NCBI GenBank assembly: GCA_020248265.1
Contig: JADCHX010000004.1
Location: 229,473-293,472 of the forward strand
DNA from: Rhodocyclaceae bacterium
Lineage (GTDB): Bacteria; Pseudomonadota; Gammaproteobacteria; Burkholderiales; CAIKXV01
Length of the DNA: 64,000 nucleotides
Direction: 5' to 3'
The position numbers and the translations under genes were made by a program. This document shows positions 1 through 64,000 of the stretch, piece after piece. A model generated the notes under the pieces. That model saw nothing but the letters and a program-made list of their open reading frames with translations. It did no database searches and was not told where the DNA came from. Position 1 is the stretch's first letter; each line of letters starts with the position of its first letter.

Positions 1-882
1 CTCGGCATCGGCGTGGCGCTGTCGTCCGCTGCCAGCCACGCGCAGGAGTGGAAGAAGAAGTTTCCGGTGGTCGGGTTCAGTTCGGTGAGTTCCGAGAACC
101 AGGCAGCGACCCAGGCCCGATACAAGCAACTGGCCGATGTGTTCCGGGAGAAGCTGGGCGTCGAACTGCGCATCTTCACCGCCACCGACTACGCTGGTAC
201 CGTGCAGGCGCTGACGTCGGGGCAGATCCAGATGGCGCAGGTCGGTGCGAGCGCCTACGCCGCGGCCTGGATCGATTCCAACGGCCAGGTCGAGCCGTTG
301 GTGACCAACCAGGAAGTCGACGGGTCGCTCGGCTACCACTCGATCCTGATCGTCAAGGCGGACAGCCCGTTCAAGCGCATCGAGGATCTCAAGGGAAGGT
401 CGCTCGCCTGGGCCGATCCGAACTCCACGTCCGGCTTCCTGATTCCGCTCGTTTCGCTGCGCGCCGTCGGTATCGAGCCGGACAAGTTCTTCGGCAAGAC
501 GCTGTTCTCGGGTGGCCACGAGCAGAGCGTGCTCGGCGTCATCAACGGGCAGTTCGATTCCGGTTTCACCTGGTCGTCGAAGGGTCACAACGCTGGGCAG
601 ATCCGCGCGATGGTCGACCGCGGCGTGCTCAAGATGGATCAGTTCCGGGTCATCTGGGAGTCGCCGCTGATCCCGAACCCGCTGGTGATCGTGCGCAAGG
701 ATCTCCCGGCCGACATGCGCCGCGACCTGCTCGCGTTCTGGACCGACCTGGCCAAGACGCATCCGCAGATCGCGGAACTGGCTGCGCGTGGCAAGACCGC
801 CGGTTTCGTCCCGGCCACGCACGAGATGTACAAGCCGGTGCTCGATGCCGCTCTCGAAGTGCGCAAGAACCGGAAGCGGTGA
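1..882 (+). CDS. phnD: Phosphonate ABC transporter substrate-binding protein PhnD (first copy, 5' end cut off)
   Basis: Periplasmic binding protein that hands phosphonates to the PhnE permease. The reading frame is open from base 1; the visible N-terminus is the tail of a signal peptide with the cleavage region AASHAQEW, so the true start lies outside the window. Family features seen are the SGQIQMAQVG segment, the EVDGSLGYHS strand, the GRSLAWADP motif and a SGGHEQS ligand-loop motif. It is followed after one base by a second PhnD copy clearly homologous to it; the two differ most after the QFDS motif (GFTWSSKGHN here, AFVFGARDPL in the second). PhnC is expected just upstream. The family call is firm; the phosphonate actually bound cannot be read from sequence. 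Confidence 0.93.
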   Translation, partial: LGIGVALSSAASHAQEWKKKFPVVGFSSVSSENQAATQARYKQLADVFREKLGVELRIFTATDYAGTVQALTSGQIQMAQVGASAYAAAWIDSNGQVEPLVTNQEVDGSLGYHSILIVKADSPFKRIEDLKGRSLAWADPNSTSGFLIPLVSLRAVGIEPDKFFGKTLFSGGHEQSVLGVINGQFDSGFTWSSKGHNAGQIRAMVDRGVLKMDQFRVIWESPLIPNPLVIVRKDLPADMRRDLLAFWTDLAKTHPQIAELAARGKTAGFVPATHEMYKPVLDAALEVRKNRKR

Positions 883-883
883 C

Positions 884-1789
884 GTGAGGCTCGCCTGGAT
901 CGCAGCGCCGCTGCTCGCCCTGCTTGCCGCGTCGGCCTCGGCGCAGGACTGGCGGGCGAGGTATCCGGTGGTCTCCATGAGTGCGGTCAGCTCCGAGAGC
1001 CAGGGTGCCACCGAAGCGCGGTTCAAGGACTTCGCCAGGGTCTTCAAGGATCGTTTCGGGGTCGAGCTGCGCATCCATATCGCGTCGAGCTACTCGGGAA
1101 CAATCCAGGCACTGACTTCCGGGCAGATCCAGTTCGCCAACCTCGGCCCTGCCGCATACGCAGCCGCATGGATCGACTCCGACGGCGGCGTGGAGCCGCT
1201 GGCGGCGGCGAAAGAGGTCGATGGCGATATCGGTTACCACTCGCACCTGATCGTACGGTCGGACTCGCCCTTCCAGAAGATCGAGGACCTGAAGGGGCGC
1301 AGCCTCGCCTGGGCGGATCCGAACTCGGCCTCGGGCTACCTGATTCCGCTGGTCTCGCTGCGCGCGGCCGGCATCGACGCGACGAAGCATTTCGGGCGTA
1401 CCGTGTTCTCCGGCGGTCATGAGCAGAGCGCGCTGGGCGTGGTCGGCGGCCAGTTCGACAGCGCATTCGTGTTCGGTGCGCGCGATCCGCTCGCGCGCGG
1501 CGTGTTGCACATGATGGCCCAGCGCGGGGTACTCGATACCAGCCGGCTGCGCGTGGTCTGGCGTTCGCCCTTGATCCCCGGCTCGCCGGTCACCGTCCGC
1601 AAGGACCTGCCGGCGGACATGAAGCGCGACATCCAGAAGCTGTTCGTCGATCTGTACTCGATCGACCCCCGGATGGCCGAGATCGTCGCGCGCGGCAAGA
1701 CCCAGGGCTATGTCCCGGTGACCCATGACATGTACCAGCCCCTGCTCGATGCCGTGCAGGAGCAGCGTCGCATGCGGCGGAAGGGATGA
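884..1789 (+). CDS. phnD: Phosphonate ABC transporter substrate-binding protein PhnD (second copy)
   Basis: Second periplasmic phosphonate-binding protein, 301 aa. The GTG at 884, one base after the first copy's stop, is chosen because it begins a typical signal peptide (VRLAWIAAPLLALLAASASA, then QDW); frames extending further upstream give a sequence that resembles no signal peptide. It shares with its neighbour the DLKGRSLAWADPNS and FSGGHEQS motifs, so the pair looks like a tandem duplication. The stop overlaps the first possible ATG of phnE. The divergence after QFDS lies in the second lobe near the ligand cleft, which suggests, without proving, different substrate preference. No frameshift is seen in either copy. 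Confidence 0.93.
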   Translation: MRLAWIAAPLLALLAASASAQDWRARYPVVSMSAVSSESQGATEARFKDFARVFKDRFGVELRIHIASSYSGTIQALTSGQIQFANLGPAAYAAAWIDSDGGVEPLAAAKEVDGDIGYHSHLIVRSDSPFQKIEDLKGRSLAWADPNSASGYLIPLVSLRAAGIDATKHFGRTVFSGGHEQSALGVVGGQFDSAFVFGARDPLARGVLHMMAQRGVLDTSRLRVVWRSPLIPGSPVTVRKDLPADMKRDIQKLFVDLYSIDPRMAEIVARGKTQGYVPVTHDMYQPLLDAVQEQRRMRRKG

Positions 1790-2670
1790 CCATGTCCAGT
1801 ACGGCCAGCGGCCTGGAAGCGGTCCGCGCGTTCGAGACGAACTGGCGAGCGTTGCAGGTGCGCAAGCGCTGGCTCACGCTCGGCTACGGACTGCTGTTCG
1901 CCGCCGTGTTCGCCGCGTCGGCCTGGGTCGGCGAGTTCAACCTGGTGAAGCTGTTCCAGGGGCTGCCGCGTATTCACGAGTATGTTGCCAAGACCCTTCC
2001 GGTACTGACCCTCGACAACCTCTGGGGCGATCTGTCCGAATGGTTCTATGGCCTTCCCAAGTGGCTCATGCTGCTCTGGGAGACCATCCTGATCGCCTAC
2101 ATCGCAACGCTGCTGGGCACGCTGGGCGCCCTTGCCCTGTGCTTCCACGCGGCGCGCAACCTGTCGCGCGGCGGCACCAGCTACTGGATTGCCCGGCGCG
2201 TGTTCGAGGTTGCCCGGACCATCCCGGAACTGGTGTTCGCGCTGGTGTTCGTGTTCGCCTTCGGCATCGGGCCGCTGGCCGGCATCCTGGCCATTGCCAT
2301 CCATTCCATGGGTGGCAGCGGCAAGCTCTTCGCCGAAGCCGTCGAGAACATCGACATGAAGCCGGTGGACGGCCTGCGCGCGACCGGCGCGAACTGGGTG
2401 CAGACCATCCGCTTCGCGGTGCTGCCGCAGGTGCTGCCGAACTTCACCTCCTTCAGCCTCTGGCGCTTCGAGATCAACGTACGCTCGGCCTCGATCATCG
2501 GTTTCGTCGGTGCCGGCGGCATCGGTCAGGAGTTCTACACGGCCATCAGCCGCCTCTACTACGAAGACATCAGCGCACTGATCATCCTCATGGTCTGCAC
2601 CGTGATCCTGATCGACATGGTGTGCGAGCGGGTGCGGCACCGCCTGATCGGCAAGGAGGGTTTCGCATGA
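1786..2670 (+). CDS. phnE: Phosphonate ABC transporter permease PhnE (first)
   Basis: Inner-membrane permease of the phosphonate importer, 294 aa. It has an N-terminal membrane segment (around residues 27-45) followed by a BPD-transporter permease domain with the hallmark EAVENIDMKPVDGLRATGAN coupling loop that docks on the ATPase. Two starts are possible: ATG 1786 overlapping the upstream stop, or ATG 1792, which is better spaced from the purine-rich AAGGG at 1781-1785. The 3' end overlaps the second permease by four bases (ATGA), so the two subunits are translationally coupled and probably form a heterodimeric channel. Confidence 0.93.
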   Translation: MTMSSTASGLEAVRAFETNWRALQVRKRWLTLGYGLLFAAVFAASAWVGEFNLVKLFQGLPRIHEYVAKTLPVLTLDNLWGDLSEWFYGLPKWLMLLWETILIAYIATLLGTLGALALCFHAARNLSRGGTSYWIARRVFEVARTIPELVFALVFVFAFGIGPLAGILAIAIHSMGGSGKLFAEAVENIDMKPVDGLRATGANWVQTIRFAVLPQVLPNFTSFSLWRFEINVRSASIIGFVGAGGIGQEFYTAISRLYYEDISALIILMVCTVILIDMVCERVRHRLIGKEGFA

Positions 2671-3539
2671 CCCTGCGCATATCCGGCATCGACGCGGCAG
2701 CGATCGCGCGCGCGCGCGCGATAAGCCCGGGCGCATTCTCGCAGCCCCTGCGCGAGCGTATCCCCACCCTCGCGGCAGGCGCATTCTTCCTGGGCCTCAC
2801 CGCCTACTGCATCGTGCTGTTCGAGATGTCTCCCGTCCGGCTCTGGGCGGGGTTCGGCAAGCTGCTGGAGGTGGTCGGCCACATGTTCCCGCCCACCGCG
2901 AAGGGCGCGGCGCTCGACTATGCCTATGCCATGCTGCAGACGGTGGCGATGGCGCTGATCGGCACGGTCATCGCGGCGGTGCTCGCGATACCGCTGGGAT
3001 TCGCCTGCGCACGCAACATGGTGCCCGGCTGGATCGTCCGCTTCGTGTTCCGGCGCTCCAGCGACGTCATGCGCGGCGTCGATCAATTGGTGTGGGCACT
3101 GATCTTCGTGCGTGCGGTCGGCCTCGGCCCGCTGGCCGGCATTCTCGCGATCATCATCGCCGACACCGGGACTCTCGCGAAGCTGTACTCCGAGGCGATC
3201 GAGAACATCGATCGCAAGCCCGTCGAGGGATTGCGCGCGTCGGGTGCAAGCCCGCTGCAGACCATGCGTTTCGGCGTGATCCCTCAGGTGCTTCCGATCA
3301 TGCTGTCGAACATCCTGTACATCTTCGAGTCGAACACGCGTTCCGCGACGATCCTCGGCATCGTCGGTGCGGGCGGGATCGGATTCTTCCTCGCAGACCG
3401 TATACGGACGATGCTGTGGGAAGAGGCCTGTTTCATCATGCTGATGATCCTCGCCACGGTATACGTGATCGACTGGTTCTCGAAACGCCTGCGCGCGAAG
3501 ATCACTGGCGGTACCGACGCCCCAACCGTCATCCATTGA
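2667..3539 (+). CDS. phnE: Phosphonate ABC transporter permease PhnE (second)
   Basis: Second inner-membrane permease subunit, 290 aa. Start ATG 2667 overlaps the previous stop and has a strong Shine-Dalgarno AAGGAGG at 2653-2659. It carries the EAA-type loop ENIDRKPVEGLRASGASP and several hydrophobic segments. Near the N-terminus an alternating CG tract (2705-2718, seven CG units) encodes an Ala-Arg run, a possible slippage site. It pairs with the upstream permease as in phnE1/phnE2 systems. A phosphonate monoester hydrolase gene follows after 10 bases, so transport and hydrolysis genes are probably co-transcribed. Confidence 0.92.
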   Translation: MTLRISGIDAAAIARARAISPGAFSQPLRERIPTLAAGAFFLGLTAYCIVLFEMSPVRLWAGFGKLLEVVGHMFPPTAKGAALDYAYAMLQTVAMALIGTVIAAVLAIPLGFACARNMVPGWIVRFVFRRSSDVMRGVDQLVWALIFVRAVGLGPLAGILAIIIADTGTLAKLYSEAIENIDRKPVEGLRASGASPLQTMRFGVIPQVLPIMLSNILYIFESNTRSATILGIVGAGGIGFFLADRIRTMLWEEACFIMLMILATVYVIDWFSKRLRAKITGGTDAPTVIH

Positions 3540-3549
3540 CCGTTCGCAA

Positions 3550-5043
3550 GTGAAACCCGGGCAGCCGAACGTCCTGCTGGTGATCATCGACCAGTTGCGT
3601 GCAGACGCGCTCGGCTGCATGGGCAGCCCCTGCGCGCACACGCCGAACATCGACCGGCTGGCACGGCGCGGCATCCTGTTCGCACGGCACCATGCCCAGG
3701 GTGCGCCGTGCGGGCCGAGCCGTGCCTCGATCGCCACCGGGCAGTACCTGATGAGCCACAGGGTGGTCAACAACGAGACGCCGACCGCGGCGCATCTGAA
3801 GACGCTGCCCTGGTTCCTGCGCGAAGCCGGCCATGAACCGGCGCTGGTCGGCTACACCACGACGCTGCCGGACCTGCGTGCCCTGCATCCGGGCCTGGCG
3901 CGGCCGCGCACGCATTCGATCGCGGCCGGATGGGACGTGGTGCGCGACTTCGAAGGCGATCGACGGCACTACCTGGCCTGGCTTTCAGGGCAAGGCTATT
4001 CCGTGGGTCCGGATTACGCCGAACTGTTCCGCTGTGCCGCGACAGCCGACGATGCCAGCCGATTCCCGGCCGCGCCGATTGCAGCCGAACATACCGACAC
4101 CGCCTGGTGCGCCGATGGCGCGCTCGACTACCTCCGCGTCCGCGCCGGGCGCCCCTGGTTCCTGCAACTCGGGTTCTTCCGGCCGCATCCGCCATTCATG
4201 GCTACTGCCCCCTTCGACGCGCTGATCGATCCCGGCCGGATCCCGCTGCCGGTACGCGCTGCGAGCGTGGAGCATGAAGCGGCGATACATCCGTTGAACC
4301 GGCTGATGCTCGAAACGCTCAGGGCTGGCACGTCGGTAACCGGCATGGCAGGACTGTCCTGCGAGGTCTCGGCCGAAGACCTGCGCCGCATCGCTGTCGC
4401 CTATCATGGTCTGGTGGCCGAGGTCGATCATCACCTCGGCCGCGTGCTGGACCATCTCGACGCGACCGGGCAGTCCGGCAATACGCTGGTGATCCTGACC
4501 GCCGATCACGCCGAGCAGCTGGGCGACCATCACATGCTGAGCAAACGCGGCTACTACCCGTCCTCGTACCATGTGCCATGCATAATGGTCGACCCACGGC
4601 CCGAGGCGGATGCGACACGGGGAAGCACGGTCACCGCCTTCAGCGAGAATGTCGACCTGCTGCCGACGATCCTCGAATGGCTCGGCCAGCCGATCCCCGA
4701 ACAGTGCGACGGACGTTCGCTGCTCGCGTTCCTGCGGGACACGGTGCCCTCAGGCTGGCGCAGGGAAACACACTGGGAATACGACTTCCGCGATCTCGCT
4801 GGCGGAAAAGCGCCACTGCTCCTGGGCATCGCACGCCACCAGTGCAGCCTCGCGGTAATCCGCGACGCCGACCACGCCTACGTGCACTTTGCCGCGCTGC
4901 CGCCGCTGCTGTTCGACCTGCGCCGGGATCCAGGCTGGCTGGTGAACAGGGCTGACGATCCCGGGTGGCGCGACGTGGCGCTGGACATGGCCAGACGGAT
5001 GCTCGACTGGCGCCTCGGTCACGCCGACCGGACGCTGACCTGA
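3550..5043 (+). CDS. Phosphonate monoester hydrolase / phosphodiesterase, sulfatase fold
   Basis: Alkaline-phosphatase-superfamily hydrolase, 497 aa with GTG start, expected to cleave phosphonate monoesters or phosphodiesters and so feed free phosphonate to C-P lyase. Visible catalytic features are the metal-ligand Asp14 in VLLVIIDQLR, the formylglycine motif C54-G-P-S-R58 (Cys to be oxidised by a sulfatase-modifying enzyme), and the second metal site Asp319-His320 in LTADHAEQLGDHH. The spacing fits PehA/PMH-type enzymes better than arylsulfatases, and the position at the end of the phn transporter operon supports that reading. No signal peptide is present, so it acts in the cytoplasm on imported substrate. 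A related arylsulfatase or choline sulfatase role is the main alternative. Confidence 0.82.
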   Translation: MKPGQPNVLLVIIDQLRADALGCMGSPCAHTPNIDRLARRGILFARHHAQGAPCGPSRASIATGQYLMSHRVVNNETPTAAHLKTLPWFLREAGHEPALVGYTTTLPDLRALHPGLARPRTHSIAAGWDVVRDFEGDRRHYLAWLSGQGYSVGPDYAELFRCAATADDASRFPAAPIAAEHTDTAWCADGALDYLRVRAGRPWFLQLGFFRPHPPFMATAPFDALIDPGRIPLPVRAASVEHEAAIHPLNRLMLETLRAGTSVTGMAGLSCEVSAEDLRRIAVAYHGLVAEVDHHLGRVLDHLDATGQSGNTLVILTADHAEQLGDHHMLSKRGYYPSSYHVPCIMVDPRPEADATRGSTVTAFSENVDLLPTILEWLGQPIPEQCDGRSLLAFLRDTVPSGWRRETHWEYDFRDLAGGKAPLLLGIARHQCSLAVIRDADHAYVHFAALPPLLFDLRRDPGWLVNRADDPGWRDVALDMARRMLDWRLGHADRTLT

Positions 5044-5063
5044 CGCCCGACCTGCCGCGCCGA

Positions 5064-6221
5064 TCACACCACTCTGCGGCCCGATCGCCAGACCGCGCGT
5101 ACGACCGGGTGCATGCGGCCCGCTTGCCCTTCGACCAGCCTGACCTGCACCAGATCGGCCCGCTTGCCGATGGCGATCTCGCCCCGATCGTCGAGCGCGA
5201 CCGACCGGGCCGGGTTCCGCGTCACCAGATTGACGGCCTGCGGGATGTCGAAGCCGGCATCGTCGACCAGCCGGAACGCGGCCATCAGCAGGCTGACCGG
5301 GATGTAGTCAGAGGACAGGATGTCGAGCAGGCCGAGCCGCGCCAGTTCGATCGCCGCCACGTTGCCCGAATGCGAGCCGCCACGCACCACGTTCGGGGCA
5401 CCCATCAGCACCGACATGCCGAATGCGTGCGCCGCCCGTGCCGAGCCTTCGCGGGTCGGGAATTCGCAGATGGCAACGCCGTCGGCATGGGCCTCGTCGA
5501 CATGTTCGGGCAGTGTGTCGTCATGGCTGGCGAGCGCGATCGCGCGCTGCCTCGCGTATTCGACGAAGTGCCTGCGGTGCGGGGCCGCGTAGCGCTCCTG
5601 CACCTGCTTCGCGTTGACCACCTGCGCATCGAACCTGGCGTCGGACCATCCCTTCTTGCCCGTGTAGTAGATGCGTGCCTGCTCGAGGTCTTCCCACTGG
5701 CGTTGGCCAGGCGTGTGGTCCATCAGCGAGATCAGGCCCACGCGCGGGTGGTCGATGAAGGGCTCGAACAGCGACAGGGTGTTGGTCGCCGCGAGTTCGC
5801 AGCGTACGTGCAGCAGGTGCTCCACGCGCAGCAGGTCGGCTGCGCTGGCGCTGTCGATCATCTCGATCACTTCGCCCCAGCCCTGGCCACGCAGCGCTTC
5901 TTCATCGATATCGCCCACGCCCAGCGAGTCGTAGACCGTGGTGATGCCGGAGGCGGCCAGTTCCGCGTCATGGGCAAACAGCGCAGGCAGGGCCGGCCAG
6001 CGGACCTTCGGACGCGGCATCAGGTGCCGCTCGAAGTTGTCGGTATGCAGTTCGACCAGGCCCGGGATGAGGAAGTCGCCATCGATGTCCTGCGTGCCGG
6101 AGACGCTGGTGCCGCCGGCGGCGATCGCCGCGATGCTGCCGCCGGCCACCGCCAGCGTGCCCTGTACGACCTCGTTGCCGAGTACGAGCCGGGCACTCTT
6201 GAAAACCATGTCACTGTTCAT
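5064..6221 (-). CDS. phnM: Alpha-D-ribose 1-methylphosphonate 5-triphosphate diphosphatase PhnM
   Basis: Amidohydrolase-fold enzyme of the C-P lyase pathway that removes pyrophosphate from ribose 1-alkylphosphonate 5-triphosphate. Length is 385 aa, normal for PhnM. The start at 6221 is the ATG of the ATGA overlap with the phnL stop; upstream residues in the open frame are not PhnM-like. The N-terminal strand is followed by the metal-binding LVELHTDNFERHL region (His59, Asp61), and the SDYIPVSLLMAAF and NPARSVALDDRGEI motifs typical of the family appear in the C-terminal half. It is the last gene of the phnGHIJKLM operon and converges on the phosphonate hydrolase gene with a 20-base gap. Confidence 0.95.
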   Translation of the reverse strand: MNSDMVFKSARLVLGNEVVQGTLAVAGGSIAAIAAGGTSVSGTQDIDGDFLIPGLVELHTDNFERHLMPRPKVRWPALPALFAHDAELAASGITTVYDSLGVGDIDEEALRGQGWGEVIEMIDSASAADLLRVEHLLHVRCELAATNTLSLFEPFIDHPRVGLISLMDHTPGQRQWEDLEQARIYYTGKKGWSDARFDAQVVNAKQVQERYAAPHRRHFVEYARQRAIALASHDDTLPEHVDEAHADGVAICEFPTREGSARAAHAFGMSVLMGAPNVVRGGSHSGNVAAIELARLGLLDILSSDYIPVSLLMAAFRLVDDAGFDIPQAVNLVTRNPARSVALDDRGEIAIGKRADLVQVRLVEGQAGRMHPVVRAVWRSGRRVV

Positions 6222-6970
6222 CTTGACCTCGGTCCTGGCTGGAAGCAGCCCATGTCGAGTACACGCGTGGCGACCTGCTCGCGGATGTGGGCATCGTGGA
6301 AGATCCCGATCACGGTCGTACCGCGCTTTCGTACCTCGTTGATCAGCGCCACGACGGTCGCGCTGTTGCCCGCGTCGAGCGACGCGGTCGGCTCGTCGAG
6401 CAGCAGCACGGGCCAGTCGCGCACGAAGCTGCGGGCGAGGTTGATGCGCTGCTGCTCGCCACCGGAGAACGTGGCAGGCGCCACGTGCCACAGGCGCTGC
6501 GGTATGCGCAGGCGCAGCAGCAGGTCCTGCGCCTGCCGGTGTGCGTCGCGCAGTGCGTCGGAGTCTGCCCCCGCGCCGGTCAGTAGCGGTTCAGCCACCA
6601 CGTCGAGCGAACCCACGCGCGGCACCGTGCGCAGGAACTGGCTGACGTAGCCGATCGTGGAACGGCGTATGGCCAGCAGGGTCTGGGCACTGGCCCGGGT
6701 CACATCGACCTCGGTGCCGGCCTGCTCCCCGTCGTCGTGCCGCACATGGACCGACCCGGTGCTCGCGCGATAGTTCGCATAGATCAGTTTCAGAAGCGTG
6801 CTCTTGCCTGCGCCTGAAGGTCCGTCCAGGGCGATGCATTCGCCGGGGAAGGCCTCGAACGCGACGCCTTCCAGTACAGGAAGTTCGACGCCTCCCTGGT
6901 TGTGCAGGACGAACCGCTTCGACAGGCCGGAGGCACGGAGCACGGGTCTCACGCCGACAGCGGGCATCAT
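6218..6970 (-). CDS. phnL: C-P lyase accessory ABC-type ATPase PhnL
   Basis: ABC-ATPase-like protein (250 aa) needed for ribose 1-alkylphosphonate 5-triphosphate formation together with PhnI, G and H. Walker A is GPSGAGKST (residues 50-58), the signature is FSGGEQQR and Walker B is PVLLLDEPTASLD. It is not linked to a permease and belongs to the lyase complex rather than a transporter. Two adjacent ATG codons (6970 and 6967) are available; the first overlaps the phnK stop by four bases, in keeping with the coupling seen throughout this operon. Confidence 0.95.
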   Translation of the reverse strand: MMPAVGVRPVLRASGLSKRFVLHNQGGVELPVLEGVAFEAFPGECIALDGPSGAGKSTLLKLIYANYRASTGSVHVRHDDGEQAGTEVDVTRASAQTLLAIRRSTIGYVSQFLRTVPRVGSLDVVAEPLLTGAGADSDALRDAHRQAQDLLLRLRIPQRLWHVAPATFSGGEQQRINLARSFVRDWPVLLLDEPTASLDAGNSATVVALINEVRKRGTTVIGIFHDAHIREQVATRVLDMGCFQPGPRSR

Positions 6971-7746
6971 GGCTGCAGCACCGAGGACACCAGCAACTGC
7001 GTGTACGGGTGCTGGGGATCGTCGAGAACCTGGTCGGTCAGGCCGGTCTCCACGACGCGGCCCTCCTTCATCACCATCATCCGGTGCGCCAGCAGCCGCG
7101 CCACGGCGAGGTCATGCGTGACCACGATCGCTGCCAGCGACAGGCCGCGGGTGAGCGTGCGCAACAGATCGAGCAGCTTGGCCTGGACGCTCACGTCCAG
7201 TCCCGAGGTGGGCTCGTCCATGAACACCAGCCGGGGCCGCGTGACGAGGTTGCGTGCAATCTGCAGGCGCTGGCGCATGCCCCCGGAGAAGGTGGCCGGC
7301 GTATCGTCGATCCGTCCCGCGTCCATCTCGACCCGCTGCAGCCAGTTGGCCGCCTCGGTGCGGATGCGGCCGTAGTGTCGCTCGCCCAGGGCCATCAGCC
7401 GCTCGCCGACATTCGCCCCGGCGGAGACGTTCATGCGCAGGCCCTGTACCGCATCCTGGTGCACGTAGCCCCAGTCGGTGCGGGCCAGCAAGCGGCGCTG
7501 GGCTTCGGACATCGAATACACGTCGACCATGCCATCGTGCCGGGTCATGAATCCGACCCGCCCGGCATCCGGTTTCACGCGCGCCGCGACTGCATTGAGC
7601 AGGGTCGTCTTGCCGGAGCCGGACTCGCCGACCACCGCGAGTACCTCGCCCGGCCACAGGTCGAACGAGACATTGTCCACGGCCCGCCGGGCACCGTAGT
7701 GCATCGTGACGCCCTGGACGCGAAGCAGCGGGGGGTTATCGGTCAT
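6967..7746 (-). CDS. phnK: C-P lyase complex ABC-type ATPase PhnK
   Basis: ABC-ATPase that binds the PhnGHIJ core complex, 259 aa from ATG 7746 (MTDNPPLLRV). Walker A is GESGSGKTT (40-48), the signature is FSGGMRQR and Walker B is LVFMDEPTSGLD. The upstream extension of the open frame is rejected because it lies inside phnJ and has no family resemblance. The start overlaps the 3' end of phnJ by 11 bases. The order K-L-M after J is the classical phn order. Confidence 0.95.
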   Translation of the reverse strand: MTDNPPLLRVQGVTMHYGARRAVDNVSFDLWPGEVLAVVGESGSGKTTLLNAVAARVKPDAGRVGFMTRHDGMVDVYSMSEAQRRLLARTDWGYVHQDAVQGLRMNVSAGANVGERLMALGERHYGRIRTEAANWLQRVEMDAGRIDDTPATFSGGMRQRLQIARNLVTRPRLVFMDEPTSGLDVSVQAKLLDLLRTLTRGLSLAAIVVTHDLAVARLLAHRMMVMKEGRVVETGLTDQVLDDPQHPYTQLLVSSVLQP

Positions 7747-8608
7747 CGTCCTGCCTGTTGAGTCTGCAATGATCGGTGTCGGAACAGACGAACATGTGCC
7801 CACCGCTGTCGTCGGTGATCACCTCGTCGAGGAAGCTGTCGGTCGCACCGCACAGTGCACATGGCTCGGTCCAGCGCTGTACTTCGAACGGGTGGTCGTC
7901 GAAGGCGAGGCTCTCGACGCTGGTCCAGGGTGGTATCGCGTAGATGCGTTTCTCGCGCCCGGCCCCGAACAGTTGCAACGCCGGGTTCATGTGCATCTTG
8001 GGGTTGTCGAACTTCGGGATCGGCGACGGCGCCATCAGGAACCGGCCATCGACCATCACGGGATAGTCGTAGGTGGTGGCGATATGGCCGAAGCGCGCGA
8101 TATCTTCGTAGAGCTTCACATGCATGAGCCCGTAGTCGGCCAGGCCGTGCATCACGCGGGTCTCGGCCTCGCGTGGCTCCAGCTTCTGCAGCGGCTCCGG
8201 CAACGGCACCTGGTAGACGAGGACCTGTCCATCCTGCAGCGGTGTTTCCGGAATCCGGTGCCGGGTCTGGATGATCGTCGCCTCGGTCGTGACCGAGGTC
8301 ACCGCCACGGCCGTCGTGCGCTGGAAGAAACGCCGGATGTTCACGGCGTTGACGGTGTCGTCGGCACCCTGGTCGATCACCTTGAGGACATCGTCCGGAC
8401 CGATGATGGATGCGGTCACCTGGATGCCGCCGGTCCCCCAGCCGTAGGGCAGGGGCATCTCGCGCGAACCGAACGGCACCTGGTAGCCCGGAATCGCGAC
8501 GGCTTTCAGGATCGCGCGGCGGATCATCCGCTTCGTGCGTTCGTCCAGGTAGGCGAAGTTGAAGTTCGCATCGCGCTCGACGGGCGGCGGCAGGTCGCTG
8601 ACCTTCAT
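7736..8608 (-). CDS. phnJ: Alpha-D-ribose 1-methylphosphonate 5-phosphate C-P lyase PhnJ
   Basis: Radical-SAM enzyme that breaks the carbon-phosphorus bond, 290 aa from ATG 8608. The four cysteines Cys250, Cys253, Cys275 and Cys281 have the same spacing as Cys241/244/266/272 of E. coli PhnJ; three bind the 4Fe-4S cluster and the last is the thiyl-radical residue. Gly41 in AIPGYQVPFG matches the glycyl-radical Gly32. All key residues are present, so the enzyme should be active. The start overlaps the phnI stop (ATGA). Confidence 0.97.
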   Translation of the reverse strand: MKVSDLPPPVERDANFNFAYLDERTKRMIRRAILKAVAIPGYQVPFGSREMPLPYGWGTGGIQVTASIIGPDDVLKVIDQGADDTVNAVNIRRFFQRTTAVAVTSVTTEATIIQTRHRIPETPLQDGQVLVYQVPLPEPLQKLEPREAETRVMHGLADYGLMHVKLYEDIARFGHIATTYDYPVMVDGRFLMAPSPIPKFDNPKMHMNPALQLFGAGREKRIYAIPPWTSVESLAFDDHPFEVQRWTEPCALCGATDSFLDEVITDDSGGHMFVCSDTDHCRLNRQDDDR

Positions 8609-9696
8609 GCCGCCTCCGAACCGGCTTCCGGCATCGCTGCGCGCATCTTGCGCACCAGCTCGAGCTCCGACTGGAAGTCGACGTAATGAGGCAGCTTCAG
8701 GTGTTGCACGAATCCGGAGGCCTCGAGGTTGTCGGTGTGGGAGAGCACGAACTCCTGCATCTGGGCGGGCGAATCGGCGGCCTCGCCGAGTTCGGAGGCG
8801 CGCAGCGCCCGGTCGACCAGCGCCATGCCCATCGCCTTGCGTTCGCTCGCGCCGAAGGCGAGCCCGTAGCCTCGGGTGAACTTCGGCGCTTCGGTCTTCG
8901 ATCCGGCGAACTGGTTGACCATCTGGCATTCGGTGATCTCGATCTCCCCGATCGACACCGGAAAGCCGAGTTCCTCGGGCTCGATCTCGACGTCGACCAG
9001 TCCGAAGCGGATCTCCCCGGCAAACGGGTGCGAGTTCGCATAGCCGCGCTGCGTCGAGTAACCCATCGCGAGCAGGAAGCCTTCGTCGCCGCGCGCCAGG
9101 TTCTGCAGCCGCGCGGCACGGTCCGCGGGGAAGCTGATGGGTACGCGGGTGAGGTCGACCGGCTCCGGATCGCCGGGCGAGGGTTCGTGGCTTTCGATCA
9201 GCCCCTCGTTGCCGAGCAGATCGACCACGCGGGGTACCGGCCCTGCCTCCGGCTGCGGCGAAGCCACGGGACTCGCGTGTGCCTCGCCCGAGGCTGCCAG
9301 CGTGAAGTCGAGCAGGCGCTGGGTGTAGTCGTAGGTGGGCCCGAGGACCTGCCCGCCGGGCAGGTCCTTGAACGTGGCAGAGATCCTTCGCCACAGGCGC
9401 ATGTCGGCGGTGTCGAGCGGCCGCGAGTAACCGAGCCTGGGCAACGTGGCGCGATAGGCCCTGAGCAGGAAGATCGCTTCCACCAGGTCACCGGCGGCCT
9501 GCTTGATCGCCAGCGCGGCCAGTTCGGGATCGTAGACCGACCCTTCGCACATCACGCGATCGACCGACAGCCGCAACTGCTGCTGGATCTGATCCAGGGT
9601 CAACTCCGGCACCGAGGCATCGCCGCGGCGCGCCTGCGCGAGCAGCGCATAGGAATTGAGGATCGCGCGTTCGCCACCCTTGACTGCAACGTACAC
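8605..9696 (-). CDS. phnI: Alpha-D-ribose 1-methylphosphonate 5-triphosphate synthase subunit PhnI
   Basis: Catalytic nucleosidase subunit that couples phosphonate to the ribose of ATP, with PhnG and PhnH. Length is 363 aa from a GTG at 9696 (VYVAVKGGERAI), the usual PhnI N-terminus; the start lies one base after the phnH stop. Recognisable conserved blocks are the N-terminal YVAVKGG, the RYRATLPRLGYSRPL-like region and the C-terminal FVQHLKLPHYVDFQSELEL. Translation from GTG directly at the upstream stop implies coupling to phnH. Confidence 0.95.
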   Translation of the reverse strand: MYVAVKGGERAILNSYALLAQARRGDASVPELTLDQIQQQLRLSVDRVMCEGSVYDPELAALAIKQAAGDLVEAIFLLRAYRATLPRLGYSRPLDTADMRLWRRISATFKDLPGGQVLGPTYDYTQRLLDFTLAASGEAHASPVASPQPEAGPVPRVVDLLGNEGLIESHEPSPGDPEPVDLTRVPISFPADRAARLQNLARGDEGFLLAMGYSTQRGYANSHPFAGEIRFGLVDVEIEPEELGFPVSIGEIEITECQMVNQFAGSKTEAPKFTRGYGLAFGASERKAMGMALVDRALRASELGEAADSPAQMQEFVLSHTDNLEASGFVQHLKLPHYVDFQSELELVRKMRAAMPEAGSEAA

Positions 9697-9697
9697 G

Positions 9698-10309
9698 TCA
9701 GCCTTCCAGCCGCGTCGTGCGCGGCAGTGCAGCCAGCGCATCGGCACTGGCGAAGAACACATCGACACCGCACGGGAAGCCGGCGCGGTTTGCAGCCCAC
9801 TGGCTGGCGAAGGTGCTGCCGATACCTTCTGCCGACAGCCGTGCACGTTCCCGGATGCCCGGGCCGGTCAGGGTCCAGCCGCCAGCGGCAGTCAGCGCAG
9901 CGCACTGAACGACCAGCGTGGCCGAACGATCCGGATACGATTCGCTGCCGGCTTCGAAGTCCGAGAGGGACGGCAGATCGGCGCCGCTGGCGACGAGCCC
10001 GAAGTCGGCCGACGCCGGCGTCTCCACGATCGTGCACCCGGTATGGAAACGAAGGAATGAGCCGGCGTTGCCGCCGCGCAGCGCCGGCGACAGCCACAGC
10101 CGCGTGTCCTGGTCGAGCAGTGCAAGCAGGATGGCCGCAGCGGGGCGGTGCATCCCGGCGGGCGTGGACAGCGCAAGAGACGGCTCCACCGCGATCACCT
10201 TTCCGGGATGCGACAGGGCATCCAGGCAATGGCGGAAGACCGTCTGGCTGCCGATCGAGGCATCTTCGAATCCGGCGCCGAGCCCGGACAGGTCGATCGA
10301 AGCGTTCAT
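9698..10309 (-). CDS. phnH: Alpha-D-ribose 1-methylphosphonate 5-triphosphate synthase subunit PhnH
   Basis: Core-complex subunit, 203 aa from ATG 10309 (MNASIDLSGL). The FRHCLDALSHPG motif near residue 40, the LLALLDQDTRLWL helix-strand and the GPGI motif in the C-terminal half are typical of PhnH. The start overlaps the phnG stop by four bases. It is smaller than the open frame suggests because the residues upstream belong to the phnG coding region. Confidence 0.95.
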   Translation of the reverse strand: MNASIDLSGLGAGFEDASIGSQTVFRHCLDALSHPGKVIAVEPSLALSTPAGMHRPAAAILLALLDQDTRLWLSPALRGGNAGSFLRFHTGCTIVETPASADFGLVASGADLPSLSDFEAGSESYPDRSATLVVQCAALTAAGGWTLTGPGIRERARLSAEGIGSTFASQWAANRAGFPCGVDVFFASADALAALPRTTRLEG

Positions 10310-10791
10310 GCGCTGGCCTCCCGCGCCACGGTGAAGAACTCGACGCGTGTCGACTGCGCCTGCTGCTGCATGCGCATGCGGGCGCTTTCCGCAGAACGTT
10401 CGAGCGGAGCGATCAGCGTCTGCTGCGCGGCCTCCCGATGCAGGGGTGACTGCAGCAGTGCGTCTGCGAGCGCGGCGAGTTCGGCATGCCGGTGCGAGCG
10501 GCCTCGCACATAGGCCACGCCGGTCTCGCCGGTAGCGAGGCGCAACGCACAGCGCGTGACGGTTACTTCGCCGAGGTTGAACCTGTCCCCGGTGCCACCG
10601 ATCCTGCCGCGCAGCATGAACAGACCCGTCTCGGGCCGGCGCAGCCATTCATGGGCCGGGGGGGGCAGGGCGCCGATGCCCTGCTCGAGTTCATCGAGGG
10701 CTGCACGAGCCAGCAGGCCCATCCAGTGACGCCGTCCGTTCACTTCCGGGGACCCGTCAACCGATTGCAACATGGCCACGCTATCGTCCAT
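10306..10791 (-). CDS. phnG: Alpha-D-ribose 1-methylphosphonate 5-triphosphate synthase subunit PhnG
   Basis: First gene of the phnGHIJKLM operon, encoding the small core subunit, about 161 aa. The family motif RRHWMGLLARA lies near residue 22 and VTRCALRLATGETGVAYVRGRSHRHAELAALADALLQ covers the centre in several conserved pieces. ATG 10791 is chosen; ATG 10773 would give 155 aa, equally acceptable for the family, and neither has a clear Shine-Dalgarno. It is divergent from the DUF1045/phnN pair across roughly 85 bases that must hold both promoters. Confidence 0.92.
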   Translation of the reverse strand: MDDSVAMLQSVDGSPEVNGRRHWMGLLARAALDELEQGIGALPPPAHEWLRRPETGLFMLRGRIGGTGDRFNLGEVTVTRCALRLATGETGVAYVRGRSHRHAELAALADALLQSPLHREAAQQTLIAPLERSAESARMRMQQQAQSTRVEFFTVAREASA

Positions 10792-10836
10792 CCACAAAGT
10801 GCGGCAGACCTGCCGCTCCAGAAGAAGGAAGAGGTT

Positions 10837-10881
10837 ATGCCGCAATCATTGCTGTCTCGTGACTGTCCGGTTACGCGATGA
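10837..10881 (+). CDS. Possible 14-residue leader peptide upstream of the DUF1045 gene
   Basis: A very short reading frame (MPQSLLSRDCPVTR) begins with ATG 10837 behind the purine-rich GAAGAAGGAAGAGG at 10821-10834, the best ribosome-binding site in this divergent region. Its TGA overlaps the ATG of the DUF1045 gene (ATGA), and that gene has no ribosome-binding site of its own. The arrangement suggests that ribosomes load on the leader and restart on the downstream gene. The peptide has no recognised relative and could be a chance frame. Confidence 0.4.
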   Translation: MPQSLLSRDCPVTR

Positions 10882-11588
10882 CGGATGCGCGACATCGCTA
10901 CGCGATCTACTTCGCGCCCGACCCGCATTGCGGATGGGGTCAGTTCGGAAGCACCTGGCTCGGCCGCTGTGCGGCCGATGGCCTGCCGCGCGTCCCGTTC
11001 AAGGTACGCAGCGCCGGTGAACTGGAGATCGAGCAGATGACTGCGGCACCGCGCCGATACGGGTTCCATGCCACGCTGAAGCCGCCGTTCAGGCTTGCCG
11101 ATGGCAAGGACCGCGAATCACTCGTGCAGGCACTGCATGCCGAGTTCGAAACCTGCGAGGCTTTCGATCTGCCACCGCTCGAACCGCGGTGCCTGGAGGA
11201 CTTCATCGCTCTGGTGCCCCTGGAGGGAGATCCGCGCAACGATGACGTGGCGGCGATCGCTGCCCGCTGCGTGATGGCCTTCGATGCGTGGCGCGCGCCG
11301 CTCAACGCAGCGGAGATCGCACGCCGTGCCGTGGATCCCGCGGATACCCGCGCATCCGAACTGTTGTCGCGATGGGGCTATCCGTGGGTGCTCGATCGCT
11401 TCCGCTTCCATCTCTCGCTAACCGGTGCGCTCGACCCCGGTCAGGCCGCCCGATCAGGTCCGCTGCTCGAGGACATCGCGCGCCTGCTGCCTGCCGTTCC
11501 GATGCGCTTCGATGCCGTCTGCCTGTTCGAAGAAGCGCAGCCCGGCCTGCCTCTGCGGCTCGTCGAGCGCATCGGATTCCGGGCATGA
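10878..11588 (+). CDS. DUF1045 phosphonate-metabolism protein, 2H phosphoesterase fold
   Basis: Member of the family known as putative phosphonate metabolism protein (DUF1045), 236 aa. It shows both halves of the 2H phosphoesterase signature: His64-A-Thr66 in FHATLKPPF and His178-L-Ser180 in FHLSLTG. Enzymes of this fold open cyclic phosphates. The gene overlaps phnN by four bases and the locus has no PhnP, so a role in opening 5-phosphoribosyl 1,2-cyclic phosphate to ribose 1,5-bisphosphate, the substrate of PhnN, is plausible inference. Translation probably depends on the small leader frame that ends on its start codon. Confidence 0.88.
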   Translation: MTDARHRYAIYFAPDPHCGWGQFGSTWLGRCAADGLPRVPFKVRSAGELEIEQMTAAPRRYGFHATLKPPFRLADGKDRESLVQALHAEFETCEAFDLPPLEPRCLEDFIALVPLEGDPRNDDVAAIAARCVMAFDAWRAPLNAAEIARRAVDPADTRASELLSRWGYPWVLDRFRFHLSLTGALDPGQAARSGPLLEDIARLLPAVPMRFDAVCLFEEAQPGLPLRLVERIGFRA

Positions 11589-12211
11589 ACGGGCGCCTGG
11601 TGCTGGTGGTCGGTCCGTCGGGTGCCGGCAAGGACAGCGTGATCGACTGGGCAAGCGCGCGCCTGGCAGCCGCAGAGGTCGCGCACGTACGCTTCGCCCG
11701 GCGCACCATCAACCGCCCCGAAGATGCGGGGGGCGAACGGCATGTCGCCGTCGATGACGAAACGTTCGATCGGATGCGCGAGGCTGGGGCTTTCGCACTC
11801 TGGTGGCGGGCGAACGGACATGCCTACGGCATCGGCGTCGAGATCGTCGAGTGGCTTGCCGCCGGATACACCGTGGTAGTCAGCGGCTCACGTGCCGGAT
11901 TGCGCGACGCGGCCGCGCGCTTCCCGGGACTTGAAGTGGTCACCATCACCGCCCCGGAAGCCCTGCTGCGCCAGCGGCTGCTCGAGCGCGGACGCGAATC
12001 GCCGTACGAGGTCGATGCGCGGCTTGAACGCGCACGCAGCGTGACGGTCGCCCCGGATCTGCCGGGCATCACGATCATCAACGACCGGACGCTCGAGGAA
12101 GCCGGTGCGGTTCTGCTCGATTGCCTGCTGCGGCCTCCCTACGTCGACCGACTCGCCAGGAACGCCAGCACCACCTTCGCCGTCGCATCCGGATCGGTGC
12201 CGGCGGCGTGA
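11585..12211 (+). CDS. phnN: Ribose 1,5-bisphosphate phosphokinase PhnN
   Basis: Kinase converting ribose 1,5-bisphosphate to PRPP, the last step in recycling the ribose of the C-P lyase pathway. Length is 208 aa from ATG 11585 in an ATGA overlap. Walker A is GPSGAGKDS (10-18); the guanylate-kinase-like FARRTINRPEDAGGERH region and the FALWWRANGHAYGI segment follow. It is about 20 residues longer than usual because the frame runs on past the normal end and overlaps the 3' end of the convergent hydrolase gene by 73 bases. Confidence 0.92.
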   Translation: MNGRLVLVVGPSGAGKDSVIDWASARLAAAEVAHVRFARRTINRPEDAGGERHVAVDDETFDRMREAGAFALWWRANGHAYGIGVEIVEWLAAGYTVVVSGSRAGLRDAAARFPGLEVVTITAPEALLRQRLLERGRESPYEVDARLERARSVTVAPDLPGITIINDRTLEEAGAVLLDCLLRPPYVDRLARNASTTFAVASGSVPAA

Positions 12212-12930
12212 TAGCCGTCGATCGGCACGATCTCCAGTTGCGAGCCGGGGATCGTCTGCTGCCAGCGCGACATCGTCGCGCGGTCCTTGCCGGCGGCGTT
12301 GGTGCCGATCACCAGCGTCGGGCACTGGATGCGCGGGATATCCTCGCGGATGTCGATCGCACCGACCCAGCGCAGGTAGGCCTTGGCGGTGGACAGCGCG
12401 GTGGCGCCCATCATGTCGACCCACCAGTCGATGCCGCGCTCGGGCATCCGGCTGCCGAGCCGGTTGCGCATCGTCTTGCGCGCCCAGCTGCGCATGCCGT
12501 GCTGCTCCATGTGTTCGATCCATCCGTCACCGCTGGGCGGGGTGACGATCGAGCTGCAGAGCGTGAGCGTCTTCACCAGGTCGGGCCGGTTCGCCGCGAG
12601 CATCGCGCTGCTGATGCCGCCGCTCTTGCCGCCGACCACGTGCACCGGGCCACCACCTGCGACGTGGTTCACGATGCGCACCAGGTCATCGACGAACAGC
12701 TCGGTCGACAGCGGGAAGTCCTCCGCGACCGGGCCTGACTTGCCGAAGCCCCGCTGGTCGATCCGGATCATCCGGTAGCGGCGCGAGAAGTGCGGCACCC
12801 AGGCGCGCCACGCGTCGAGGTTCTCGGTGAACCCGTGCACGAACAGCACCGTCTCGGGCGTGGTCCAAGCGTCGGTGTGGTCGTCGATCTCGTAGTACAG
12901 CTTCGCGTCGGGCAGTTCCAGGAAAGGCAT
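12139..12930 (-). CDS. Alpha/beta hydrolase
   Basis: Cytoplasmic alpha/beta-hydrolase-fold protein, 263 aa. The oxyanion-region motif VHGFTENLD (residues 31-39), the nucleophile elbow GKS103GG and a C-terminal IDGYH with the likely catalytic His are visible. A Lys within the elbow is unusual but tolerated in this family. The gene ends a minus-strand operon behind two Bug binding proteins, 12 bases after the second, so it probably acts on an imported ester, lactone or acid derivative. The substrate cannot be assigned. Confidence 0.85.
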   Translation of the reverse strand: MPFLELPDAKLYYEIDDHTDAWTTPETVLFVHGFTENLDAWRAWVPHFSRRYRMIRIDQRGFGKSGPVAEDFPLSTELFVDDLVRIVNHVAGGGPVHVVGGKSGGISSAMLAANRPDLVKTLTLCSSIVTPPSGDGWIEHMEQHGMRSWARKTMRNRLGSRMPERGIDWWVDMMGATALSTAKAYLRWVGAIDIREDIPRIQCPTLVIGTNAAGKDRATMSRWQQTIPGSQLEIVPIDGYHAAGTDPDATAKVVLAFLASRST

Positions 12931-12942
12931 GTTCCGTTCCTT

Positions 12943-13923
12943 CTATTCGGGCTTGATGCCGGCGTGGCGGATCACCTTCGCCCACTTGTCGATGTCCGTG
13001 CGGATCACCTTCGCGAACTCGGCGGGCGTGTTGCCGACCGGCATCGCGCCTTCGTTGGCCAGCAGCTTGAGGAAGTCGGGCGAGTTCACCACCTGCACCA
13101 CTTCACGGTTCATCCGGTCGATGATCGACGCGGGCGTCCCGGTGGGTGTGAGCAGCCCGTTCCAGCCCAGGGCTTCATAGCCGGGCACCGACTCGCCGAT
13201 CGCCGGCACGTCGGGCAGCGACGGCAGCCGCCTCGGACTGCTCACGCCCAGTGCACGGATGCGTCCGGACTGGATGTGCGGCAGCGCCGAGGCGACCGAG
13301 GCAATGAAGTAGTACTGGATCTCGCCCTGAATCAGCGCGGTCAGGATCTGCGGGCTGCCCTTGTACGCGACATGGGTGCCGTTCAGCGCCGTGGTCGATG
13401 ACAGCAGTTCCGCGGCCAGGTGGCCGATGCTGCCGCGGCCAACTGATCCGTAGTTGAGCCTGGATGCCGGGTCTTTCGACATCGCGATCAGTTCCTGTAC
13501 CGTCTTTGCGTGGCTGTTGCCCGGCACCAGCAGCGTCGTCGATACCGCACTCACCAGGGTGATCGGCGCGAAGTCGCGCAGCGTGTCGTAGGGCAGGCTG
13601 GCATACAGGCTCGGATTCACGACATGGGTCGGGAACACCATCAGCAGGTTGTAGCCGTCTGCCGGTGCCTTGGCGATGATCGACGAGCCGACGATGCCGC
13701 TCGCGCCGGGCCGGTTGTCGACGATCACCTGCTGGCCGAAGCGTTCGGTCAGGCGCTGCCCGATCGCGCGGGCGAGGATGTCGGTGACGCCACCGGCGCC
13801 GGAAGGCACGACGAAGCGGATCGGACGCGACGGATAAGGTTCGGCGGCGCTGGCCACGCCGGGGAGGACAGGCAGCGTGGCGAGGGCGATCGCGATGACC
13901 GACGCGGCTTCAGGGTTCGACAA
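12943..13923 (-). CDS. Bug/TctC-family tripartite tricarboxylate transporter binding protein (1 of 15)
   Basis: Periplasmic solute-binding protein, 326 aa. The only supported start is a TTG at 13923 behind a strong GGAGG, six bases away. The resulting N-terminus is hydrophobic and ends in VASAAEPYPSRP like a signal peptide, but its n-region lacks positive charge, which is odd. The ligand loop reads SGAGGVTD and the DNRPGASG, PADGYNLL, HVAYKGSPQ and GRIRALGV family blocks are present. It lies between a second binding protein and an alpha/beta hydrolase on the same strand. The ligand is probably a carboxylate but cannot be named. Confidence 0.9.
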   Translation of the reverse strand: MSNPEAASVIAIALATLPVLPGVASAAEPYPSRPIRFVVPSGAGGVTDILARAIGQRLTERFGQQVIVDNRPGASGIVGSSIIAKAPADGYNLLMVFPTHVVNPSLYASLPYDTLRDFAPITLVSAVSTTLLVPGNSHAKTVQELIAMSKDPASRLNYGSVGRGSIGHLAAELLSSTTALNGTHVAYKGSPQILTALIQGEIQYYFIASVASALPHIQSGRIRALGVSSPRRLPSLPDVPAIGESVPGYEALGWNGLLTPTGTPASIIDRMNREVVQVVNSPDFLKLLANEGAMPVGNTPAEFAKVIRTDIDKWAKVIRHAGIKPE

Positions 13924-13986
13924 GGGGATCCTCCGGCGATCGGATGTGCTGATCGGCGGCCGTACGGATGCGGCGCGCCGACCCCG

Positions 13987-15012
13987 CTACTGGGTGAACC
14001 TGGGCATCGCGCGCACTGCGTCGCCGATGCGGCGCGCGTCGGCGTCCAGGAACTTCTGGAACTCCGGCGCATCGAGATAGGCCACGGGCGTGAGCACCTT
14101 CGACATCGCGTTGCGATAGTCCTCGCCGGTGGCCACCTGGCGCACTGCGTCGCGCAACTGCCGGACCACGGCATCGGGCGTGCCACGCAGCGCGAACAGC
14201 CCAACCCAGAAGTAGAACTCGACGTTGTAGCCCGACTCGATCAGCGTCGGCGCCTCGGGGAACATGGGATTGCGCTCTGCACCCCAGGTGGCAAACACCC
14301 GCACCTTGCCCGCCTTGACGTGGGGCGCGGCGAGCGCCGGTGGCGAGGACCACATGGTCGCCTGCCCTGCGAGCACGGCCGTCATTGCCGGCGCGCCGCC
14401 TACGTAGGGAACGTCCTGCAGGCGAATGCCGGCCGCTTTCGCGAACATCTCCATCGGGATATGCGATGGCCCGTAGACGCCCGAGTGCGAGTACATCATC
14501 TCGCCGGGCAGTCGCCGCGCCGCAGCGACGAGTTCCTTGACCGACTTCCACTGCGCGGCCGGATTGGCCACCAGGATCGACGGGTCGGCCGTCAGGCGCG
14601 CGATGGGTATGAACTGGTCGCGGGTGAAGGCGGGCGCCTTCTTGAAGAGCGCGTCTACCTCGGGGAGGATGTTGTAGGACGGCAGCGTGGCGAGCAGTGT
14701 GTAACCGTCGGGCTTGGCGGCGGCGGCGGCGGTCATCCCCAGCGCGCCAGCCGCACCCGGGCGGTTGACGATCAACAACGGTTGCTTGAGGACCTTCTCC
14801 ACCAGCGCCGCCAGGGGGCGCATCGCGAGGTCGGCGCCGCCGCCGGGCGGGAAGGGCACGATGACCGTGACCGGCCGCGTCGGGAAACTGTCCTGCGCCA
14901 TTGCAGGCGCAGGCGCTGATGCAGACAATGCAGCAGCAAGTGCGGCAACCAGCGGTGGCAGCGAGATCAGGGACAGTGAACGGACCGAATGGGGCTTGCG
15001 TATCTGGATCAT
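13987..15012 (-). CDS. Bug/TctC-family binding protein (2 of 15)
   Basis: Periplasmic solute-binding protein, 341 aa from ATG 15012, with n-region IQIRKPHSVR, a long hydrophobic core and cleavage at PAMAQ. The ligand loop is FPPGGGAD. It is the first gene of the operon Bug-Bug-hydrolase. A minus-strand -10-like TATAGT is at 15049-15054, 37 bases upstream of the start. A further in-frame ATG lies upstream but would bury the signal peptide under some 50 residues, so it is rejected. Confidence 0.9.
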   Translation of the reverse strand: MIQIRKPHSVRSLSLISLPPLVAALAAALSASAPAPAMAQDSFPTRPVTVIVPFPPGGGADLAMRPLAALVEKVLKQPLLIVNRPGAAGALGMTAAAAAKPDGYTLLATLPSYNILPEVDALFKKAPAFTRDQFIPIARLTADPSILVANPAAQWKSVKELVAAARRLPGEMMYSHSGVYGPSHIPMEMFAKAAGIRLQDVPYVGGAPAMTAVLAGQATMWSSPPALAAPHVKAGKVRVFATWGAERNPMFPEAPTLIESGYNVEFYFWVGLFALRGTPDAVVRQLRDAVRQVATGEDYRNAMSKVLTPVAYLDAPEFQKFLDADARRIGDAVRAMPRFTQ

Positions 15013-15048
15013 CGTCGGGACTCCCGATCTGGCTGCGGACGGAGCGCA

Positions 15049-15054
15049 ACTATA
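15049..15054 (-). promoter_or_regulatory. Candidate -10 box for the Bug-Bug-hydrolase operon
   Basis: Read on the minus strand this is TATAGT, five of six matches to the sigma-70 -10 consensus, placed 37 bases before the start at 15012. No convincing -35 hexamer is found at 16-18 bases spacing, so the call is tentative. Confidence 0.3.
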
Positions 15055-15109
15055 AGCAAACTTCCTGCCCGGCAGTAGGCTTTCGCGCGGGCGTGCGCCT
15101 GATGCCATG

Positions 15110-15132
15110 TGTGATGTCATGTTGCGATCACA
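15110..15132. promoter_or_regulatory. Inverted repeat TGTGAT-N11-ATCACA, possible operator
   Basis: Half-sites TGTGAT (15110-15115) and ATCACA (15127-15132) lie in the divergent region between the Bug operon and the tandem aldolase-fold gene. The same half-sites form compact palindromes near 28627 and 46128, upstream of other Bug operons. The wide spacing makes this copy the weakest of the three. Confidence 0.3.
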
Positions 15133-15200
15133 CCTTGCCGATGCTAGCCTGCGCGGCTCACTGTTGCGCATCGGCGATGCGCGGAACCGGGCCCGCCGTC

Positions 15201-16637
15201 ATGATCGGAACACGCTTCAACGAAGACCTCGCACAGGTCTGCCGCATCCTTGCGCAGCACCGGATGCTCGACCTCTGGGGGCATGCCAGCCTGCGCGTGC
15301 CACGGTCGGAGGTGATCGCGGTGACGCCGCGCTTCCACAAGGGCGTGCTGCCGCAGACGATCACCGGCGACGACATCCTGGTGTGCGACCTCGACGGGCG
15401 CGTGCTGGAAGGGCGGGGCGAACTGCCGCTGCAGTTCGCGGTCGACCTCGCGCTGTATCGCGCGTCGCCGAAAACCGGGGCCTGCATCGCCAGTTCACCG
15501 AAGACCGCGCTGGCCGCCGGTATCTCGGGGGCGAGCTTCCAGCCGATCACCCACATGGAAAGCGAGACGCTGTTCCGCAAGCCGGCCAACCTGCCGGGCG
15601 ACCTGGCGACCGGCGAAGCTGGCGATGCCACCGCGGCCCTTGCCGCCGAACTGAAGCGCGCCGGCCTGGTACAGCAGCGCGGCATCGCCGTCTGGACCAG
15701 CGGCGTCGATGTGTTCGACGCGCTGACCGTCGCGTACCACCATGAATACCTGGCGCAGGCGAACCTGGTGCTTGCGGGCACCGCGCGGCCGGTGGCAGCG
15801 GTCGCGCAGCCCGATTCCGAGCGACTCTGGTCGCAGTTCTCCGGGCAGCACCACTACATCGAGTTCCTGCAGTCGCTGGATCCGGGGCCGATCGCGCATC
15901 CGTGGCATTCGTTCGTCGCCGCGCACGTTCGTCCCGACGATCCGCATGGCGAACTGAAGGCGGCGATCGCGCTGAGCTGCCGCGCGCTGTGGACACGCGA
16001 CACGCTGGTCGCCTTCCTCGAGCACATCAGCCATCGCCTGCCCGAGCCCGACCGCTTCCTGATGAGCGCCGCGCACAGCTTCCGCGACATGCTGCCGGAA
16101 CACCTCGTGCTGCTCGACTTCCGCGCCAACTGGCTCGGTGGCCCGAAGCCGCCGAACTTCAAGTGGTTCCATGCACAGCTGCTGGCCGAGCGCACCGATG
16201 CGCAGGCAGTGGTGCATACCCACGACCTGTACGGACGCGCCTATGCCGGATCGATCGACCGGCTGGTGCCGGCCAGCCCGATCGGCCTGCGCATCGCCAC
16301 CCTCTCGCTGCCGGTGTATCCGCGCTGCGACCTGATCGTCGATGTCGAGGTGCGCCGGCAGACGCTCGATGCGCTGGGCACCGGCCCGATCGTGCACGAG
16401 GTCGGGCATGGCACCGATTTCGTCGCGACCACGCTCGAGCAGGCGACGGTCGATGCGATCCAACGCGAACAGTTCCTCTCGCTGCACAACCTCGCCGAGC
16501 GGTTCGGTACGCCCCGTCCGCTGCCTGCAGCGACCGTCGAGCGCCTCGCTGAGGTCGAGCCGTCCGCCGACGACTGGTGGTGGTTCCACACGGCCGAGAT
16601 CGGCGCCGTGCGCCGCAGTGCCGGTGGCCTGAACTGA
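15201..16637 (+). CDS. Tandem class II aldolase/adducin-fold protein
   Basis: Protein of 478 aa built of two class II aldolase-like domains. The C-terminal domain (about residues 230-440) keeps the zinc-type motif AVVHTHD and a distal EVGHGTDFVATT His. In the N-terminal domain the corresponding places read CIASSPKT and AVWTSGVD, so the metal ligands are gone and it is probably a structural or regulatory domain. The start at 15201 is chosen; ATG 15177 adds eight residues without better signals. The AtzG/AtzE-like pair follows after 22 bases, so it probably shares a pathway with an amidohydrolase. True aldolase activity is doubtful; decarboxylase or epimerase activity is possible. Confidence 0.75.
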   Translation: MIGTRFNEDLAQVCRILAQHRMLDLWGHASLRVPRSEVIAVTPRFHKGVLPQTITGDDILVCDLDGRVLEGRGELPLQFAVDLALYRASPKTGACIASSPKTALAAGISGASFQPITHMESETLFRKPANLPGDLATGEAGDATAALAAELKRAGLVQQRGIAVWTSGVDVFDALTVAYHHEYLAQANLVLAGTARPVAAVAQPDSERLWSQFSGQHHYIEFLQSLDPGPIAHPWHSFVAAHVRPDDPHGELKAAIALSCRALWTRDTLVAFLEHISHRLPEPDRFLMSAAHSFRDMLPEHLVLLDFRANWLGGPKPPNFKWFHAQLLAERTDAQAVVHTHDLYGRAYAGSIDRLVPASPIGLRIATLSLPVYPRCDLIVDVEVRRQTLDALGTGPIVHEVGHGTDFVATTLEQATVDAIQREQFLSLHNLAERFGTPRPLPAATVERLAEVEPSADDWWWFHTAEIGAVRRSAGGLN

Positions 16638-16659
16638 AGCAACCAGGAAAGCAACGTCC

Positions 16660-16854
16660 ATGACCGACCAGGAACTCGCCGCGCAGATGAAGCTCACGCA
16701 CGGCATCGCCATCGACCCCGCTTCGGCACTTGCCGCGGCAGGCCTCGTCGCCGGCCTCAATACCACGGTACGCGATGCGGCGACCGCGAAGCTCGCGTTC
16801 GAGGACGAGCCCTCGCATTACCTGACGCTCCTCGCCACGGGCGGGAAGCGATGA
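16660..16854 (+). CDS. AtzG-like small protein (DUF4089 type), amidase partner
   Basis: Small helical protein of 64 aa that resembles AtzG, the GatC-like partner which stabilises the amidase AtzE. It ends in an ATGA overlap with the amidase gene, the arrangement known for AtzG-AtzE. The helical segment QELAAQMKLTHGIAI with a following DPASALAAAG region fits the DUF4089 pattern. No catalytic role of its own is expected. A GAAAG-type site lies just before the ATG. Confidence 0.75.
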   Translation: MTDQELAAQMKLTHGIAIDPASALAAAGLVAGLNTTVRDAATAKLAFEDEPSHYLTLLATGGKR

Positions 16855-18263
16855 CCCAGGATCTCGCCGGGCTCACGCTGGTCGAACTCGCGACTGCGAT
16901 CGCGGATGGCAGCATTACCTCGGTTGCGGCCACCGCATGGTCGCTCGAGCGGCTGCGCCGCATCGGACCGCAGCTCAACTGCATCGCGGTGCTGTCGGAC
17001 GACACGGTGCTCGCGCAGGCCGAAACGCGCGACCGCGAGCGCGCGGCCGGCAAGCTGCGTGGCAAGCTGCATGGCGTGCCGCTCGCACACAAGGACCTGT
17101 TCTATCGCGCGGGCCGCGTCGTCGCGTCGGGCAGCAAGGTGCGCGCGGGCTTCGTGCCCGACAGCACCGCCACCGTGCTGGAGCGGCTCGATGGCGCTGG
17201 TGCGCTCGACCTCGGCTCGTTGCACATGTGCGAATTCGCCTACAGCCCGACCGGCTTCAACCAGCAGATGGGTCATGCCCGCAATCCATGGGATCGCGAG
17301 CGCGTGCCCGGTGGTTCATCCAGCGGCTCCGGTGCTGCGGTCGGCGCGCGGCTGGTGCACGGCTCCCTGGGTTCGGACTCCGGTGGTTCGTTGCGCCATC
17401 CGGCCTCGCTGTGCGGGCTCTCCGGCCTGAAGCCGACCCAGACCCGCGTGCCGCGCTTCGGCGTGCTGCCCCTGTCGCATTCGCTCGACTGCGTCGGCCC
17501 GCTGGCACCGGCCGCGCGCGACGTGGCACGGCTGCTGTCGGTGATCGCCGGCGCGGACGTGCGCGATGCGACCGCGTCGACGCAGCCGGTGCCCGACTAC
17601 GAGTCGCTGCTCGATGGCGATATTCGCGGGCTGCGCATCGCGGTGCCGGACAACTACTACTACGACACCGTGGCCGATGAAGTGCGGGTGCTGCTCGAGG
17701 CCAGCCTCGACGTGCTGCGCGGGCTGGGTGCGAGCGTGGTGCGCGTGACCGTGCCGGATATCCCTCAGGTCAATTCGCTCGCGCAGCTGGTGATGGCCGT
17801 CGAGGCTGCGACCGTGCATCGCAAGTGGCTGGCGGAGCGGCGCGACGACTACGGGGCGATCGTGCGCAGCCGGGTCGAGCCCGGACTGCTGGTGCCGGCC
17901 GTGCGCTACTGCGAGGCGCTCAACCTCCGTGCGCGCATCACGTCGGAATTCATCGACGCCACGCTGGGCCAGGCGGACGTGCTGCACCTGCCGGCGGTGA
18001 CCATCCCGGTGCCGACGATCGACGAGACCACCACCGATACACCCGATCGGGTGAATGCCCGGCTGGGTGCCATCACGCATGCCACGCGCGGCATCAACTA
18101 CCTCGGGCTGCCGGCCGCCAGCGTGCCGATGGGCTTCACGGCCAACGGCATGCCGGCCGGGTTCCAGCTCGTCGGCCGGCCGTTCGACGAGGGCGGGCTG
18201 CTGCGCGTGGCCGATGCCTACCAGCGGGTGACCGACTGGCACCGGCGGCATCCAGGGCTCTGA
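16851..18263 (+). CDS. Amidase-signature hydrolase, AtzE-like
   Basis: Amidase of 470 aa with the full Ser-cisSer-Lys triad: Lys81 in LAHKDLFY, cis-Ser among Ser156-158 in PGGSSSGSG and nucleophile Ser180 in GSDSGGSLRHPAS. The adjoining AtzG-like partner suggests a 1-carboxybiuret hydrolase-like or related amide-cleaving enzyme rather than GatA, because no gatB or gatC is present. It is the last gene of the aldolase-fold/AtzG/AtzE operon and converges on a deacetylase gene. Confidence 0.88.
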   Translation: MTQDLAGLTLVELATAIADGSITSVAATAWSLERLRRIGPQLNCIAVLSDDTVLAQAETRDRERAAGKLRGKLHGVPLAHKDLFYRAGRVVASGSKVRAGFVPDSTATVLERLDGAGALDLGSLHMCEFAYSPTGFNQQMGHARNPWDRERVPGGSSSGSGAAVGARLVHGSLGSDSGGSLRHPASLCGLSGLKPTQTRVPRFGVLPLSHSLDCVGPLAPAARDVARLLSVIAGADVRDATASTQPVPDYESLLDGDIRGLRIAVPDNYYYDTVADEVRVLLEASLDVLRGLGASVVRVTVPDIPQVNSLAQLVMAVEAATVHRKWLAERRDDYGAIVRSRVEPGLLVPAVRYCEALNLRARITSEFIDATLGQADVLHLPAVTIPVPTIDETTTDTPDRVNARLGAITHATRGINYLGLPAASVPMGFTANGMPAGFQLVGRPFDEGGLLRVADAYQRVTDWHRRHPGL

Positions 18264-18272
18264 GCCGCGAAG

Positions 18273-18299
18273 CGCCCGATCATCCTCGACTGCCGGGCG
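18273..18299. terminator. Weak bidirectional hairpin between convergent genes
   Basis: CGCCCG (18273-18278) and CGGGCG (18294-18299) can pair around a 15-base loop in the 78-base gap between the amidase and deacetylase stops. There is no T-run, so it is only a possible terminator. Confidence 0.25.
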
Positions 18300-18341
18300 G
18301 TGTTCCGGATGGTCGAAGACCTGCAGGCGCCCAAGTGCGGC

Positions 18342-19238
18342 TCAGCTGCCCGGCACGATCCCCGCCGGCAGAGACTCGACGTACTCGCAGATGCCTCCCG
18401 GGTGGGTCAGCCAGATCTTGTCGCGGTGCCTCAACACATGCTCGATCACGCGCCGGAACTGGCGTGCACGGTACGGCTGGCCGAGGATGAAGCTGTGCAG
18501 CACGAGCGGCATCACCAGCGGCCGGCGCTCTGATTCCTCGAGCAGTTCGTCGAACTGGTCGATCAGGCTCTCGCAGTAGAGCTGCGAGGGGGTGCGGCGC
18601 GAAACGGCCTCGAACGAATCGTTGAGCTCATGCGCGTACGGGACCGAGAGGATCGGCCCGTGCTTCGTGCGGAACCACACTGGCTGGTCGTCGAGCGGCC
18701 AGTCCATCATGTAGCGGTAGCCGGCCTCCTTCAGCAGGTCGGGCGACTGGTGGGTCTGGGCGATGTACGGCGCGAGCCAGCCGAGCGGCTTCTTCCCCTC
18801 GTGCTGCTCGATCGCCGCGGTCGCCTCGAAGATGCATTCGCGTTCCTGCTCGGGCGTCATGTCGCTCTGCCGCTCGACGTTGCTGCGGCCATGGCCGACG
18901 ATCTCGTCGCCGCGCTCGCGGAAGGCGGCGATCATCTCGGGGCAGTAGTCGTACAGCGCGGTGTTGATCAGCAGCGCCATCGGCAGTTCGTACTTCTGCG
19001 CCATCTCGAGCAGGCGCCAGGCACCCACCCGGTTGCCGTAGTCGCGCCAGGCATAGCTGCGGCTGTTGGGCTGCGGCGACGGCGGGCCGTAGTCGTTGCC
19101 CAGCCCTTCGCCGAAGGAGAAGTGCTCGACGTTCAGCGACAGGTGCACCGCGAGCCGCTTGCCCCCCGGCCAGGAATAGTCGGGGCGGCGCGTGATTGCC
19201 GAGTAGTCGTAGCGACCGTGTGTCTTAAGCTTCAGCAT
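18342..19238 (-). CDS. Polysaccharide-deacetylase-fold (NodB/PuuE-like) hydrolase
   Basis: NodB-homology protein of 298 aa without signal peptide, so it acts in the cytoplasm. It resembles the PuuE/cyclic-imide branch that opens rings of allantoin-like amides rather than true chitin deacetylases: it starts with GRYDYSAITRRPDYSWPGGKRLAV and has the YGNRVGAWRLLE and DEIVGHGRSN blocks of that branch. The start ATG 19238 has GGAGG seven bases upstream and overlaps the MmgE/PrpD stop by seven bases. It is the last gene of a long minus-strand catabolic operon. Confidence 0.8.
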   Translation of the reverse strand: MLKLKTHGRYDYSAITRRPDYSWPGGKRLAVHLSLNVEHFSFGEGLGNDYGPPSPQPNSRSYAWRDYGNRVGAWRLLEMAQKYELPMALLINTALYDYCPEMIAAFRERGDEIVGHGRSNVERQSDMTPEQERECIFEATAAIEQHEGKKPLGWLAPYIAQTHQSPDLLKEAGYRYMMDWPLDDQPVWFRTKHGPILSVPYAHELNDSFEAVSRRTPSQLYCESLIDQFDELLEESERRPLVMPLVLHSFILGQPYRARQFRRVIEHVLRHRDKIWLTHPGGICEYVESLPAGIVPGS

Positions 19239-20614
19239 GTACGGCCTCCGGTATCCAGCACGTCCGAGAACGTGGCGAAATCATCGATGCGTTCGATGGC
19301 CATCAGCCCATCGAGCAGGCGTTCGGTGGCGTCCGTGCCCCAGGCAGGGATGCCGAGTTCCCGGAACTTGGCCTTGAGCTCGTCGTCGGAGTGCGGCGTG
19401 GCCGGCTCGCCCTTGGTCACTACCGAGTGGCCTTCGTATGCCGTGCCGTCGCGCATGACGATCTTCAGGTCGACCGGCTGCTCGGCCGGATAGCGCGCGC
19501 TGTAGGCCGGGTCTTCCTGCAGGTCGACCTTCTTCGCGATCGCCTGGATCGCCGGGTTGTCGACCGCGGGCTGCTCGTAGGCGGCCAGGCTGGAACGGCC
19601 ATGGTGCAGCAGCGTCGCCAGGATGAACGGCACCGAGAAGCGCGCGCCGAAGCTGGACACCACCGCCTTCTCGGCGAGCATCGCGCAGCGTGCATAGGCT
19701 CGAACCTCGATGCGTTCGATCGCGGCCGGGTCGAGGCGGCCACCGGGCACCGCCCGCAGCAGGTCGAGCAGGGCATCGATCGCGGAGTGTGCGTAGCGGC
19801 CGGTCGGGTACAGCTTGAAGTAATTCAGCGCGATGAGCCATTCGCTGCCAAGGCCGTCCACGGCCTTCTGCGGATCGAAGGCCTCGCCGTAGATGCGCCC
19901 GTAGACAGTACGGTAGCTGTCGACCTCTCCGGTGAAGCCGCATTCGACCAGGCGTGCCGCAGTGAGCCCCATGAAGCCTGAGTGGCCGGTGAAGATGTTG
20001 CGTACCGTCGCACCGTCGAGCAGCGTCTGCCGGCTCGAGGCCATGCCCATCGTGGCCGAGACGTTCAGCACCTCGAGCATCTGCGCGGCGCTGAAGCCGC
20101 GCAGGCAGGCTGCGGCGACGGCGGTGCCGATCACGCCGTAGGTGCCGTGCGGATGCACCGCGATACGCGTCGCGGTGGCGCGGCTCACGCGCGAGGAGAC
20201 CTCGTAGCCCAGCGCCACCGCGCGCAGCAGGTCTGCGCCACTCGAACCCAGTTGCTGCGCGAGTGCGACCGCACCCGGCACGACCTGGATGCCCGGATGC
20301 CCGTGGGCGAACAGGTTGCCTTCGTCGAGTTCGAGCCAGGTGCCCGCGCTGCCTCCGAGCAGCGCTGCATCGAGCGGATCGGCCCTGCGGGCGGTGCCGA
20401 TCACCCAGGCACGGCCGGGCGCGCGGCCCTCGAGGTGGCGCTCGACGAAGGTCTGCATCTCGGGCTGCGCCATGCCGGCGGCGATGACCGGGATGCAGTC
20501 GGCGAGGATCCAGCGTGCCTTGTGCAGCGCGGCCGGCGACAGGGCGGACAGCGGCGTGCGGGTGGCGAAGTCGGCGAGCGTGACCAGCCAGTCGGGTGGG
20601 GTGCGGTCGCTCAT
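19232..20614 (-). CDS. MmgE/PrpD family protein (first copy)
   Basis: Member of the 2-methylcitrate dehydratase/immune-responsive-gene family, 460 aa, a class of cofactor-independent dehydratases, isomerases or decarboxylases of di- and tricarboxylic acids. Family blocks seen are GTWLELDEGN near residue 90, the GHPGIQVVPGA helix and RYAHSAIDALL. It is clearly homologous over its whole length to the copy at 39076-40461. Its neighbours are a PhyH-type oxygenase upstream and a PuuE-like hydrolase downstream on the same transcript. The true substrate is unknown. Confidence 0.85.
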   Translation of the reverse strand: MSDRTPPDWLVTLADFATRTPLSALSPAALHKARWILADCIPVIAAGMAQPEMQTFVERHLEGRAPGRAWVIGTARRADPLDAALLGGSAGTWLELDEGNLFAHGHPGIQVVPGAVALAQQLGSSGADLLRAVALGYEVSSRVSRATATRIAVHPHGTYGVIGTAVAAACLRGFSAAQMLEVLNVSATMGMASSRQTLLDGATVRNIFTGHSGFMGLTAARLVECGFTGEVDSYRTVYGRIYGEAFDPQKAVDGLGSEWLIALNYFKLYPTGRYAHSAIDALLDLLRAVPGGRLDPAAIERIEVRAYARCAMLAEKAVVSSFGARFSVPFILATLLHHGRSSLAAYEQPAVDNPAIQAIAKKVDLQEDPAYSARYPAEQPVDLKIVMRDGTAYEGHSVVTKGEPATPHSDDELKAKFRELGIPAWGTDATERLLDGLMAIERIDDFATFSDVLDTGGRTC

Positions 20615-20677
20615 CGGGACGCCGCCTGCATCCGGGGCGGCGCGGCGCTCATCGGTACGCGCCCGGGGCGTGCATTC

Positions 20678-21508
20678 TCATTCTGCATCTGCAAGGTTCA
20701 GTTCCTTCTTCGATCCGAAGTAGTTCTTCATCACGGCCGCGTGGTACTCGATCGACTCCGGCGTACGGTCGCCCTGGGGACGGCGCTCGTGGTCGAAATG
20801 ACCGTGGTGGTCGGCCCCGCGCACCAGCATGCCGGTGAGGCGGGTCTTGCCGGTGAAGCGGCAGCGCGTCGGGATGTAGCTGATGCCCACCCCGAGCCGG
20901 CGATCGTCCGAACGGTTCGGCTCCGAGCCGTGGATCGCCAGCGTGTGGTGCAGAGAGAACTGGCCGGGCTTGAGCGGCATCTGTACCGCCTTCGATTCGT
21001 CGACCAGGGTGTCGATCGCCTGCCGCCGCGGCAGCATGTGGTTGCCCGAGCCCTCGCGGATGCTGTGACGGAAGCCACCGGTCAGGTGGCTGCCCGGGAT
21101 AACCCGCACGCAGCCGCTCTCGGCCGAGCTTTCCGACAGCGCGATCCACGCGGTGACCTGCTCCTTCGGCTCCAGCCCGAAATACGACGCGTCCTGGTGC
21201 CAATCGACGAACGCACCGTCCTTCGCGCCCTTCAGCCACAGGGTCAGCGTATAGATAAGGATGTCGCCACCGATCAGGTCCTCGACCGCATCGAGTACGC
21301 GCGGATGGCGTGCGATCTCGTCGACCCAGGTGAACAGCAGGTGCGACTTGGAGCCCATGCCGCCGATCTTCAGCGGCCCGAACGCCTGCTCCGAGGCTTC
21401 CAGCCGGTCGCGGAAGCGCCGGGCCTCCGTCTCGCTCATCGCGGTGAGCGGCGAGACGAAGCCCTGGGTGCGGTAGGCCTCGGCCTGTGCCTCGGTCAGG
21501 TGTTTCAT
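20678..21508 (-). CDS. Phytanoyl-CoA dioxygenase (PhyH) family Fe(II)/2-oxoglutarate oxygenase
   Basis: Double-stranded beta-helix oxygenase, 276 aa. The facial triad is visible as His104 and Asp106 in DWHQDASYF plus a distal His193 in AIHGSEPN, with an Arg shortly after for 2-oxoglutarate. The start ATG 21508 has a strong GAGGAGG Shine-Dalgarno. It lies between a Bug binding protein and MmgE/PrpD, so it probably hydroxylates the imported compound. PhyH-like enzymes of this size also hydroxylate small amino acids and alkylphosphonates, and no specific substrate can be chosen. Confidence 0.87.
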   Translation of the reverse strand: MKHLTEAQAEAYRTQGFVSPLTAMSETEARRFRDRLEASEQAFGPLKIGGMGSKSHLLFTWVDEIARHPRVLDAVEDLIGGDILIYTLTLWLKGAKDGAFVDWHQDASYFGLEPKEQVTAWIALSESSAESGCVRVIPGSHLTGGFRHSIREGSGNHMLPRRQAIDTLVDESKAVQMPLKPGQFSLHHTLAIHGSEPNRSDDRRLGVGISYIPTRCRFTGKTRLTGMLVRGADHHGHFDHERRPQGDRTPESIEYHAAVMKNYFGSKKELNLADAE

Positions 21509-21541
21509 CGATGCTCCTCCTCTGCCGTGCGCTGCAGGGCG

Positions 21542-22531
21542 CTACTGGATGCGCGCACCGGACGCCTTCACCACGGCGGCCCATTTGGTCGTCTCGGCGC
21601 GCAGGAAGGCGCCGAATTCCTCGGGTGTATTGGCGATCACCGTCAGCGCCTGCTCCTCGAGCTGCTTGCGCAGTTCGCCCTTCAGCAGCCCGGAGATCTC
21701 GGCATGCAGCCGTGAAATGACCGGCCCGGGCGTGCCGGTCGGGACCATCACGCCGTTCCACGTGCTGACTTCGTAGCCCTTCACGCCCGCGTCGGTCACC
21801 GCCGGCAGTTCGGGGACGCTCGGCGCGCGCTGCAGGCTGCTGACCGCCATGCCGCGCAGCTTGTTCGACTTGATCATCGGAAGCATCTCGGGCAGAGGGT
21901 TGACCATCAGGCTGATGCGCCCGCCCATCAGGTCGGCCATGCATTCGACCGACCCCTTGTACGGCACGTGCACGATGTCGATCTTCGCCATGCTCTTGAA
22001 CAGTTCGCCAGCGAGGTGCGAAGAGGTGCCGTTGCCTGCCGAACAGAAGTTGAGGGTACCGGGCTGCGCCAGTGCGAGGGAGACGAGTTCCTTCACCGTC
22101 TTCACCGCGATGGCCGGCGAAGTGACGAGCACCAGCGGTGCCGAGGTCATCAGCGTAACGGGGGCGAGGTCCTTCAGCGGGTCGTAGGTGAGCTTCGCGT
22201 ACAGCGAAGGGTTGATCGCCAGGCCGGGGAACCCTGTGAGCAGCGTGTAGCCATCGGCCGGTGCGCGCACCACGAGGTCGGCGGCGATGTTGCCGCCGGC
22301 ACCCGCGCGGTTGTCGATGACGACCTGCTGCCCGATCGTCGCCGACAGCCGCTGCGCGACCGCGCGCGCGACGATGTCGCTGGTGCCGCCGGGCGCAAAC
22401 GGCGCTACCCAGCGGATCGGCTTCGACGGGAAGGCCTGCGCCGTAGCCTGCATTGGCGCCACGGCCAGGACGAGGCCGCCGAGGGCAAGCGCTGAACTCC
22501 AGCGTCCGGTACTGCGCATCAGGGAATCCAT
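21542..22531 (-). CDS. Bug/TctC-family binding protein (3 of 15)
   Basis: Periplasmic solute-binding protein, 329 aa. ATG 22531 is chosen because of the AGGAG site seven bases upstream; an open frame further upstream has no signal-peptide character. The signal peptide ends at ATAQAFPSKP. The ligand loop is FAPGGTSD and the domain blocks DNRAGAGG, PADGYTLL, HVPYKGSVE and LRGMAVSS follow. It sits between the SDR and PhyH genes in the minus-strand operon. Confidence 0.92.
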   Translation of the reverse strand: MDSLMRSTGRWSSALALGGLVLAVAPMQATAQAFPSKPIRWVAPFAPGGTSDIVARAVAQRLSATIGQQVVIDNRAGAGGNIAADLVVRAPADGYTLLTGFPGLAINPSLYAKLTYDPLKDLAPVTLMTSAPLVLVTSPAIAVKTVKELVSLALAQPGTLNFCSAGNGTSSHLAGELFKSMAKIDIVHVPYKGSVECMADLMGGRISLMVNPLPEMLPMIKSNKLRGMAVSSLQRAPSVPELPAVTDAGVKGYEVSTWNGVMVPTGTPGPVISRLHAEISGLLKGELRKQLEEQALTVIANTPEEFGAFLRAETTKWAAVVKASGARIQ

Positions 22532-22580
22532 GAGGCTCTCCTGTCGATAGGGAAAAGAGGAACTGTGAACGATGACCGGG

Positions 22581-23354
22581 TCAGTGCAGGGTGTAGCCAC
22601 CGTCGACCAGCACGTCCTGCCCCTGCAGGAAGGCTGGCGACGACGCGGCGAGGAACAGTGCAAGCTCGGCGATCTCCTCCGGCCGTCCGAGGCGGCCGGC
22701 CGGAAGGTATTGCGCGAAGCGCGCCGCCAGCTCCGCGTCCGAGCGGCTTCCGACCACGGCAGGCGTGGCTACCGGCCCCGGGCTGATCGCGTTGACGAGG
22801 ATGTTCTCCCGGCCCAGTTCGAACGCCATCGACTTGGTCAGGTGGATCAGCGCCGCCTTGGTCAGCCCATAGAGCGCGCGGCCCGCGCCAGCCACGTGCC
22901 CGAGCTGGCTCGCGATGTGGATGATTCGCCCGCCACCCTGCCGGCGCATCAGCGGCAGCACCGCCTGGCTCGCGAAGAAGGGTGCAGCAAGGTTCACCGC
23001 AACCACTCGGTCGAACTGCTCGCGCGTGTAGTCGCCGAAGGGCATCGGTGCGCGGGTGGCCGCATTGTTGACCAGGATGTCGACCCGGCCGAACAGGTGC
23101 ACGGCCGCGCCGATCATCGACGCCGGTCCTTCGGGCAGGGAGAGGTCGATCGGCAGGACTTCGATACGACCGGATCCGCCCTCGGCCGCGCACAGGGCCC
23201 GCGCATCGTCGAGCTGCGCCGGCGTGCCATCGGCCACCAGCAGCACCGAAGCGCCTTCGCGCGCGAAGCGCCGGGCGATCGCACGCCCGATGCCTCCGGG
23301 GGAGGAAGCTCCGGTGACGATTGCGAATCGGCCTTCGAGTGACGGCACTGACAT
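22581..23354 (-). CDS. Short-chain dehydrogenase/reductase
   Basis: Classical SDR, 257 aa from ATG 23354. The cofactor loop GASSPGGIG is at 15-23, the NNA motif at 96-98 and the catalytic triad is Ser149, Tyr162 and Lys166 (YGLTK). The C-terminal LQGQDVLVDGGYTLH is the typical end of FabG-like enzymes. It probably oxidises or reduces a hydroxyl intermediate of the pathway served by the adjoining Bug, PhyH and MmgE/PrpD genes. The earlier ATG at 23426 adds an arginine-rich tail and is rejected. Confidence 0.92.
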   Translation of the reverse strand: MSVPSLEGRFAIVTGASSPGGIGRAIARRFAREGASVLLVADGTPAQLDDARALCAAEGGSGRIEVLPIDLSLPEGPASMIGAAVHLFGRVDILVNNAATRAPMPFGDYTREQFDRVVAVNLAAPFFASQAVLPLMRRQGGGRIIHIASQLGHVAGAGRALYGLTKAALIHLTKSMAFELGRENILVNAISPGPVATPAVVGSRSDAELAARFAQYLPAGRLGRPEEIAELALFLAASSPAFLQGQDVLVDGGYTLH

Positions 23355-23448
23355 CCCCACGGCGCGGCTGCGCCTGCTTCGGGGCAAGGGCGCGAGCGGC
23401 TTTCGAAGTCCGCTAGCATGCCTCACAAACCCGACTGCCTCAAGGTGC

Positions 23449-23482
23449 GGGGCTCATCCGCTCACGGTTGGATGAGCTGCCC
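23449..23482. terminator. Hairpin between the amidase and SDR genes
   Basis: GCTCATCC (23452-23459) pairs perfectly with GGATGAGC (23470-23477) over a 10-base loop, and flanking G and C runs extend the stem. It lies in the 132-base gap after the amidase and before the SDR gene on the minus strand. No T-run follows, so it may be an attenuating or processing hairpin rather than a full terminator. Confidence 0.4.
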
Positions 23483-23486
23483 CATC

Positions 23487-24827
23487 TCAGCGCAGCGCCA
23501 TCATCCAGCGCGCCCTCGCACACAGGTCACCATCGCGGCCCTGGCGCCCGATCAGCTGCAGGCCGACCGGCAGGCCGTCCACCTGCATCAGCGGCAGGCT
23601 GAACGCCGGCAGCCCGAGGAACGTCGCGTACACGAGGAAGCTGCGGCTTCCGGTCGCCGACAGCCCGATGGGGGCCGGGCCCGACGCCGACAGCGTGACG
23701 ATGCCATCGAAGCCACGCATCAACGCGGCGACCTTGCGCTGCATCGCCTCGCGTCCGGCGAGGCGTTCTCCATAGTCAGCCGGGGTCATCGCGAACGCCT
23801 GCCTCATCCGGTCGTGGACCCGCTGCTCGATCAGGTCGCCATGCCGTTCGACATACTGACGATAGGGCCAGCGCATCTCGTAGGCAGTGATGCCGAGGCA
23901 GCGGTCGGCGAAGGCCGGGGTCAGCGACGCTTCGAGCGTGGCTGCAGCGGCGTCGGTCGATGCGTCGGCAATCTCGACCCCGGCTGCGGCGAAGCATTGC
24001 ATCAGGTCGCCGAAGGTGGCGGACGTGGCTGCGTCCACCTCGCGCGCCCACGCCTCGGTGCGCAGCCACAGCAGCCGCTTCGGTGCGGTGGCACGCGGCA
24101 GGGCCTCTGCCGCGCGTTGCAGCGGCGGTCGCGCCGGATGGCCCTGTGCATCGGACAGGTACGATGCGATGCGCCAGGTGTCCTCCAGCGAAGAGGCGAG
24201 CACGCCGAGATGGTCATGGGTCGCCGAGATCGGATGCACGCCCTGCATCGACAGCGTGCCCCAGGTCGGCTTGAAGCCGACGATGCCGCAGAAGGAGGCC
24301 GGACGCAGCAGCGATCCCTGGGTCTGGGTGCCGAGGGCAGCCGGCAGCATGCCGGCGCCGACCGCGGCCGCCGATCCGCTGGATGAGCCGCCCGGGGTGC
24401 GTCGGGCATCGAGCGGATTGGTGGTCTCGTTGGACATGCCGCAGGCAAACGCGGTGGTCACCGTCTTGCCGGGCAGCACCGCGCCGCCGTCGCGCAGCGC
24501 CTGCACGCAGGCTGCGTCCCAGGCGGGCTGCCAGCCGGCGAACGCCGGGCTGCCCATCTGCGTCGGCATGTCGCGCGTGTCCATGATGTCCTTGATGCCG
24601 ACCGGGCAGCCGTCCACCGGCGACAGGGGTTCGCCGCGCCGGTAGCGATCGGTCGAGGCCGCCGCCGCCGCCCGGGCGCCGTCGAGCGCGAGCGTGCGGA
24701 ACGCATGCACCTGCGGTTCGCGCGCGGCGATGGTCGCGATGCATCGTTCGAGGTAGGCGCTCGGTGTGTCGCGCCGGCTGCGGAACTTCGGCAGCACCGA
24801 GGAGAACGACGGGAGGGTACGGTCCAT
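23487..24827 (-). CDS. Amidase-signature hydrolase (second copy)
   Basis: Amidase of 446 aa from ATG 24827, which has GAAGG five bases upstream. The triad is Lys79 in PVGIKDIMDT, cis-Ser among Ser148-150 in PGGSSSGSAA and nucleophile Ser172 in GTQTQGSLLRPAS. It is not a close copy of the AtzE-like enzyme and has no AtzG partner. It follows a Bug gene by eight bases, so the binding protein and the amidase probably share a substrate carrying an amide. Confidence 0.9.
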   Translation of the reverse strand: MDRTLPSFSSVLPKFRSRRDTPSAYLERCIATIAAREPQVHAFRTLALDGARAAAAASTDRYRRGEPLSPVDGCPVGIKDIMDTRDMPTQMGSPAFAGWQPAWDAACVQALRDGGAVLPGKTVTTAFACGMSNETTNPLDARRTPGGSSSGSAAAVGAGMLPAALGTQTQGSLLRPASFCGIVGFKPTWGTLSMQGVHPISATHDHLGVLASSLEDTWRIASYLSDAQGHPARPPLQRAAEALPRATAPKRLLWLRTEAWAREVDAATSATFGDLMQCFAAAGVEIADASTDAAAATLEASLTPAFADRCLGITAYEMRWPYRQYVERHGDLIEQRVHDRMRQAFAMTPADYGERLAGREAMQRKVAALMRGFDGIVTLSASGPAPIGLSATGSRSFLVYATFLGLPAFSLPLMQVDGLPVGLQLIGRQGRDGDLCARARWMMALR

Positions 24828-24835
24828 GGATGCCT

Positions 24836-25837
24836 TCACTCGACGGTGATCTTCGCGGCCTTGACCACGCGTGCCCACTTGGCGGTCTCGGCCTTTATGT
24901 AGGCCGCAGTCGGCTCCAGCCCCTCGGCGACCGGCTCCAGGCCCTGTCCGGCCAGCTTCGCGCGGATCGCCGGCTGGTTCAGGATGCGTGCGACCTCGCC
25001 GTTCAGCGCCTGCAGGATGTCGCGCGGGGTGGCCGAGGGCGCGAACATCGCGTACCAGACATCGACCGCATAGCCCGGCACGCCGGCCTCGGCCATCGTC
25101 GGCACCTCGGGGATGCTCGCCGAGCGCTTCGCACCGGAGGTGGCGAGCAGCCGCAACCGTCCCGCGTCGACATGCTGGCGCACCGAGATCACGCTGGCGA
25201 AGGTCATCGACACGCGGCCTGCGACCAGGTCGGCCATGCCGGGGCCGGTGCCCTTGTACGGTATGTGCACGAGCCGGATCCCGGCGAGCATCTGGAACGA
25301 CTCCATCGCCATATGTGGCGGCCCCACGTTGCCGGACGAGGCATAGAGCAGTTCGCCCGGCTTGGCGCGCGCGAGCGCCACCAGTTCCTTCACCGACTTC
25401 ACCGGTAGCGAGGGATGCACGACCAGCACGTTCGGACCGTTGACCATCACGCTGACCGGGACCAGGTCGCGCTCGGGGTCATAGGACAGATTACGATGCG
25501 TGCTCGGCAGCACGGCGTGCCCGATGGAAATGGTCTTCAGCGTGTAGCCGTCCGGGGCGGCGCGCGCCACGATGTCTCCCGCGACCGCGCCACCGCCTCC
25601 GGGGCGGTTCTCGATCAGCACCGGCTGTCCCCAGCGCTCGGTCATGCCCTGGCCGACGATGCGCGAACTGGTGTCGACGCCGCCGCCCGGCGTCGCGGAC
25701 ACGATGATCCGGATCGCCTTCGACGGATACGACTGCGCAGATGCCGCGGCGGCTGCCGTGCCCAGCAGCCCGGCGGCCAGCGCTGGAAGTGCTGCGGTAG
25801 CGCGGCGCGCGCGGGTGCACCACTGGTGGCTCTGCAT
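24836..25837 (-). CDS. Bug/TctC-family binding protein (4 of 15)
   Basis: Periplasmic solute-binding protein, 333 aa from ATG 25837. The n-region CTRARR is followed by an Ala/Leu core and cleavage near ASAQSYPSK. The ligand loop SATPGGGVD is unlike its neighbours' loops. First gene of the long minus-strand operon running to the deacetylase at 18342, divergent from a class II aldolase-fold gene with a 55-base intergenic region. Confidence 0.92.
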   Translation of the reverse strand: MQSHQWCTRARRATAALPALAAGLLGTAAAAASAQSYPSKAIRIIVSATPGGGVDTSSRIVGQGMTERWGQPVLIENRPGGGGAVAGDIVARAAPDGYTLKTISIGHAVLPSTHRNLSYDPERDLVPVSVMVNGPNVLVVHPSLPVKSVKELVALARAKPGELLYASSGNVGPPHMAMESFQMLAGIRLVHIPYKGTGPGMADLVAGRVSMTFASVISVRQHVDAGRLRLLATSGAKRSASIPEVPTMAEAGVPGYAVDVWYAMFAPSATPRDILQALNGEVARILNQPAIRAKLAGQGLEPVAEGLEPTAAYIKAETAKWARVVKAAKITVE

Positions 25838-25892
25838 CGACGACCCCTGGTTGCTCGAAGGTGCACAATGATGCCACCGCACGGAGGAGCCC

Positions 25893-26696
25893 ATGAACGA
25901 CCTGACCGATCCGGCCTTCGAGCCGCCTGCATACGTGATCGAACCCGGCAGCGTGCGCGCGCGGGTGTCGGCCGAGGAGTGGGCCGCGCGTATCGACCTG
26001 GCGGCCTGCTATCGCTGCGCCGCGCTGTACCGGATGACCGACCTGATCTACACGCACATCTCGGCGCGTGTCCCCGGCCCCGACGAATACTTCCTGATCA
26101 ATGCGTTCGGCCTGACCTGGGACGAGATCACCGCCTCCTCGCTGGTGAAGGTGAATCTCGACGGCGAGATCATCGACGACCCGACCGGGCTGGGCATCAA
26201 CCGCGCCGGCTACGTGATCCACAGCGCAGTGCATCGGGCCCGTCCCGACGTGGCCTGCGTGATGCATACGCACACCGCCGCCGGCATCGCGGTGTCCGCG
26301 CAGGAACAGGGCCTGCTGCCGATCTCCCAGCACGCGATGCGCTTCCATGGCGCGCTCGCGTACCACGACTACGAGGGCGTCGCGCTCGACCTCGACGAGC
26401 AGCAGCGACTGGTTCGCGACCTGGGCGTGCACCGCGCGATGATCCTGTGCAACCACGGGCTGCTCACCGCAGGCGAGACGATCGCCCAGGCGTTCGACCT
26501 GATGTACTACCTTGAGCGTGCCTGCACGGCACAGGTCGATGCACTCGCCGGCGGTTCGAAGCTGCGCATCCCGTCGGCCCCTGTCGCCGCGAAGGTGGCG
26601 GCGCAGTTCGCCAACCTGCCGTACAAGAAGAAGCAGACCGAATGGCGCGCGCTGCGCCGCGCACTGGACCGCACCGATCCTTCGTACCGCGACTGA
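25893..26696 (+). CDS. Class II aldolase/adducin-fold protein
   Basis: Single-domain class II aldolase-fold protein of 267 aa with GGAGGAG just before the ATG. Zinc ligands are His125 and His127 in VMHTHTAAG and a distal His in LCNHGLLTAG. The Glu that serves as catalytic base in fuculose-phosphate aldolase is not present at the expected position before the first His, so the protein belongs to the adducin-like or decarboxylase-like branch. It stands alone on its strand between two minus-strand units. Confidence 0.88.
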   Translation: MNDLTDPAFEPPAYVIEPGSVRARVSAEEWAARIDLAACYRCAALYRMTDLIYTHISARVPGPDEYFLINAFGLTWDEITASSLVKVNLDGEIIDDPTGLGINRAGYVIHSAVHRARPDVACVMHTHTAAGIAVSAQEQGLLPISQHAMRFHGALAYHDYEGVALDLDEQQRLVRDLGVHRAMILCNHGLLTAGETIAQAFDLMYYLERACTAQVDALAGGSKLRIPSAPVAAKVAAQFANLPYKKKQTEWRALRRALDRTDPSYRD

Positions 26697-26725
26697 GCGG
26701 AGTGCTCGCGGCGCTCGGTCGGGTC

Positions 26726-27238
26726 TCAGTCCTGCGGCTTCGCCAGATTGTTCACGTAGTTGGTGAACAGGTTGATCGCCACCAGCGCGGCGATGTCGAC
26801 CATGCGCGCATCGTCGATACCGGCCGCGCGCGCGGCATCGACCGCTGCGTCCGGGACATGGCCGCTGCGATCCTTCACTGCGCGTGCGAACGCGAGGGCG
26901 GCGGCAGCCAGCGGATCGGCGGATTCGAACCGGCGCGCGGCATCGAGCTCCGCGTCGGACAGGCCAGCCTCGCGGCCGAAGCGGGTATGCGCTTCCATGC
27001 ACTGTCGGCAGTCGCTCGACGTGGCGACCGCGATCGACACCTGTTCCTTAACGGCGACGGGCAGCGTGCTGCCGGCCATCGCGCCGCCGAAGGCGGCATA
27101 GGCCGACATCGCAGCCGGCGAATTTCCCAGTGCGCGGTACATCTGCGGCAGGAAGCCGCGCTTGCGCTGCACCCCTTCGAGCATCGGCCGCGACAGCGCG
27201 GGCGCGGTATCGAGGTCTACCTGGCCAAGCCTTGACAT
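26726..27238 (-). CDS. AhpD/carboxymuconolactone-decarboxylase-like protein
   Basis: All-helical AhpD-like protein of 170 aa. ATG 27238 is chosen for the GGAGG site seven bases upstream and because it gives the family length. The redox motif Cys77-R-Q-Cys80 with His84 and an upstream Glu65 matches the AhpD active-site pattern, so peroxide or thiol redox activity is more likely than lactone decarboxylation. It is monocistronic and convergent with the class II aldolase-fold gene. Confidence 0.87.
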   Translation of the reverse strand: MSRLGQVDLDTAPALSRPMLEGVQRKRGFLPQMYRALGNSPAAMSAYAAFGGAMAGSTLPVAVKEQVSIAVATSSDCRQCMEAHTRFGREAGLSDAELDAARRFESADPLAAAALAFARAVKDRSGHVPDAAVDAARAAGIDDARMVDIAALVAINLFTNYVNNLAKPQD

Positions 27239-27377
27239 GTCGTTCCTCCGTTCATTCAGGCGCGGATCGTCCAACTCTGGCATCCCTGCCGCGTACCCGA
27301 CCGCGTCCGCGGGCATTCGGCACTCATCATGTTAACTCGCTTCAGGATCGTCCCTGATCGAGGCGGCGCGCTGCTGC

Positions 27378-27383
27378 TACACT
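27378..27383 (+). promoter_or_regulatory. Candidate extended -10 for the Bug 5 gene
   Basis: TACACT at 27378-27383 is preceded by TGC, giving an extended -10-like element, 48 bases before the start. A -35 match at 17-18 bases is poor (CTGATC). Tentative. Confidence 0.25.
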
Positions 27384-27430
27384 GGATGCCGACCGGGCGC
27401 AGACAGTCCGGCGCCAATGGAGGAAGTGAC

Positions 27431-28429
27431 ATGCATCGTCGTCCGCACCCCGCCCGGGCCGTCGTGCCTGCCGTCCTGTTCTCGGCCGGCGTTGGCTGGC
27501 TCGCCGGCCCGTCCGATGCCGCGGCCCAGTCCGGAAAGTGGCCGGAGCGGCCGATCCGCACCATCGTCGCCTATGCACCCGGCGGCGGCACGGACGTCGT
27601 GGCGCGCCTGCTGACGCCCCGGATCTCCGAAGAACTTGGCCAGCCGGTCGTGCTCGACAACCGGCCAGGCGCCGGCGGGACCATCGGCACCGAACTCGTG
27701 GTTCGCTCGAACCCGGACGGCTATACCCAGCTGGTGATCCCGTCCAGCTATGCCAGCAGCGCACCGCTGTACAAGCTCAGTTTCGATCCGATCAAGGACA
27801 TCACGCCGATCAGCCTGATCGGCATCGGTCCGCTGGTGATGCTGGTGCATCCAGCCTCGAAGATCACGACGCTGAAGGAAATGATCGAGTTCGCGCGCGC
27901 CAACCCGGGCAAGGTGAGCTTCGGGTCGTCCGGCATCGGCGGCACGCCGCACCTGTCCGGCGAACTGCTGCAGCAGCTCACCGGCATCCAGCTCTCGCAT
28001 GTGCCATACAAGGGCGACGGCCCGGCGATGGCCGACCTGATGGGCAACCACATCACCGCCGCGTTCGCCGCCGGTGCGTCTGCCGTACCGCAGGTGCGCG
28101 GCGGCAAGCTGCGCGCGCTCGGTGTCACCACCGAAAAGCGCGCGCCGGGTGCCCCCGAGCTGCCGGCGATGAGCGAGACAGTCCCCGGCTTCTCGTCCAG
28201 CACCTGGTACGGGCTGGTGGGTCCGGTCGGGCTGCCGAAGCCGGTGGTCGACCGGATGAGCCAGGTGATGAAGCGCGTGCTCGAGAGGCCCGAGGTACAG
28301 GAGCGGTTGCGCGCGGACGTCGTCGAGCCGACGCCGGCGGCCACCGCGCAGGATTTCACTCGGTTCATCCAGAGCGAGATCGCGCTCTGGACCAAGGTGA
28401 TCCGCACCGGGAAGATCCGTATCGAATGA
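27431..28429 (+). CDS. Bug/TctC-family binding protein (5 of 15)
   Basis: Periplasmic solute-binding protein, 332 aa from ATG 27431 with GGAGG nine bases before it. The signal peptide has n-region HRRPHPARA and ends at DAAAQ. The ligand loop is YAPGGGTD, and DNRPGAGG, NPDGYTQL, HVPYKGDGP and GKLRALGV follow. The stop is followed directly by a palindromic repeat element that separates it from the next Bug gene. Confidence 0.92.
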   Translation: MHRRPHPARAVVPAVLFSAGVGWLAGPSDAAAQSGKWPERPIRTIVAYAPGGGTDVVARLLTPRISEELGQPVVLDNRPGAGGTIGTELVVRSNPDGYTQLVIPSSYASSAPLYKLSFDPIKDITPISLIGIGPLVMLVHPASKITTLKEMIEFARANPGKVSFGSSGIGGTPHLSGELLQQLTGIQLSHVPYKGDGPAMADLMGNHITAAFAAGASAVPQVRGGKLRALGVTTEKRAPGAPELPAMSETVPGFSSSTWYGLVGPVGLPKPVVDRMSQVMKRVLERPEVQERLRADVVEPTPAATAQDFTRFIQSEIALWTKVIRTGKIRIE

Positions 28430-28450
28430 GCGCAGGCTGCTGGGCGGGTT

Positions 28451-28588
28451 GCGGGTTGGGGTCAGGTCTTGAGTTTTGCATCGCAGATGCAAAACTCAAG
28501 ACCTGACCCCAACCCGCAAAACTCAAGACCTGACCCCAACCCGCGTGTGACCCCAACCCGTGTGACCCCAACCCGTGACCCCAACCCG
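28451..28588. repeat. Palindromic element, copy 1, with degenerate tandem tail
   Basis: Perfect inverted repeat of 32 bases (28451-28482 and 28486-28517) around a three-base loop GCA; two further outer pairs match. The arm core is GGGGTCAGGTCTTG followed by AGTTTTGCATC. The right arm is partly repeated at 28516-28544, and the 13-mer TGACCCCAACCCG then recurs at 28548-28560, 28563-28575 and 28576-28588 (five copies in all). It begins 22 bases after a stop codon. It resembles REP/BIME-type repeats mobilised by RAYT transposases, though no transposase is in the window. Confidence 0.85.
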
Positions 28589-28600
28589 CCGGCCGTCGCC

Positions 28601-28629
28601 TTGACCCGGTTTTTGCGCCCGTGTAGTGT
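28601..28629 (+). promoter_or_regulatory. Candidate sigma-70 promoter for the Bug 6 operon
   Basis: TTGACC (28601-28606) and TAGTGT (28624-28629) are separated by 17 bases, 30 bases upstream of the start at 28659. The -10 is weak but the -35 and spacing are good. A TGTGATCACA palindrome overlaps the -10, the expected place for a repressor site. Confidence 0.45.
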
Positions 28630-28636
28630 GATCACA
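28627..28636. promoter_or_regulatory. Palindromic operator TGTGATCACA
   Basis: Perfect 10-base palindrome that overlaps the -10 box and start region of the Bug 6 operon promoter. The same core lies in the divergent region upstream of Bug 13 at 46128-46139. GntR-type regulators bind such short palindromes, but none is encoded nearby. Confidence 0.45.
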
Positions 28637-28658
28637 ACATTTCCTGGGTGAGGACTGC

Positions 28659-29645
28659 ATGGCGCTGCATGCGATGAAGAGGCATTCCGTTCGGTGGTCC
28701 ACGCTGTTGGCTGGCTTGCTCGTGGCCGCCACCGCGATGGCCCAGCCTGCCTTTCCGTCGAAGCCGATACGGGTGATCAACCCGTTCCCGCCCGGCGGCC
28801 CGGTCGATGTCGTGGGCCGTCCGGTGTTCGACCGCCTGCGCATCGCACTCGGCCAGCCGGTGATCATGGACCACCGCCCGGGTGCGGGCTCGATGATCGG
28901 CTCGGCGGCCGTCGCGAAGGCCGCGCCCGACGGCTACACCCTGCTTGCCACCGCCGGGCAGCACACGATCAACCTGAGCGTGTACGCGAAGGTGCCGTAC
29001 GACACGGTGAAGGACTTCGCATCGGTCAGCATGCTGGCCATCGGCCCCTACGTGTTCGTCGTGCATCCGTCGGTGCCGGCCCGCTCGATGAAGGAACTTG
29101 TCGCGCTCGCCCGACGGCTGCCCGGAAAGATGACCTATGCCTCGGCCAGTCCGGGCAGCGGCTTCCACATGGCTTCCGAACTGCTCAACCTGATGGCCGG
29201 CATCAAGACCCTGCATGTGCCGTACAAGGGCGGGGCGCCGGCAGGCATCGCGCTGCTCGGCGGGGAAGTCGACATGATGTTCTCCAGCCCGGCAGTGGTG
29301 CTGCCGCATGTGCAGTCGGGCCGGATGCGTGCACTCGCGGTGACCACCCCTGCGCGTTTCGGACAGTTGCCCGAGGTGCCCACGATGGCCGAGGCTGGCC
29401 TCGCCGGATTCGACGCTCAGTCGTGGTACGGTATGTTCGCGCCGGCTGCCACGCCGAGGGAAACCATCGCCTTCATCGCCGACCAGCTCGATCGCGTGCT
29501 GAAGACGCCCGAGATCCGGGAAGCCTACCGGCTGGCCGGGCTCGATCCGGTCGGGGGCACGCCGGCCTTCTTCGACGAGCGGGTAAAGAGCGACATCGCG
29601 AAATGGGCGCGGGTGGCGCGCGACGCACGCGTGCAGGTCGACTGA
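28659..29645 (+). CDS. Bug/TctC-family binding protein (6 of 15)
   Basis: Periplasmic solute-binding protein, 328 aa; ATG 28659, signal peptide with KRHSVR and cleavage at TAMAQPAFPS. The ligand loop is FPPGGPVD and the usual DNRPGAG motif reads DHRPGAG. First gene of a seven-gene operon that continues with RidA, bicupin, isochorismatase-like and CocE-like enzymes and two more Bug genes, so it is probably the capture protein for the compound those enzymes degrade. Confidence 0.92.
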   Translation: MALHAMKRHSVRWSTLLAGLLVAATAMAQPAFPSKPIRVINPFPPGGPVDVVGRPVFDRLRIALGQPVIMDHRPGAGSMIGSAAVAKAAPDGYTLLATAGQHTINLSVYAKVPYDTVKDFASVSMLAIGPYVFVVHPSVPARSMKELVALARRLPGKMTYASASPGSGFHMASELLNLMAGIKTLHVPYKGGAPAGIALLGGEVDMMFSSPAVVLPHVQSGRMRALAVTTPARFGQLPEVPTMAEAGLAGFDAQSWYGMFAPAATPRETIAFIADQLDRVLKTPEIREAYRLAGLDPVGGTPAFFDERVKSDIAKWARVARDARVQVD

Positions 29646-29677
29646 CCTCCCGCGACCGATCATTCCCGGAGACATGC

Positions 29678-30121
29678 ATGGGCGACACTAAACGCATCGA
29701 AGAGATCACCCGCAGCAGCCATCCGATCCCGGAGCGCAGCGCCGAGCTGCCGTACTCACCGGCTGTCGTGATCAGTGGCCCCGTGGATACGATCTATCTG
29801 TCCGGCATGACCGCCGCTCCGCTGTACCACTCGCATCCGCACATCCGCGAAGAGCATTTCCATGCGCCGGACATCGAGACACAGGTGCGCCGGGCGATGG
29901 ACAAGATCAAGCTGATCCTCGAGAAGGAAGGGCTGACGCTGCGCCACATCGTGAAGATGACGAAGTACCTGACCGACATGCGCGACCAGGAAGGTGCCTC
30001 GAACACGGTGCGCGAGTACCTCGGCGACTGGAAGCCGGCCAGCACGACGATCTGCGTGCACTGCCTGAACCAGCCGGGTGCCCGGATCGAGATCGACGTT
30101 ACTGCCGTCAGGCCGCGCTGA
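29678..30121 (+). CDS. RidA/YjgF/UK114 family protein
   Basis: Single RidA-fold protein of 147 aa. ATG 29678 is preferred to an out-of-frame ATG four bases earlier and has GGAG six bases upstream. The C-terminal GARIEIDVTAV carries the Arg that binds the carboxylate of imines or enamines in active RidA proteins. The N-terminus is longer than in minimal RidA. Its neighbours (bicupin, cysteine hydrolase) recall the RutB-RutC pairing, where RidA-type RutC works on aminoacrylate. Confidence 0.87.
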   Translation: MGDTKRIEEITRSSHPIPERSAELPYSPAVVISGPVDTIYLSGMTAAPLYHSHPHIREEHFHAPDIETQVRRAMDKIKLILEKEGLTLRHIVKMTKYLTDMRDQEGASNTVREYLGDWKPASTTICVHCLNQPGARIEIDVTAVRPR

Positions 30122-30163
30122 AGCGCAGCCGGCCGAAGAGCCGGCAACGAAGGGAGGAGCAAC

Positions 30164-31009
30164 GTGGTCTGTATCGTCCATGAAGGCGAGGTCGAGTCGA
30201 CGGCCTGCGGGCGCGGCGTGCGCCGGCGCGCGATGCTCGACCGGGCGCGCATTCCGGCGACGCGCGTGCTGGCCGACCGCATCGACTTCGATGCGGGTGG
30301 CCGCCTCGACCTCTCGCTGCCGGCCGACAGCCTCGGCTGGTTCCTCGTCCTGGACGGCGCATTGCAGCTCGAACTCGACGGTGCAGTGCATGCGCTGCAG
30401 GAGGCCCATGCGGTCGTGCTGCCGATCGGATGCCGCGGATCGCTGTCGGCAGGATCGGGCGGCGCCCGCCTGCTGCTGGCTGAAGTGCCGCAGGCGCACA
30501 GCCTCGACCCGGGCATCGCCGCAAACCCGCCCCGGCTGCGCATCGTCGACTGGGCGCACGAGCCGGTGCTCGATTCGAAGCACGATGCCCGCCGGCGCAT
30601 CTACGTCGCGACGCCGAAGCTCACTGGCAACAAGGCGCTGAAGGCCGAGATCATCGTCTATCCGCCAAACACCGACGGATCGAACCACCACCACGAGGGT
30701 GCAGAGCATTTCATGTACGTGATCGCCGGCGAGTCGACCGGCTATTCGGACGAGGTGCCGCATGCGTACCGGGCCGGCGACCTGGTCTACCATCCGGACG
30801 GCGAACGCCATTACACATCGACCGGCGCGGTGGGCAAGACCTTCATCGAATTCTTCGTGCCCGCCGAGTACCGTACGGTCTGGGTGGACGATGCGCGGGT
30901 CTGCACCTGGACGCCGACCGGCCGCGATTCGCGTGGTGGAAAGCCCTCGCGCGAGATCGCCGCGCACGATTCGAAGGCAGCGGCAGTGGCCGTACCGGAA
31001 GATCTCTGA
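30164..31009 (+). CDS. Bicupin protein
   Basis: Two-cupin protein of 281 aa, GTG start behind GGGAGGAG. The C-terminal cupin has a complete metal site: HHHEGAEHF (HxH and Glu) and PDGERHY (second motif His). The N-terminal cupin (about 40-110) has the strands but no metal-binding His, so it is probably structural. Ureidoglycine aminohydrolase and related metal-dependent bicupins have this size, but the ligand pattern does not match closely enough to name an activity. It lies between RidA and the isochorismatase-like gene. Confidence 0.8.
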   Translation: MVCIVHEGEVESTACGRGVRRRAMLDRARIPATRVLADRIDFDAGGRLDLSLPADSLGWFLVLDGALQLELDGAVHALQEAHAVVLPIGCRGSLSAGSGGARLLLAEVPQAHSLDPGIAANPPRLRIVDWAHEPVLDSKHDARRRIYVATPKLTGNKALKAEIIVYPPNTDGSNHHHEGAEHFMYVIAGESTGYSDEVPHAYRAGDLVYHPDGERHYTSTGAVGKTFIEFFVPAEYRTVWVDDARVCTWTPTGRDSRGGKPSREIAAHDSKAAAVAVPEDL

Positions 31010-31036
31010 AGTCCGCAGCATGCGCCGGAGCCACCG

Positions 31037-31729
31037 TTGAGCATCGAACAGGACCTTGAAGCCGCGCAGCGGCTCGCCCACCGCCCGTTGCTGGTGACGC
31101 TCGAGCAGAAGGTCGAGCCGGCGCACACCGCGCTGTTGGTGATCGACATGCAGAACGACTTCTGTGCGAGTGGTGGCATGGTGTCGAAGGACGGGCGCGA
31201 CATCTCCGAGGCACAGCGCATGGCAGCCCGCCTGCCGCCGCTGCTGTCGGCCGCGCGCGAGGCCGGCGTGCTGTGCATCTTCGTGCGCTGCGAGTACACG
31301 TCGGAAGGCAATGCCTACCTGTCGGACCCCTGGCTCGAGCAGGCGGTGCGCGAACGCAAGGGTGGCTTCACCACCATCCCGGTGTGCACGAAGGACTCGT
31401 GGGCGGGTGACTGGTATGAAGACATCCGACCGGCAGACGGAGACATCGTGGTGGTCAAGAACCGCTACGACGCGTTCCAGGGCACGAACCTGGATCTCGT
31501 TCTACGCTCGCACGGCATCCGCACGGTGGTGCTGACCGGCGTGGTCACCAACGTCTGCGTCGAGACGACGGCGCGTGCGGCTTTCGTACACGACTACTAT
31601 GTCGTGATGGCCGAGGACGGCTGTGCCGCCTACGTGCCGGAAGACCATGTACAGACGATGCGCAACATCCGGCGCTTCTTCGGCGTGACGCCGTCGATCG
31701 CGGAGCTGCGCGCAACGTGGAATCGCTGA
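31037..31729 (+). CDS. Isochorismatase-like cysteine hydrolase
   Basis: Cysteine hydrolase of 230 aa with the triad Asp37 (VIDMQNDF), Lys141 (VVVKNRYDAF) and Cys174 (TNVCVETTARAA). Start is TTG 31037 with GGAG six bases upstream; no ATG or GTG fits the N-terminus. The enzymes nearest in kind are RutB, biuret hydrolase and N-carbamoylsarcosine amidase, all of which release an amine or carbamate from an amide. With RidA next to it this suggests an amide or ureide degradation route. Confidence 0.88.
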   Translation: MSIEQDLEAAQRLAHRPLLVTLEQKVEPAHTALLVIDMQNDFCASGGMVSKDGRDISEAQRMAARLPPLLSAAREAGVLCIFVRCEYTSEGNAYLSDPWLEQAVRERKGGFTTIPVCTKDSWAGDWYEDIRPADGDIVVVKNRYDAFQGTNLDLVLRSHGIRTVVLTGVVTNVCVETTARAAFVHDYYVVMAEDGCAAYVPEDHVQTMRNIRRFFGVTPSIAELRATWNR

Positions 31730-31768
31730 GGCGGCGCCGGCACGGCGGGAGCCGACGGCAGGGGGAAG

Positions 31769-33520
31769 GTGTTGGAGAAGACTGAACTGCGCGACGGGAT
31801 GCGCATCCTGTGGGATGCACCGATCCCGATGGACGACGGCATCGTGCTGCGCGCCGACGTATTCCTGCCACCGGGCGAGGGCCGGTATCCGGTGATCCTG
31901 TCCTATGGGCCATACGGCAAGGGACTCGCCTTCCAGGACGGCAACAAGGCGGCATGGGAGCGGCTGATCGCCCTGCACCCGGACGTGGCGGAGGGCTCGA
32001 CCAACCTCTACCAGACCTGGGAACTGGTCGATCCAGAGAAGTGGGTGCCCGATGGCTACGCGGTGGTGCGCGTCGATGGCCGCGGAACCGGTCGCTCGCC
32101 GGGCGCTGTCGATCCATGGTCGCCGCGCGAGACGCGCGACTTCCATGACTGCATCGAGTGGGCGGGCGTGCAGCCGTGGAGCAGCGGCAAGGTCGGGCTC
32201 AACGGCATCTCGTACTACGCGATGAATGCCTGGCAGGTGGCGTGCCTGAAGCCGCCGCACCTCACGGCGATCGTCACCTGGGAAGGTTCGTCCGACTTCT
32301 ATCGCGAGGCGACGCGCCACGGCGGCATCTTCTCGCGCTTCCTCACCAACTGGTTCCCGCGCGCGGTGCATCGGTCGCAGCACGGCTACGGCGAGCGCGG
32401 CTTCCGAAGCCGGGCCACCGGGGAACTGATCGCCGGGTCGGAGACGTTGCCGGACGATGAACTGGCACGTAACCGGATCGACTTCAACCAGTGGATCCTC
32501 GATCATCCGTTCGACGACGAGGCGCATCGCGAACGATCGCCCGACCTGTCGCAGGTCGAGGTGCCGTTCCTCACTGCGGCCAACTGGGGCGGGCAGGGGC
32601 TTCATACCCGCGGCAATTTCGAAGCCTTCGTGTGCGCTCCGGCGAAGCAGAAGTGGCTCGAAGCGCATGGCGGCGCGCACTGGGAAAGCTTCCACACCAC
32701 GCGCTGCGAACGGATGCAGAAGCGCTTCTTCGGGCACTTTCTGAAGGGCGAAGATACCGGCTGGGATACGCAGCCGCGGGTGCTGCTGCAGGTTCGCCAT
32801 CCCGACCGGTTCGAGGAGCGGGCTGAAGGCGAATGGCCGATCGCGCGTACTCAGTGGACGAAGTACTACCTCGATCCGACGACGATGGCGTTCGGCACCG
32901 GTGAACCCGGCGTGGCGACATCGCTCGCCTACCAGACCGGGGGAGACGGCCTTCTGTTCAGCACGCCGCCGCTCGAGGCGCCGATGGAGATCACCGGGCC
33001 GGTGGCCGCGAAGCTGCGGCTGAGTTCCGACAGCACCGATGCCGACGTGTTCCTGGTGCTGCGCGTGTTCGCACCGGACGGCACCGAGGTCGCGTTCCAG
33101 GGATCGAACGATCCGAGGACGCCGGTCGGGCTGGGCTGGCTGCGTGCCTCGCATCGCAAGCTGGATCCCTCGCGTTCGCTGCCGTACCGCCCATGGCATG
33201 TCCATGACGAGGTGCAGCCACTGGTGCCTGGCGTACCGGTGGACCTCGATGTCGAGATCTGGCCGACCTGCATCGTGGTGCCGGCCGGGTATCGACTGGC
33301 GTTGTCGGTGCGCGGTTGCGACTACGCCTACCCCGGTCCGCCGCTGAGCATCCCCGGCGTGCACTACACGCTGACCGGTGTCGGGCCCTTCCTGCACGAC
33401 CATCCCGAAGACCGGCCGCCGGAAGTTTTCGGCGGCACGAATGTCCTGCATTTCGAACCGGGCAGACAGCCGTACGTGCTGCTGCCGGTGATCCCGCACG
33501 CGCGGAACGGAGGAGATTGA
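31769..33520 (+). CDS. CocE/NonD-type hydrolase (X-Pro dipeptidyl-peptidase S15 family)
   Basis: Large serine hydrolase of 583 aa: alpha/beta-hydrolase core to about residue 350, with a C-terminal jelly-roll domain (about 390-575) typical of CocE esterase and X-Pro peptidase-like acylases. The nucleophile is Ser148 in NGIS148YYA. There is no signal peptide. GTG 31769 or TTG 31772 can serve as start; GGGGGAAG is just before. It probably removes an acyl or ester group from the compound imported by the flanking Bug proteins. Confidence 0.88.
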   Translation: MLEKTELRDGMRILWDAPIPMDDGIVLRADVFLPPGEGRYPVILSYGPYGKGLAFQDGNKAAWERLIALHPDVAEGSTNLYQTWELVDPEKWVPDGYAVVRVDGRGTGRSPGAVDPWSPRETRDFHDCIEWAGVQPWSSGKVGLNGISYYAMNAWQVACLKPPHLTAIVTWEGSSDFYREATRHGGIFSRFLTNWFPRAVHRSQHGYGERGFRSRATGELIAGSETLPDDELARNRIDFNQWILDHPFDDEAHRERSPDLSQVEVPFLTAANWGGQGLHTRGNFEAFVCAPAKQKWLEAHGGAHWESFHTTRCERMQKRFFGHFLKGEDTGWDTQPRVLLQVRHPDRFEERAEGEWPIARTQWTKYYLDPTTMAFGTGEPGVATSLAYQTGGDGLLFSTPPLEAPMEITGPVAAKLRLSSDSTDADVFLVLRVFAPDGTEVAFQGSNDPRTPVGLGWLRASHRKLDPSRSLPYRPWHVHDEVQPLVPGVPVDLDVEIWPTCIVVPAGYRLALSVRGCDYAYPGPPLSIPGVHYTLTGVGPFLHDHPEDRPPEVFGGTNVLHFEPGRQPYVLLPVIPHARNGGD

Positions 33521-33521
33521 A

Positions 33522-34511
33522 ATGGCTTCATCGAAGAACGTCGCCCTGCGCGGATCGACCGTGGCAGCGGTGGCCCTGCTGTCGCTGGCCGGAGCCCTGT
33601 CCAGCGGCGTGCTTGCCCAGTCCTATCCGTCGCGCCCGGTACGCGTGATCGTGCCGTTCCCGCCGGGCAGCGCCCCGGACCAGATCATGCGTTTCGTGAC
33701 GCAGCACATGGCGCAGACCTCGGGCCAGCCGTTCATCATGGACAACCGGCCGGGCGCCAACGGTAACATCGGCGTCGAGGTCGCGGCGCGTGCGACGCCG
33801 GATGGCTACACGCTGGTCAGCGCGAACAACACCACCTTCGCCGGCAACGTGAGCCTCTATCGCAAGCTGCCGTTCGACATCCAGAAGGACTTCACCCCGG
33901 TGGCGCGCTTCATCACCACCGGGCTGATCCTCGCCGTGCGCAACGACCTGCCGGCGAAGGACCTGCGCGAGTTCATCACGCTGGCGAAGGCGCGCCAGGG
34001 AAAGCTCACCGCGGGGCAGGCATCGGCCGGCATGCGGGTGTCGATCGGCATGATGCGTTCGCTCGGCGGCGCCGAACTGCTCGAGGTCTCGTACAAGGGT
34101 ACGCCACAGGCGGTGACCGACGTGATCGGTGGCCAGATCGATTCCACCTTCTCCGACTTCGCCGCCGGGCTGCAACTGGTGCGCGCCGGCAAGATGCGCG
34201 CGCTCGGCGTCACCACCGCGAGGCGCAGCCCGACGCTGCCCGAGGTGCCGGCGATCGGCGAAGTGGTGCCCGGCTACGACGTGACGGTCTGGGCCGGGCT
34301 CGCCGCACCGTCGGGCGTGCCGAAGCCGATCATCGACCAGCTGTGGGCGCTGTCGTCGAAGGCGCTGGCCGACGAGGGCGTGCGCAAGTCGCTCAACTCG
34401 CTCAGCTTCAGCGTCGAGCCGATGAACCCGGTCGAGTTCGCCGCGTATGTGCGCAGCGAGACCCAGCGCTGGGCGAAGATGGTGAAGGATGCGGCGATAG
34501 AGCCGGAGTGA
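33522..34511 (+). CDS. Bug/TctC-family binding protein (7 of 15)
   Basis: Periplasmic solute-binding protein, 329 aa, starting one base after the hydrolase stop with GGAG ten bases upstream. Signal peptide ends at GVLAQSYPSRP. The ligand loop FPPGSAPD has Ser in place of the second Gly, a feature shared only with Bug 8 in this window. The stop is followed after six bases by the second palindromic element. Confidence 0.92.
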   Translation: MASSKNVALRGSTVAAVALLSLAGALSSGVLAQSYPSRPVRVIVPFPPGSAPDQIMRFVTQHMAQTSGQPFIMDNRPGANGNIGVEVAARATPDGYTLVSANNTTFAGNVSLYRKLPFDIQKDFTPVARFITTGLILAVRNDLPAKDLREFITLAKARQGKLTAGQASAGMRVSIGMMRSLGGAELLEVSYKGTPQAVTDVIGGQIDSTFSDFAAGLQLVRAGKMRALGVTTARRSPTLPEVPAIGEVVPGYDVTVWAGLAAPSGVPKPIIDQLWALSSKALADEGVRKSLNSLSFSVEPMNPVEFAAYVRSETQRWAKMVKDAAIEPE

Positions 34512-34517
34512 CGGGGC

Positions 34518-34570
34518 GGGGTCAGGTCTTGCCTTTTGCCTCGTAGAGGCAAAAGGCAAGACCTGACCCC
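34518..34570. repeat. Palindromic element, copy 2
   Basis: Perfect 25-base inverted repeat (34518-34542 and 34546-34570), loop GTA. The arm begins GGGGTCAGGTCTTG as in copy 1 but continues CCTTTTGCCTC; the three changed positions are each compensated in the opposite arm. It starts six bases after a Bug stop codon and precedes another Bug gene. Confidence 0.85.
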
Positions 34571-34643
34571 AACTACTCCCGACTGGACGGCCGGCGCCCC
34601 GTGCCGCATGATGATTGGCAATGCATCTCCGTGGAGTCACTGC

Positions 34644-35639
34644 ATGGTTCACTGTCCGATTAGCCGCCGCGCTGCCGCCTGGCTGCCGCTTGCCGGCACC
34701 GCCACCCTGCTCGTCGCGGGCCCTGTCGCGGCACAGCCTGCCTGGCCGTCGCGGCCGATCACGGTAATCGTTCCGCTCGCGGCCGGGAGCGCCGCCGACG
34801 TCTCGCTGCGGGTACTGACCGAGCGGTTGTCGTCCGTGCTGAAGCAGCCGTTCGTGGTCGAGAACCTGCCGGGCGCGGCTGGCCTGCCCGGGACGGCGCG
34901 TGCTGCGCGCGCGGCAGCCGACGGCCATACGCTGGCGCTGCTCAACAGCAGCATCATGACCACGCTGCCGCATGTCTACGCGAAGATCGACTACGACCCG
35001 TTGAAGAGCTTCGCGCCGATCACCACGGTGGTGAGCATCCCGACGGTGCTGGTCGTCCATCCCAGCCTGCCGGTGAAGACGGTGAAGGAACTCGTCGCGC
35101 TGGCGAAGGCGCGGCCGGACCAGTTGCTCTACTCGTCCGGTGGCGTCGGCAGTCCGCAGCACCTGTCGATGGCGATGCTCGGCTCGATGGCCGGCATCCG
35201 GATGACCCATGTCGCGTACAAGGGCGCGGTGCCGGCGACCACCGACCTGGTCGGCGGCCATGTGCAGCTGATGTTCAACGGGCTGGCCACGCCGCTGCCG
35301 CACATCCGTTCCGGCAAGCTGCGCGCGCTGGCGATGGCGGGTGCACGCCGCTCCGACCTCCTGCCCGAGCTGCCGACGGTGCAGGAAGCAGGCGTGGCCG
35401 GCTACGAGTACGAGCAGTGGGCCGGGCTGTTCGCGCCAGCAGCGACGCCGCCGGAGATCGTCGCCCGCCTGAACGCGGAGTCGGCGCGCATCCTGAAGTC
35501 GCCGGACGTGAAGGAGAAGCTGTCGCAGCTCGGCCTCGAGGCGCAGGGCGGCAGCGCGGAGGACCTCGCGCGCGCGGTGCGCAACGAACTGCCACGCATG
35601 GCCGAGATCATCCGGCAGGTGGGGATCAAGCCCGAGTAG
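34644..35639 (+). CDS. Bug/TctC-family binding protein (8 of 15)
   Basis: Periplasmic solute-binding protein, 331 aa. ATG 34644 (MVHCPISRRAAAW) has GGAG eight bases before it; upstream in-frame codons run through the palindromic repeat. Ligand loop LAAGSAAD, with Gly-Ser as in Bug 7. The two follow one another and are probably an old tandem pair. It ends 36 bases before a convergent dehydrogenase gene. Confidence 0.9.
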   Translation: MVHCPISRRAAAWLPLAGTATLLVAGPVAAQPAWPSRPITVIVPLAAGSAADVSLRVLTERLSSVLKQPFVVENLPGAAGLPGTARAARAAADGHTLALLNSSIMTTLPHVYAKIDYDPLKSFAPITTVVSIPTVLVVHPSLPVKTVKELVALAKARPDQLLYSSGGVGSPQHLSMAMLGSMAGIRMTHVAYKGAVPATTDLVGGHVQLMFNGLATPLPHIRSGKLRALAMAGARRSDLLPELPTVQEAGVAGYEYEQWAGLFAPAATPPEIVARLNAESARILKSPDVKEKLSQLGLEAQGGSAEDLARAVRNELPRMAEIIRQVGIKPE

Positions 35640-35675
35640 CGCCGCGTCGGCCAGGCAGCAGCGCCTCGCCCGGGA

Positions 35676-36608
35676 TCAGTCGCCGCCCGGCGCCGGGCGA
35701 TCGATGCCGTTCAGGCGCTCCATCACCCTGCACACGGCGGCCATGTCTTCCTTGTCCATGCCCTGCGCCATCGCAGCGGTGAACACCTGCGCCGACGCCG
35801 AGAACAGCGGCACCGCACATTCCAGCGACTTCGCGAAGCGGCCGATCACCTGCATGTCCTTCTGCCACACGTCCATCTTTGAAGCGACATCCCGGTCGTA
35901 GAGGCCCTCTACCATCTGCGGGGCGCGCAGTTCGAACATGCGCGAGTTGCCGGCGCCGCTGCGCACCAGGTCGTAGATCGCCGACAGGTCGAGCCCGGCC
36001 CGTTCGGCCAGCACCATCGCCTCGGCGGTGGCCACGGTGTGCACCGCCACCAGCAGGTTGGCGATGAACTTCACGCGGCTGGCATTGCCGAACGCGCCGG
36101 TATGGTGGCTGGCCCGCGCGCAGCCGGCGAAGGCCGGCGCGATCCGTTCATGGTCCTCGGCCCGACCGCTGGTATAGACGACGAGGTCGCGCGTGCGCGC
36201 CTGCGCGCCGGTGCCGCTGATCGTGCAGTCGAGCATCTGCATGCCGGCGCTGGCGAGCAGCTCGCGGCACGCTTCCTTGTCGGGGATATCGAAGGTGCCG
36301 CAGTCCGCGACCAGCAGCGCCGGATTGCCCGCGGTGACCAGGCCCTGCTCGCCCGAGATCACCGCGCGCAGGATGTCCGCGCCGGGGAGCACGGTGAGGA
36401 CTTCATCGACCGCGCGCGCAACCGCTGCCGGTGTTGCCGCCGGCGTGCCGCCGGCCGCGGTGAACGCCTGCATGCGTGCGGCATCCACGTCGTGCCCGAC
36501 CACCGTCCAGCCGGCGTCGAGCAGGTGCCCGGCCATCGCCGAGCCCATGATGCCCAGGCCGATGAAGCCGACGCGGCGCGCCGGCGGGCGCCCCGATGCA
36601 GCGGTCAC
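35676..36608 (-). CDS. 3-hydroxyisobutyrate dehydrogenase-like NAD(P)-dependent oxidoreductase
   Basis: Beta-hydroxyacid dehydrogenase family protein, 310 aa. Rossmann motif GLGIMG is at 17-22, the substrate motif reads CTISGTG (usually APVSGG) and the catalytic Lys180 with Asn184 lies in VKFIANLL. The unusual substrate motif suggests a substrate other than hydroxyisobutyrate or tartronate semialdehyde. Last gene of the operon hydrolase/Bug/GAF/dehydrogenase. Confidence 0.87.
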   Translation of the reverse strand: MTAASGRPPARRVGFIGLGIMGSAMAGHLLDAGWTVVGHDVDAARMQAFTAAGGTPAATPAAVARAVDEVLTVLPGADILRAVISGEQGLVTAGNPALLVADCGTFDIPDKEACRELLASAGMQMLDCTISGTGAQARTRDLVVYTSGRAEDHERIAPAFAGCARASHHTGAFGNASRVKFIANLLVAVHTVATAEAMVLAERAGLDLSAIYDLVRSGAGNSRMFELRAPQMVEGLYDRDVASKMDVWQKDMQVIGRFAKSLECAVPLFSASAQVFTAAMAQGMDKEDMAAVCRVMERLNGIDRPAPGGD

Positions 36609-36635
36609 TTGCGGTTCGCGCCCGGCGATCGCCGG

Positions 36636-37094
36636 TCAGGCGCGATCGAGGATCGCATGCGCCGTCCGGATCGCGTCCTCGACCGCGGCCACGTCCTGCG
36701 GCGTCCACTTGCGCGGCGACGGGTTGTAGTGCACCGAGATCCACCCGGTCAGCGCCTCGCCGCGGATCACTGGCGCGAGGATCTGCGCCTTGGTGCCGTA
36801 GATCTGCATCAGTTCCTTCGGCGGCTGGAACTCGGCGTTCGCACAGTCGTCCTGCACCAGGATGCGCCGCTCGCGCTCGAGCCAGGACGCGGTCTGGGTC
36901 TTGCGCTGCTGCAGCGAGGTCTCGACCGCGATCGAGTTGATGCCTTCGCCGCGCCCTTCCGCGACCACGCCGTTGACCGCGAAGCCGTGCGCGGGCACGT
37001 CGAGGCGGATCGTCGTGCGGCTCGCGCCGACCTTGCGCAGCAGGTCGTCCATCAGTGCCTGGAATTCCGCGACCAGTGATGCTGTCGTTGCCAC
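36636..37094 (-). CDS. GAF-domain protein
   Basis: Stand-alone GAF-type small-molecule-binding domain, 152 aa. GTG 37094 with GGAGGC five bases upstream gives the best start; the longer open frame upstream is arginine-rich and overlaps the Bug gene. The pattern RKVGASRTTIRLD, then the INSIAVETSLQQ and LVQDDCANAEFQPP strands and a final GWISVHYNPSPRKWTPQDV is typical. With no output domain it may sense the transported compound and act through a partner encoded elsewhere. Confidence 0.75.
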   Translation of the reverse strand: MATTASLVAEFQALMDDLLRKVGASRTTIRLDVPAHGFAVNGVVAEGRGEGINSIAVETSLQQRKTQTASWLERERRILVQDDCANAEFQPPKELMQIYGTKAQILAPVIRGEALTGWISVHYNPSPRKWTPQDVAAVEDAIRTAHAILDRA

Positions 37095-37110
37095 GTGCTG
37101 CCTCCGTTGT

Positions 37111-38115
37111 CTATTCGATCTTGATGCCGGCGGCCTTGATGACCTTCGCCCACTGGGCGATCTCTTCCGCGAGGCTGCGCCCCAGTTCCTCCGGCGTGCT
37201 GCTGCCCGCGACCACCGCCTGGGCCGCCAGCCGATCGCGGACCTCGGCATTGTCCACGGTCTTGCGAACCGCTGCATTCAGCGTGGCGATCACCTCCTTC
37301 GGCGTGCCGGTGGGCACGTACAGCCCGAAGATCGGCGTCACCTCGAAGCCGGGGTAGCCCGACTCGGCGATGGTCGGCACGTTCGGCATCGTCGGCAGGC
37401 GCTGCGGGCTGCTGACGCCGAGCGCGCGCAGGCGTCCCGCGTTGACCTGACCGAGCCCGGCGGTCACGGTCACGAAGCCGATCTCGGACTCGCCCGCCGC
37501 GACCGCGGCCACCGCCGGCGGACCGCCCTTGTAGGCGACATGGGTGAGTGCGCTGCCGGTCCGGCTCTTGAACAGTTCTCCCGCCAGGTGCTGGCCGGAG
37601 CCGATGCCGCCCGATGCATAGTTGAGCGCGCCCGGCTTCGCGCGCGCGAGCGCGACCACGTCCTTCACCGTCTTCACCGGCAGCGACGGATGCGAGGCGA
37701 GCAGGTAGGCGCCGGTGCCCACGCGCGACACCGGCATGAAGTCGCGAAGGGCGTCGTACGGCAGGTTCGCGTACAGGCTGCGGCTGGGTGCGAGCACCAC
37801 GCTCACGCCCATGAACATCGTGTGCCCGTCGGCTGGTGCCTTCGCCGCGACCTCGGCACCGATGTTGCCGCCCGCGCCCGGGCGGTTCTCGACGATCACC
37901 GTCTGGCCGAGCGCCTCGCCGAGCCGCGGCGACAGGATGCGCGCGATCACGTCGCCGGCACCGCCGGCCGGGAATGCGTCGATGATGCGCACCGGCCGGG
38001 TGGGGAAGCCCTGTGCCAGCGCATCGACCGGTGCCAGCGGGACAAGACCTGCAAGGCCGGCCAGCAGTGCCAGCCCGGTGTTCGCGAAGCCTGCTACAGG
38101 TGCTGTCTGAACCAT
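37111..38115 (-). CDS. Bug/TctC-family binding protein (9 of 15)
   Basis: Periplasmic solute-binding protein, 334 aa, ATG 38115. The start overlaps the end of the upstream alpha/beta hydrolase by 22 bases, indicating coupling. Signal peptide of two Ala/Leu-rich stretches ends at VDALAQGFPTRP. The ligand loop is FPAGGAGD. Second gene of the operon hydrolase/Bug/GAF/dehydrogenase. Confidence 0.9.
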   Translation of the reverse strand: MVQTAPVAGFANTGLALLAGLAGLVPLAPVDALAQGFPTRPVRIIDAFPAGGAGDVIARILSPRLGEALGQTVIVENRPGAGGNIGAEVAAKAPADGHTMFMGVSVVLAPSRSLYANLPYDALRDFMPVSRVGTGAYLLASHPSLPVKTVKDVVALARAKPGALNYASGGIGSGQHLAGELFKSRTGSALTHVAYKGGPPAVAAVAAGESEIGFVTVTAGLGQVNAGRLRALGVSSPQRLPTMPNVPTIAESGYPGFEVTPIFGLYVPTGTPKEVIATLNAAVRKTVDNAEVRDRLAAQAVVAGSSTPEELGRSLAEEIAQWAKVIKAAGIKIE

Positions 38116-38990
38116 GCGGCGGTCTCCTGGTGGATGATGCTGGCAGTGGCGGGGTTGCGGAACTCGTAGGTATCGTAGTGTCCGGCACCGGGCAGCCGCA
38201 CCAGCCGGCGCGGTTCGCGGCAGCGCTCGAAGCAGGCGAGCTGTTCCTCGACCGGGACCAGCGCGTCACGGTCGGCCCAGAACATAAGCACCGGCCGTGG
38301 CGCGATGCGGTCGACCACCCATTCGGGGCGGTAGCGCATGCAGGCCTCGGCGCTCTCCAGGTCGATGTCCTCCGCCGGCAGCGGCTGTCCCTCCGGGAAC
38401 TGCGCGGCGCGGGTGCGCAGCGCATCCGGGTCGCGCAGCATGATCTCGCCACGCTGCACGATCGCCGGCGTGCCTTCGCGCACCCGGCGCCGCGCATCGG
38501 CGTCCACGCGGTCGCGGAATTCCAGCCACTCCCAGGGGCGCCGCAGCAGGCGCAGCCAGCGCTCGCCGTTGGTCACGGCCGCGCTGGTCACCAGCACCTT
38601 CACCCGCTCGTCGTGGGCCGTGACCCAGATGCCGTGCGCGCCGCCGAAGCTCGTGCCGAACACGCCCAGCCGCTGCGGATCGATGCCGGGGATCGTCTGC
38701 ATGAACGACAGCGCATCGAACGCGTCCTGTGCCTGCTCCAGCGGACGGTGTCGGCCGCGGATGCCTTCGCTCTTGCCATGGCCGCGGTAGTCGAAGGTGA
38801 ACACGAACCAGCCGTCGGCGCACAGCCGGCGCACCAGGTGGATGCAGTCGAAGTGCGGGTTGCCGCCGTAGCCGGCGAGCACCAGGATGGCGGGACGGGG
38901 CGGGTCGCCGACCTTCCAGTCGGGCGGCTGGTGGAGGTAGCCAACGATGCGCAGGCCATCGCTGAAGAAGGAGACTTCGGAGTCGGCCAT
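38094..38990 (-). CDS. Alpha/beta hydrolase (acetylxylan-esterase/dienelactone-hydrolase-like)
   Basis: Cytoplasmic serine hydrolase, 298 aa from ATG 38990. The nucleophile elbow is GTS114FGG; the acid Asp lies in FWADRDAL and the His in GAGHYD. The LAGYGG oxyanion loop near residue 40 precedes the FDYRGHGKSEG motif. It leads a minus-strand operon with a Bug protein, divergent from MmgE/PrpD across 85 bases. Function: ester or thioester hydrolysis of unknown substrate. Confidence 0.87.
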   Translation of the reverse strand: MADSEVSFFSDGLRIVGYLHQPPDWKVGDPPRPAILVLAGYGGNPHFDCIHLVRRLCADGWFVFTFDYRGHGKSEGIRGRHRPLEQAQDAFDALSFMQTIPGIDPQRLGVFGTSFGGAHGIWVTAHDERVKVLVTSAAVTNGERWLRLLRRPWEWLEFRDRVDADARRRVREGTPAIVQRGEIMLRDPDALRTRAAQFPEGQPLPAEDIDLESAEACMRYRPEWVVDRIAPRPVLMFWADRDALVPVEEQLACFERCREPRRLVRLPGAGHYDTYEFRNPATASIIHQETAAWFRQHL

Positions 38991-39075
38991 GGGTTGTCCC
39001 GTACTGTCCCGTCCCTGTGAACGAATCAGCATACTACGGTACGCTCGGACGCACGAGACCGACGGAAAGGACGCC

Positions 39076-40461
39076 ATGATGAGTGCCGACGGATTGCCCC
39101 GCGGGCCTGCCTACCTCCAGACACTGTCGACCTGGCTCGCGCGCACCCGGCTGGAAGACCTGCCGCCGGAGATCGTCGAGCGCGGCCGCTGGATCATGGC
39201 CGACTGCATCGGTGCGGTGGTCGGCGGGCTGCGCGTGCCTGAGATGCAGGCCTTCATGGACAAGCACCTCGCCGACGGCGGACCCTGTCCGGCTTCGGTG
39301 CTGGCCAGCGGCCGGCGCACCGAACCGCTGAAGGCCGCGCTGGTGAACGGCATGGCTGGCACCTGGCTCGAGCAGGACGAAGGCAACCTGCATGCCGGCG
39401 GCGGCCACCCCGGCATCCAGCTCGCCACCGCGACGCTCGCCGCCGCACAGCAGCGCAATTCCAGCTTCGGCGACATGCTGCTTGCGTTCATCCTCGGCTA
39501 CGAGGCCTCGTCGCGGGTGAGCCGTGCATCGAAGCTGAAGCTGGTGTTCCATCCGCATGCGACCTCGGGCCCGATCGGCGCGGCAGTGGCGGTTGCGAAG
39601 CTCGACCATGTCGACGCTGCCGAGATGATGACCACCCTGAACGTGGGCGCGACGCTGGGCATCGCCACCTCGCGCAATGCGATCCTCGAAGGCGTGACGG
39701 TACGCAACGCCTATGCCGGCCTGAGCAACTACATGGGCCTGTTCTCGCGGCAGATGGTCCAGTGCGGCTTCACCGGCGAGTTCGACGGCGTGGCCAGCGC
39801 GCATGGCAAGGGCGGCTTCTCCGACGTGATCGACCGTGACCATGTGGTCGAGCGGCTGGGCGAGTTCTGGGTGATCGCGCGCAGCTACTTCAAGATCCAT
39901 TCGTCCGGCCGCTATGCGCACTCGGGCATCGACCTCGCCGAGCAGGCGGTGCGCGACGCACCGGGCGGGAAGATCGATCCTGAATCGATCGAGCGCATCG
40001 ATTTCAGCACCTACTTCCACGCGAAGATGCTCGACCGGCAGGACATCGACACCAGCTTCGGCGCGCGCTTCTCGATCCCGTTCGGCGTCGCGACGATGAT
40101 CTACCACGGTGGTCCGGACCTCGAGAATTTCGAGGATGCGGCGGTGGCCAACCCGGTGATCCAGTCGCTCGCCCGGCGCGTGTTCGTCACCGAGAACCCG
40201 GAGTACACGAAGGTCTCGCTCGGCATGCAGAAGACCGACATGAAGATCACCTTCCGCGACGGGCGCACCTACGAGGCCCATGCCGATTACATCCGCGGCG
40301 AGCCGCAGAACCCGCATCCGCCGGAGGCGCTGCGCGGGAAGTTCATCCGGATCACGCGCGATACCTGGGGCGAGGCGCATGCGGCACGGGTGCACGATGC
40401 GATCATGGGCGCGGCGCCCGGTGCTTCGTTCCAGGCGTTCGCCGACGAAAACCGGCTTTAG
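39076..40461 (+). CDS. MmgE/PrpD family protein (second copy)
   Basis: Paralogue of the protein at 19232-20614, 461 aa; shared blocks include GTWLEQDEGN, GHPGIQLATA, the SSRVSRA and SGRYAHSGID motifs and TSFGARFSIPF. ATG 39076 or ATG 39079 may be used; GGAAAGGA is just upstream. It stands alone and divergent from the hydrolase operon, followed by the third palindromic element. Cofactor-free dehydratase or isomerase of a di- or tricarboxylate is the family expectation. Confidence 0.87.
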   Translation: MMSADGLPRGPAYLQTLSTWLARTRLEDLPPEIVERGRWIMADCIGAVVGGLRVPEMQAFMDKHLADGGPCPASVLASGRRTEPLKAALVNGMAGTWLEQDEGNLHAGGGHPGIQLATATLAAAQQRNSSFGDMLLAFILGYEASSRVSRASKLKLVFHPHATSGPIGAAVAVAKLDHVDAAEMMTTLNVGATLGIATSRNAILEGVTVRNAYAGLSNYMGLFSRQMVQCGFTGEFDGVASAHGKGGFSDVIDRDHVVERLGEFWVIARSYFKIHSSGRYAHSGIDLAEQAVRDAPGGKIDPESIERIDFSTYFHAKMLDRQDIDTSFGARFSIPFGVATMIYHGGPDLENFEDAAVANPVIQSLARRVFVTENPEYTKVSLGMQKTDMKITFRDGRTYEAHADYIRGEPQNPHPPEALRGKFIRITRDTWGEAHAARVHDAIMGAAPGASFQAFADENRL

Positions 40462-40571
40462 CCTGCCGTGGGGTCACCTGCCGTGGGGTCAGGTCTTGAG
40501 TTTTGCATCGCAGGCGTAAGGCCCAAGAACCCAACCGGGCCAGGATGCAAAACTCAAGACCTGACCCCCAC
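40462..40571. repeat. Palindromic element, copy 3, with 31-base insertion in the loop
   Basis: Perfect 25-base arms (40485-40509 and 40544-40568) identical to the inner 25 bases of copy 1. The spacer is 34 bases: it begins GCA like the loop of copy 1 and continues with 31 additional bases that contain their own short inverted repeat (GGCCC and GGGCC). Immediately upstream a 15-base unit CCTGCCGTGGGGTCA occurs twice in tandem (40462-40476 and 40477-40491). It begins directly after the MmgE/PrpD stop. Confidence 0.85.
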
Positions 40572-40604
40572 ACGGTTTGACTTTCGCGGTGCTATGCTGG
40601 CCCG

Positions 40605-41651
40605 ATGATGATGCACATGTCTTCGCCGGTGAACCGGCTCCTCCCGGTACCGGCCCGGTCATGCCGCGATGTCGCACGGCCGTCGCCGCTGCTCTGCGCC
40701 GTGTTCGCTGCAGCAGCGACGCTGGCGCTGGCCCTGCCCGCCGCAGCCCAGCAATGGCCTGCCAGGGGCATCATCGTCGTGTCGCCGTTCGCTCCGGGCG
40801 GTGCCAACGACCTTATCGCGCGCACGATGTCGGCCAAGCTCGCCGAGGCGCTGGGCGTCGCGGTCACGGTCGAGAACCGGGGTGGCGCTGGCGCCACGAT
40901 CGGCACTGCCTACGTGGCACGAGCGGCGCCGGACGGCTACACCCTGCTGGTGGCCGGCCAGAGCAGCCTCGCGTTCGCGCCTCACCTGTACGCGAAGCTG
41001 TCCTACGATTCGCTGCGCGACTTTGCGCCGATCATGAACGTCGCGCTCGGTCCGTATGCGCTGACCGTGAACGCGCGCGTGCCGGCGAAGACCGTGGCCG
41101 AGTTGATGAAGATCGCGCGCAGCAAGCCGCAGGCGCTGACCTTCGCCACCTCGGGTGCCGGCTCGGTTTCGCATCTCACGATGGAAACGCTGACCGCCTC
41201 GACCGGCATCGACCTGGTGCACGTGCCCTACAAGGGCATGGTGCCCGCGATCACCGCGATGACCAGCGGCGAGGTCGACATGATGTTCGCCGACCTGGGG
41301 CTGGTGCAACCGATGGTGCAGGCCGGCAAGCTGCGCGTGCTGGCGGTGTCGGGCCGTAACCGTTCCATCGCCGAGCCTTCGCTGCCCACGATGGTCGAGT
41401 CTGGCTACAAGGAAGTCGTCGGCGAGGGCCGCTTCGGCTTCCTCGCGCCGGCCGGCACGCCGAAGGAGATCATCGCGCGGTTGCACGGCATCCTGGCCAC
41501 GGCGGTGAAGGGCCAGGATGTGCGCGATCGTTTTGCCAAGCTCGGCTACGAGCCCACCAGCGACACGCCGGAGCAGTTCGCGGCGCTGATGAAGGCCGAA
41601 CATGAACGCTTCGGCAGGCAGATCCGCCAGTTGAAGATCAAGGCCGAGTAG
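40605..41651 (+). CDS. Bug/TctC-family binding protein (10 of 15)
   Basis: Periplasmic solute-binding protein, 348 aa from the first of four in-frame ATGs (40605, 40608, 40611, 40617); which is used cannot be decided. The signal peptide is long and ends at PAAAQQWPARG. Ligand loop FAPGGAND; VENRGGAGAT and APDGYTLL follow. First gene of the operon with the M29-like protein and the cysteine-cluster protein. Confidence 0.9.
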   Translation: MMMHMSSPVNRLLPVPARSCRDVARPSPLLCAVFAAAATLALALPAAAQQWPARGIIVVSPFAPGGANDLIARTMSAKLAEALGVAVTVENRGGAGATIGTAYVARAAPDGYTLLVAGQSSLAFAPHLYAKLSYDSLRDFAPIMNVALGPYALTVNARVPAKTVAELMKIARSKPQALTFATSGAGSVSHLTMETLTASTGIDLVHVPYKGMVPAITAMTSGEVDMMFADLGLVQPMVQAGKLRVLAVSGRNRSIAEPSLPTMVESGYKEVVGEGRFGFLAPAGTPKEIIARLHGILATAVKGQDVRDRFAKLGYEPTSDTPEQFAALMKAEHERFGRQIRQLKIKAE

Positions 41652-41661
41652 AGGAGACACC

Positions 41662-42834
41662 ATGCTGACCCCAGATCCGCAGGCATTCAACGCGATGCCG
41701 CCGGTGAACGCCAACGAGACCTTCCTGACCGCCCAGTATTTCCAGGCGGTGGACAACATGATCAAGGTGTTCGCGATCCGGCCGGATGACAGGCTGCTGT
41801 TCCTGTCCGACTTCCTGATCGACCCGCGCGTGTTCCATGCCATCGAGGGCATCGCGCGTGCACGCGGCGTCCGGCCCGAGATGTACATGAGCAGCGACTG
41901 GAACACCGGCGTGTTCCCGGAAGAGCTGAAGCCGGTCTACGAGAAGGCGACGCTGGTCGTCTCGACCTGGTTCGCCTCGATCGGCGATGCGTACTGCCTG
42001 AAGGTGCGCAAGGACACTGGGCAGCGTACGGTCAAGATGACCTACTTTCGCAACATCGACGTGCTGAAGACGCCGCAGGCGCGCTTCCCGGCGGAGCTGG
42101 TCGGCGAGATCACCCGCGCCACGCGCGACATGTATCCGAAGGGCGAGTCGTTCGCGCTGAAGATCACCGACCCGCGCGGCACCGACTGGACGGCGAACTT
42201 CACGCCCGAGATGCGCGAGAACATGCTGAGCTCCAACCGCTGGCGTGGACAGACCACGGCCGAGGAAGCCGGTGCCTACGTGCACTGGGTACCGACGCAC
42301 GGGCCGAACGTCTATGACCGCACCACGCTCGGCAAGAAGATGGATCGTGGCGCGACCCGCAACGACGTGAACGGCATCGTCTACCCGCAGAGCGCGGTCG
42401 GCTTCCCGAAGCCGTTCGCCGAGAAGATCGGCGTCGTGTTCGAGAACGACCGCATCGTCGAGGTTCGCGGCCGTTCGGAAGAGGCGGTGATCCTGCGCGA
42501 CATGCTGGTCGGTGGCGTGCTGGTGGAACTCGGCTGCGGCTTCAACCCGAAGGCGCCGCGGCAGGGCATCTACCCGGCCGGGTCCAACTCGCCAGGCGCG
42601 CTGCACTTCGGCATCGAGCTCGAGAAGCCGTGCGCATACATCCAGCGCGCGATGCCGAACTGGGAAGAGCCGCCGATCCACATGGACCTGGTCTGCCTCG
42701 ACTCCACCGTCACCGCCGGGCCGAACCTGCTGGTGCAGGACGGCCTGCTCACCGCGCTGCGCAGCCCGCAGGTGATCGAGGCGGCGCGCCGCTTCGGCGA
42801 TCCGGTCGACCTGCTCGAGGGATGGCCGGACTGA
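41662..42834 (+). CDS. M29-like/NicX-like metalloprotein
   Basis: Protein of 390 aa that resembles the aminopeptidase T (M29) fold, which also includes the 2,5-dihydroxypyridine 5,6-dioxygenase NicX. Seen are the N-terminal sugar-phosphate-like half with DDRLLFLSDFLIDPR, and the C-terminal VELGCGFNPKAP and GALHFGIEL segments that carry the metal-site residues in the family. It has no signal peptide and follows the Bug gene by ten bases. Peptidase and ring-cleaving dioxygenase are both open; context of small-acid uptake favours the latter slightly. Confidence 0.55.
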   Translation: MLTPDPQAFNAMPPVNANETFLTAQYFQAVDNMIKVFAIRPDDRLLFLSDFLIDPRVFHAIEGIARARGVRPEMYMSSDWNTGVFPEELKPVYEKATLVVSTWFASIGDAYCLKVRKDTGQRTVKMTYFRNIDVLKTPQARFPAELVGEITRATRDMYPKGESFALKITDPRGTDWTANFTPEMRENMLSSNRWRGQTTAEEAGAYVHWVPTHGPNVYDRTTLGKKMDRGATRNDVNGIVYPQSAVGFPKPFAEKIGVVFENDRIVEVRGRSEEAVILRDMLVGGVLVELGCGFNPKAPRQGIYPAGSNSPGALHFGIELEKPCAYIQRAMPNWEEPPIHMDLVCLDSTVTAGPNLLVQDGLLTALRSPQVIEAARRFGDPVDLLEGWPD

Positions 42835-42868
42835 TCGGCCGGCTTCCGACCTGCGGCTGCCTGCGGCG

Positions 42869-43234
42869 ATGAAGAAGCCGAAGGTGGCCGCGGCCGGGAC
42901 GGCTGCAGCGCTCCACCAGCGCCTGTATGCGGCGATCGCGTCGTTCGAGTGCATCGAAGGCTGCACCGACTGCTGCGGCCCGGTGCCCTGGAGTGCGTGG
43001 GAGCTGAAGCAGGCCGGGCTGGCGGAGCCCCCTGCCGAGCGCGCAGACCAGGCCTGCGTGTTCTCGCTGGCCGGACACTGCGGCATCCACGAACGGCGTC
43101 CGCTGATGTGCCGGCTGTACGGCGCGGTGGAGGACATGCGCTGCCCGCATGGCCGTGGTCCGCTCGAGCCGCTGCCGGCCGCCGAGGGCCATGAACTGGT
43201 TCGCCGCTACAAGATCGCGAACGGAATGAAGTGA
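42869..43234 (+). CDS. YkgJ-type cysteine-cluster protein
   Basis: Small protein of 121 aa with eight Cys arranged as Cys28-x3-Cys32-x2-Cys35-Cys36, then Cys63, Cys71, Cys81 and Cys92. This is the YkgJ pattern, thought to bind zinc or an iron-sulfur cluster. The CRLYGAVEDMRCPHG block is characteristic. No enzymatic role is established for the family. It follows the M29-like gene and ends seven bases before a convergent gene. Confidence 0.82.
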   Translation: MKKPKVAAAGTAAALHQRLYAAIASFECIEGCTDCCGPVPWSAWELKQAGLAEPPAERADQACVFSLAGHCGIHERRPLMCRLYGAVEDMRCPHGRGPLEPLPAAEGHELVRRYKIANGMK

Positions 43235-43241
43235 TCGCGGC

Positions 43242-43937
43242 TCAGGTCAGCCTGGCCGTGACCTCGATCTCGAGCCGCTTGCCCTGGCGCGTGCCGACGA
43301 AGGTGTAGTCCACCTGCGGGATCGCGACCGGTACCGCCTCTGCGAAGCGCGTCTTCAGCATCACCAGCGATTCGTCATGGTGCAGCAGGAAGGATGCTTT
43401 CGCGACGTCGCTCCAGCGTGCCCCACCGTCGGCCAGCGTATCCGTGATGCGCTGGATGATCACCGGGAACTGCCCGTCGAAGGTCGGGTTCGTCATGTCG
43501 GTCACACCGGACAGGAACAGGATGCCGCCCCAGCTCATCCGGCGCAGCACGACGGTCGGCGGGTCGTACTCCTTCATCACCTTCGGCCCGTCACCGGGGC
43601 GGGGCACCATCGCCAGCAGGTCGATCGAGATCCTTGCCCGGTCGCCGAGCCGTCCGGTCCAGATATGGCTGGAGCTGACCGAACGGGCCGGGCCGTCCAG
43701 CACGCGTCGGCGGGCGAGGTTGGCGGCTACCCAGGTGTCCATGTCGCGGGTGAACATGCGGGTGCGAACGACCTGCTCCAGCCCGAAGCCGAACGCCGAC
43801 AGTTCCTGCGCGAAGCGGGCGAGCAGGGCGCGAGTCTCGTCCTCGACGCTGCCCTCGCCGGTGCCCTCGCAGGACAGCGACACGAAATCCCGGCCCAGCC
43901 AGGGGAACAGCTTCAGGCGCATCGGTGCGGTCTCCAT
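43242..43937 (-). CDS. Double RidA-domain protein
   Basis: Protein of 231 aa made of two RidA/YjgF-like domains: domain 1 (about 10-115) ends in DRARISIDLLA, with an Arg at the place of the carboxylate-binding residue; domain 2 (about 128-231) ends in KRLEIEVTARLT, in which the motif is shifted. RidA normally forms a trimer of single domains, so a fused pair is uncommon. ATG 43937 and ATG 43922 are both possible. Last gene behind two Bug genes. Confidence 0.72.
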   Translation of the reverse strand: METAPMRLKLFPWLGRDFVSLSCEGTGEGSVEDETRALLARFAQELSAFGFGLEQVVRTRMFTRDMDTWVAANLARRRVLDGPARSVSSSHIWTGRLGDRARISIDLLAMVPRPGDGPKVMKEYDPPTVVLRRMSWGGILFLSGVTDMTNPTFDGQFPVIIQRITDTLADGGARWSDVAKASFLLHHDESLVMLKTRFAEAVPVAIPQVDYTFVGTRQGKRLEIEVTARLT

Positions 43938-43980
43938 GCAGGCCCCCGGCGGCCGGATGGCGGGCGGCGGCGCTGCGATT

Positions 43981-44967
43981 CTATTCCGGCCGGATCCCCG
44001 CCGCTTCGGCGAGCTTCGCCACCATCGCGAGCTGCGCGGTGAGGTAGCGGTCCATCTCAGTCGGGGACATCGCGGGCATCGGTTCGCCGCCCATCGATGC
44101 CCACTGCTGCATCGATTCGGGCAGCGCGACCGCGCGCCGCACGGCGGCATTGACCAGGTCGACCACCGGCCGTGGCGTCCTTGCCGGGGCGACCAGGCCG
44201 AACCAGGGATCCCAGCGGTAGCCGGCGACGCCCGCCTCGGCCAGGGTCGGCACGTCTGGCAGCGCGGCGATCCGGCTGCCCGATGTCACGCCCAGCGCCA
44301 GCGCGCGGCCATCCTTCATGAACGGTGCGACAGTCGAAACTGGTGAAAGCGTGAACTGCACGCGCCCTGCGACCACCTCGGTCATCGCTTCCGGGATGCC
44401 CTTGAACGGGATGTGGCGGGCCTCGATCGCGGACAGATTGACGAACAGTTCGGCGGCGAAGTGCGTGCCGCTGCCGATGCCGCCAGAGGAGAACAGCAGT
44501 TGTCCCGGCTTCGCCTTCGCCAGGGCGACCAGTTCCTTCGCCGAGCGCACGCCCAGCGCCGGGCTCACCGCCAGCACCGAGGGCACCAGCACGGTCATCG
44601 CCACGCCGGCGAAATCCTTCAGCGTGTCGTACGGCACCCGGGCATACAGCGAAGGGGCGATCACGTGCGAAGCCGAGATCGACAGCAGGGTGTGGCCGTC
44701 CGGGTTGGCGCCGGCGACCAGGGCTGCCGCGACCATGCCGCCGGCACCGGGACGGTTGTCGGCGATCACCTGCTGCTTCCATGAATCAGCGAGGCGTTGT
44801 CCGACCACGCGCGCGGAGATGTCGACCACGCCGCCGGGCGAGGAGCCGATGACGATGCGCACCGGGCGGCTCGGCCATGCAGCCGCCGGATCGGCTGCGG
44901 CGGCCAAGGTCGGCAGCCCGGCGGCAAGCAAGCCCGTCGCCGCGAGCGCCGCCGCGCGGGCGTTCAT
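43981..44967 (-). CDS. Bug/TctC-family binding protein (11 of 15)
   Basis: Periplasmic solute-binding protein, 328 aa, ATG 44967 overlapping the stop of Bug 12 by four bases. Signal peptide ends at LAAAADPAAAWPSRP. The ligand loop SSPGGVVD and the DNRPGAGG motif are intact; the usual VPYKG motif reads IPFKG. It differs strongly from its overlapping partner, so this is not a recent duplication. Confidence 0.9.
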   Translation of the reverse strand: MNARAAALAATGLLAAGLPTLAAAADPAAAWPSRPVRIVIGSSPGGVVDISARVVGQRLADSWKQQVIADNRPGAGGMVAAALVAGANPDGHTLLSISASHVIAPSLYARVPYDTLKDFAGVAMTVLVPSVLAVSPALGVRSAKELVALAKAKPGQLLFSSGGIGSGTHFAAELFVNLSAIEARHIPFKGIPEAMTEVVAGRVQFTLSPVSTVAPFMKDGRALALGVTSGSRIAALPDVPTLAEAGVAGYRWDPWFGLVAPARTPRPVVDLVNAAVRRAVALPESMQQWASMGGEPMPAMSPTEMDRYLTAQLAMVAKLAEAAGIRPE

Positions 44968-45953
44968 TCCGGCTGGATTCCCGCGGCCTTGATCACCTTG
45001 CCCAGCCGATCGAAATCGAGGCGCACCCGGTTGTCGAGTTCCTTGGCCGTCGCGACCCAGGGCTCGGCGCCCAGCGTCGCGAACCGCTCGCGCAGGTCGG
45101 GCGAGGCGAGCGACTTGTTGAGCACGTCCGCCAGCCGCTGCACGATCGGTTGCGGCAGGTTGGCCGGGCCGTGCAGCGCAGACCAGAAGATCAGCGTGGC
45201 ATCCGGAAAGCCGGCCTCGGCGATCGTCGGCACGTCCGGGAAGGCCGCCGAGCGGCTCGGGGAAAGCATCGCCAGCGGGCGGATGCTGCCGGACTTCAGG
45301 TGCTGCATCATCGACGGCAGCGTATCGATCACCATCGTGATCGAGCCGCTGATCGCATCCGGATAGGCGACCGCGACGGTCTTGAACGGGATGTGCGTCA
45401 TGTCGACGCCGGCCGACAGGCCGAGGATCTCGCCGGTGAGGTGGCCGATGCTGCCGACGCCGGACGAGCCGTAGATCACCTTGCCCGGGTTGCCCTTCGC
45501 ACGCGCGATCACGTCCTTCACCGTCTTCATCGGCTGGTTCGCACCGACCGCCATCGCGCTGGTCGAGAGGGCCACGCCGCCGATCGAGGTGAACGCGGTG
45601 GACGGATTGAACGGCAGCTTCTTCAGCATGTGCGGCGAGATCGCATGCGCGCCGATGCTGGAGAACAGGATGGTGTAGCCGTCGGGCGTGGAGTTCGCCA
45701 CGAAGTCGGAGCCGATCACGCCGGCGGCACCGGCGCGGTTCTCGACCGCGATCGCCTGCCCGATCAGCTCGGACATCTTGGCGGCGAGCGTGCGGCCGAG
45801 GATGTCGGACACGCCACCTGCGCCGTAGGGGACGATCAGGCGCAATGGCCGGGCGGGATAGGCGCCGGCTGCACTCTGTGCGAATGCAGGGGCCGCCATC
45901 GCGGCAGCGAGGAGGAATGCGACGGCTTCGGCGGAACGCTTGCGGGCAGTCAT
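44964..45953 (-). CDS. Bug/TctC-family binding protein (12 of 15)
   Basis: Periplasmic solute-binding protein, 329 aa from ATG 45953 with GAGGAG eight bases upstream. The signal peptide TARKRSAEAVAFLLAA ends near AFAQSAAG. Ligand loop YGAGGVSD; VENRAGAAG and TPDGYTIL follow. First gene of the operon Bug/Bug/double RidA and divergent from the Bug 13 operon over 273 bases. Confidence 0.9.
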   Translation of the reverse strand: MTARKRSAEAVAFLLAAAMAAPAFAQSAAGAYPARPLRLIVPYGAGGVSDILGRTLAAKMSELIGQAIAVENRAGAAGVIGSDFVANSTPDGYTILFSSIGAHAISPHMLKKLPFNPSTAFTSIGGVALSTSAMAVGANQPMKTVKDVIARAKGNPGKVIYGSSGVGSIGHLTGEILGLSAGVDMTHIPFKTVAVAYPDAISGSITMVIDTLPSMMQHLKSGSIRPLAMLSPSRSAAFPDVPTIAEAGFPDATLIFWSALHGPANLPQPIVQRLADVLNKSLASPDLRERFATLGAEPWVATAKELDNRVRLDFDRLGKVIKAAGIQPE

Positions 45954-46127
45954 GGCGGTGCTCCTCTCTATGGTCGCTGCGAGCAAAAAAGCAACATGCG
46001 TACCACGGGGTCCATGCCGGCGCCGACCGTGCAGGCCGGGGCCGTGACCCTGCCCGCCATGGTACGCCGGTGCATCACGCTGGTGCACCCCCGCCGCCGG
46101 CGTGCCCGTGCCAGTGCATCCGTCAAT

Positions 46128-46139
46128 CTGTGATCACAG
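46128..46139. promoter_or_regulatory. Palindromic operator CTGTGATCACAG
   Basis: Perfect 12-base palindrome in the 273-base divergent region between the Bug 12 and Bug 13 operons. It contains TGTGATCACA, as at 28627-28636. It could control either operon; it lies 88 bases before the Bug 13 start. Confidence 0.45.
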
Positions 46140-46226
46140 TCCCGGTGGCAACAGTTGCCAAGCCGACGTGCATCGCGGTACCTTGGACGCTGCACGCGCT
46201 CGCGTGCAGCACCCGGGAGAGCCTCG

Positions 46227-47252
46227 ATGCATGCGACCGTCCAGTACACGCGCTGCAACCCTGCACGGCCCGGCTGCCTTGCGCGCGCCTTCGGTGTTGC
46301 CGTCTCCGCGCTGCTGCCTGCACTGGCGGCGGTGCCTGCGCTGGCACAGCCATCCGGGCCGCAGCTGCCGAAGCAGGTTCAGCTGGTGGTGCCGTTCGCA
46401 CCCGGCGGCAGCACCGACCTGTTCGGCCGCGTCCTCGCGCAGCGGCTGGCGCTGCGCACCGGCGGCACCGTGCTGGTCGAGAACCGGCCGGGCGCCGGCG
46501 GCATGGTCGGCGCGGAGTACGTGAGCCGGGCGGCACCTGATGGTTCGGTGCTGATGTTCACCGCATCCGACCTGTCGACCGGTGCAGCCACCCGCAAGAC
46601 CCTGCCGTTCGATGCCGAGAAGGGGCTGGCCGCGGTCGGCATGGTGGCCACCGGTCCGATGCTGCTGGTGGTCGGTGGCGATTCGTCCTACCGCAGCGTC
46701 GAGCAGCTGCTCGATGCGGCCCGGCAGGCAAAGGGATCGCTCAACTACGGTTCGGCGGGCATCGCATCGCTGCACCACCTGTCGGGCGAACTGCTGACTG
46801 CGCTGTCGAAGGTCGAGATGGCGCACGTTCCCTACAAGGGCAGCGCACCGGCAGTGCAGGACCTGATCGCGGGACGCATCCAGGCGATGGTGGCCAGCAT
46901 CCCGGCGACGATCGGCCACATCAAGGGCGGCCGCCTTCGTGCGCTGGCGGTGACCACGCCAGACCGCTCGCGCTTCCTGCCGGAACTGCCGACCCTCGCG
47001 GCGACCCTGCCCGGCTACCAGGTCGACATCTGGTGGGGCGTGTTCGCGCCGGGCACGGCGCCGCAGGCGCTGCTCGACCGGCTGAACGGCGAGCTGCGCG
47101 CAGTAGTCGGCTCGCCCGAGATGCGCGAGACCTTCGATCGCGAAGGCGCAGAGCCTGCCGCGATGAATGCCGCGGAGTCGAACGCGTTCTATCGTGCGGA
47201 CATCGCGAAGTGGCGCGGCATCGCCCGCCAGCGTTCGATCGTGGTCGAGTGA
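46227..47252 (+). CDS. Bug/TctC-family binding protein (13 of 15)
   Basis: Periplasmic solute-binding protein, 341 aa from ATG 46227 with GGGAGAG upstream; the open frame further left is arginine-rich and rejected. Signal peptide ends at ALAQPSGPQ. Ligand loop FAPGGSTD. It leads the operon with a TauD-like dioxygenase and a GMC oxidoreductase, whose start codons are closely coupled behind it. Confidence 0.9.
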   Translation: MHATVQYTRCNPARPGCLARAFGVAVSALLPALAAVPALAQPSGPQLPKQVQLVVPFAPGGSTDLFGRVLAQRLALRTGGTVLVENRPGAGGMVGAEYVSRAAPDGSVLMFTASDLSTGAATRKTLPFDAEKGLAAVGMVATGPMLLVVGGDSSYRSVEQLLDAARQAKGSLNYGSAGIASLHHLSGELLTALSKVEMAHVPYKGSAPAVQDLIAGRIQAMVASIPATIGHIKGGRLRALAVTTPDRSRFLPELPTLAATLPGYQVDIWWGVFAPGTAPQALLDRLNGELRAVVGSPEMRETFDREGAEPAAMNAAESNAFYRADIAKWRGIARQRSIVVE

Positions 47253-47262
47253 GGAGGCACTG

Positions 47263-48150
47263 ATGGCTGGCATCCCTGAAATGACGAAGGTCGCGTTGCC
47301 GGCAGGCGTGGCCGTGCGTGCGCTGTCGCCGGCGCTGGGCGCGGAAGTGCGCGGCCTCGACCTGTCGGTGCCGCTCGACCGCGAGGCGGTCGGCCTGGTC
47401 CGCGGACTGCTGTACGAGCACTGCGTGCTGCTGGTGCCCGGGCAATCGCTCGATGAAGCGCAGCAGGTGCGGTTCGGCGAATGCTTCGGCGCGCTCGGGC
47501 GCACGCTGGGTACGTTCGACATCCTGCGCAACGTGCATCCGGCCATCATGTACGTGACCAACGAGAAGGCCGACGGCAAGTACATCGGTGCACTGCCCGA
47601 TGGCGAGATGTTCTTCCATTCCGACAAGTGCTACGTCGAGCATCCGTGCGTCGCCACCATGCTCTACGCGATGCAGGTGCCGTCCTCGGGCGGCGACACG
47701 CTGTTTGCCAACCAGTACAAGGCCTGGGACGCGTTGCCGGAGACGATGCAGCAGCGCCTCGAGGGCCTGTCCGCGGTGAACACCTACGAGCCCGGCGGCA
47801 TCGATACCTACGCCACGCCGATCAGCAAGGCAACGCCGTCGCCGACGGCGTATACCTGGGCCCATCCGGTGGTGCGCACCCATCCCGGCACCGGTCGCAA
47901 GGCGTTGTACGTGAACCGCCTGATGACCGAATACATCGTCGGCATGCCGCGCGCCGAGAGCGACGCGCTGCTCGAAAGCCTGTTCGACCACCAGGAACAG
48001 CAGGCGTTCATCTACGCCCACAAGTGGACGCCGGGCGACGTGCTGATCTGGGACAACCGCTGCGTGCTGCATGCACGCAGCAACTTCGATGCGGGCGAGG
48101 CGCGCAAGCTTCGCCGCGTGACGGTGGATACGGAAGACCTGCTCCAGTGA
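47263..48150 (+). CDS. TauD/TfdA-type Fe(II)/2-oxoglutarate dioxygenase
   Basis: Dioxygenase of 295 aa with the facial triad His119-S-Asp121 (FFHSDK) and His270 (CVLHARSNFD), and the 2-oxoglutarate Arg in RKLRRVTV. The start at 47263 lies behind GAGGAGG of the preceding stop region. Family members hydroxylate sulfonates, phenoxyacids and other small acids; the Bug partner suggests a carboxylate substrate. The GTG of the next gene overlaps the stop. Confidence 0.92.
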   Translation: MAGIPEMTKVALPAGVAVRALSPALGAEVRGLDLSVPLDREAVGLVRGLLYEHCVLLVPGQSLDEAQQVRFGECFGALGRTLGTFDILRNVHPAIMYVTNEKADGKYIGALPDGEMFFHSDKCYVEHPCVATMLYAMQVPSSGGDTLFANQYKAWDALPETMQQRLEGLSAVNTYEPGGIDTYATPISKATPSPTAYTWAHPVVRTHPGTGRKALYVNRLMTEYIVGMPRAESDALLESLFDHQEQQAFIYAHKWTPGDVLIWDNRCVLHARSNFDAGEARKLRRVTVDTEDLLQ

Positions 48151-49790
48151 ATACCTACGACTACATCATCGCCGGCGCCGGTACCGCCGGATGCACGCTC
48201 GCCGCACGGCTGAGCGAAGACCCGGCCGTGCGCGTGCTGCTGCTCGAGGCCGGCGGCGCAGACGACCGGCATCCGCTGGTGCGCATCCCGCTCGGCGTCG
48301 GGAAGCTGTACGAGCACGAGATGTTCGACTGGGGACTGTCGAGCGAGCCCGAGCCGAACCTGCACGGTCGCACGCTCGAGGCGATGCGCGGCAAGCTGCT
48401 CGGGGGCTCGTCCAGCATCAACATGATGACCCACACCCGGGGGGCGCGCGGCGACTACGACCGCTGGGCGCGCAACGGTGCCACCGGCTGGTCCTACGAC
48501 GAGGTACTGCCGTACTTCCGCCGGCTCGAGGACTGGGAGGGCGGCGACAGCCAGTATCGTGCGGCGGGCGGCCCGGTGCAGGTGCGGCGCGGCCGCTTCC
48601 GCGATCCGCTGAACGAGGCCTGGAAGGCGGCCGGCAAGCTGCACGGCTTCGAGACCAACACCGACTACAACGGCGAGACCAACGAGGGTTTCGGGCTCGG
48701 CCAGTATTTCATCCACGAGGGCCAGCGGGTATCGGCCGCGCGCGCCTACCTGCGCCCGGCGATGCAGCGGCCCAACCTCACGGTGGCCACGCATGCGCAT
48801 GCGGTGCGGGTGCTGTTCGAAGGCACGCGCGCGACCGGCATCGAGTACGTGCAGGACGGCGCGACCGTGCGTGCGCTGGCCGATGCAGAGGTGATCCTCT
48901 CTGCAGGCAGCTTCAACACGCCGCAGGTGCTGATGCTGTCCGGCATAGGCCCTGCGGACGAACTGAAGGCCCATGGCATCCGGATGCGCGCCGACCTGCC
49001 GGTGGGCACCAACCTGCAGGACCATCTGGCGGTGATGATCCGCTGGGAGCGCACCGGCCACGGGCCGTTCCGCGCGCAGATGCGCTTCGACCGGATGGCG
49101 GTCGACATGCTGCGTGCCTGGGCCTTCGGTACCGGACCGGCAACGATGCTGCCGAGCGACCTGTTCGCGTTCGTGCGCACCCGCGGCGGCATCGACGTGC
49201 CGAACATCGAGTTCATGTTCCGCTGCGCGGTGATCGATCCCTACCTGTGGTTCCCCGGCATCCGTCCCGGCTACACCGACGGCTACGGCATCCGGCCGAC
49301 GCTTCTGCATCCGCGCAGCCGGGGCAGCGTCCGGCTGCGCTCGCCCGATCCGCGCGACAAGGTGCGCATCTCGTTCAACGCCTTCGACGACCCGCAAGAC
49401 CTGGCGGAACTCTACGAAGGCTACGAGTGCGCACGCGAGGTCGGCTATTCCGCGCCGATGGCCGGTTTCCGCGGCCGGCAGCTCGCGCCCGATCCGAAGC
49501 TCGACTCGCGCGCGGCGATCGAGGAGTGGATCCGCCGCACGGTGATCACCGCGCACCACCCGGCCGGTACCTGCGCGATGGGCAGCGACGCGCGCAGCGT
49601 GGTCGACACCGAGCTGCGGGTTCGTGGCGTCGAGCGGCTGCGGGTGGTCGATGCGTCGGTCATCCCTGACATGCCATCGGCGCACATCAATGCGGTGGTG
49701 TTCATGATCGCGGAGAAGGCGTCGGACCTGATCCGCTCGACCAAGGCAGCACCGGCCACGGTCGAGGGCGAGGCGCTGGCGACAGCCTGA
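48147..49790 (+). CDS. GMC-family FAD oxidoreductase (choline dehydrogenase-like)
   Basis: FAD-dependent alcohol oxidase or dehydrogenase of 547 aa. GTG 48147 (GTGA overlap) gives MNTYDYIIAGAGTAG with the ADP-binding GxGxxG at 10-15. The GMC signature GKLLGGSSSIN is near residue 90, the catalytic His in AHHPAGTCAMG near 470 and the final Asn in AHINAVVFMIAEKA. It probably oxidises the alcohol produced by the TauD-like enzyme to an aldehyde. Confidence 0.93.
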   Translation: MNTYDYIIAGAGTAGCTLAARLSEDPAVRVLLLEAGGADDRHPLVRIPLGVGKLYEHEMFDWGLSSEPEPNLHGRTLEAMRGKLLGGSSSINMMTHTRGARGDYDRWARNGATGWSYDEVLPYFRRLEDWEGGDSQYRAAGGPVQVRRGRFRDPLNEAWKAAGKLHGFETNTDYNGETNEGFGLGQYFIHEGQRVSAARAYLRPAMQRPNLTVATHAHAVRVLFEGTRATGIEYVQDGATVRALADAEVILSAGSFNTPQVLMLSGIGPADELKAHGIRMRADLPVGTNLQDHLAVMIRWERTGHGPFRAQMRFDRMAVDMLRAWAFGTGPATMLPSDLFAFVRTRGGIDVPNIEFMFRCAVIDPYLWFPGIRPGYTDGYGIRPTLLHPRSRGSVRLRSPDPRDKVRISFNAFDDPQDLAELYEGYECAREVGYSAPMAGFRGRQLAPDPKLDSRAAIEEWIRRTVITAHHPAGTCAMGSDARSVVDTELRVRGVERLRVVDASVIPDMPSAHINAVVFMIAEKASDLIRSTKAAPATVEGEALATA

Positions 49791-49812
49791 GCGCGGCCTG
49801 GGTGGGCGGCAT

Positions 49813-49856
49813 CCTGCATGGACCGGGCTTCATGCAGGAGCATGGCCGGGGCCATG
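49813..49856. terminator. Pair of hairpins between the GMC and PIN genes
   Basis: CCTGCATG (49813-49820) pairs with CATGCAGG (49831-49838), and CATGGCC (49841-49847) with GGCCATG (49850-49856). They lie in the 102-base gap between two convergent genes and could stop transcription from either side. Confidence 0.45.
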
Positions 49857-49892
49857 GATGCCCGGCCCGGGCCTCCGTCGTACGGGATCCGG

Positions 49893-50333
49893 CTATGCCA
49901 CCCGCGCGGACGCGAGGTCGAATGCCTCCGGCAGCAGCACCCGCCGGCGCATCCTGCCCTTGCGCAGCAGCAGCTGGTCGCGCGTGAGCAGACGCGCGGC
50001 GGGGCAGGCCGCGAGCAGTTCCCAGAGCAGCTGGTCGCCCGGGTCCGGTGCCGGCGGCGCGGGCACTGGTTGCACGGCGATGCCGCGCGCTGCCAGCCGC
50101 TCCACCAGCGCCAGCACGTCGGCCGGCTGCAGCTGCAGGCGGGCGAGCAGGGCCGGACGCAGCAGCACCGCCCGGTACTCGGACAGCAGCGCATCGGACA
50201 CGAGGAACGCGATCGACCCGTCCAGCATGCCCTCGACGATCGGCGCGAGCGTGCCCGGGCCGTTCGCGGTCGGCAGGCCGCCGATCAGCACGTTGGTGTC
50301 GACGACCACGGGTCCTTGCGCCGGATCCTGCAT
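49893..50333 (-). CDS. PIN-domain protein without visible antitoxin
   Basis: PIN-fold nuclease-like protein, 146 aa. Acidic metal ligands are visible: Asp12 (VVVDTNVLIGG), Glu52 (LSEYR) and Asp97/Asp100 (PDPGDQ), with Asp119 further on, so activity is likely. It resembles the PIN branch of toxin-antitoxin systems, but no small antitoxin gene lies on either side: the GMC gene converges on it and a Bug gene precedes it by 36 bases. It may be co-transcribed with the Bug 14 operon. Confidence 0.8.
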   Translation of the reverse strand: MQDPAQGPVVVDTNVLIGGLPTANGPGTLAPIVEGMLDGSIAFLVSDALLSEYRAVLLRPALLARLQLQPADVLALVERLAARGIAVQPVPAPPAPDPGDQLLWELLAACPAARLLTRDQLLLRKGRMRRRVLLPEAFDLASARVA

Positions 50334-50369
50334 GCCGCTCCGCGGGTGGGCCTGGTGCCCGGAGGCGGG

Positions 50370-51395
50370 CTACTCGGCCTTTGCGCCGGACGCCTTCACC
50401 ACGGGCGCCCACCGCTCGGCTTCCCGGGTCACGAAGGCGAACATCTGCTGCGGCGTCAGTTCGCCGAGCGACTCCAGGCCGATCTGCGCATGGGCTGCAC
50501 GCACCGCGGGCTCGCGCATGATGGAATACGTGGCATCGCCCAGCCGCTTGACCATGTCGGGCGGCATCCCTGCCGGGCCGGCCAGCATGAACCAGTTGGT
50601 GACCGTCACTCCGGGATAGCCGAGCTCGGTCATGGTCGGGATCTGCGGTGCCGCCGCGGCCCGCTGCGCCGAGGTCACGGCCAGCGCACGGAACGGTCCC
50701 TTCGGCTCGAGCTGGGCGATGTGTGCGCCCAGCGTGTTGATCAGCATCGTGATCTCCTGGCCGAGCAGGCTGCGCTGCGCATCGCCGGCGCCCTTGAAGC
50801 CGACATGCGAGATGTCGACCTTCGTCTCCATGCCGACCAGCACGCCCGCCAGGTGGCCGACCGAACCGATGCCGCTGGTGCCGTAGGTGAGCGCGCCCGG
50901 CTTGGCGCGGGCGGCATCCATCATCTCCTTCAGCGACCGGATCGGCGTCTGGTTGTGCACGGCGATCAGGATCGGGAACCCGCCCCAGGCGGCGATCCAG
51001 CTGAAGCTCTTCGCCACATGGTAGGGCAGGTCCGGGAACAGGCTCTGCGCCACCGCGTTCGGTCCGGTGGTGGTACCGAGCAGCGTGTAGCCGTCCGGCC
51101 GTTCCTTCGCCACCACTGCGGCGCCGATCGACCCGCCCGCCCCGGGGCGGTACTCGATCACCACCGGCTGGCCGAGCGCCTTCTCGTAATGCGGCTGCAT
51201 CGGCCGCACGATCAGGTCGATCGCGCCGCCGGCCACGAACGGGCTGATCAGGCGGATCGGTTTCGCCGGCCAGGCCTGTGCCGATGCGGGCGTTGCGCAG
51301 GCGAGCAGCGCGGGCAGCAGCAGCGCCGCCGCAGCGGTGGCCACAGCGGTGCCGGCAGCCTGGCGGACGTTCGGACGGTGGGTGTTCCGGTTCAT
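50370..51395 (-). CDS. Bug/TctC-family binding protein (14 of 15)
   Basis: Periplasmic solute-binding protein, 341 aa, ATG 51395 with AGGAGG four bases away. Signal peptide ends at PASAQAWPAKP. Ligand loop FVAGGAID and the first motif reads EYRPGAGG rather than DNRPGAGG. Third gene of the operon M20/deacetylase/Bug. Confidence 0.91.
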   Translation of the reverse strand: MNRNTHRPNVRQAAGTAVATAAAALLLPALLACATPASAQAWPAKPIRLISPFVAGGAIDLIVRPMQPHYEKALGQPVVIEYRPGAGGSIGAAVVAKERPDGYTLLGTTTGPNAVAQSLFPDLPYHVAKSFSWIAAWGGFPILIAVHNQTPIRSLKEMMDAARAKPGALTYGTSGIGSVGHLAGVLVGMETKVDISHVGFKGAGDAQRSLLGQEITMLINTLGAHIAQLEPKGPFRALAVTSAQRAAAAPQIPTMTELGYPGVTVTNWFMLAGPAGMPPDMVKRLGDATYSIMREPAVRAAHAQIGLESLGELTPQQMFAFVTREAERWAPVVKASGAKAE

Positions 51396-51492
51396 GTTGC
51401 CTCCTGTGGGCATTCGTCTGCGCACCGGTTCGCCGGGCGCCTTGCCGATCAAAGCAACCTGCATGCCACTGCGCAAGGCGCCTGCCGCGGGT

Positions 51493-52437
51493 TCAGCCCG
51501 GCGGCGTCGCCAGCGGATGCACGTCGCGCCAGTGCGCAGCGATCTGCCCGCGCGTGGCGAGCCAGACATCGCCACGCAGCGCCGCCAGGTGGTCGAGCAC
51601 CCGCGACAGCGCCGCGATCCGCGCCGGCCGCCCGGCGATGCGCAGGTGGTAGCTGATCGTGAGCATCTTCGGTGCGCCGCGGCTGCCCTCGTCGACCAGC
51701 GCGTCGATCGCGCCGGTCACGTACTCGACGAACTCGCCCACCGTCACGAAGCCGTTCGGATGCGTGTACTTCATGTCGTTGGTGTCGTAGCAGTAGGGCA
51801 CGGCGAGGATGCGCCGGCCGGTCGCGCTCTCGGCCCAGTAGGGCAGGTCGTCGTCCAGTGCGTTGCTGTCGTAGCCGAAGCCCAGGTCGATCAGCAGGTC
51901 GCGCGTCCAGGCGCTCTGCGAGCCGCGGCAGAAGAAGCCGGTCGGCCGCTGGCCGGTGGCTGATTCGATGGTGTCGACGGTGCGCACGATCGACGCGCGC
52001 TCGGTGTCCGGATCGGTGAAGTCCGAATGCGGGCGCCAGCGCCAGCCGTGCACGGCCGGCTCATGGCCGGCGGCCACGACGGCCCGCGCGATCTCCGGCA
52101 CCCGTTCGACCGCGTGGCCGCACATCCACCAGGTGGACGGGACCGCATGCCGCCCGAGTGCATCGAGGATGCGCCAGACGCCGGAACGCATGCCGTAGGC
52201 GAACAGCTGCTCCTGCCCGATGTCTCGCACCCCGGGCTTGATGACGGTAGTGACTTCGCCGATCGCCTCGCCCGCCGCATCGCCGGCTTCGAGCGAGTTC
52301 TCCGCGCCTTCCTCGAAGTTCACGCAGACGGAGACGGCCAGCTTCGCGCCGCCGGGCCAGGCGGCGAATGGTGGCCGGCCGCCATAGCCGACCAGGTCGC
52401 GGGCACCCGGCTGGCGGGCGGTTGCGGGCAGTGTCAT
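51493..52437 (-). CDS. PuuE-like polysaccharide-deacetylase-fold hydrolase
   Basis: NodB-fold protein of 314 aa without signal peptide, in the allantoinase-like PuuE branch. Blocks typical of that branch are CVNFEEGAENSLE, YGMRSGVWRILDALGRH and WWMCGHAVERVPE. Start overlaps the upstream stop by four bases (ATGA) of the M20 amidohydrolase gene, a pair that suits ring opening followed by carbamoyl removal. It is distinct from the homologue at 18342. Confidence 0.85.
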   Translation of the reverse strand: MTLPATARQPGARDLVGYGGRPPFAAWPGGAKLAVSVCVNFEEGAENSLEAGDAAGEAIGEVTTVIKPGVRDIGQEQLFAYGMRSGVWRILDALGRHAVPSTWWMCGHAVERVPEIARAVVAAGHEPAVHGWRWRPHSDFTDPDTERASIVRTVDTIESATGQRPTGFFCRGSQSAWTRDLLIDLGFGYDSNALDDDLPYWAESATGRRILAVPYCYDTNDMKYTHPNGFVTVGEFVEYVTGAIDALVDEGSRGAPKMLTISYHLRIAGRPARIAALSRVLDHLAALRGDVWLATRGQIAAHWRDVHPLATPPG

Positions 52438-53723
52438 CGTACGAGCTCCTCGAGCATCCCGGTGGCGAGGCGGCAGGCCTCGGCGAAATCGTCGATCTCC
52501 ATCGCCTCGTCCGCGTTGTGGCTGCCGTGGTCGTTGCGGATGAACACCATCGCGCAGGGCACGCCCTCGGCGGCGAAGATCATGCAGTCGTGCCCGGCAC
52601 CGCTCGCCATGTCGGGCGCATCGATGCCCAGCTCCGAGGCCTTGCGCCGGGCGAGCGCGACCAGCGCCGGATCCATCACCGCCGCGGCGGCCTTCGTGTA
52701 CGGCCCGAGTTCGAGCGTGACGCCGCGCTCCTGCGAGATGCGGCGGGCATCGGCCGACAGTGCTGCGTGCAGGTCGGCCAGCACCGCATCGTCGTAGCTG
52801 CGGATGTCGAGCGAGAAGCGGACCTCACCCGGGATCTTGGTCATCGTGTGGTGCGCCGCGTCGGTATGGAACTGTCCGATCGTGCAGACCAGGTCGCGCC
52901 CGGCTGCCTCGAACGCCTTCCAGCGCGCCTCGACGCCATGGGCCCACTCGACCGCCGCCAGCAGCGCGTCGCGTCGAGCCAGCCGGGGCACGCCGCCGGC
53001 ATGGCCGTACTGGCCCAGCGCGCGGCCGTGCTTGTACCGATGGTTGCCGCGGATGCCGGTGACGACCGCGCAGCGCCGCCCGATGTCGACCAGCCATGGG
53101 CCCTGCTCGATGTGCACTTCGATGTAGGCGGCGATGCGTGACGGATCGAGCTGGCGCCGGCCCGCCTTCACTGCGTCCGGATCGAAGCCGCCTTCGCGCA
53201 TGTGCTCGCCCAGGGTGCGACCGGAATCGAAGCGGACCACGGTGTCGACGACCTCAGGCTCGACCCGGCCGAAGGCCATGCGGCTGCCAAGGTAGGGTGC
53301 CGGGAACCACGACAGCTCCTCGCCGCGGATCGCCATCACGGTCACGTCCATGCGCGGCGCGATGCCGGTGCGCCGCAACCAGGCCAGTGACACCAGGCCG
53401 GCCACCACGCCTGCGGCTCCGTCGAAGTTGCCGCCATGCGGGACTGCGTCCATGTGCGATCCGAACATCACGCAGGGTGCGCTGCGGTCGCGGCCGGGCA
53501 GCGTCATGTACAGGTTGCCAGCGAAGTCGACGCTGCATTCGAGCCCGATCTCGCCCGCCCAGCCGCGCGCGAGGTCGTGCGCCATCTGCTCGCCGGGCCC
53601 CCAGGAGGCACGCGACACCCCGGGCGGATCCGCGCTGCCTGCGCGCATCTCGTCGAACAGGCGCGACGCGCGCGCGATCTCCGCGGACAGCTCGATCGGT
53701 GCGGTCGAAGTGGACGGACTCAT
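52434..53723 (-). CDS. M20-family amidohydrolase (N-carbamoyl-amino-acid hydrolase/allantoate amidohydrolase-like)
   Basis: Zinc-dependent amidohydrolase, 429 aa. Metal-ligand motifs are His90-M-Asp92 (GSHMDAVPHGG), Asp101 (NFDGAAG), Glu in IRGEELSWF and His in EVHIEQGPW, with a final His in NDHGSHNADE. This is the HyuC/AllC type that removes carbamoyl from ureido acids. It leads the operon and with the PuuE-like gene suggests degradation of a cyclic ureide such as a hydantoin or allantoin. Confidence 0.88.
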   Translation of the reverse strand: MSPSTSTAPIELSAEIARASRLFDEMRAGSADPPGVSRASWGPGEQMAHDLARGWAGEIGLECSVDFAGNLYMTLPGRDRSAPCVMFGSHMDAVPHGGNFDGAAGVVAGLVSLAWLRRTGIAPRMDVTVMAIRGEELSWFPAPYLGSRMAFGRVEPEVVDTVVRFDSGRTLGEHMREGGFDPDAVKAGRRQLDPSRIAAYIEVHIEQGPWLVDIGRRCAVVTGIRGNHRYKHGRALGQYGHAGGVPRLARRDALLAAVEWAHGVEARWKAFEAAGRDLVCTIGQFHTDAAHHTMTKIPGEVRFSLDIRSYDDAVLADLHAALSADARRISQERGVTLELGPYTKAAAAVMDPALVALARRKASELGIDAPDMASGAGHDCMIFAAEGVPCAMVFIRNDHGSHNADEAMEIDDFAEACRLATGMLEELVR

Positions 53724-53829
53724 CGGTGCTCCGTTGATGCACGGGCAGCCAGTCTAGCGCATGGGGCGTGCACGCATGCCTGCCTGCCCGGGCGCTGCGA
53801 AGCGCGGCCCTGCCGTGGCGCAGGACGGT

Positions 53830-55521
53830 TCAGGGCTGGGTGGGCATCGTGCCGGCCAGCCCGGAAGACCAACCGTCGAGCCGGGCCTGCAGCGTCTTCG
53901 CCGACGCCTCCGATGCGACCAGCACGAGCTTCATCGTGGCCCGGGTAGCGCCGACGAAGATGCGCCGCACCGCGCGTTCGTCGAGCGTGTCGAAGTCGAT
54001 CTCGGTCAGTACCACGCAGGGCGCAGCCTGGCCCTTGAAGCGGTGCACCGAATCGATCAGCACGTCGCCTTCTGTGACTGTCGGGTTGCCGAGCAGGTCG
54101 TAGCGGCCCGTCGGTGCGCGCAGCGGGTAGGGGCCCAGCCGGTCGAACGGCGCCAGGCGTGAACTCTCGCGGCCGCGGTAGGTGACCACTGCCACATGCG
54201 ATCGGCGGAAGCCCAGCCCGATGCATCGGGTGACCGCAGTGATCGTCTTCGCGATCAGTTCGGCAGTGTCGGCGTAGGTGAGGATCTCGACCTCGTAGCC
54301 GTCGACCGGGCTGCCAGCTTCCATCGGACGCGGCAGCGGCAGCATCCGGTTCAGCGTATCGACGATCCTGCGCGGCGTACGGTAGTTGATCTCCGAGCGC
54401 AGGCTGGTCCAGCCGGGCAGCGGGACTTCCGGCCGACCGTACAGGTTCTGCATCGGATCCTGGAGCCACCAGGCGCGGCCCCCGGGACGCAGCAGCCGCA
54501 GCAGGTTCGTCGCCCAGCCGGGCTGGAAATCCTGGCCCTCGTCGATGATCAGCACATCGACGCAGGATGCCTCGTCCGGCTGCCACGCGTCGAGCGTCTC
54601 TTCCAGCCGGGCGAAGGCGCCGGGCTGGCTGAAGTCCGGACGCAAGCCGAGCGAGCGGGCGACGCGGTCGCCGAGCTGGTGGTAGGTGAGGACGTCGCCG
54701 CCGTGCGGGACGATGCGGGCGACATGGTCGGCCAGCGGCCGGTTGTAGCAGACGAACAGCGGCTTCAGCCCGGCCGCCACCGCATCGCGGAACACCGCGA
54801 GTGCCAGCTGGGTCTTGCCCGAGCCGGCGGTGCCGATCACGCGCAGCCGGAACGGATCGCAGTCGATCCTGCGTGCCCAGTGCGCAAGGCCGCCGGAGAG
54901 CCGGGTATAGAGCGTCTCGGCCTCGCTCACGAAGGCATTCACCTCCGGCACCAGCTGCAGGATGTCGCCGAGGAAGCGGTGTACCTTGTCGCGCGAGGGC
55001 AGCACCTCGTTGCCGGGCCCCGCGGGTGGCAGCAGGCCGAGGATGGTCGCCACCAGCCGGTCCTTGCGCTTCGCGTCGATGATGCGCGAAGGATCGATGC
55101 CCGCCGTGCCGGGATCCTTCACCGTGTAGTCGGGGCAGTACAGCACCGCGTCGACGTACGTGGTCTCGCCCTTGCAGAACTGGCGCAGCCGCGCATGCAG
55201 TGCATCGGTCGAGCGCGCCATCTGGAAGGCGACGTGCTTCTCGCCGCTGGCATAGCGCTTCACCAGCCCGTCAGCGGACTCCTGCAGGAAGCCGGTCTTC
55301 TGCTCGACCAGCAGCAGCTTGCCGGTCGGGCCGACGATGGCGAAGTCGATCTCGCCGAAGATCGCGTGGCCTTTCTGCTCGATGCGCGTCCAGTGCACGC
55401 CATGGTAGACGGTGTAATCGTCCGGCAGTCCGCCGGCCAACTGGCCGAGCGTCTGCAGTTCCCGCTCGGCAGCCCCGGCGTTCGCCAGTTCCCGCCAGCC
55501 CTCCGGATGTACGCGTGCCAT
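53830..55521 (-). CDS. NERD nuclease-superfamily I helicase fusion
   Basis: Protein of 563 aa. The N-terminal NERD domain (about 15-120) has the nuclease pattern GEID59F with VEQ-Lys75. The helicase part follows: Walker A GTAGSGKTQ (230-238), Walker B with LIIDEGQDF (324-332) and C-terminal VGATRATMKLVLVA. Such UvrD/Rep-like proteins act in repair or antiviral defence. The gene starts four bases after the XRE regulator on the same strand, so the two are one unit. No direct evidence for defence; repair is the simpler alternative. Confidence 0.85.
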   Translation of the reverse strand: MARVHPEGWRELANAGAAERELQTLGQLAGGLPDDYTVYHGVHWTRIEQKGHAIFGEIDFAIVGPTGKLLLVEQKTGFLQESADGLVKRYASGEKHVAFQMARSTDALHARLRQFCKGETTYVDAVLYCPDYTVKDPGTAGIDPSRIIDAKRKDRLVATILGLLPPAGPGNEVLPSRDKVHRFLGDILQLVPEVNAFVSEAETLYTRLSGGLAHWARRIDCDPFRLRVIGTAGSGKTQLALAVFRDAVAAGLKPLFVCYNRPLADHVARIVPHGGDVLTYHQLGDRVARSLGLRPDFSQPGAFARLEETLDAWQPDEASCVDVLIIDEGQDFQPGWATNLLRLLRPGGRAWWLQDPMQNLYGRPEVPLPGWTSLRSEINYRTPRRIVDTLNRMLPLPRPMEAGSPVDGYEVEILTYADTAELIAKTITAVTRCIGLGFRRSHVAVVTYRGRESSRLAPFDRLGPYPLRAPTGRYDLLGNPTVTEGDVLIDSVHRFKGQAAPCVVLTEIDFDTLDERAVRRIFVGATRATMKLVLVASEASAKTLQARLDGWSSGLAGTMPTQP

Positions 55522-55525
55522 CGGC

Positions 55526-56260
55526 TCAGCTCCGCCGCAGCGCCGCGGTCGCGGAGAAGGTCCACGGGCGGCAGACCAGCGCGATGCCCACGCTCAGTCG
55601 TTCGCGCCGGGGAAGGGTCGCTTCCAGTTCCGCGGTCTCGTTGAACTCGGCGGCGAGCCGGTCGAGCTTGCGCTGCATCAGCGCGAGCGATGCGCGCGAC
55701 ACCTCGCGTACCTCGAAGCGCAGGTGCATGTCGGGTGCGCCGAGGCCGTTCAGCAGGAACTCCTGCAGCACCTTCGCCTCGTAGGCGCGGCGCACCGGGC
55801 CGTTGCGCCGCCACTGCAGGTTGCGTGCGACCTTCAGCCGTACGCGGTCGCCCGGCCCGAGGTCGATCAGGTCGATTCGTGCGAGCCGGGCGAGCAGGCG
55901 TACCAGCTCCGGCCCGGCGAGCGCGAACTGCCCGGAGATCTCGGCGACCGTCCATTCGTTCAGCAGCAGGTGGAACACGGTGAGCAGCCGCGCATCCTTC
56001 GCCAGCGCCTCTTCCTGCTGCAGGGTCAGTTCGCGCGGCAGCGTGCGTTCGCGCTGCGCGAGGCGCGCGAGCTCGAACAGGTCGGTACCCAGAACCTCGA
56101 GGATGCGGTTGAGTCGTGCCAGCGTCATCGTATGCCCGGCGAGCATCCGCTTGATGCTCGGCTCGGACAGGCCGAGCTCGGCGCCGAGCGCCTTGTAGGT
56201 GATGCCGCGCGCCTTGAGCAGCGGCTTCAGCGCGGCGAGTATCGGGTCGGTGCTGGCCAT
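55526..56260 (-). CDS. XRE-family transcription regulator
   Basis: DNA-binding protein of 244 aa from ATG 56260. The N-terminal helix-turn-helix (about 8-60) contains TYKALGAELGLSEPSIKRML. A C-terminal domain (about 75-240) with VREVSRASLALMQRKLDRL has no named function. The gene stands upstream of the NERD-helicase with a four-base gap, so it is probably its regulator or partner. A long upstream open frame is only a shadow of the FAD oxidase gene. Confidence 0.85.
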   Translation of the reverse strand: MASTDPILAALKPLLKARGITYKALGAELGLSEPSIKRMLAGHTMTLARLNRILEVLGTDLFELARLAQRERTLPRELTLQQEEALAKDARLLTVFHLLLNEWTVAEISGQFALAGPELVRLLARLARIDLIDLGPGDRVRLKVARNLQWRRNGPVRRAYEAKVLQEFLLNGLGAPDMHLRFEVREVSRASLALMQRKLDRLAAEFNETAELEATLPRRERLSVGIALVCRPWTFSATAALRRS

Positions 56261-56398
56261 GGCGTGGCGGCGGCGAAGGTGGGGGGGATCGAGGCGATGT
56301 CCGGACGGTATCGCATTGTGATCCTTTTTTCGAAGCGGTTGGATAGTGGCCTTCCTGCCCCGAGCATCGCGGCTCCTTCCACCAGCGAGAGGGCCTCG

Positions 56399-57919
56399 AT
56401 GTACAGCCTGCCCGTCCTGAATACCAGCAGCACCGCCTTCCCCCACTGCCACCGGGTCAACGACCGGCACTCGGGGTTGAATCCGGCAGCGGTGCTGCGC
56501 ACCTTCCATCCGCGCAACCTGTTCGAAGTGGCGGCCACGGTGGCGCGCGCACGGCGTATCGGCGTCCCGGTCTCGGTCTGCGGCGGACGCCATGCGATGG
56601 GCGGGCAGCAGTTCGGCGATGCCGGCTGGCTGGTCGACCTGTCCAGCTGCAACCGCGTGCTGCAGTTCGATGTACAGCGCGGGCTGATCGAGGTCGAGGC
56701 GGGCATGCAATGGCCGGAGCTGCTGCAGGCGCTCGATCGCCTGCAGCCCGTAGCGGCTGGCGGGGACGTCGCGCCGTGGACGTTCCGGCAGAAGCAGACC
56801 GGTGCCGACCGGCTGTCGATCGGCGGTGCCCTGTCTGCCAACATCCACGGCCGCGGCCTGGACTTCGCGCCGTTCGTGTCCGACATCGAATCGTTCACGC
56901 TGGTGACCGCCGATGGCCAGCTGCGCCGCGTGAACCGCAGCGAGCAGCCGGATCTGTTCCGGCTGGCTATCGGTGGCTACGGGCTGTTCGGCATCGTCGG
57001 CTCGGTCACGCTGCGGCTGGTGCGCCGCTGCCGGCTGCAGCGTGACGTGGAGATCGTCGAGGTCGACGGACTGATGGAGGCGTTCGACGCTCGGCGCGCG
57101 CAGGGCTGCCTGTATGGCGACTGGCAGTTCGCGATCGACCCGGCCAGCGACGGCTTCCTCACCCGGGGCGTGTTCTCCGGCTACCGGCCGCTGTCGGCGG
57201 GCGAGGCTGCATCGCCACACGTGGGGCGTGCGCAGCGCGAACTGTCCGAGGCCGACTGGAAGCGCCTGCTGCTGCTCGCGCATGTCGACAAGGCGAAGGC
57301 GTTCGACGAGTACGCCGGGTTCTACCTCGGGACGTCCGGGCAGCACTACGACTCCGACCGGCACCAGATGAGTCGCTATGTCGATGGCTACCACCGCGAG
57401 ATCGACCGTCATGCCGGTTGCCGGGGTTCGGAGATGATCACCGAGCTGTACGTGCCGCGGTCGCGGCTGGCCGACTTCATGCGGGCCTGCGCGTTCGAGT
57501 TCCGCGCGCATGGCACGCAGGTCGTGTACGGCACGGTGCGACTGGTCCGCCGCGACACCGAGTCCTTCCTCGCCTGGGCGAAGCTGGACTACGCCTGCGT
57601 GATCTTCAACCTGCATGTCGACCACACGCCGGCGGGGATCGAGGCCGCCGCGGCTGCGTTCCGCCGGCTGATCGATCGTGCGACCGAACGCGGCGGCAGC
57701 TATTACCTGACCTGCCACCGGTTCGCGACGCGTGCGCAGGTGGAGGCCTGCTACCCGCAGTTCCGTGCGTTCCTCCGGCTGAAGGAGGCCTGGGACCCGG
57801 ACGGCGTGTTCCAGAGCGACTGGTATCGCCACTGTCGCGCGCTGTTCGGCCGCGAGCCGGCTGGCGCCTGCACGGCGCAGCGAAGCATCGCAGCCGCAGC
57901 CGGCGGGGGCGCGCGATGA
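56399..57919 (+). CDS. VAO-type FAD-binding oxidase
   Basis: FAD-dependent oxidase (FAD_binding_4 fold), 506 aa from ATG 56399, with GAGAGGG upstream. The FAD-binding motif CGGRHAMGGQQFG is at 61-73, and the LSIGGALSANIHGRG and GGYGLFGIVGSVTLR motifs follow. The C-terminal domain lacks a close assignment; alditol oxidases and glycolate-oxidase-like enzymes are related. The stop overlaps the creD start (ATGA), an unusual partner. It is divergent from the XRE gene. Confidence 0.85.
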   Translation: MYSLPVLNTSSTAFPHCHRVNDRHSGLNPAAVLRTFHPRNLFEVAATVARARRIGVPVSVCGGRHAMGGQQFGDAGWLVDLSSCNRVLQFDVQRGLIEVEAGMQWPELLQALDRLQPVAAGGDVAPWTFRQKQTGADRLSIGGALSANIHGRGLDFAPFVSDIESFTLVTADGQLRRVNRSEQPDLFRLAIGGYGLFGIVGSVTLRLVRRCRLQRDVEIVEVDGLMEAFDARRAQGCLYGDWQFAIDPASDGFLTRGVFSGYRPLSAGEAASPHVGRAQRELSEADWKRLLLLAHVDKAKAFDEYAGFYLGTSGQHYDSDRHQMSRYVDGYHREIDRHAGCRGSEMITELYVPRSRLADFMRACAFEFRAHGTQVVYGTVRLVRRDTESFLAWAKLDYACVIFNLHVDHTPAGIEAAAAAFRRLIDRATERGGSYYLTCHRFATRAQVEACYPQFRAFLRLKEAWDPDGVFQSDWYRHCRALFGREPAGACTAQRSIAAAAGGGAR

Positions 57920-59310
57920 ACCGCGTCCTGTTCCTCAAGGCTGCCACCATCGGCCTGCTTGTGCTCCTGCTGCTGGTGCCGCTGTCGCTGATCGAGGCCA
58001 CGATCGCCGGCCGCGCTGCCTGGCGCATGCAGGTGCAGGACGACATCGCTGCAACCCATGCCGGCCCGCAGGTGGTCGCCGGTCCGGTGCTCGTGCTGCC
58101 ATATGTCGAGACGACCACGACCGTCTCCTCTGCGCGGCGCGATGCCGACCCCGCAGTGGCCACGCGCAGGGTCGAGCGCTTCGTGCTCGCGTTCCCGGCC
58201 GAACTGGTCGTCGACGGCGATGTCGAGGTGGAACTGCGCCGGCGCGGCATCCACGAGGTGCCGGTGTGGCGCACGAAAACGCTGGAGCTGACCGGACGCT
58301 TCGAACCCGTAGCCCTGCCGGAGCCGCCGCCGGCGGCAGCGGGCACGACCGTGGCCATCGTCCCGGGCGAACCCTATGTCGTGTTCTCGGTGTCCGACCT
58401 GCGCGGCTTCGTGTCTACGCCCTCGATCGACATGGCCGGTGAGCGCCATGCGTTCGAGCCACGCGCCGCGCCGCCGTTCGAGGGGCCGGCGGTGCGCGCC
58501 CGCGTCGATCCGAAGCTGCTCGCGACCGGCGCACCGATCGAGTTCAGGCTGCGCAGCGACCTGGCCGGCATGCGCGAACTGTCGATCGTGCCGCTGGGCG
58601 GCGAGACGAGGGTAGCCCTGCGTTCAAACTGGCCGCATCCGAGCTTCGGCGGCCGCTTCCTGCCGATCGATCGCGAGGTCGCCCAGGAGGGCTTCAGCGC
58701 ACGCTGGAGCGTTCCGGCCATCGCGACCCGCGCTCGCAGCGCACTGGTCCCGATCGAGCCGCTGGCGGGCAGTGCCGCCCGGGCGCCTGCGACGCCGGGC
58801 GACGCGTTCGGCGTGCGCCTGGTCGACCCGGTGGACATCTATGCCCAGGCGACCCGTGCGACCAAGTACGGCGTGCTGTTCGTCGTGCTTACTTTCGGCG
58901 CGTTCTGGCTGTTCGAGGCGCTGCGCGGGGTGCCCATCCATCCGATGCAGTACGGCTTCGTCGGCACAGCGCTGGCGATCTTCTTCCTGCTGCTGCTCGC
59001 GCTGTCCGAGCACCTGCCGTTTGCAGCGGCCTATGCCACCGCGGCGGTCGCCTGCGTGCTGCTGGTGACGGCCTACCTGTCGCCGGTACTGGGCGGCCGG
59101 CGCGCCGCGGCCGGCTTCGGGGCGGGATTCGCCGCCCTGCACGGCGTGTTGTACTCCGTGCTGCAACTGGAGGACACCGCCCTGCTGTGCGGCACCCTGC
59201 TGATGTTCTCCGCGCTGGCCGCAGCGATGCTTGCTTCGCGCCGGATCGACTGGACCCGCTTCGGCCTGCCGGCCCCGACCGTGCGCGATCCGGGACGTCC
59301 GTCGCGCTGA
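57916..59310 (+). CDS. creD: Inner-membrane protein CreD
   Basis: CreD-like inner membrane protein, 464 aa. One N-terminal helix (about 8-25) is followed by a periplasmic domain to about 300 and a cluster of C-terminal helices (about 315-440), the CreD layout. Motifs LVLPYVETTTTV and GFSARWSVPAIA are family-like, and DPVDIYAQATRATKYGVLF marks the membrane entry. The usual creB/creC two-component partners are absent. It overlaps the FAD oxidase gene by four bases. Confidence 0.9.
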   Translation: MNRVLFLKAATIGLLVLLLLVPLSLIEATIAGRAAWRMQVQDDIAATHAGPQVVAGPVLVLPYVETTTTVSSARRDADPAVATRRVERFVLAFPAELVVDGDVEVELRRRGIHEVPVWRTKTLELTGRFEPVALPEPPPAAAGTTVAIVPGEPYVVFSVSDLRGFVSTPSIDMAGERHAFEPRAAPPFEGPAVRARVDPKLLATGAPIEFRLRSDLAGMRELSIVPLGGETRVALRSNWPHPSFGGRFLPIDREVAQEGFSARWSVPAIATRARSALVPIEPLAGSAARAPATPGDAFGVRLVDPVDIYAQATRATKYGVLFVVLTFGAFWLFEALRGVPIHPMQYGFVGTALAIFFLLLLALSEHLPFAAAYATAAVACVLLVTAYLSPVLGGRRAAAGFGAGFAALHGVLYSVLQLEDTALLCGTLLMFSALAAAMLASRRIDWTRFGLPAPTVRDPGRPSR

Positions 59311-59400
59311 CGATGGCGACGGCCGATGCTGCGCCGTTATCATCCCCGGCAGGCCGTCACGGTCGCAACCCACCGTCGTTGAAAACAAGGAGGAACGAAC

Positions 59401-60600
59401 ATGAGTGCTGTGGACAAGGCTGCCCAGATGGCCGCGCTGCCGGTGCGCGGGGACGAGGACCCGTTCGTGGTGGCTACCGGGGGGTTCTATCGCCGCTGGT
59501 TCAACCTGGTGGACGATATCGGGCCGATGCTGGAGACCGTGAAGGTGCTGAAGAGCACCGAGGACGAGGACTGGGTGCCGACCTGGAGCGCGGTGGCCGC
59601 GCGCTACGAAGCGGAAGCGGAAGCGGCACTGGCGCGCGGTGACCGTGCGGGCGCGCGCAGCGGTTTCCTGCATGCCAAGACCTACCACAGCATCGCGCGC
59701 TTCCCGTCGCCGTACTGGTCCGGTTCGACGATCTGTCCGCCGACGATGAGCGCGATCAAGACGAAGTCATACGAGGACTACCTGCGCTGCTTCGAACGTG
59801 CGGCCGCGCTCGGCGAGCATCCGCCCGAGGTGGTGCGCGTGTCGCGCGACGGCATGCATGCCACCGGCCACCTGCGCATCCCGAAGCATGCCTCGGCCAC
59901 GAACAAGGTGCCGGCGGTACTCGTCATGTGCGGCGGCGACATGTACAAGGAAGACCGCGAGAAGTACGCCGACGGTGCGATGGCCGAGGGCATCGCGTCG
60001 CTGGTGGTCGATGCGCCCGGAACGGGGCAGACCAGCTTCCCGCATGCGCCCGAGTCGGTCGTGGCCTGGCAGGCGGCACTCGATCTGCTGCAGTCGCGGC
60101 CCGAGATCGACGGCGAGCGGCTGGGTGCATTCGGTGTGAGCCGCGGCGGTCTGTGGGTGATCCGCCTCGCCGCGCACGACGCACGCATCAAGGCACTGAT
60201 CTCCTGCGCGCCGGGCGGTGCCGGCTACTGGGGCACCGACGAGGAACGGGCCGAGGCGCGGCGCGCTGCGGAAGAGCGTGCGCGTACCAACTGGTTCGGG
60301 CCGCGCGGCACGCGGCCGCCGGTGAAGCCGATGACCGAGGCCGCGCAGCGCGAGGAGTTCCTGCGCTGGTCGCTGAAGGACCAGGGCCTGCTCGACCGAC
60401 TGACCATGCCGATGTACCTGGTCAACGGCAAGGTCGACCATCTCACCCCGATCGGCAACATCTACCTGCTCCTGGAGAGTGGCCCGGCGACCGGACGCGT
60501 GGCCCGCATCTATGCGAACGACGGCCACATCGCGGCGCGCAACGAGCGCGAATGGGGGCCGGCGGCCTGGCGCTGGCTGCGCCAGCAGCTCGCGGGCTGA
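59401..60600 (+). CDS. Alpha/beta hydrolase, 2,6-dihydropseudooxynicotine-hydrolase-like
   Basis: Protein of 399 aa with a helical N-terminal cap (about 1-140) before an alpha/beta-hydrolase core: nucleophile elbow GVS247RGG, acid in VNGKVDHLTP and His in NDGHIAARN. The layout matches carbon-carbon hydrolases such as 2,6-dihydropseudooxynicotine hydrolase and FrsA-like proteins. ATG 59401 has AAGGAGG upstream. It is monocistronic and convergent with Bug 15. Confidence 0.8.
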   Translation: MSAVDKAAQMAALPVRGDEDPFVVATGGFYRRWFNLVDDIGPMLETVKVLKSTEDEDWVPTWSAVAARYEAEAEAALARGDRAGARSGFLHAKTYHSIARFPSPYWSGSTICPPTMSAIKTKSYEDYLRCFERAAALGEHPPEVVRVSRDGMHATGHLRIPKHASATNKVPAVLVMCGGDMYKEDREKYADGAMAEGIASLVVDAPGTGQTSFPHAPESVVAWQAALDLLQSRPEIDGERLGAFGVSRGGLWVIRLAAHDARIKALISCAPGGAGYWGTDEERAEARRAAEERARTNWFGPRGTRPPVKPMTEAAQREEFLRWSLKDQGLLDRLTMPMYLVNGKVDHLTPIGNIYLLLESGPATGRVARIYANDGHIAARNEREWGPAAWRWLRQQLAG

Positions 60601-60611
60601 GCCCGGGCCCC

Positions 60612-60650
60612 CGCGCAGGCTGCAGCGTCAGTCGAGCTGCAGCCTGCGCG
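60612..60650. terminator. Bidirectional terminator hairpin
   Basis: Perfect 14-base inverted repeat (60612-60625 and 60637-60650) with an 11-base loop, between two convergent genes. The right arm lies in the last codons of Bug 15. No long T-run is present, but the strong stem at the convergent junction supports a terminator role. Confidence 0.55.
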
Positions 60651-61602
60651 CGCGGATCAGCTTCGCCCACTTCTCGTTCTCGGCGCGCACGAATGCACCG
60701 AACGCCTCGGCGCCCAGCGGGCTGACCTCGGCACCGACCCCGGCGAACTTGCCGCGCACCTCGGGCTGGTCGATCGCGCGGATCAGTGCGGCGGACAGCA
60801 GTGCCACCACGTCCTTCGGAATGCCGGCCGGCCCGACCAGCCCCTGGAAGCCCACCGATTCCATCGCGCCCAGCCCGAGCTCGCGCACCGACGGCGCGTC
60901 CGGGAGCTGCGGATCCCGCTTCGGACCGGTCACCGCGAGCGCGCGCAGCTTGCCGGCGCGGATCATCGGCAGCAGCGCGCTGCCGGCGTCGATCATGATC
61001 TGGGTCTGGCCACCCAACAGTTCGGCGATCGCCGGTGCACTTCCCTTGTAGGGCACATGGGTCAGTGCCAGGCCGGTCGCGGCATTCATCAGTTCGCCGT
61101 TCAGGTGGGTCGAGGTACCGGCACCGCCGGAGGCGAAGTTGGCCTTGCCGGCGTTGGCCTTTGCCCAGGCGATGAACTCGCGCAGGTCCTTCGCCGGATG
61201 GTCGGCGCGCGTGGCCGCGATGTAGCTGCCCTGGCTGATCTGCCCGATCCAGGTGAACTGCTTCACCGGGTCGTATGGCATCTTCGCCTGCAGGTAGGGC
61301 GCGATCGCGAACGGACCGGTGTTGGCGACCAGCAGCGTGTAGCCATCGGCATTGGCACGGGTCAGATCGGCGGCGGCGATCGTGCCACCCGCGCCCGGCC
61401 GGTAGTCGATCACCAGCGACTGCTTCAGCGCGTCCTGCAGCGGCGTCTGTATCACGCGCGCGGTGAAGTCGATGCCGCCGCCCGGCGGATAGCCGACGAT
61501 CAACCGGATCGGCTTCGACGGAAACGGCTGGGCCAGCGCCGGGCCGCCAGCGAGGGCGACCACCAGCAGCAGGCCGTGCAGGATGGGGTTCAGTCTGTTC
61601 AT
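60628..61602 (-). CDS. Bug/TctC-family binding protein (15 of 15)
   Basis: Periplasmic solute-binding protein, 324 aa. ATG 61602 with GGAGG seven bases upstream; signal peptide MNRLNPILHGLLLVV ends at PALAQPFPSKP. Ligand loop YPPGGGID and YRPGAGG in place of NRPGAGG. This copy lies 9 kb from the rest of the island. The very long open frame upstream of this start is a shadow of the next genes. Confidence 0.92.
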   Translation of the reverse strand: MNRLNPILHGLLLVVALAGGPALAQPFPSKPIRLIVGYPPGGGIDFTARVIQTPLQDALKQSLVIDYRPGAGGTIAAADLTRANADGYTLLVANTGPFAIAPYLQAKMPYDPVKQFTWIGQISQGSYIAATRADHPAKDLREFIAWAKANAGKANFASGGAGTSTHLNGELMNAATGLALTHVPYKGSAPAIAELLGGQTQIMIDAGSALLPMIRAGKLRALAVTGPKRDPQLPDAPSVRELGLGAMESVGFQGLVGPAGIPKDVVALLSAALIRAIDQPEVRGKFAGVGAEVSPLGAEAFGAFVRAENEKWAKLIRARRLQLD

Positions 61603-61715
61603 GGCGCTGCCTCCTTCGACGCGGGCCTGCGGATGAGTCCGTTCGCGATCGCATGCTAACCCGGCCGGCGCGGCCGATGTCCGTTCGCGTCGACGGCACT
61701 GGAAGCGGGAAAGGA

Positions 61716-61745
61716 TTGACGATCGACCGACGCGGCTTGGAGAAT
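61716..61745 (+). promoter_or_regulatory. Candidate promoter for the lipase-like gene
   Basis: TTGACG (61716-61721) and GAGAAT (61740-61745) with 18 bases between. If used, transcription starts near 61752, which excludes the upstream GTG at 61750 and supports the ATG at 61837. Confidence 0.35.
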
Positions 61746-61836
61746 CGGAGTGTGGCGATACCATCGCATTGCAGATGATCCGAGCCCGCTGCGCACGCAG
61801 GTGAAGGGTCGACCGATTTTCGTTTCCGGGGGGCGG

Positions 61837-62757
61837 ATGGACGGGCAGTCGAGCAGGGAAAACGGGGCAGGCTGCGAGGTCACACGCGACGTGGAGTACT
61901 CGCGCGGGGGCGTGGGCTTCACCAGTGACGATCCGCGCCAGCGGCCCCTGCGGCTCGACATCTACCATCCGCCGGTCACGCTGCGGGCATCGGGCGGTCG
62001 GCCGGCATTGATCCTCGCCTTCGGTGGTGCCTTCCATCGGGGTTCGAAGGAAGACGACACGGTGCAGGAGGACGGCCCGAAGAACACCCCGATCGCCGAA
62101 TACTGCCGCCGGTTCGCCGAGCGCGGCTATGTCTGTTTCTCGATCGATTACCGGCTGATCCCGGAAGATCCCGATCCGGGCACGATCCCGGTACTGGTGA
62201 ACCCCGACAGCGTGCCGCGTTCGCGGCTCGACGTGGTGCGCCGGCAGATGAACCTGCCCCCGGCGACGAGCGAAATGGTCGCCAACGGCGTCGAGGCGGC
62301 TGCAGTCGACTTCACCGCCGCGATCGGTTGGGTCCGGGCCAATGCCGTGCGTCTGGCGCTGGATCCGTCGCGTATCGCGGTCGGCGGTTTCTCCGCTGGC
62401 GGCCGCTCGGCGCTGCACGCGGTCTTCGCGCGCCAGGCCGAAGCCGCCGCGGTGGTCTGCCTGTCCGGTTACCTGGGCCTCGACGAACTCGAGCGCCATG
62501 TCAGAGGCCTGCCGGGCGAGCCGCCGGTGCTTGCGCTGTGGGGCGAGAACGACCTCGATTATGTACGCGAGCAGGCGCCGGCACTGGTCGAGCATGCAGG
62601 TGCGGTCGGGCTGCCGGTCACCGCGCACCGTATACCGGGTGTCGGCCATTTCTACCCTGCATCGACTGCCCTGGCACCTTGCGCGGACGGTCCGGCGACG
62701 GTCGAGCAGGCCATCGAGGTGTTCCTCGCGTCGACGCTGCAGCGCGCCCGAGCCTGA
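61837..62757 (+). CDS. Alpha/beta hydrolase (esterase/lipase-like)
   Basis: Hydrolase of 306 aa. The oxyanion FGGAFHRGSK and nucleophile GFSAGGRSAL mark the HSL/carboxylesterase-like group; the acid lies in WGENDLDY and the His in PGVGHFYP. ATG 61837 is preferred to GTG 61750 because the candidate promoter lies too close to the latter. A six-codon frame (MRSIP) links its stop to the ParA start. Confidence 0.85.
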   Translation: MDGQSSRENGAGCEVTRDVEYSRGGVGFTSDDPRQRPLRLDIYHPPVTLRASGGRPALILAFGGAFHRGSKEDDTVQEDGPKNTPIAEYCRRFAERGYVCFSIDYRLIPEDPDPGTIPVLVNPDSVPRSRLDVVRRQMNLPPATSEMVANGVEAAAVDFTAAIGWVRANAVRLALDPSRIAVGGFSAGGRSALHAVFARQAEAAAVVCLSGYLGLDELERHVRGLPGEPPVLALWGENDLDYVREQAPALVEHAGAVGLPVTAHRIPGVGHFYPASTALAPCADGPATVEQAIEVFLASTLQRARA

Positions 62758-62770
62758 TGCGGTCCATCCC

Positions 62771-63541
62771 TTGAGCGTCATCGCGGTCTTCAACCAGAAG
62801 GGTGGCGTCGGCAAGACCACGACGACGCTCAACGTATCGACGTCGGTGGCGCAGCGGGGCCTTGCGACGGTGGCGATCGACCTCGATCCGCAGGCCCACC
62901 TGACGCTTGCGTTCGGCCAGCGCGCATTTGCGAAGGGGGACAGCTGCCATTCCTTCTTCGCGGAGAACAAGCCGCTGGCCGGCATGCTGCGCGAGACAGC
63001 CCAGGGTGTGCGGCTGCTGCCGGGAGCGCCCGACCTTTCGAAGGTGGATGCGCTGCATGCCTCCGACGCGGGCATCTCGGGCAAGCTGCGCCAGGGCATT
63101 GCGGCGATGATCGAAGAGACGCAGCACCGCGGCCCGGTGTTCATCGATTGCTGCCCGATGCTGGGCGTGCTCACGCTCAATGCGCTGATCGCAGCCGACA
63201 GTGTACTGATCCCGGTGTCGGCCGATTACCTTTCGCTGCAGGGCGTGCACCGGCTCGACGCCGCGCTGAACGTACTCGAGCAGCGGCTCAACCGCAAGTT
63301 CCTGCGCCGGGTCGTGATCACCCGCTACGACGCAAGGCGCAAACTGGCCGCCGGGGTCCGGGAAGAGCTCGCGCGGCGTTACGGCGCCAGTCTCTGCAAC
63401 ACGCGTATCGCCGAGAACGTCGCGATCGCCGAGAGCCCGATGCACGGCAAGGACGTGTTCAGCCACTCGCCGTCCAGCCCGGGCGCGCGCGACTATCGGG
63501 CACTGACCGAGGAACTGCTCGCGGCAGGCTTCTTCGGCTGA
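62771..63541 (+). CDS. ParA-family ATPase without ParB
   Basis: Deviant Walker A ATPase, 256 aa, the only fitting start being TTG 62771. Walker A is KGGVGKTTT (about 10-18), Walker A' AIDLDPQAHLT and Walker B FIDCCP. No parB gene or parS-like site is near, so it may position a protein complex rather than a chromosome. A five-residue frame from ATG 62757 overlaps its start and could couple it to the lipase-like gene. The final FSHSPSSPGARDYRALTEEL is typical of the Soj/ParA branch. Confidence 0.88.
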   Translation: MSVIAVFNQKGGVGKTTTTLNVSTSVAQRGLATVAIDLDPQAHLTLAFGQRAFAKGDSCHSFFAENKPLAGMLRETAQGVRLLPGAPDLSKVDALHASDAGISGKLRQGIAAMIEETQHRGPVFIDCCPMLGVLTLNALIAADSVLIPVSADYLSLQGVHRLDAALNVLEQRLNRKFLRRVVITRYDARRKLAAGVREELARRYGASLCNTRIAENVAIAESPMHGKDVFSHSPSSPGARDYRALTEELLAAGFFG

Positions 63542-63645
63542 GCCGCTGGCCGACGCGCAGTGTGCTGAGCCGCGGCCTGCAGGAAGGTGGGCGCAGCGCG
63601 GTGGCGAACGAACGCCCGGCGCCGCCATGCATCACCGCCTCGGAA

Positions 63646-64000
63646 TCACTTCGCCGGCAGGGCGCCGCTGCGGATCTGTGCTGCGATCTGCTCGATTACC
63701 TGGAACGTGCGCTCGTGGCCCTGGGTCATCGAGGGGGAAGTGAGGTAGCGCCCGTTGACCACCAGCGAAGGCGTTCCCGAAAGCTGGTAGGCCTTGCTCA
63801 TCTGGATCGCGCGCTGCACGCGGCTGTCGACGCCGAACGAACCGTAGACCTCGGCGAACTGTTTCGGGTCCACGCCACGCTTGCCGACCCACGCCTGCAT
63901 CTTCGCGAGGTCGCCGAGGTCGACTTTCTGTTCATGGATCGCCGTGAATACGTCGTCGTGCAGGCGGTCGAGTTGACCCATCGCCTCGAGCGTGTAGAAC
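63646..64000 (-). CDS. dsbA: DsbA-like thiol:disulfide oxidoreductase (5' end cut off)
   Basis: C-terminal 117 residues of a DsbA-family protein; the frame is open to the window edge (FYTLEAMGQLDRLHDD). The cis-Pro motif SGTPSLVVNG and C-terminal helices are visible, while the CxxC active site lies outside the window. It introduces disulfides in the periplasm. Convergent with the ParA gene after about 100 bases without recognisable feature. Confidence 0.88.
   Translation of the reverse strand, partial: FYTLEAMGQLDRLHDDVFTAIHEQKVDLGDLAKMQAWVGKRGVDPKQFAEVYGSFGVDSRVQRAIQMSKAYQLSGTPSLVVNGRYLTSPSMTQGHERTFQVIEQIAAQIRSGALPAK

Follow-up and report, generated by a model that had tools for sequence, protein, structure and literature searches.

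The three long hairpins of the window, a 64,000-nucleotide stretch of a Rhodocyclaceae bacterium genome (G000), are probably non-autonomous TIR copies of a TIRYT-type transposase (Y1/HUH, subclass 2.1-like), a reading that includes putative processing about 7 nt outside the hairpin and self-priming. They belong to a dispersed family with matched arms, which brackets a transposase gene, tracks it in copy number and is present or absent at given sites among relatives. About 7 nt of host flank has been duplicated along with truncated ends of the element, and in G000 the flank is often found inverted on the other side.

All three palindromes are unstranded with 100% complementary arms, and the arm lengths of 25-34 nt given by the first-pass annotation were recovered. 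Copy 1 (28449-28519) pairs arms 28449-28482 and 28486-28519, 34 nt each, across a loop of 3 nt; the element proper spans 28458-28510, and the outer 9 nt of each arm (ttgcgggtt/aacccgcaa) lie outside it. Copy 2 (34518-34570) has arms of 25 nt at 34518-34542 and 34546-34570 with a loop of 3 nt, while the 25-nt arms of copy 3 (40485-40568), at 40485-40509 and 40544-40568, enclose a loop of 34 nt. After the common 14-mer, copies 1 and 3 (AG subfamily) continue with AGTTTTGCATC and copy 2 (CC subfamily) with CCTTTTGCCTC; all three arm differences are mirrored in the opposite arm, as had been claimed. The exact 14-mer occurs seven times in the window, in each case within the three hairpin places, and the DNA folds lie far below those of shuffles (z of -15.5, -12.3 and -10.0 for copies 1, 2 and 3). 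The hairpins also start within 30 bases of a stop codon, the distance from the stop to the first GGGG being 28, 6 and 23. Three features had gone unremarked, one being the extraneous nature of the outer 9 nt of the copy 1 arms. The second is a nested array of shortened right arms on the minus strand at 28511-28590, composed of AAAACTCAAGACCTGACCCC and then three TGACCCC units, each shortened arm being trailed by 6-8 nt of identical flank, aacccg[c]. The third is a plus-strand tandem unit outside copy 3 at 40462-40476, consisting of the 8-nt flank cctgccgt and GGGGTCA, the flank recurring at 40477-40484.

Genome-wide, the 14-nt arm start was found 65 times in G000 (reversed control, 0), in 35 clusters that include 22 two-arm hairpins. 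A covariance-model search returned at least 45 matches at 23 places, 17 of which were training data; scoring covered 150 of 1354 first-look candidates, and decayed copies may escape such a search. Unpaired arms and coding copies, both named earlier as arguments against a mobile hairpin, do exist: 15 of the 65 exact cores lack an exact partner at distances up to 130 nt, reminiscent of REP singlets and including the two ends of the transposase gene itself, and one copy is coding, inside a dnaE2-like gene. Mobility is refuted by neither.

A tyrosine transposase gene flanked by the same repeat had been predicted, and indeed a Y1/HUH transposase gene (contig C24, locus L051) is flanked at both ends by inverted GGGGTCAGGTCTTG, with the same bracketing in the relatives G007, G004 and G003 and in loci of other taxa. 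Its reading frame of 351 codons encodes the motifs NHYH, FQ and YVERNP and scores 49.2 bits against the Y1_Tnp profile (cut-off 23). Matches of MarR, LacI, IclR, HTH_23, HTH_3 and Crp type at residues 309-344 all stay below cut-off, as does NCBIfam REP_Tyr_transpos (69 versus 80 bits); searches of PDB sequences and of PHROGs gave no match. Within the genus, the five genomes with the transposase hold 65, 75, 41, 29 and 16 cores, and the six in which it was not found hold 12, 6, 4, 2, 0 and 0; several relatives are 83-89% complete, so that the lack of transposase or copies in them is not certain. Across 274 genomes including G000, the core is present in 26 of 40 with a close transposase homologue (E<=1e-60, a cut-off set after inspection of the table) versus 30 of 234 without (Fisher 1.5e-11), the exact core being absent from the other 14 of the 40.

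In the motif GGGGTCAG, in its flanking arms and in the motifs of the protein, the family fits the TIRYT transposases (subclass 2.1) and not the GTAG-type REP/RAYT systems, judging from sequence features. As with the TIRYT/TIRtron TIR repeats in the available part of PMC3733652, a RAYT-like HUH/Y1 transposase sits in inverted repeats with GGGGWSAS (GGGGTCAG here), and arms are scattered as singles, dimers and clusters; a flank of about 7 nt in truncated units, an inverted host flank and an arm sequence that crosses phyla are seen here and are not described for TIRs in that part. TnpAY1 subclass 2.1, as presented in the accessible portion of PMC6006769, shares the NHYH and Y---NP motifs, the FQ motif, a long protein (351 codons here, against 238 as the table median) and TIRs with GGGG[AT][CG]A[CG] in linked TIRYT examples; its C-terminal HTH domain has candidate counterparts here in HTH-like matches below cut-off. 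The same portion reports no REP-like repeats near subclass 2.1 genes, whereas here the TIR is the hairpin family with matched arms.

The resemblance to RAYT-mobilised REP repeats suggested by the first-pass annotation thus stands in part: the family is dispersed and linked to a Y1/HUH enzyme, but it fits TIRYT/TIR without a GTAG foot and with a single arm that does not fold. GT[AG]G is not fixed at the foot (20 of 55 flanks in G000, 7 of 64 in G004, and 9 of 34 and 14 of 145 in the remaining sets), and membership among GTAG REPs was rejected, although an extragenic position (34 of 35 clusters) is a trait in common with such repeats. For four single arms from window copies 1 and 2, the fold is matched by 44, 131, 200 and 117 of 200 shuffles and is thus no better than that of shuffled sequence. 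Like the REPINs with RAYT in the part of PMC3116915 at hand, the family shows an inverted pair as one mobile hairpin, compensatory stem changes, lone arms as remnants and tandem clusters with flanks; it differs from them in the missing GTAG-type foot, the non-folding single arm, and units of about 7 nt of flank with truncated ends in place of whole REPINs. A MITE of a DDE transposon was likewise rejected, 0 of 49 two-arm elements being flanked by a direct repeat of 3-12 nt.

The family had been proposed to be mobile, and empty sites in relatives, a copy number that follows the transposase within the genus and the co-occurrence of core and transposase across the 274 genomes support this. The site of copy 2 is empty in G009 and G007, and at the place of copy 3, G003 carries, at a contig end, the element with a reverse-complemented loop. 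Relatives without the full element hold short GGGG...CCCC palindromes at L078b (G002), L073 (G010), L059 (G010) and L077 (G002, G010), as would be expected if the element inserted into pre-existing palindromes or repeats and the symmetric or repeated flanks were older than the insertion. We regard this as improbable: two of these palindromes retain GGGGTCA...TGACCCC, and thus they may be deletion remnants, neither element nor palindrome is present at L069 (G010), L061 (G009) or window site 2 (G009), and flank repeats joined to truncated element ends would go unexplained. For window site 1, the original flank was not distinguishable in the empty relatives.

New in this family are truncated element copies outside the element, arranged as seamless tandem units in which the host flank mostly measures 6-9 nt regardless of how long the element is. 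With 307 sites examined, at least 5 nt of flank is common to both in 68 of 103 sites with an upstream GGGGTC, versus 0.4% of random flank pairs; 27 of the 103 have no common flank. At thresholds of at least 4 nt each for flank and element, 55 seamless units were found at 342 sites (random positions, 40 of 11280). Their flank is fuzzy in length, ranging from 4 to 12 nt with 43 of 55 at 6-9 nt, and independent of element length (rho 0.06). The element part stops at 6-8 nt (GGGGTC, GGGGTCA, GGGGTCAG) in 28 of the 55 and at 12 nt (GGGGTCAGGTCT) in five. The commonest junction is GGGGTCA^G, on the opposite strand CC|TGACCCC, a likeness at the level of letters to TnpAREP, which in the part of PMC8266576 seen is an HUH enzyme acting on hairpin ssDNA and cutting C|T (or C|A), the resulting 3'OH being able to prime synthesis or rejoin. 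The TnpAREP enzymes of that part belong to groups 2 and 3, and a search of the seamless units here found no motif such as C|T where the flank has its outer end.

Host flank can also be copied in inverted form, up to 9 nt and clearly so in G000. Inverted-flank runs come to 85 in G000 (against 18.5) and to 44 in G004 (against 14.4), a level reached by 0 of 10000 shuffles in either genome. By a second measure, 12-nt identity, shuffles reach the observed value in 661 (G004), 1657 (other genus members) and 5045 (other taxa) of 10000; outside G000 this measure is close to shuffles, and inverted flanks are therefore clear only in G000. The run there is 0-2 in 10 of 22 elements and 0 in window copies 2 and 3. 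Furthermore, flanks are purine-rich, most strongly at -8 to -3, the excess in 216 flanks setting in at about -13 and climbing by degrees, so that -8 forms no sharp edge. In the flank, arm-match, GTAG and purine counts, identical sites were counted once, sites too close to a contig end were skipped and L254, L259, L264 and L287 were left out as G004/G007 duplicates; the purine count further excluded flanks close to a second GGGTC or GACCC piece.

Such structures could also arise if the transposase merely moved the elements, with tandem units, inverted flanks and matched arms left behind by ordinary replication errors, independent of the transposase, where the polymerase stalls, slips or switches template by folding back on a strong hairpin. 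Stalling is to be expected at long perfect hairpins, the inverted flanks and the flipped loop resemble template switches, and junctions overlap by 1-2 nt at 15 of the 103 sites. Slippage, however, predicts variable flanks set by microhomology, whereas about 7 nt is seen whatever the element part; the element parts stop at preferred points, and the compositional bias of the outer flank is not predicted by slippage. On balance we consider replication errors rather unlikely as the source. For the TIRYT-type reading, the transposase would act on the single-stranded hairpin and position, cut or rejoin DNA some 7 nt beyond the GGGG foot; cutting, short synthesis and rejoining may then yield the seamless units of flank and truncated end, and the 3' end of the hairpin may self-prime on its own 5' arm and flank, giving a perfect second arm and sometimes a flank copy.

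Self-priming of this kind would keep the arms matched and would thereby explain the apparently compensated changes. Arm matching is real: bases 15-16 are equal in both arms of 69 of 80 hairpins, versus a shuffle mean of 21.8, or 42.7 when shuffling within genome sets. The earlier statement that the folded form and not the linear sequence has been kept is too strong, since 19 of 25 stem pairs never vary across 17 aligned copies (picked by the 14-mer), and thus the linear arm is conserved too. The changes of copy 2 are those of a second subfamily, CC, which resides in the relative G004, where it accounts for 27 of 27 fetched hairpins. Matched arm changes need not signal selection on RNA folding, as subfamilies and self-copying give an identical pattern. 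Hairpins useful to the host, such as terminators or mRNA 3' ends under selection on folding, are in our judgement very improbable. Of the 35 clusters, 34 fall outside the genes predicted by our own simple gene caller (14 in convergent and 14 in co-directional settings), the stems are very stable, and a TTTT no farther than 10 nt from the stem, seen in 3 of 44 strand views, exceeds the background of 31 in 9000. Yet 41 of 44 views lack such a T-run, and the intrinsic terminator was rejected as a candidate; the sites are often empty in relatives, one copy lies within the dnaE2-like gene, and the linear 14-mer is common to many phyla and invariant in copies chosen by it.

A broader version, which we offer tentatively and hold to be possible with the balance against it, is that TIRYT transposases are palindrome makers. 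ssDNA would be cut and rejoined about 7 nt outside the hairpin and the 3' end would copy the 5' arm and tail, so that symmetry is regenerated each round, host flank occasionally enters the stem, and 7-nt flank units form a record in many phyla. If true, this would explain how hairpin symmetry comes back when excision has been asymmetric, an open point for REPINs in the part of PMC3116915 consulted; the copying of RAYT- and TIRYT-linked hairpins is poorly understood according to the accessible part of PMC8266576. The near-fixed flank distance and the preferred break points in independent genomes lead to definite predictions on the cut position of the enzyme and on arm restoration.

Each hairpin was said to precede a Bug gene, and all three downstream genes indeed encode TctC/Bug receptors (PF03401), all on the plus strand: 28722-29645 (alternative ATG start 28659) for copy 1, 34644-35639 for copy 2 and 40605-41651 for copy 3. 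Upstream, also on the plus strand, two of three neighbours are TctC/Bug genes, 27464-28429 (start from our own gene caller) for copy 1 and 33522-34511 for copy 2, and the third is an MmgE/PrpD-family gene, 39076-40461, for copy 3. In the genome, 6 of 35 clusters have a TctC domain no more than 400 nt away, three of the six being in the window, and a repeat bound to one gene family was rejected on this count. The Bug-gene association is local, not general: the window by itself holds 16 TctC domains, and outside it TctC is found within 400 nt of 3 of 32 clusters versus 315 of 5800 random positions.

The three palindromes were recovered where the first-pass annotation had placed them, at 28449-28519 (copy 1, perfect arms of 34 nt), 34518-34570 (copy 2, perfect arms of 25 nt) and 40485-40568 (copy 3, perfect arms of 25 nt around a 34-nt loop), and each folds much more stably than shuffled DNA. 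In copy 2, the three differences (AG...A to CC...C) are, as described there, mirrored in the opposite arm. Missed at that stage were the outer nine nucleotides of the copy 1 arm, which fall beyond the GGGG boundary, and truncated copies beside copy 1 (28511-28590) and copy 3 (40462-40476).

The 14-nt arm start, or core, GGGGTCAGGTCTTG occurs 65 times in the 4.55 Mb source genome, G000, and its backwards control not at all. These matches form a dispersed family of 35 clusters, one intragenic and 34 outside predicted genes, as judged with our own simple gene caller, which may miss genes; the neighbouring genes are convergent at 14 of the 34, co-directional at 14 and divergent at 6. A covariance-model search of G000, which the first-pass annotation had proposed, used a model built from 17 copies and scored 150 of 1354 first-look candidates, yielding 45 matches at 23 places. 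Counted by exact cores there are 22 two-arm hairpins; 15 exact cores lack an exact partner inside 130 nt (17 under one-to-one pairing), two of the 15 being transposase-gene ends. Across the 17 aligned copies, selected by exact core, 19 of 25 arm pairs are invariant and 4 are changed on both sides, which 31 of 500 shuffles reach, and the covariation score of 0.072 vs 0.026 shuffled is reached by none of 500. The supposed link to Bug (TctC receptor) genes did not generalize: 6 of the 35 clusters have a TctC/Bug domain within 400 nt, three of these in the window, and outside it 3/32 clusters do, vs 315/5800 random positions. The window itself (1-64000) holds 16 such domains in 64 kb, and TctC accounts for five of the six genes adjoining its hairpins.

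The family is associated with a transposase. One of two Y1_Tnp genes in G000 (locus L051, contig C24) sits between two inverted core copies, just as had been predicted for a transposase. Its product scores 49.2 bits to Y1_Tnp and carries NHYH and Y---NP motifs, with C-terminal HTH matches under their cut-offs. Within the genus, this first type was found in G000, G003, G004, G007 and G009, which hold 65, 29, 75, 41 and 16 cores, respectively, although the G009 gene matches less well and has a core beside one end only. In six other genomes none was found; these hold 12, 6, 4, 2, 0 and 0 cores, and four of them are 83-84% complete, so that gaps may account for some absences. In a set of 274 genomes from the class, G000 counted, the core is present in 26 of the 40 that have a close homologue vs 30 of the 234 that do not (Fisher 1.5e-11; homologue threshold set after the table was seen). 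The homologues' own gene ends include arm variants such as GGGGTCAGTTCTCG. A 20-base arm version recovered at least 120 stretches, among the matches listed 80 loci, with record titles there naming proteobacteria, Aminicenantes, Omnitrophota, Actinomycetota, Acidobacteria, Elusimicrobia and one Heimdallarchaeota MAG; many are MAGs, and single cases are possibly misbinned. Several of these loci also have a first-type transposase beside or between the arms. The Heimdallarchaeota locus (L226) shows two direct arm copies near a contig end, where misbinning or very wide transfer is possible. The kind of element is already known, since PMC3733652 describes genes for TIRYT, RAYT-like Y1/HUH transposases with terminal inverted repeats (TIRs), whose GGGGWSAS TIRs are scattered singly, as dimers and in clusters, and subclass 2.1 is linked to TIRYT genes in PMC6006769.

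The sites are polymorphic among relatives. Site 1 is without element in all six relatives aligned (G002, G004, G006, G007, G009 and G010; the comparison leaves out G001, G005 and G008), and in G003 the contig terminates inside an element copy (L116). Site 2 has no element in G009 or G007, the other relatives presenting a contig end or a different neighbour. At site 3, G003 has the element with its 34-nt loop reverse-complemented relative to G000, with one mismatch, at a contig end where an assembly effect is possible. Among 14 further loci compared, simple empty sites include L069 (G010), L061 (G009), L066 (G002) and L078a (G002, G009); L061 has a single arm in G010 and a mid-deleted hairpin in G002. 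Short palindromes occupy the counterparts of L078b (G002), L073 (G010), L059 (G010) and L077 (G002, G010). REP insertions in DnaE2 genes are reported in PMC3733652; here, an in-frame 87-nt copy lies in a dnaE2-like error-prone DNA polymerase gene (NCBIfam NF004225; L079:2960-3046, G000:C10:78259-78345). It is found in all five transposase-bearing genomes (orthologues L398-L401) and is absent from G002, G006 and G010; in G001 and G005 a different and longer sequence takes its place, and G008 is not comparable. In G002 and G010, which are without the transposase, this gene retains stretches similar to GGACCCC and GGGGTCA...ACCCC. G010 and G004 lack, at the corresponding position, the window block that separates copies 2 and 3 (34571-40484), and the G010 junction has a piece, CCTGACCCC, similar to an element end, which suggests rearrangement at the repeats. 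At L078:3025-4095, two G000 elements stand 1 kb apart vs one in G007 (L133) joining the outer flanks, as if the intervening segment had been deleted.

The arms are matched: bases 15-16 agree in 69 of 80 hairpins, vs 21.8 (maximum 35) for arms shuffled across all hairpins and 42.7 (maximum 55) for arms shuffled within genome sets. Compensatory changes have already been reported for REPINs (PMC3116915). The dinucleotide is genome-typical, with CC in the left arm of 27/27 G004 hairpins and AG in 14/21 of G000; the transposase-gene ends read CC in G004, and in G000 one reads AG and the other AT. Window copy 2 is among the three hairpins of G000 with CC. The mirrored changes thus reflect two subfamilies rather than individual copies that were repaired again and again.

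The elements are accompanied by a flank unit of about 7 nt. Among 307 core sites with sufficient sequence upstream, 103 have another GGGGTC within 120 nt on the outside; 68 of the 103 share an identical flank of at least 5 nt outside both copies and 27 share none, vs 0.4% of random flank pairs reaching 5 nt. Zeros aside, shared lengths peak at 7. Seamless tandem units number 55 at 342 sites (40 at 11280 random positions), with a flank of 6-9 nt in 43, independent of the length of element repeated (rho 0.06, p 0.67); the repeated part of the element stops at 6-8 nt in 28 units and at 12 nt in five. Since isolates (Marinobacter halodurans, Alishewanella, Chitinolyticbacter and Legionella feeleii) have such units too, they are not only a MAG artefact.

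Perfect inverted matches outside the hairpin likewise exceed shuffled flanks, with summed runs of 85 in 22 G000 hairpins (18.5 shuffled; 0/10000), 44 in 26 of G004 (14.4; 0/10000), 20 in 10 of other genus members (7.5; 6/10000) and 24 in 19 of other taxa (11.3; 40/10000). The longest, 9, is in G000; window copies 2 and 3 have none. In the related literature consulted, supplements aside, neither the flank units nor the inverted flanks were found to be mentioned. By identity over 12 nt, G000 alone is set apart from shuffled flanks (131 vs 84.6; 0/10000), and G004 (101 vs 88.6; 661/10000), other genus members (40 vs 34.5; 1657/10000) and other taxa (63 vs 62.7; 5045/10000) are not; thus, in genomes other than G000, nearly every copy has an inverted flank no longer than 2-5 nt. 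The purine share of 216 outermost flanks rises gradually, without a sharp edge, from 48-58% (-24 to -14) through 56-62% (-13 to -9) to 63-69% (-8 to -3), then stands at 59% at -2 and 30% at -1. The 12-nt identity and this gradual bias very slightly raise the likelihood of a rival reading, in which the transposase only moves the elements, and flank units, inverted flanks and matched arms come from replication errors at the hairpin; we nevertheless hold it to be unlikely.

Rather, the hairpins are probably non-autonomous copies of the terminal inverted repeat of a TIRYT-type transposase, cut and rejoined about 7 nt outside the foot and completed by self-primed fill-in, as the flanks lead us to infer; our confidence is slightly lowered by the same two observations. 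Cleavage by HUH enzymes yields a 5' phosphotyrosine and a 3'OH able to prime synthesis or attack, and the TnpAREP studied cut at C|T or C|A (PMC8266576); the commonest unit junction here, GGGGTCA^G, reads CC|TGACCCC on the opposite strand. A hairpin-bound enzyme would act about 7 nt beyond the foot, where its active site would lie, and its cut would leave an extendable, rejoinable 3'OH and thereby seamless repeats. Filling in the 3' end of a hairpin with a 5' tail would give flank, element and inverted flank, with runs no longer than the tail, an expectation that the G000 runs match. Against this scheme count the outer edge of the unit, where no motif was seen, the purine bias without sharp edge, inverted flanks that are clear in one genome only and, at some sites, palindromes that may have pre-existed. 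Fill-in, if true, would solve a key issue for REPINs, the re-establishment of the symmetric form from an asymmetric excised hairpin (PMC3116915). That TIRYT transposases are palindrome makers, regenerating symmetry each round by cut, rejoining and fill-in, is a tentative extension, held the lower for the 12-nt identity and the gradual bias.

The second Y1_Tnp gene of G000 (L052) is flanked on both sides by a different palindrome, built on GGGGTCAGACCCC. This palindrome belongs to a second repeat family, whose 11-mer GGGTCAGACCC has 125 copies in G000, often at 13-nt spacing (L052, loci L367-L396). The transposase of this second type in G010 (L034/L365) sits within an open frame of 822 codons, an unusual length that may reflect a fusion.
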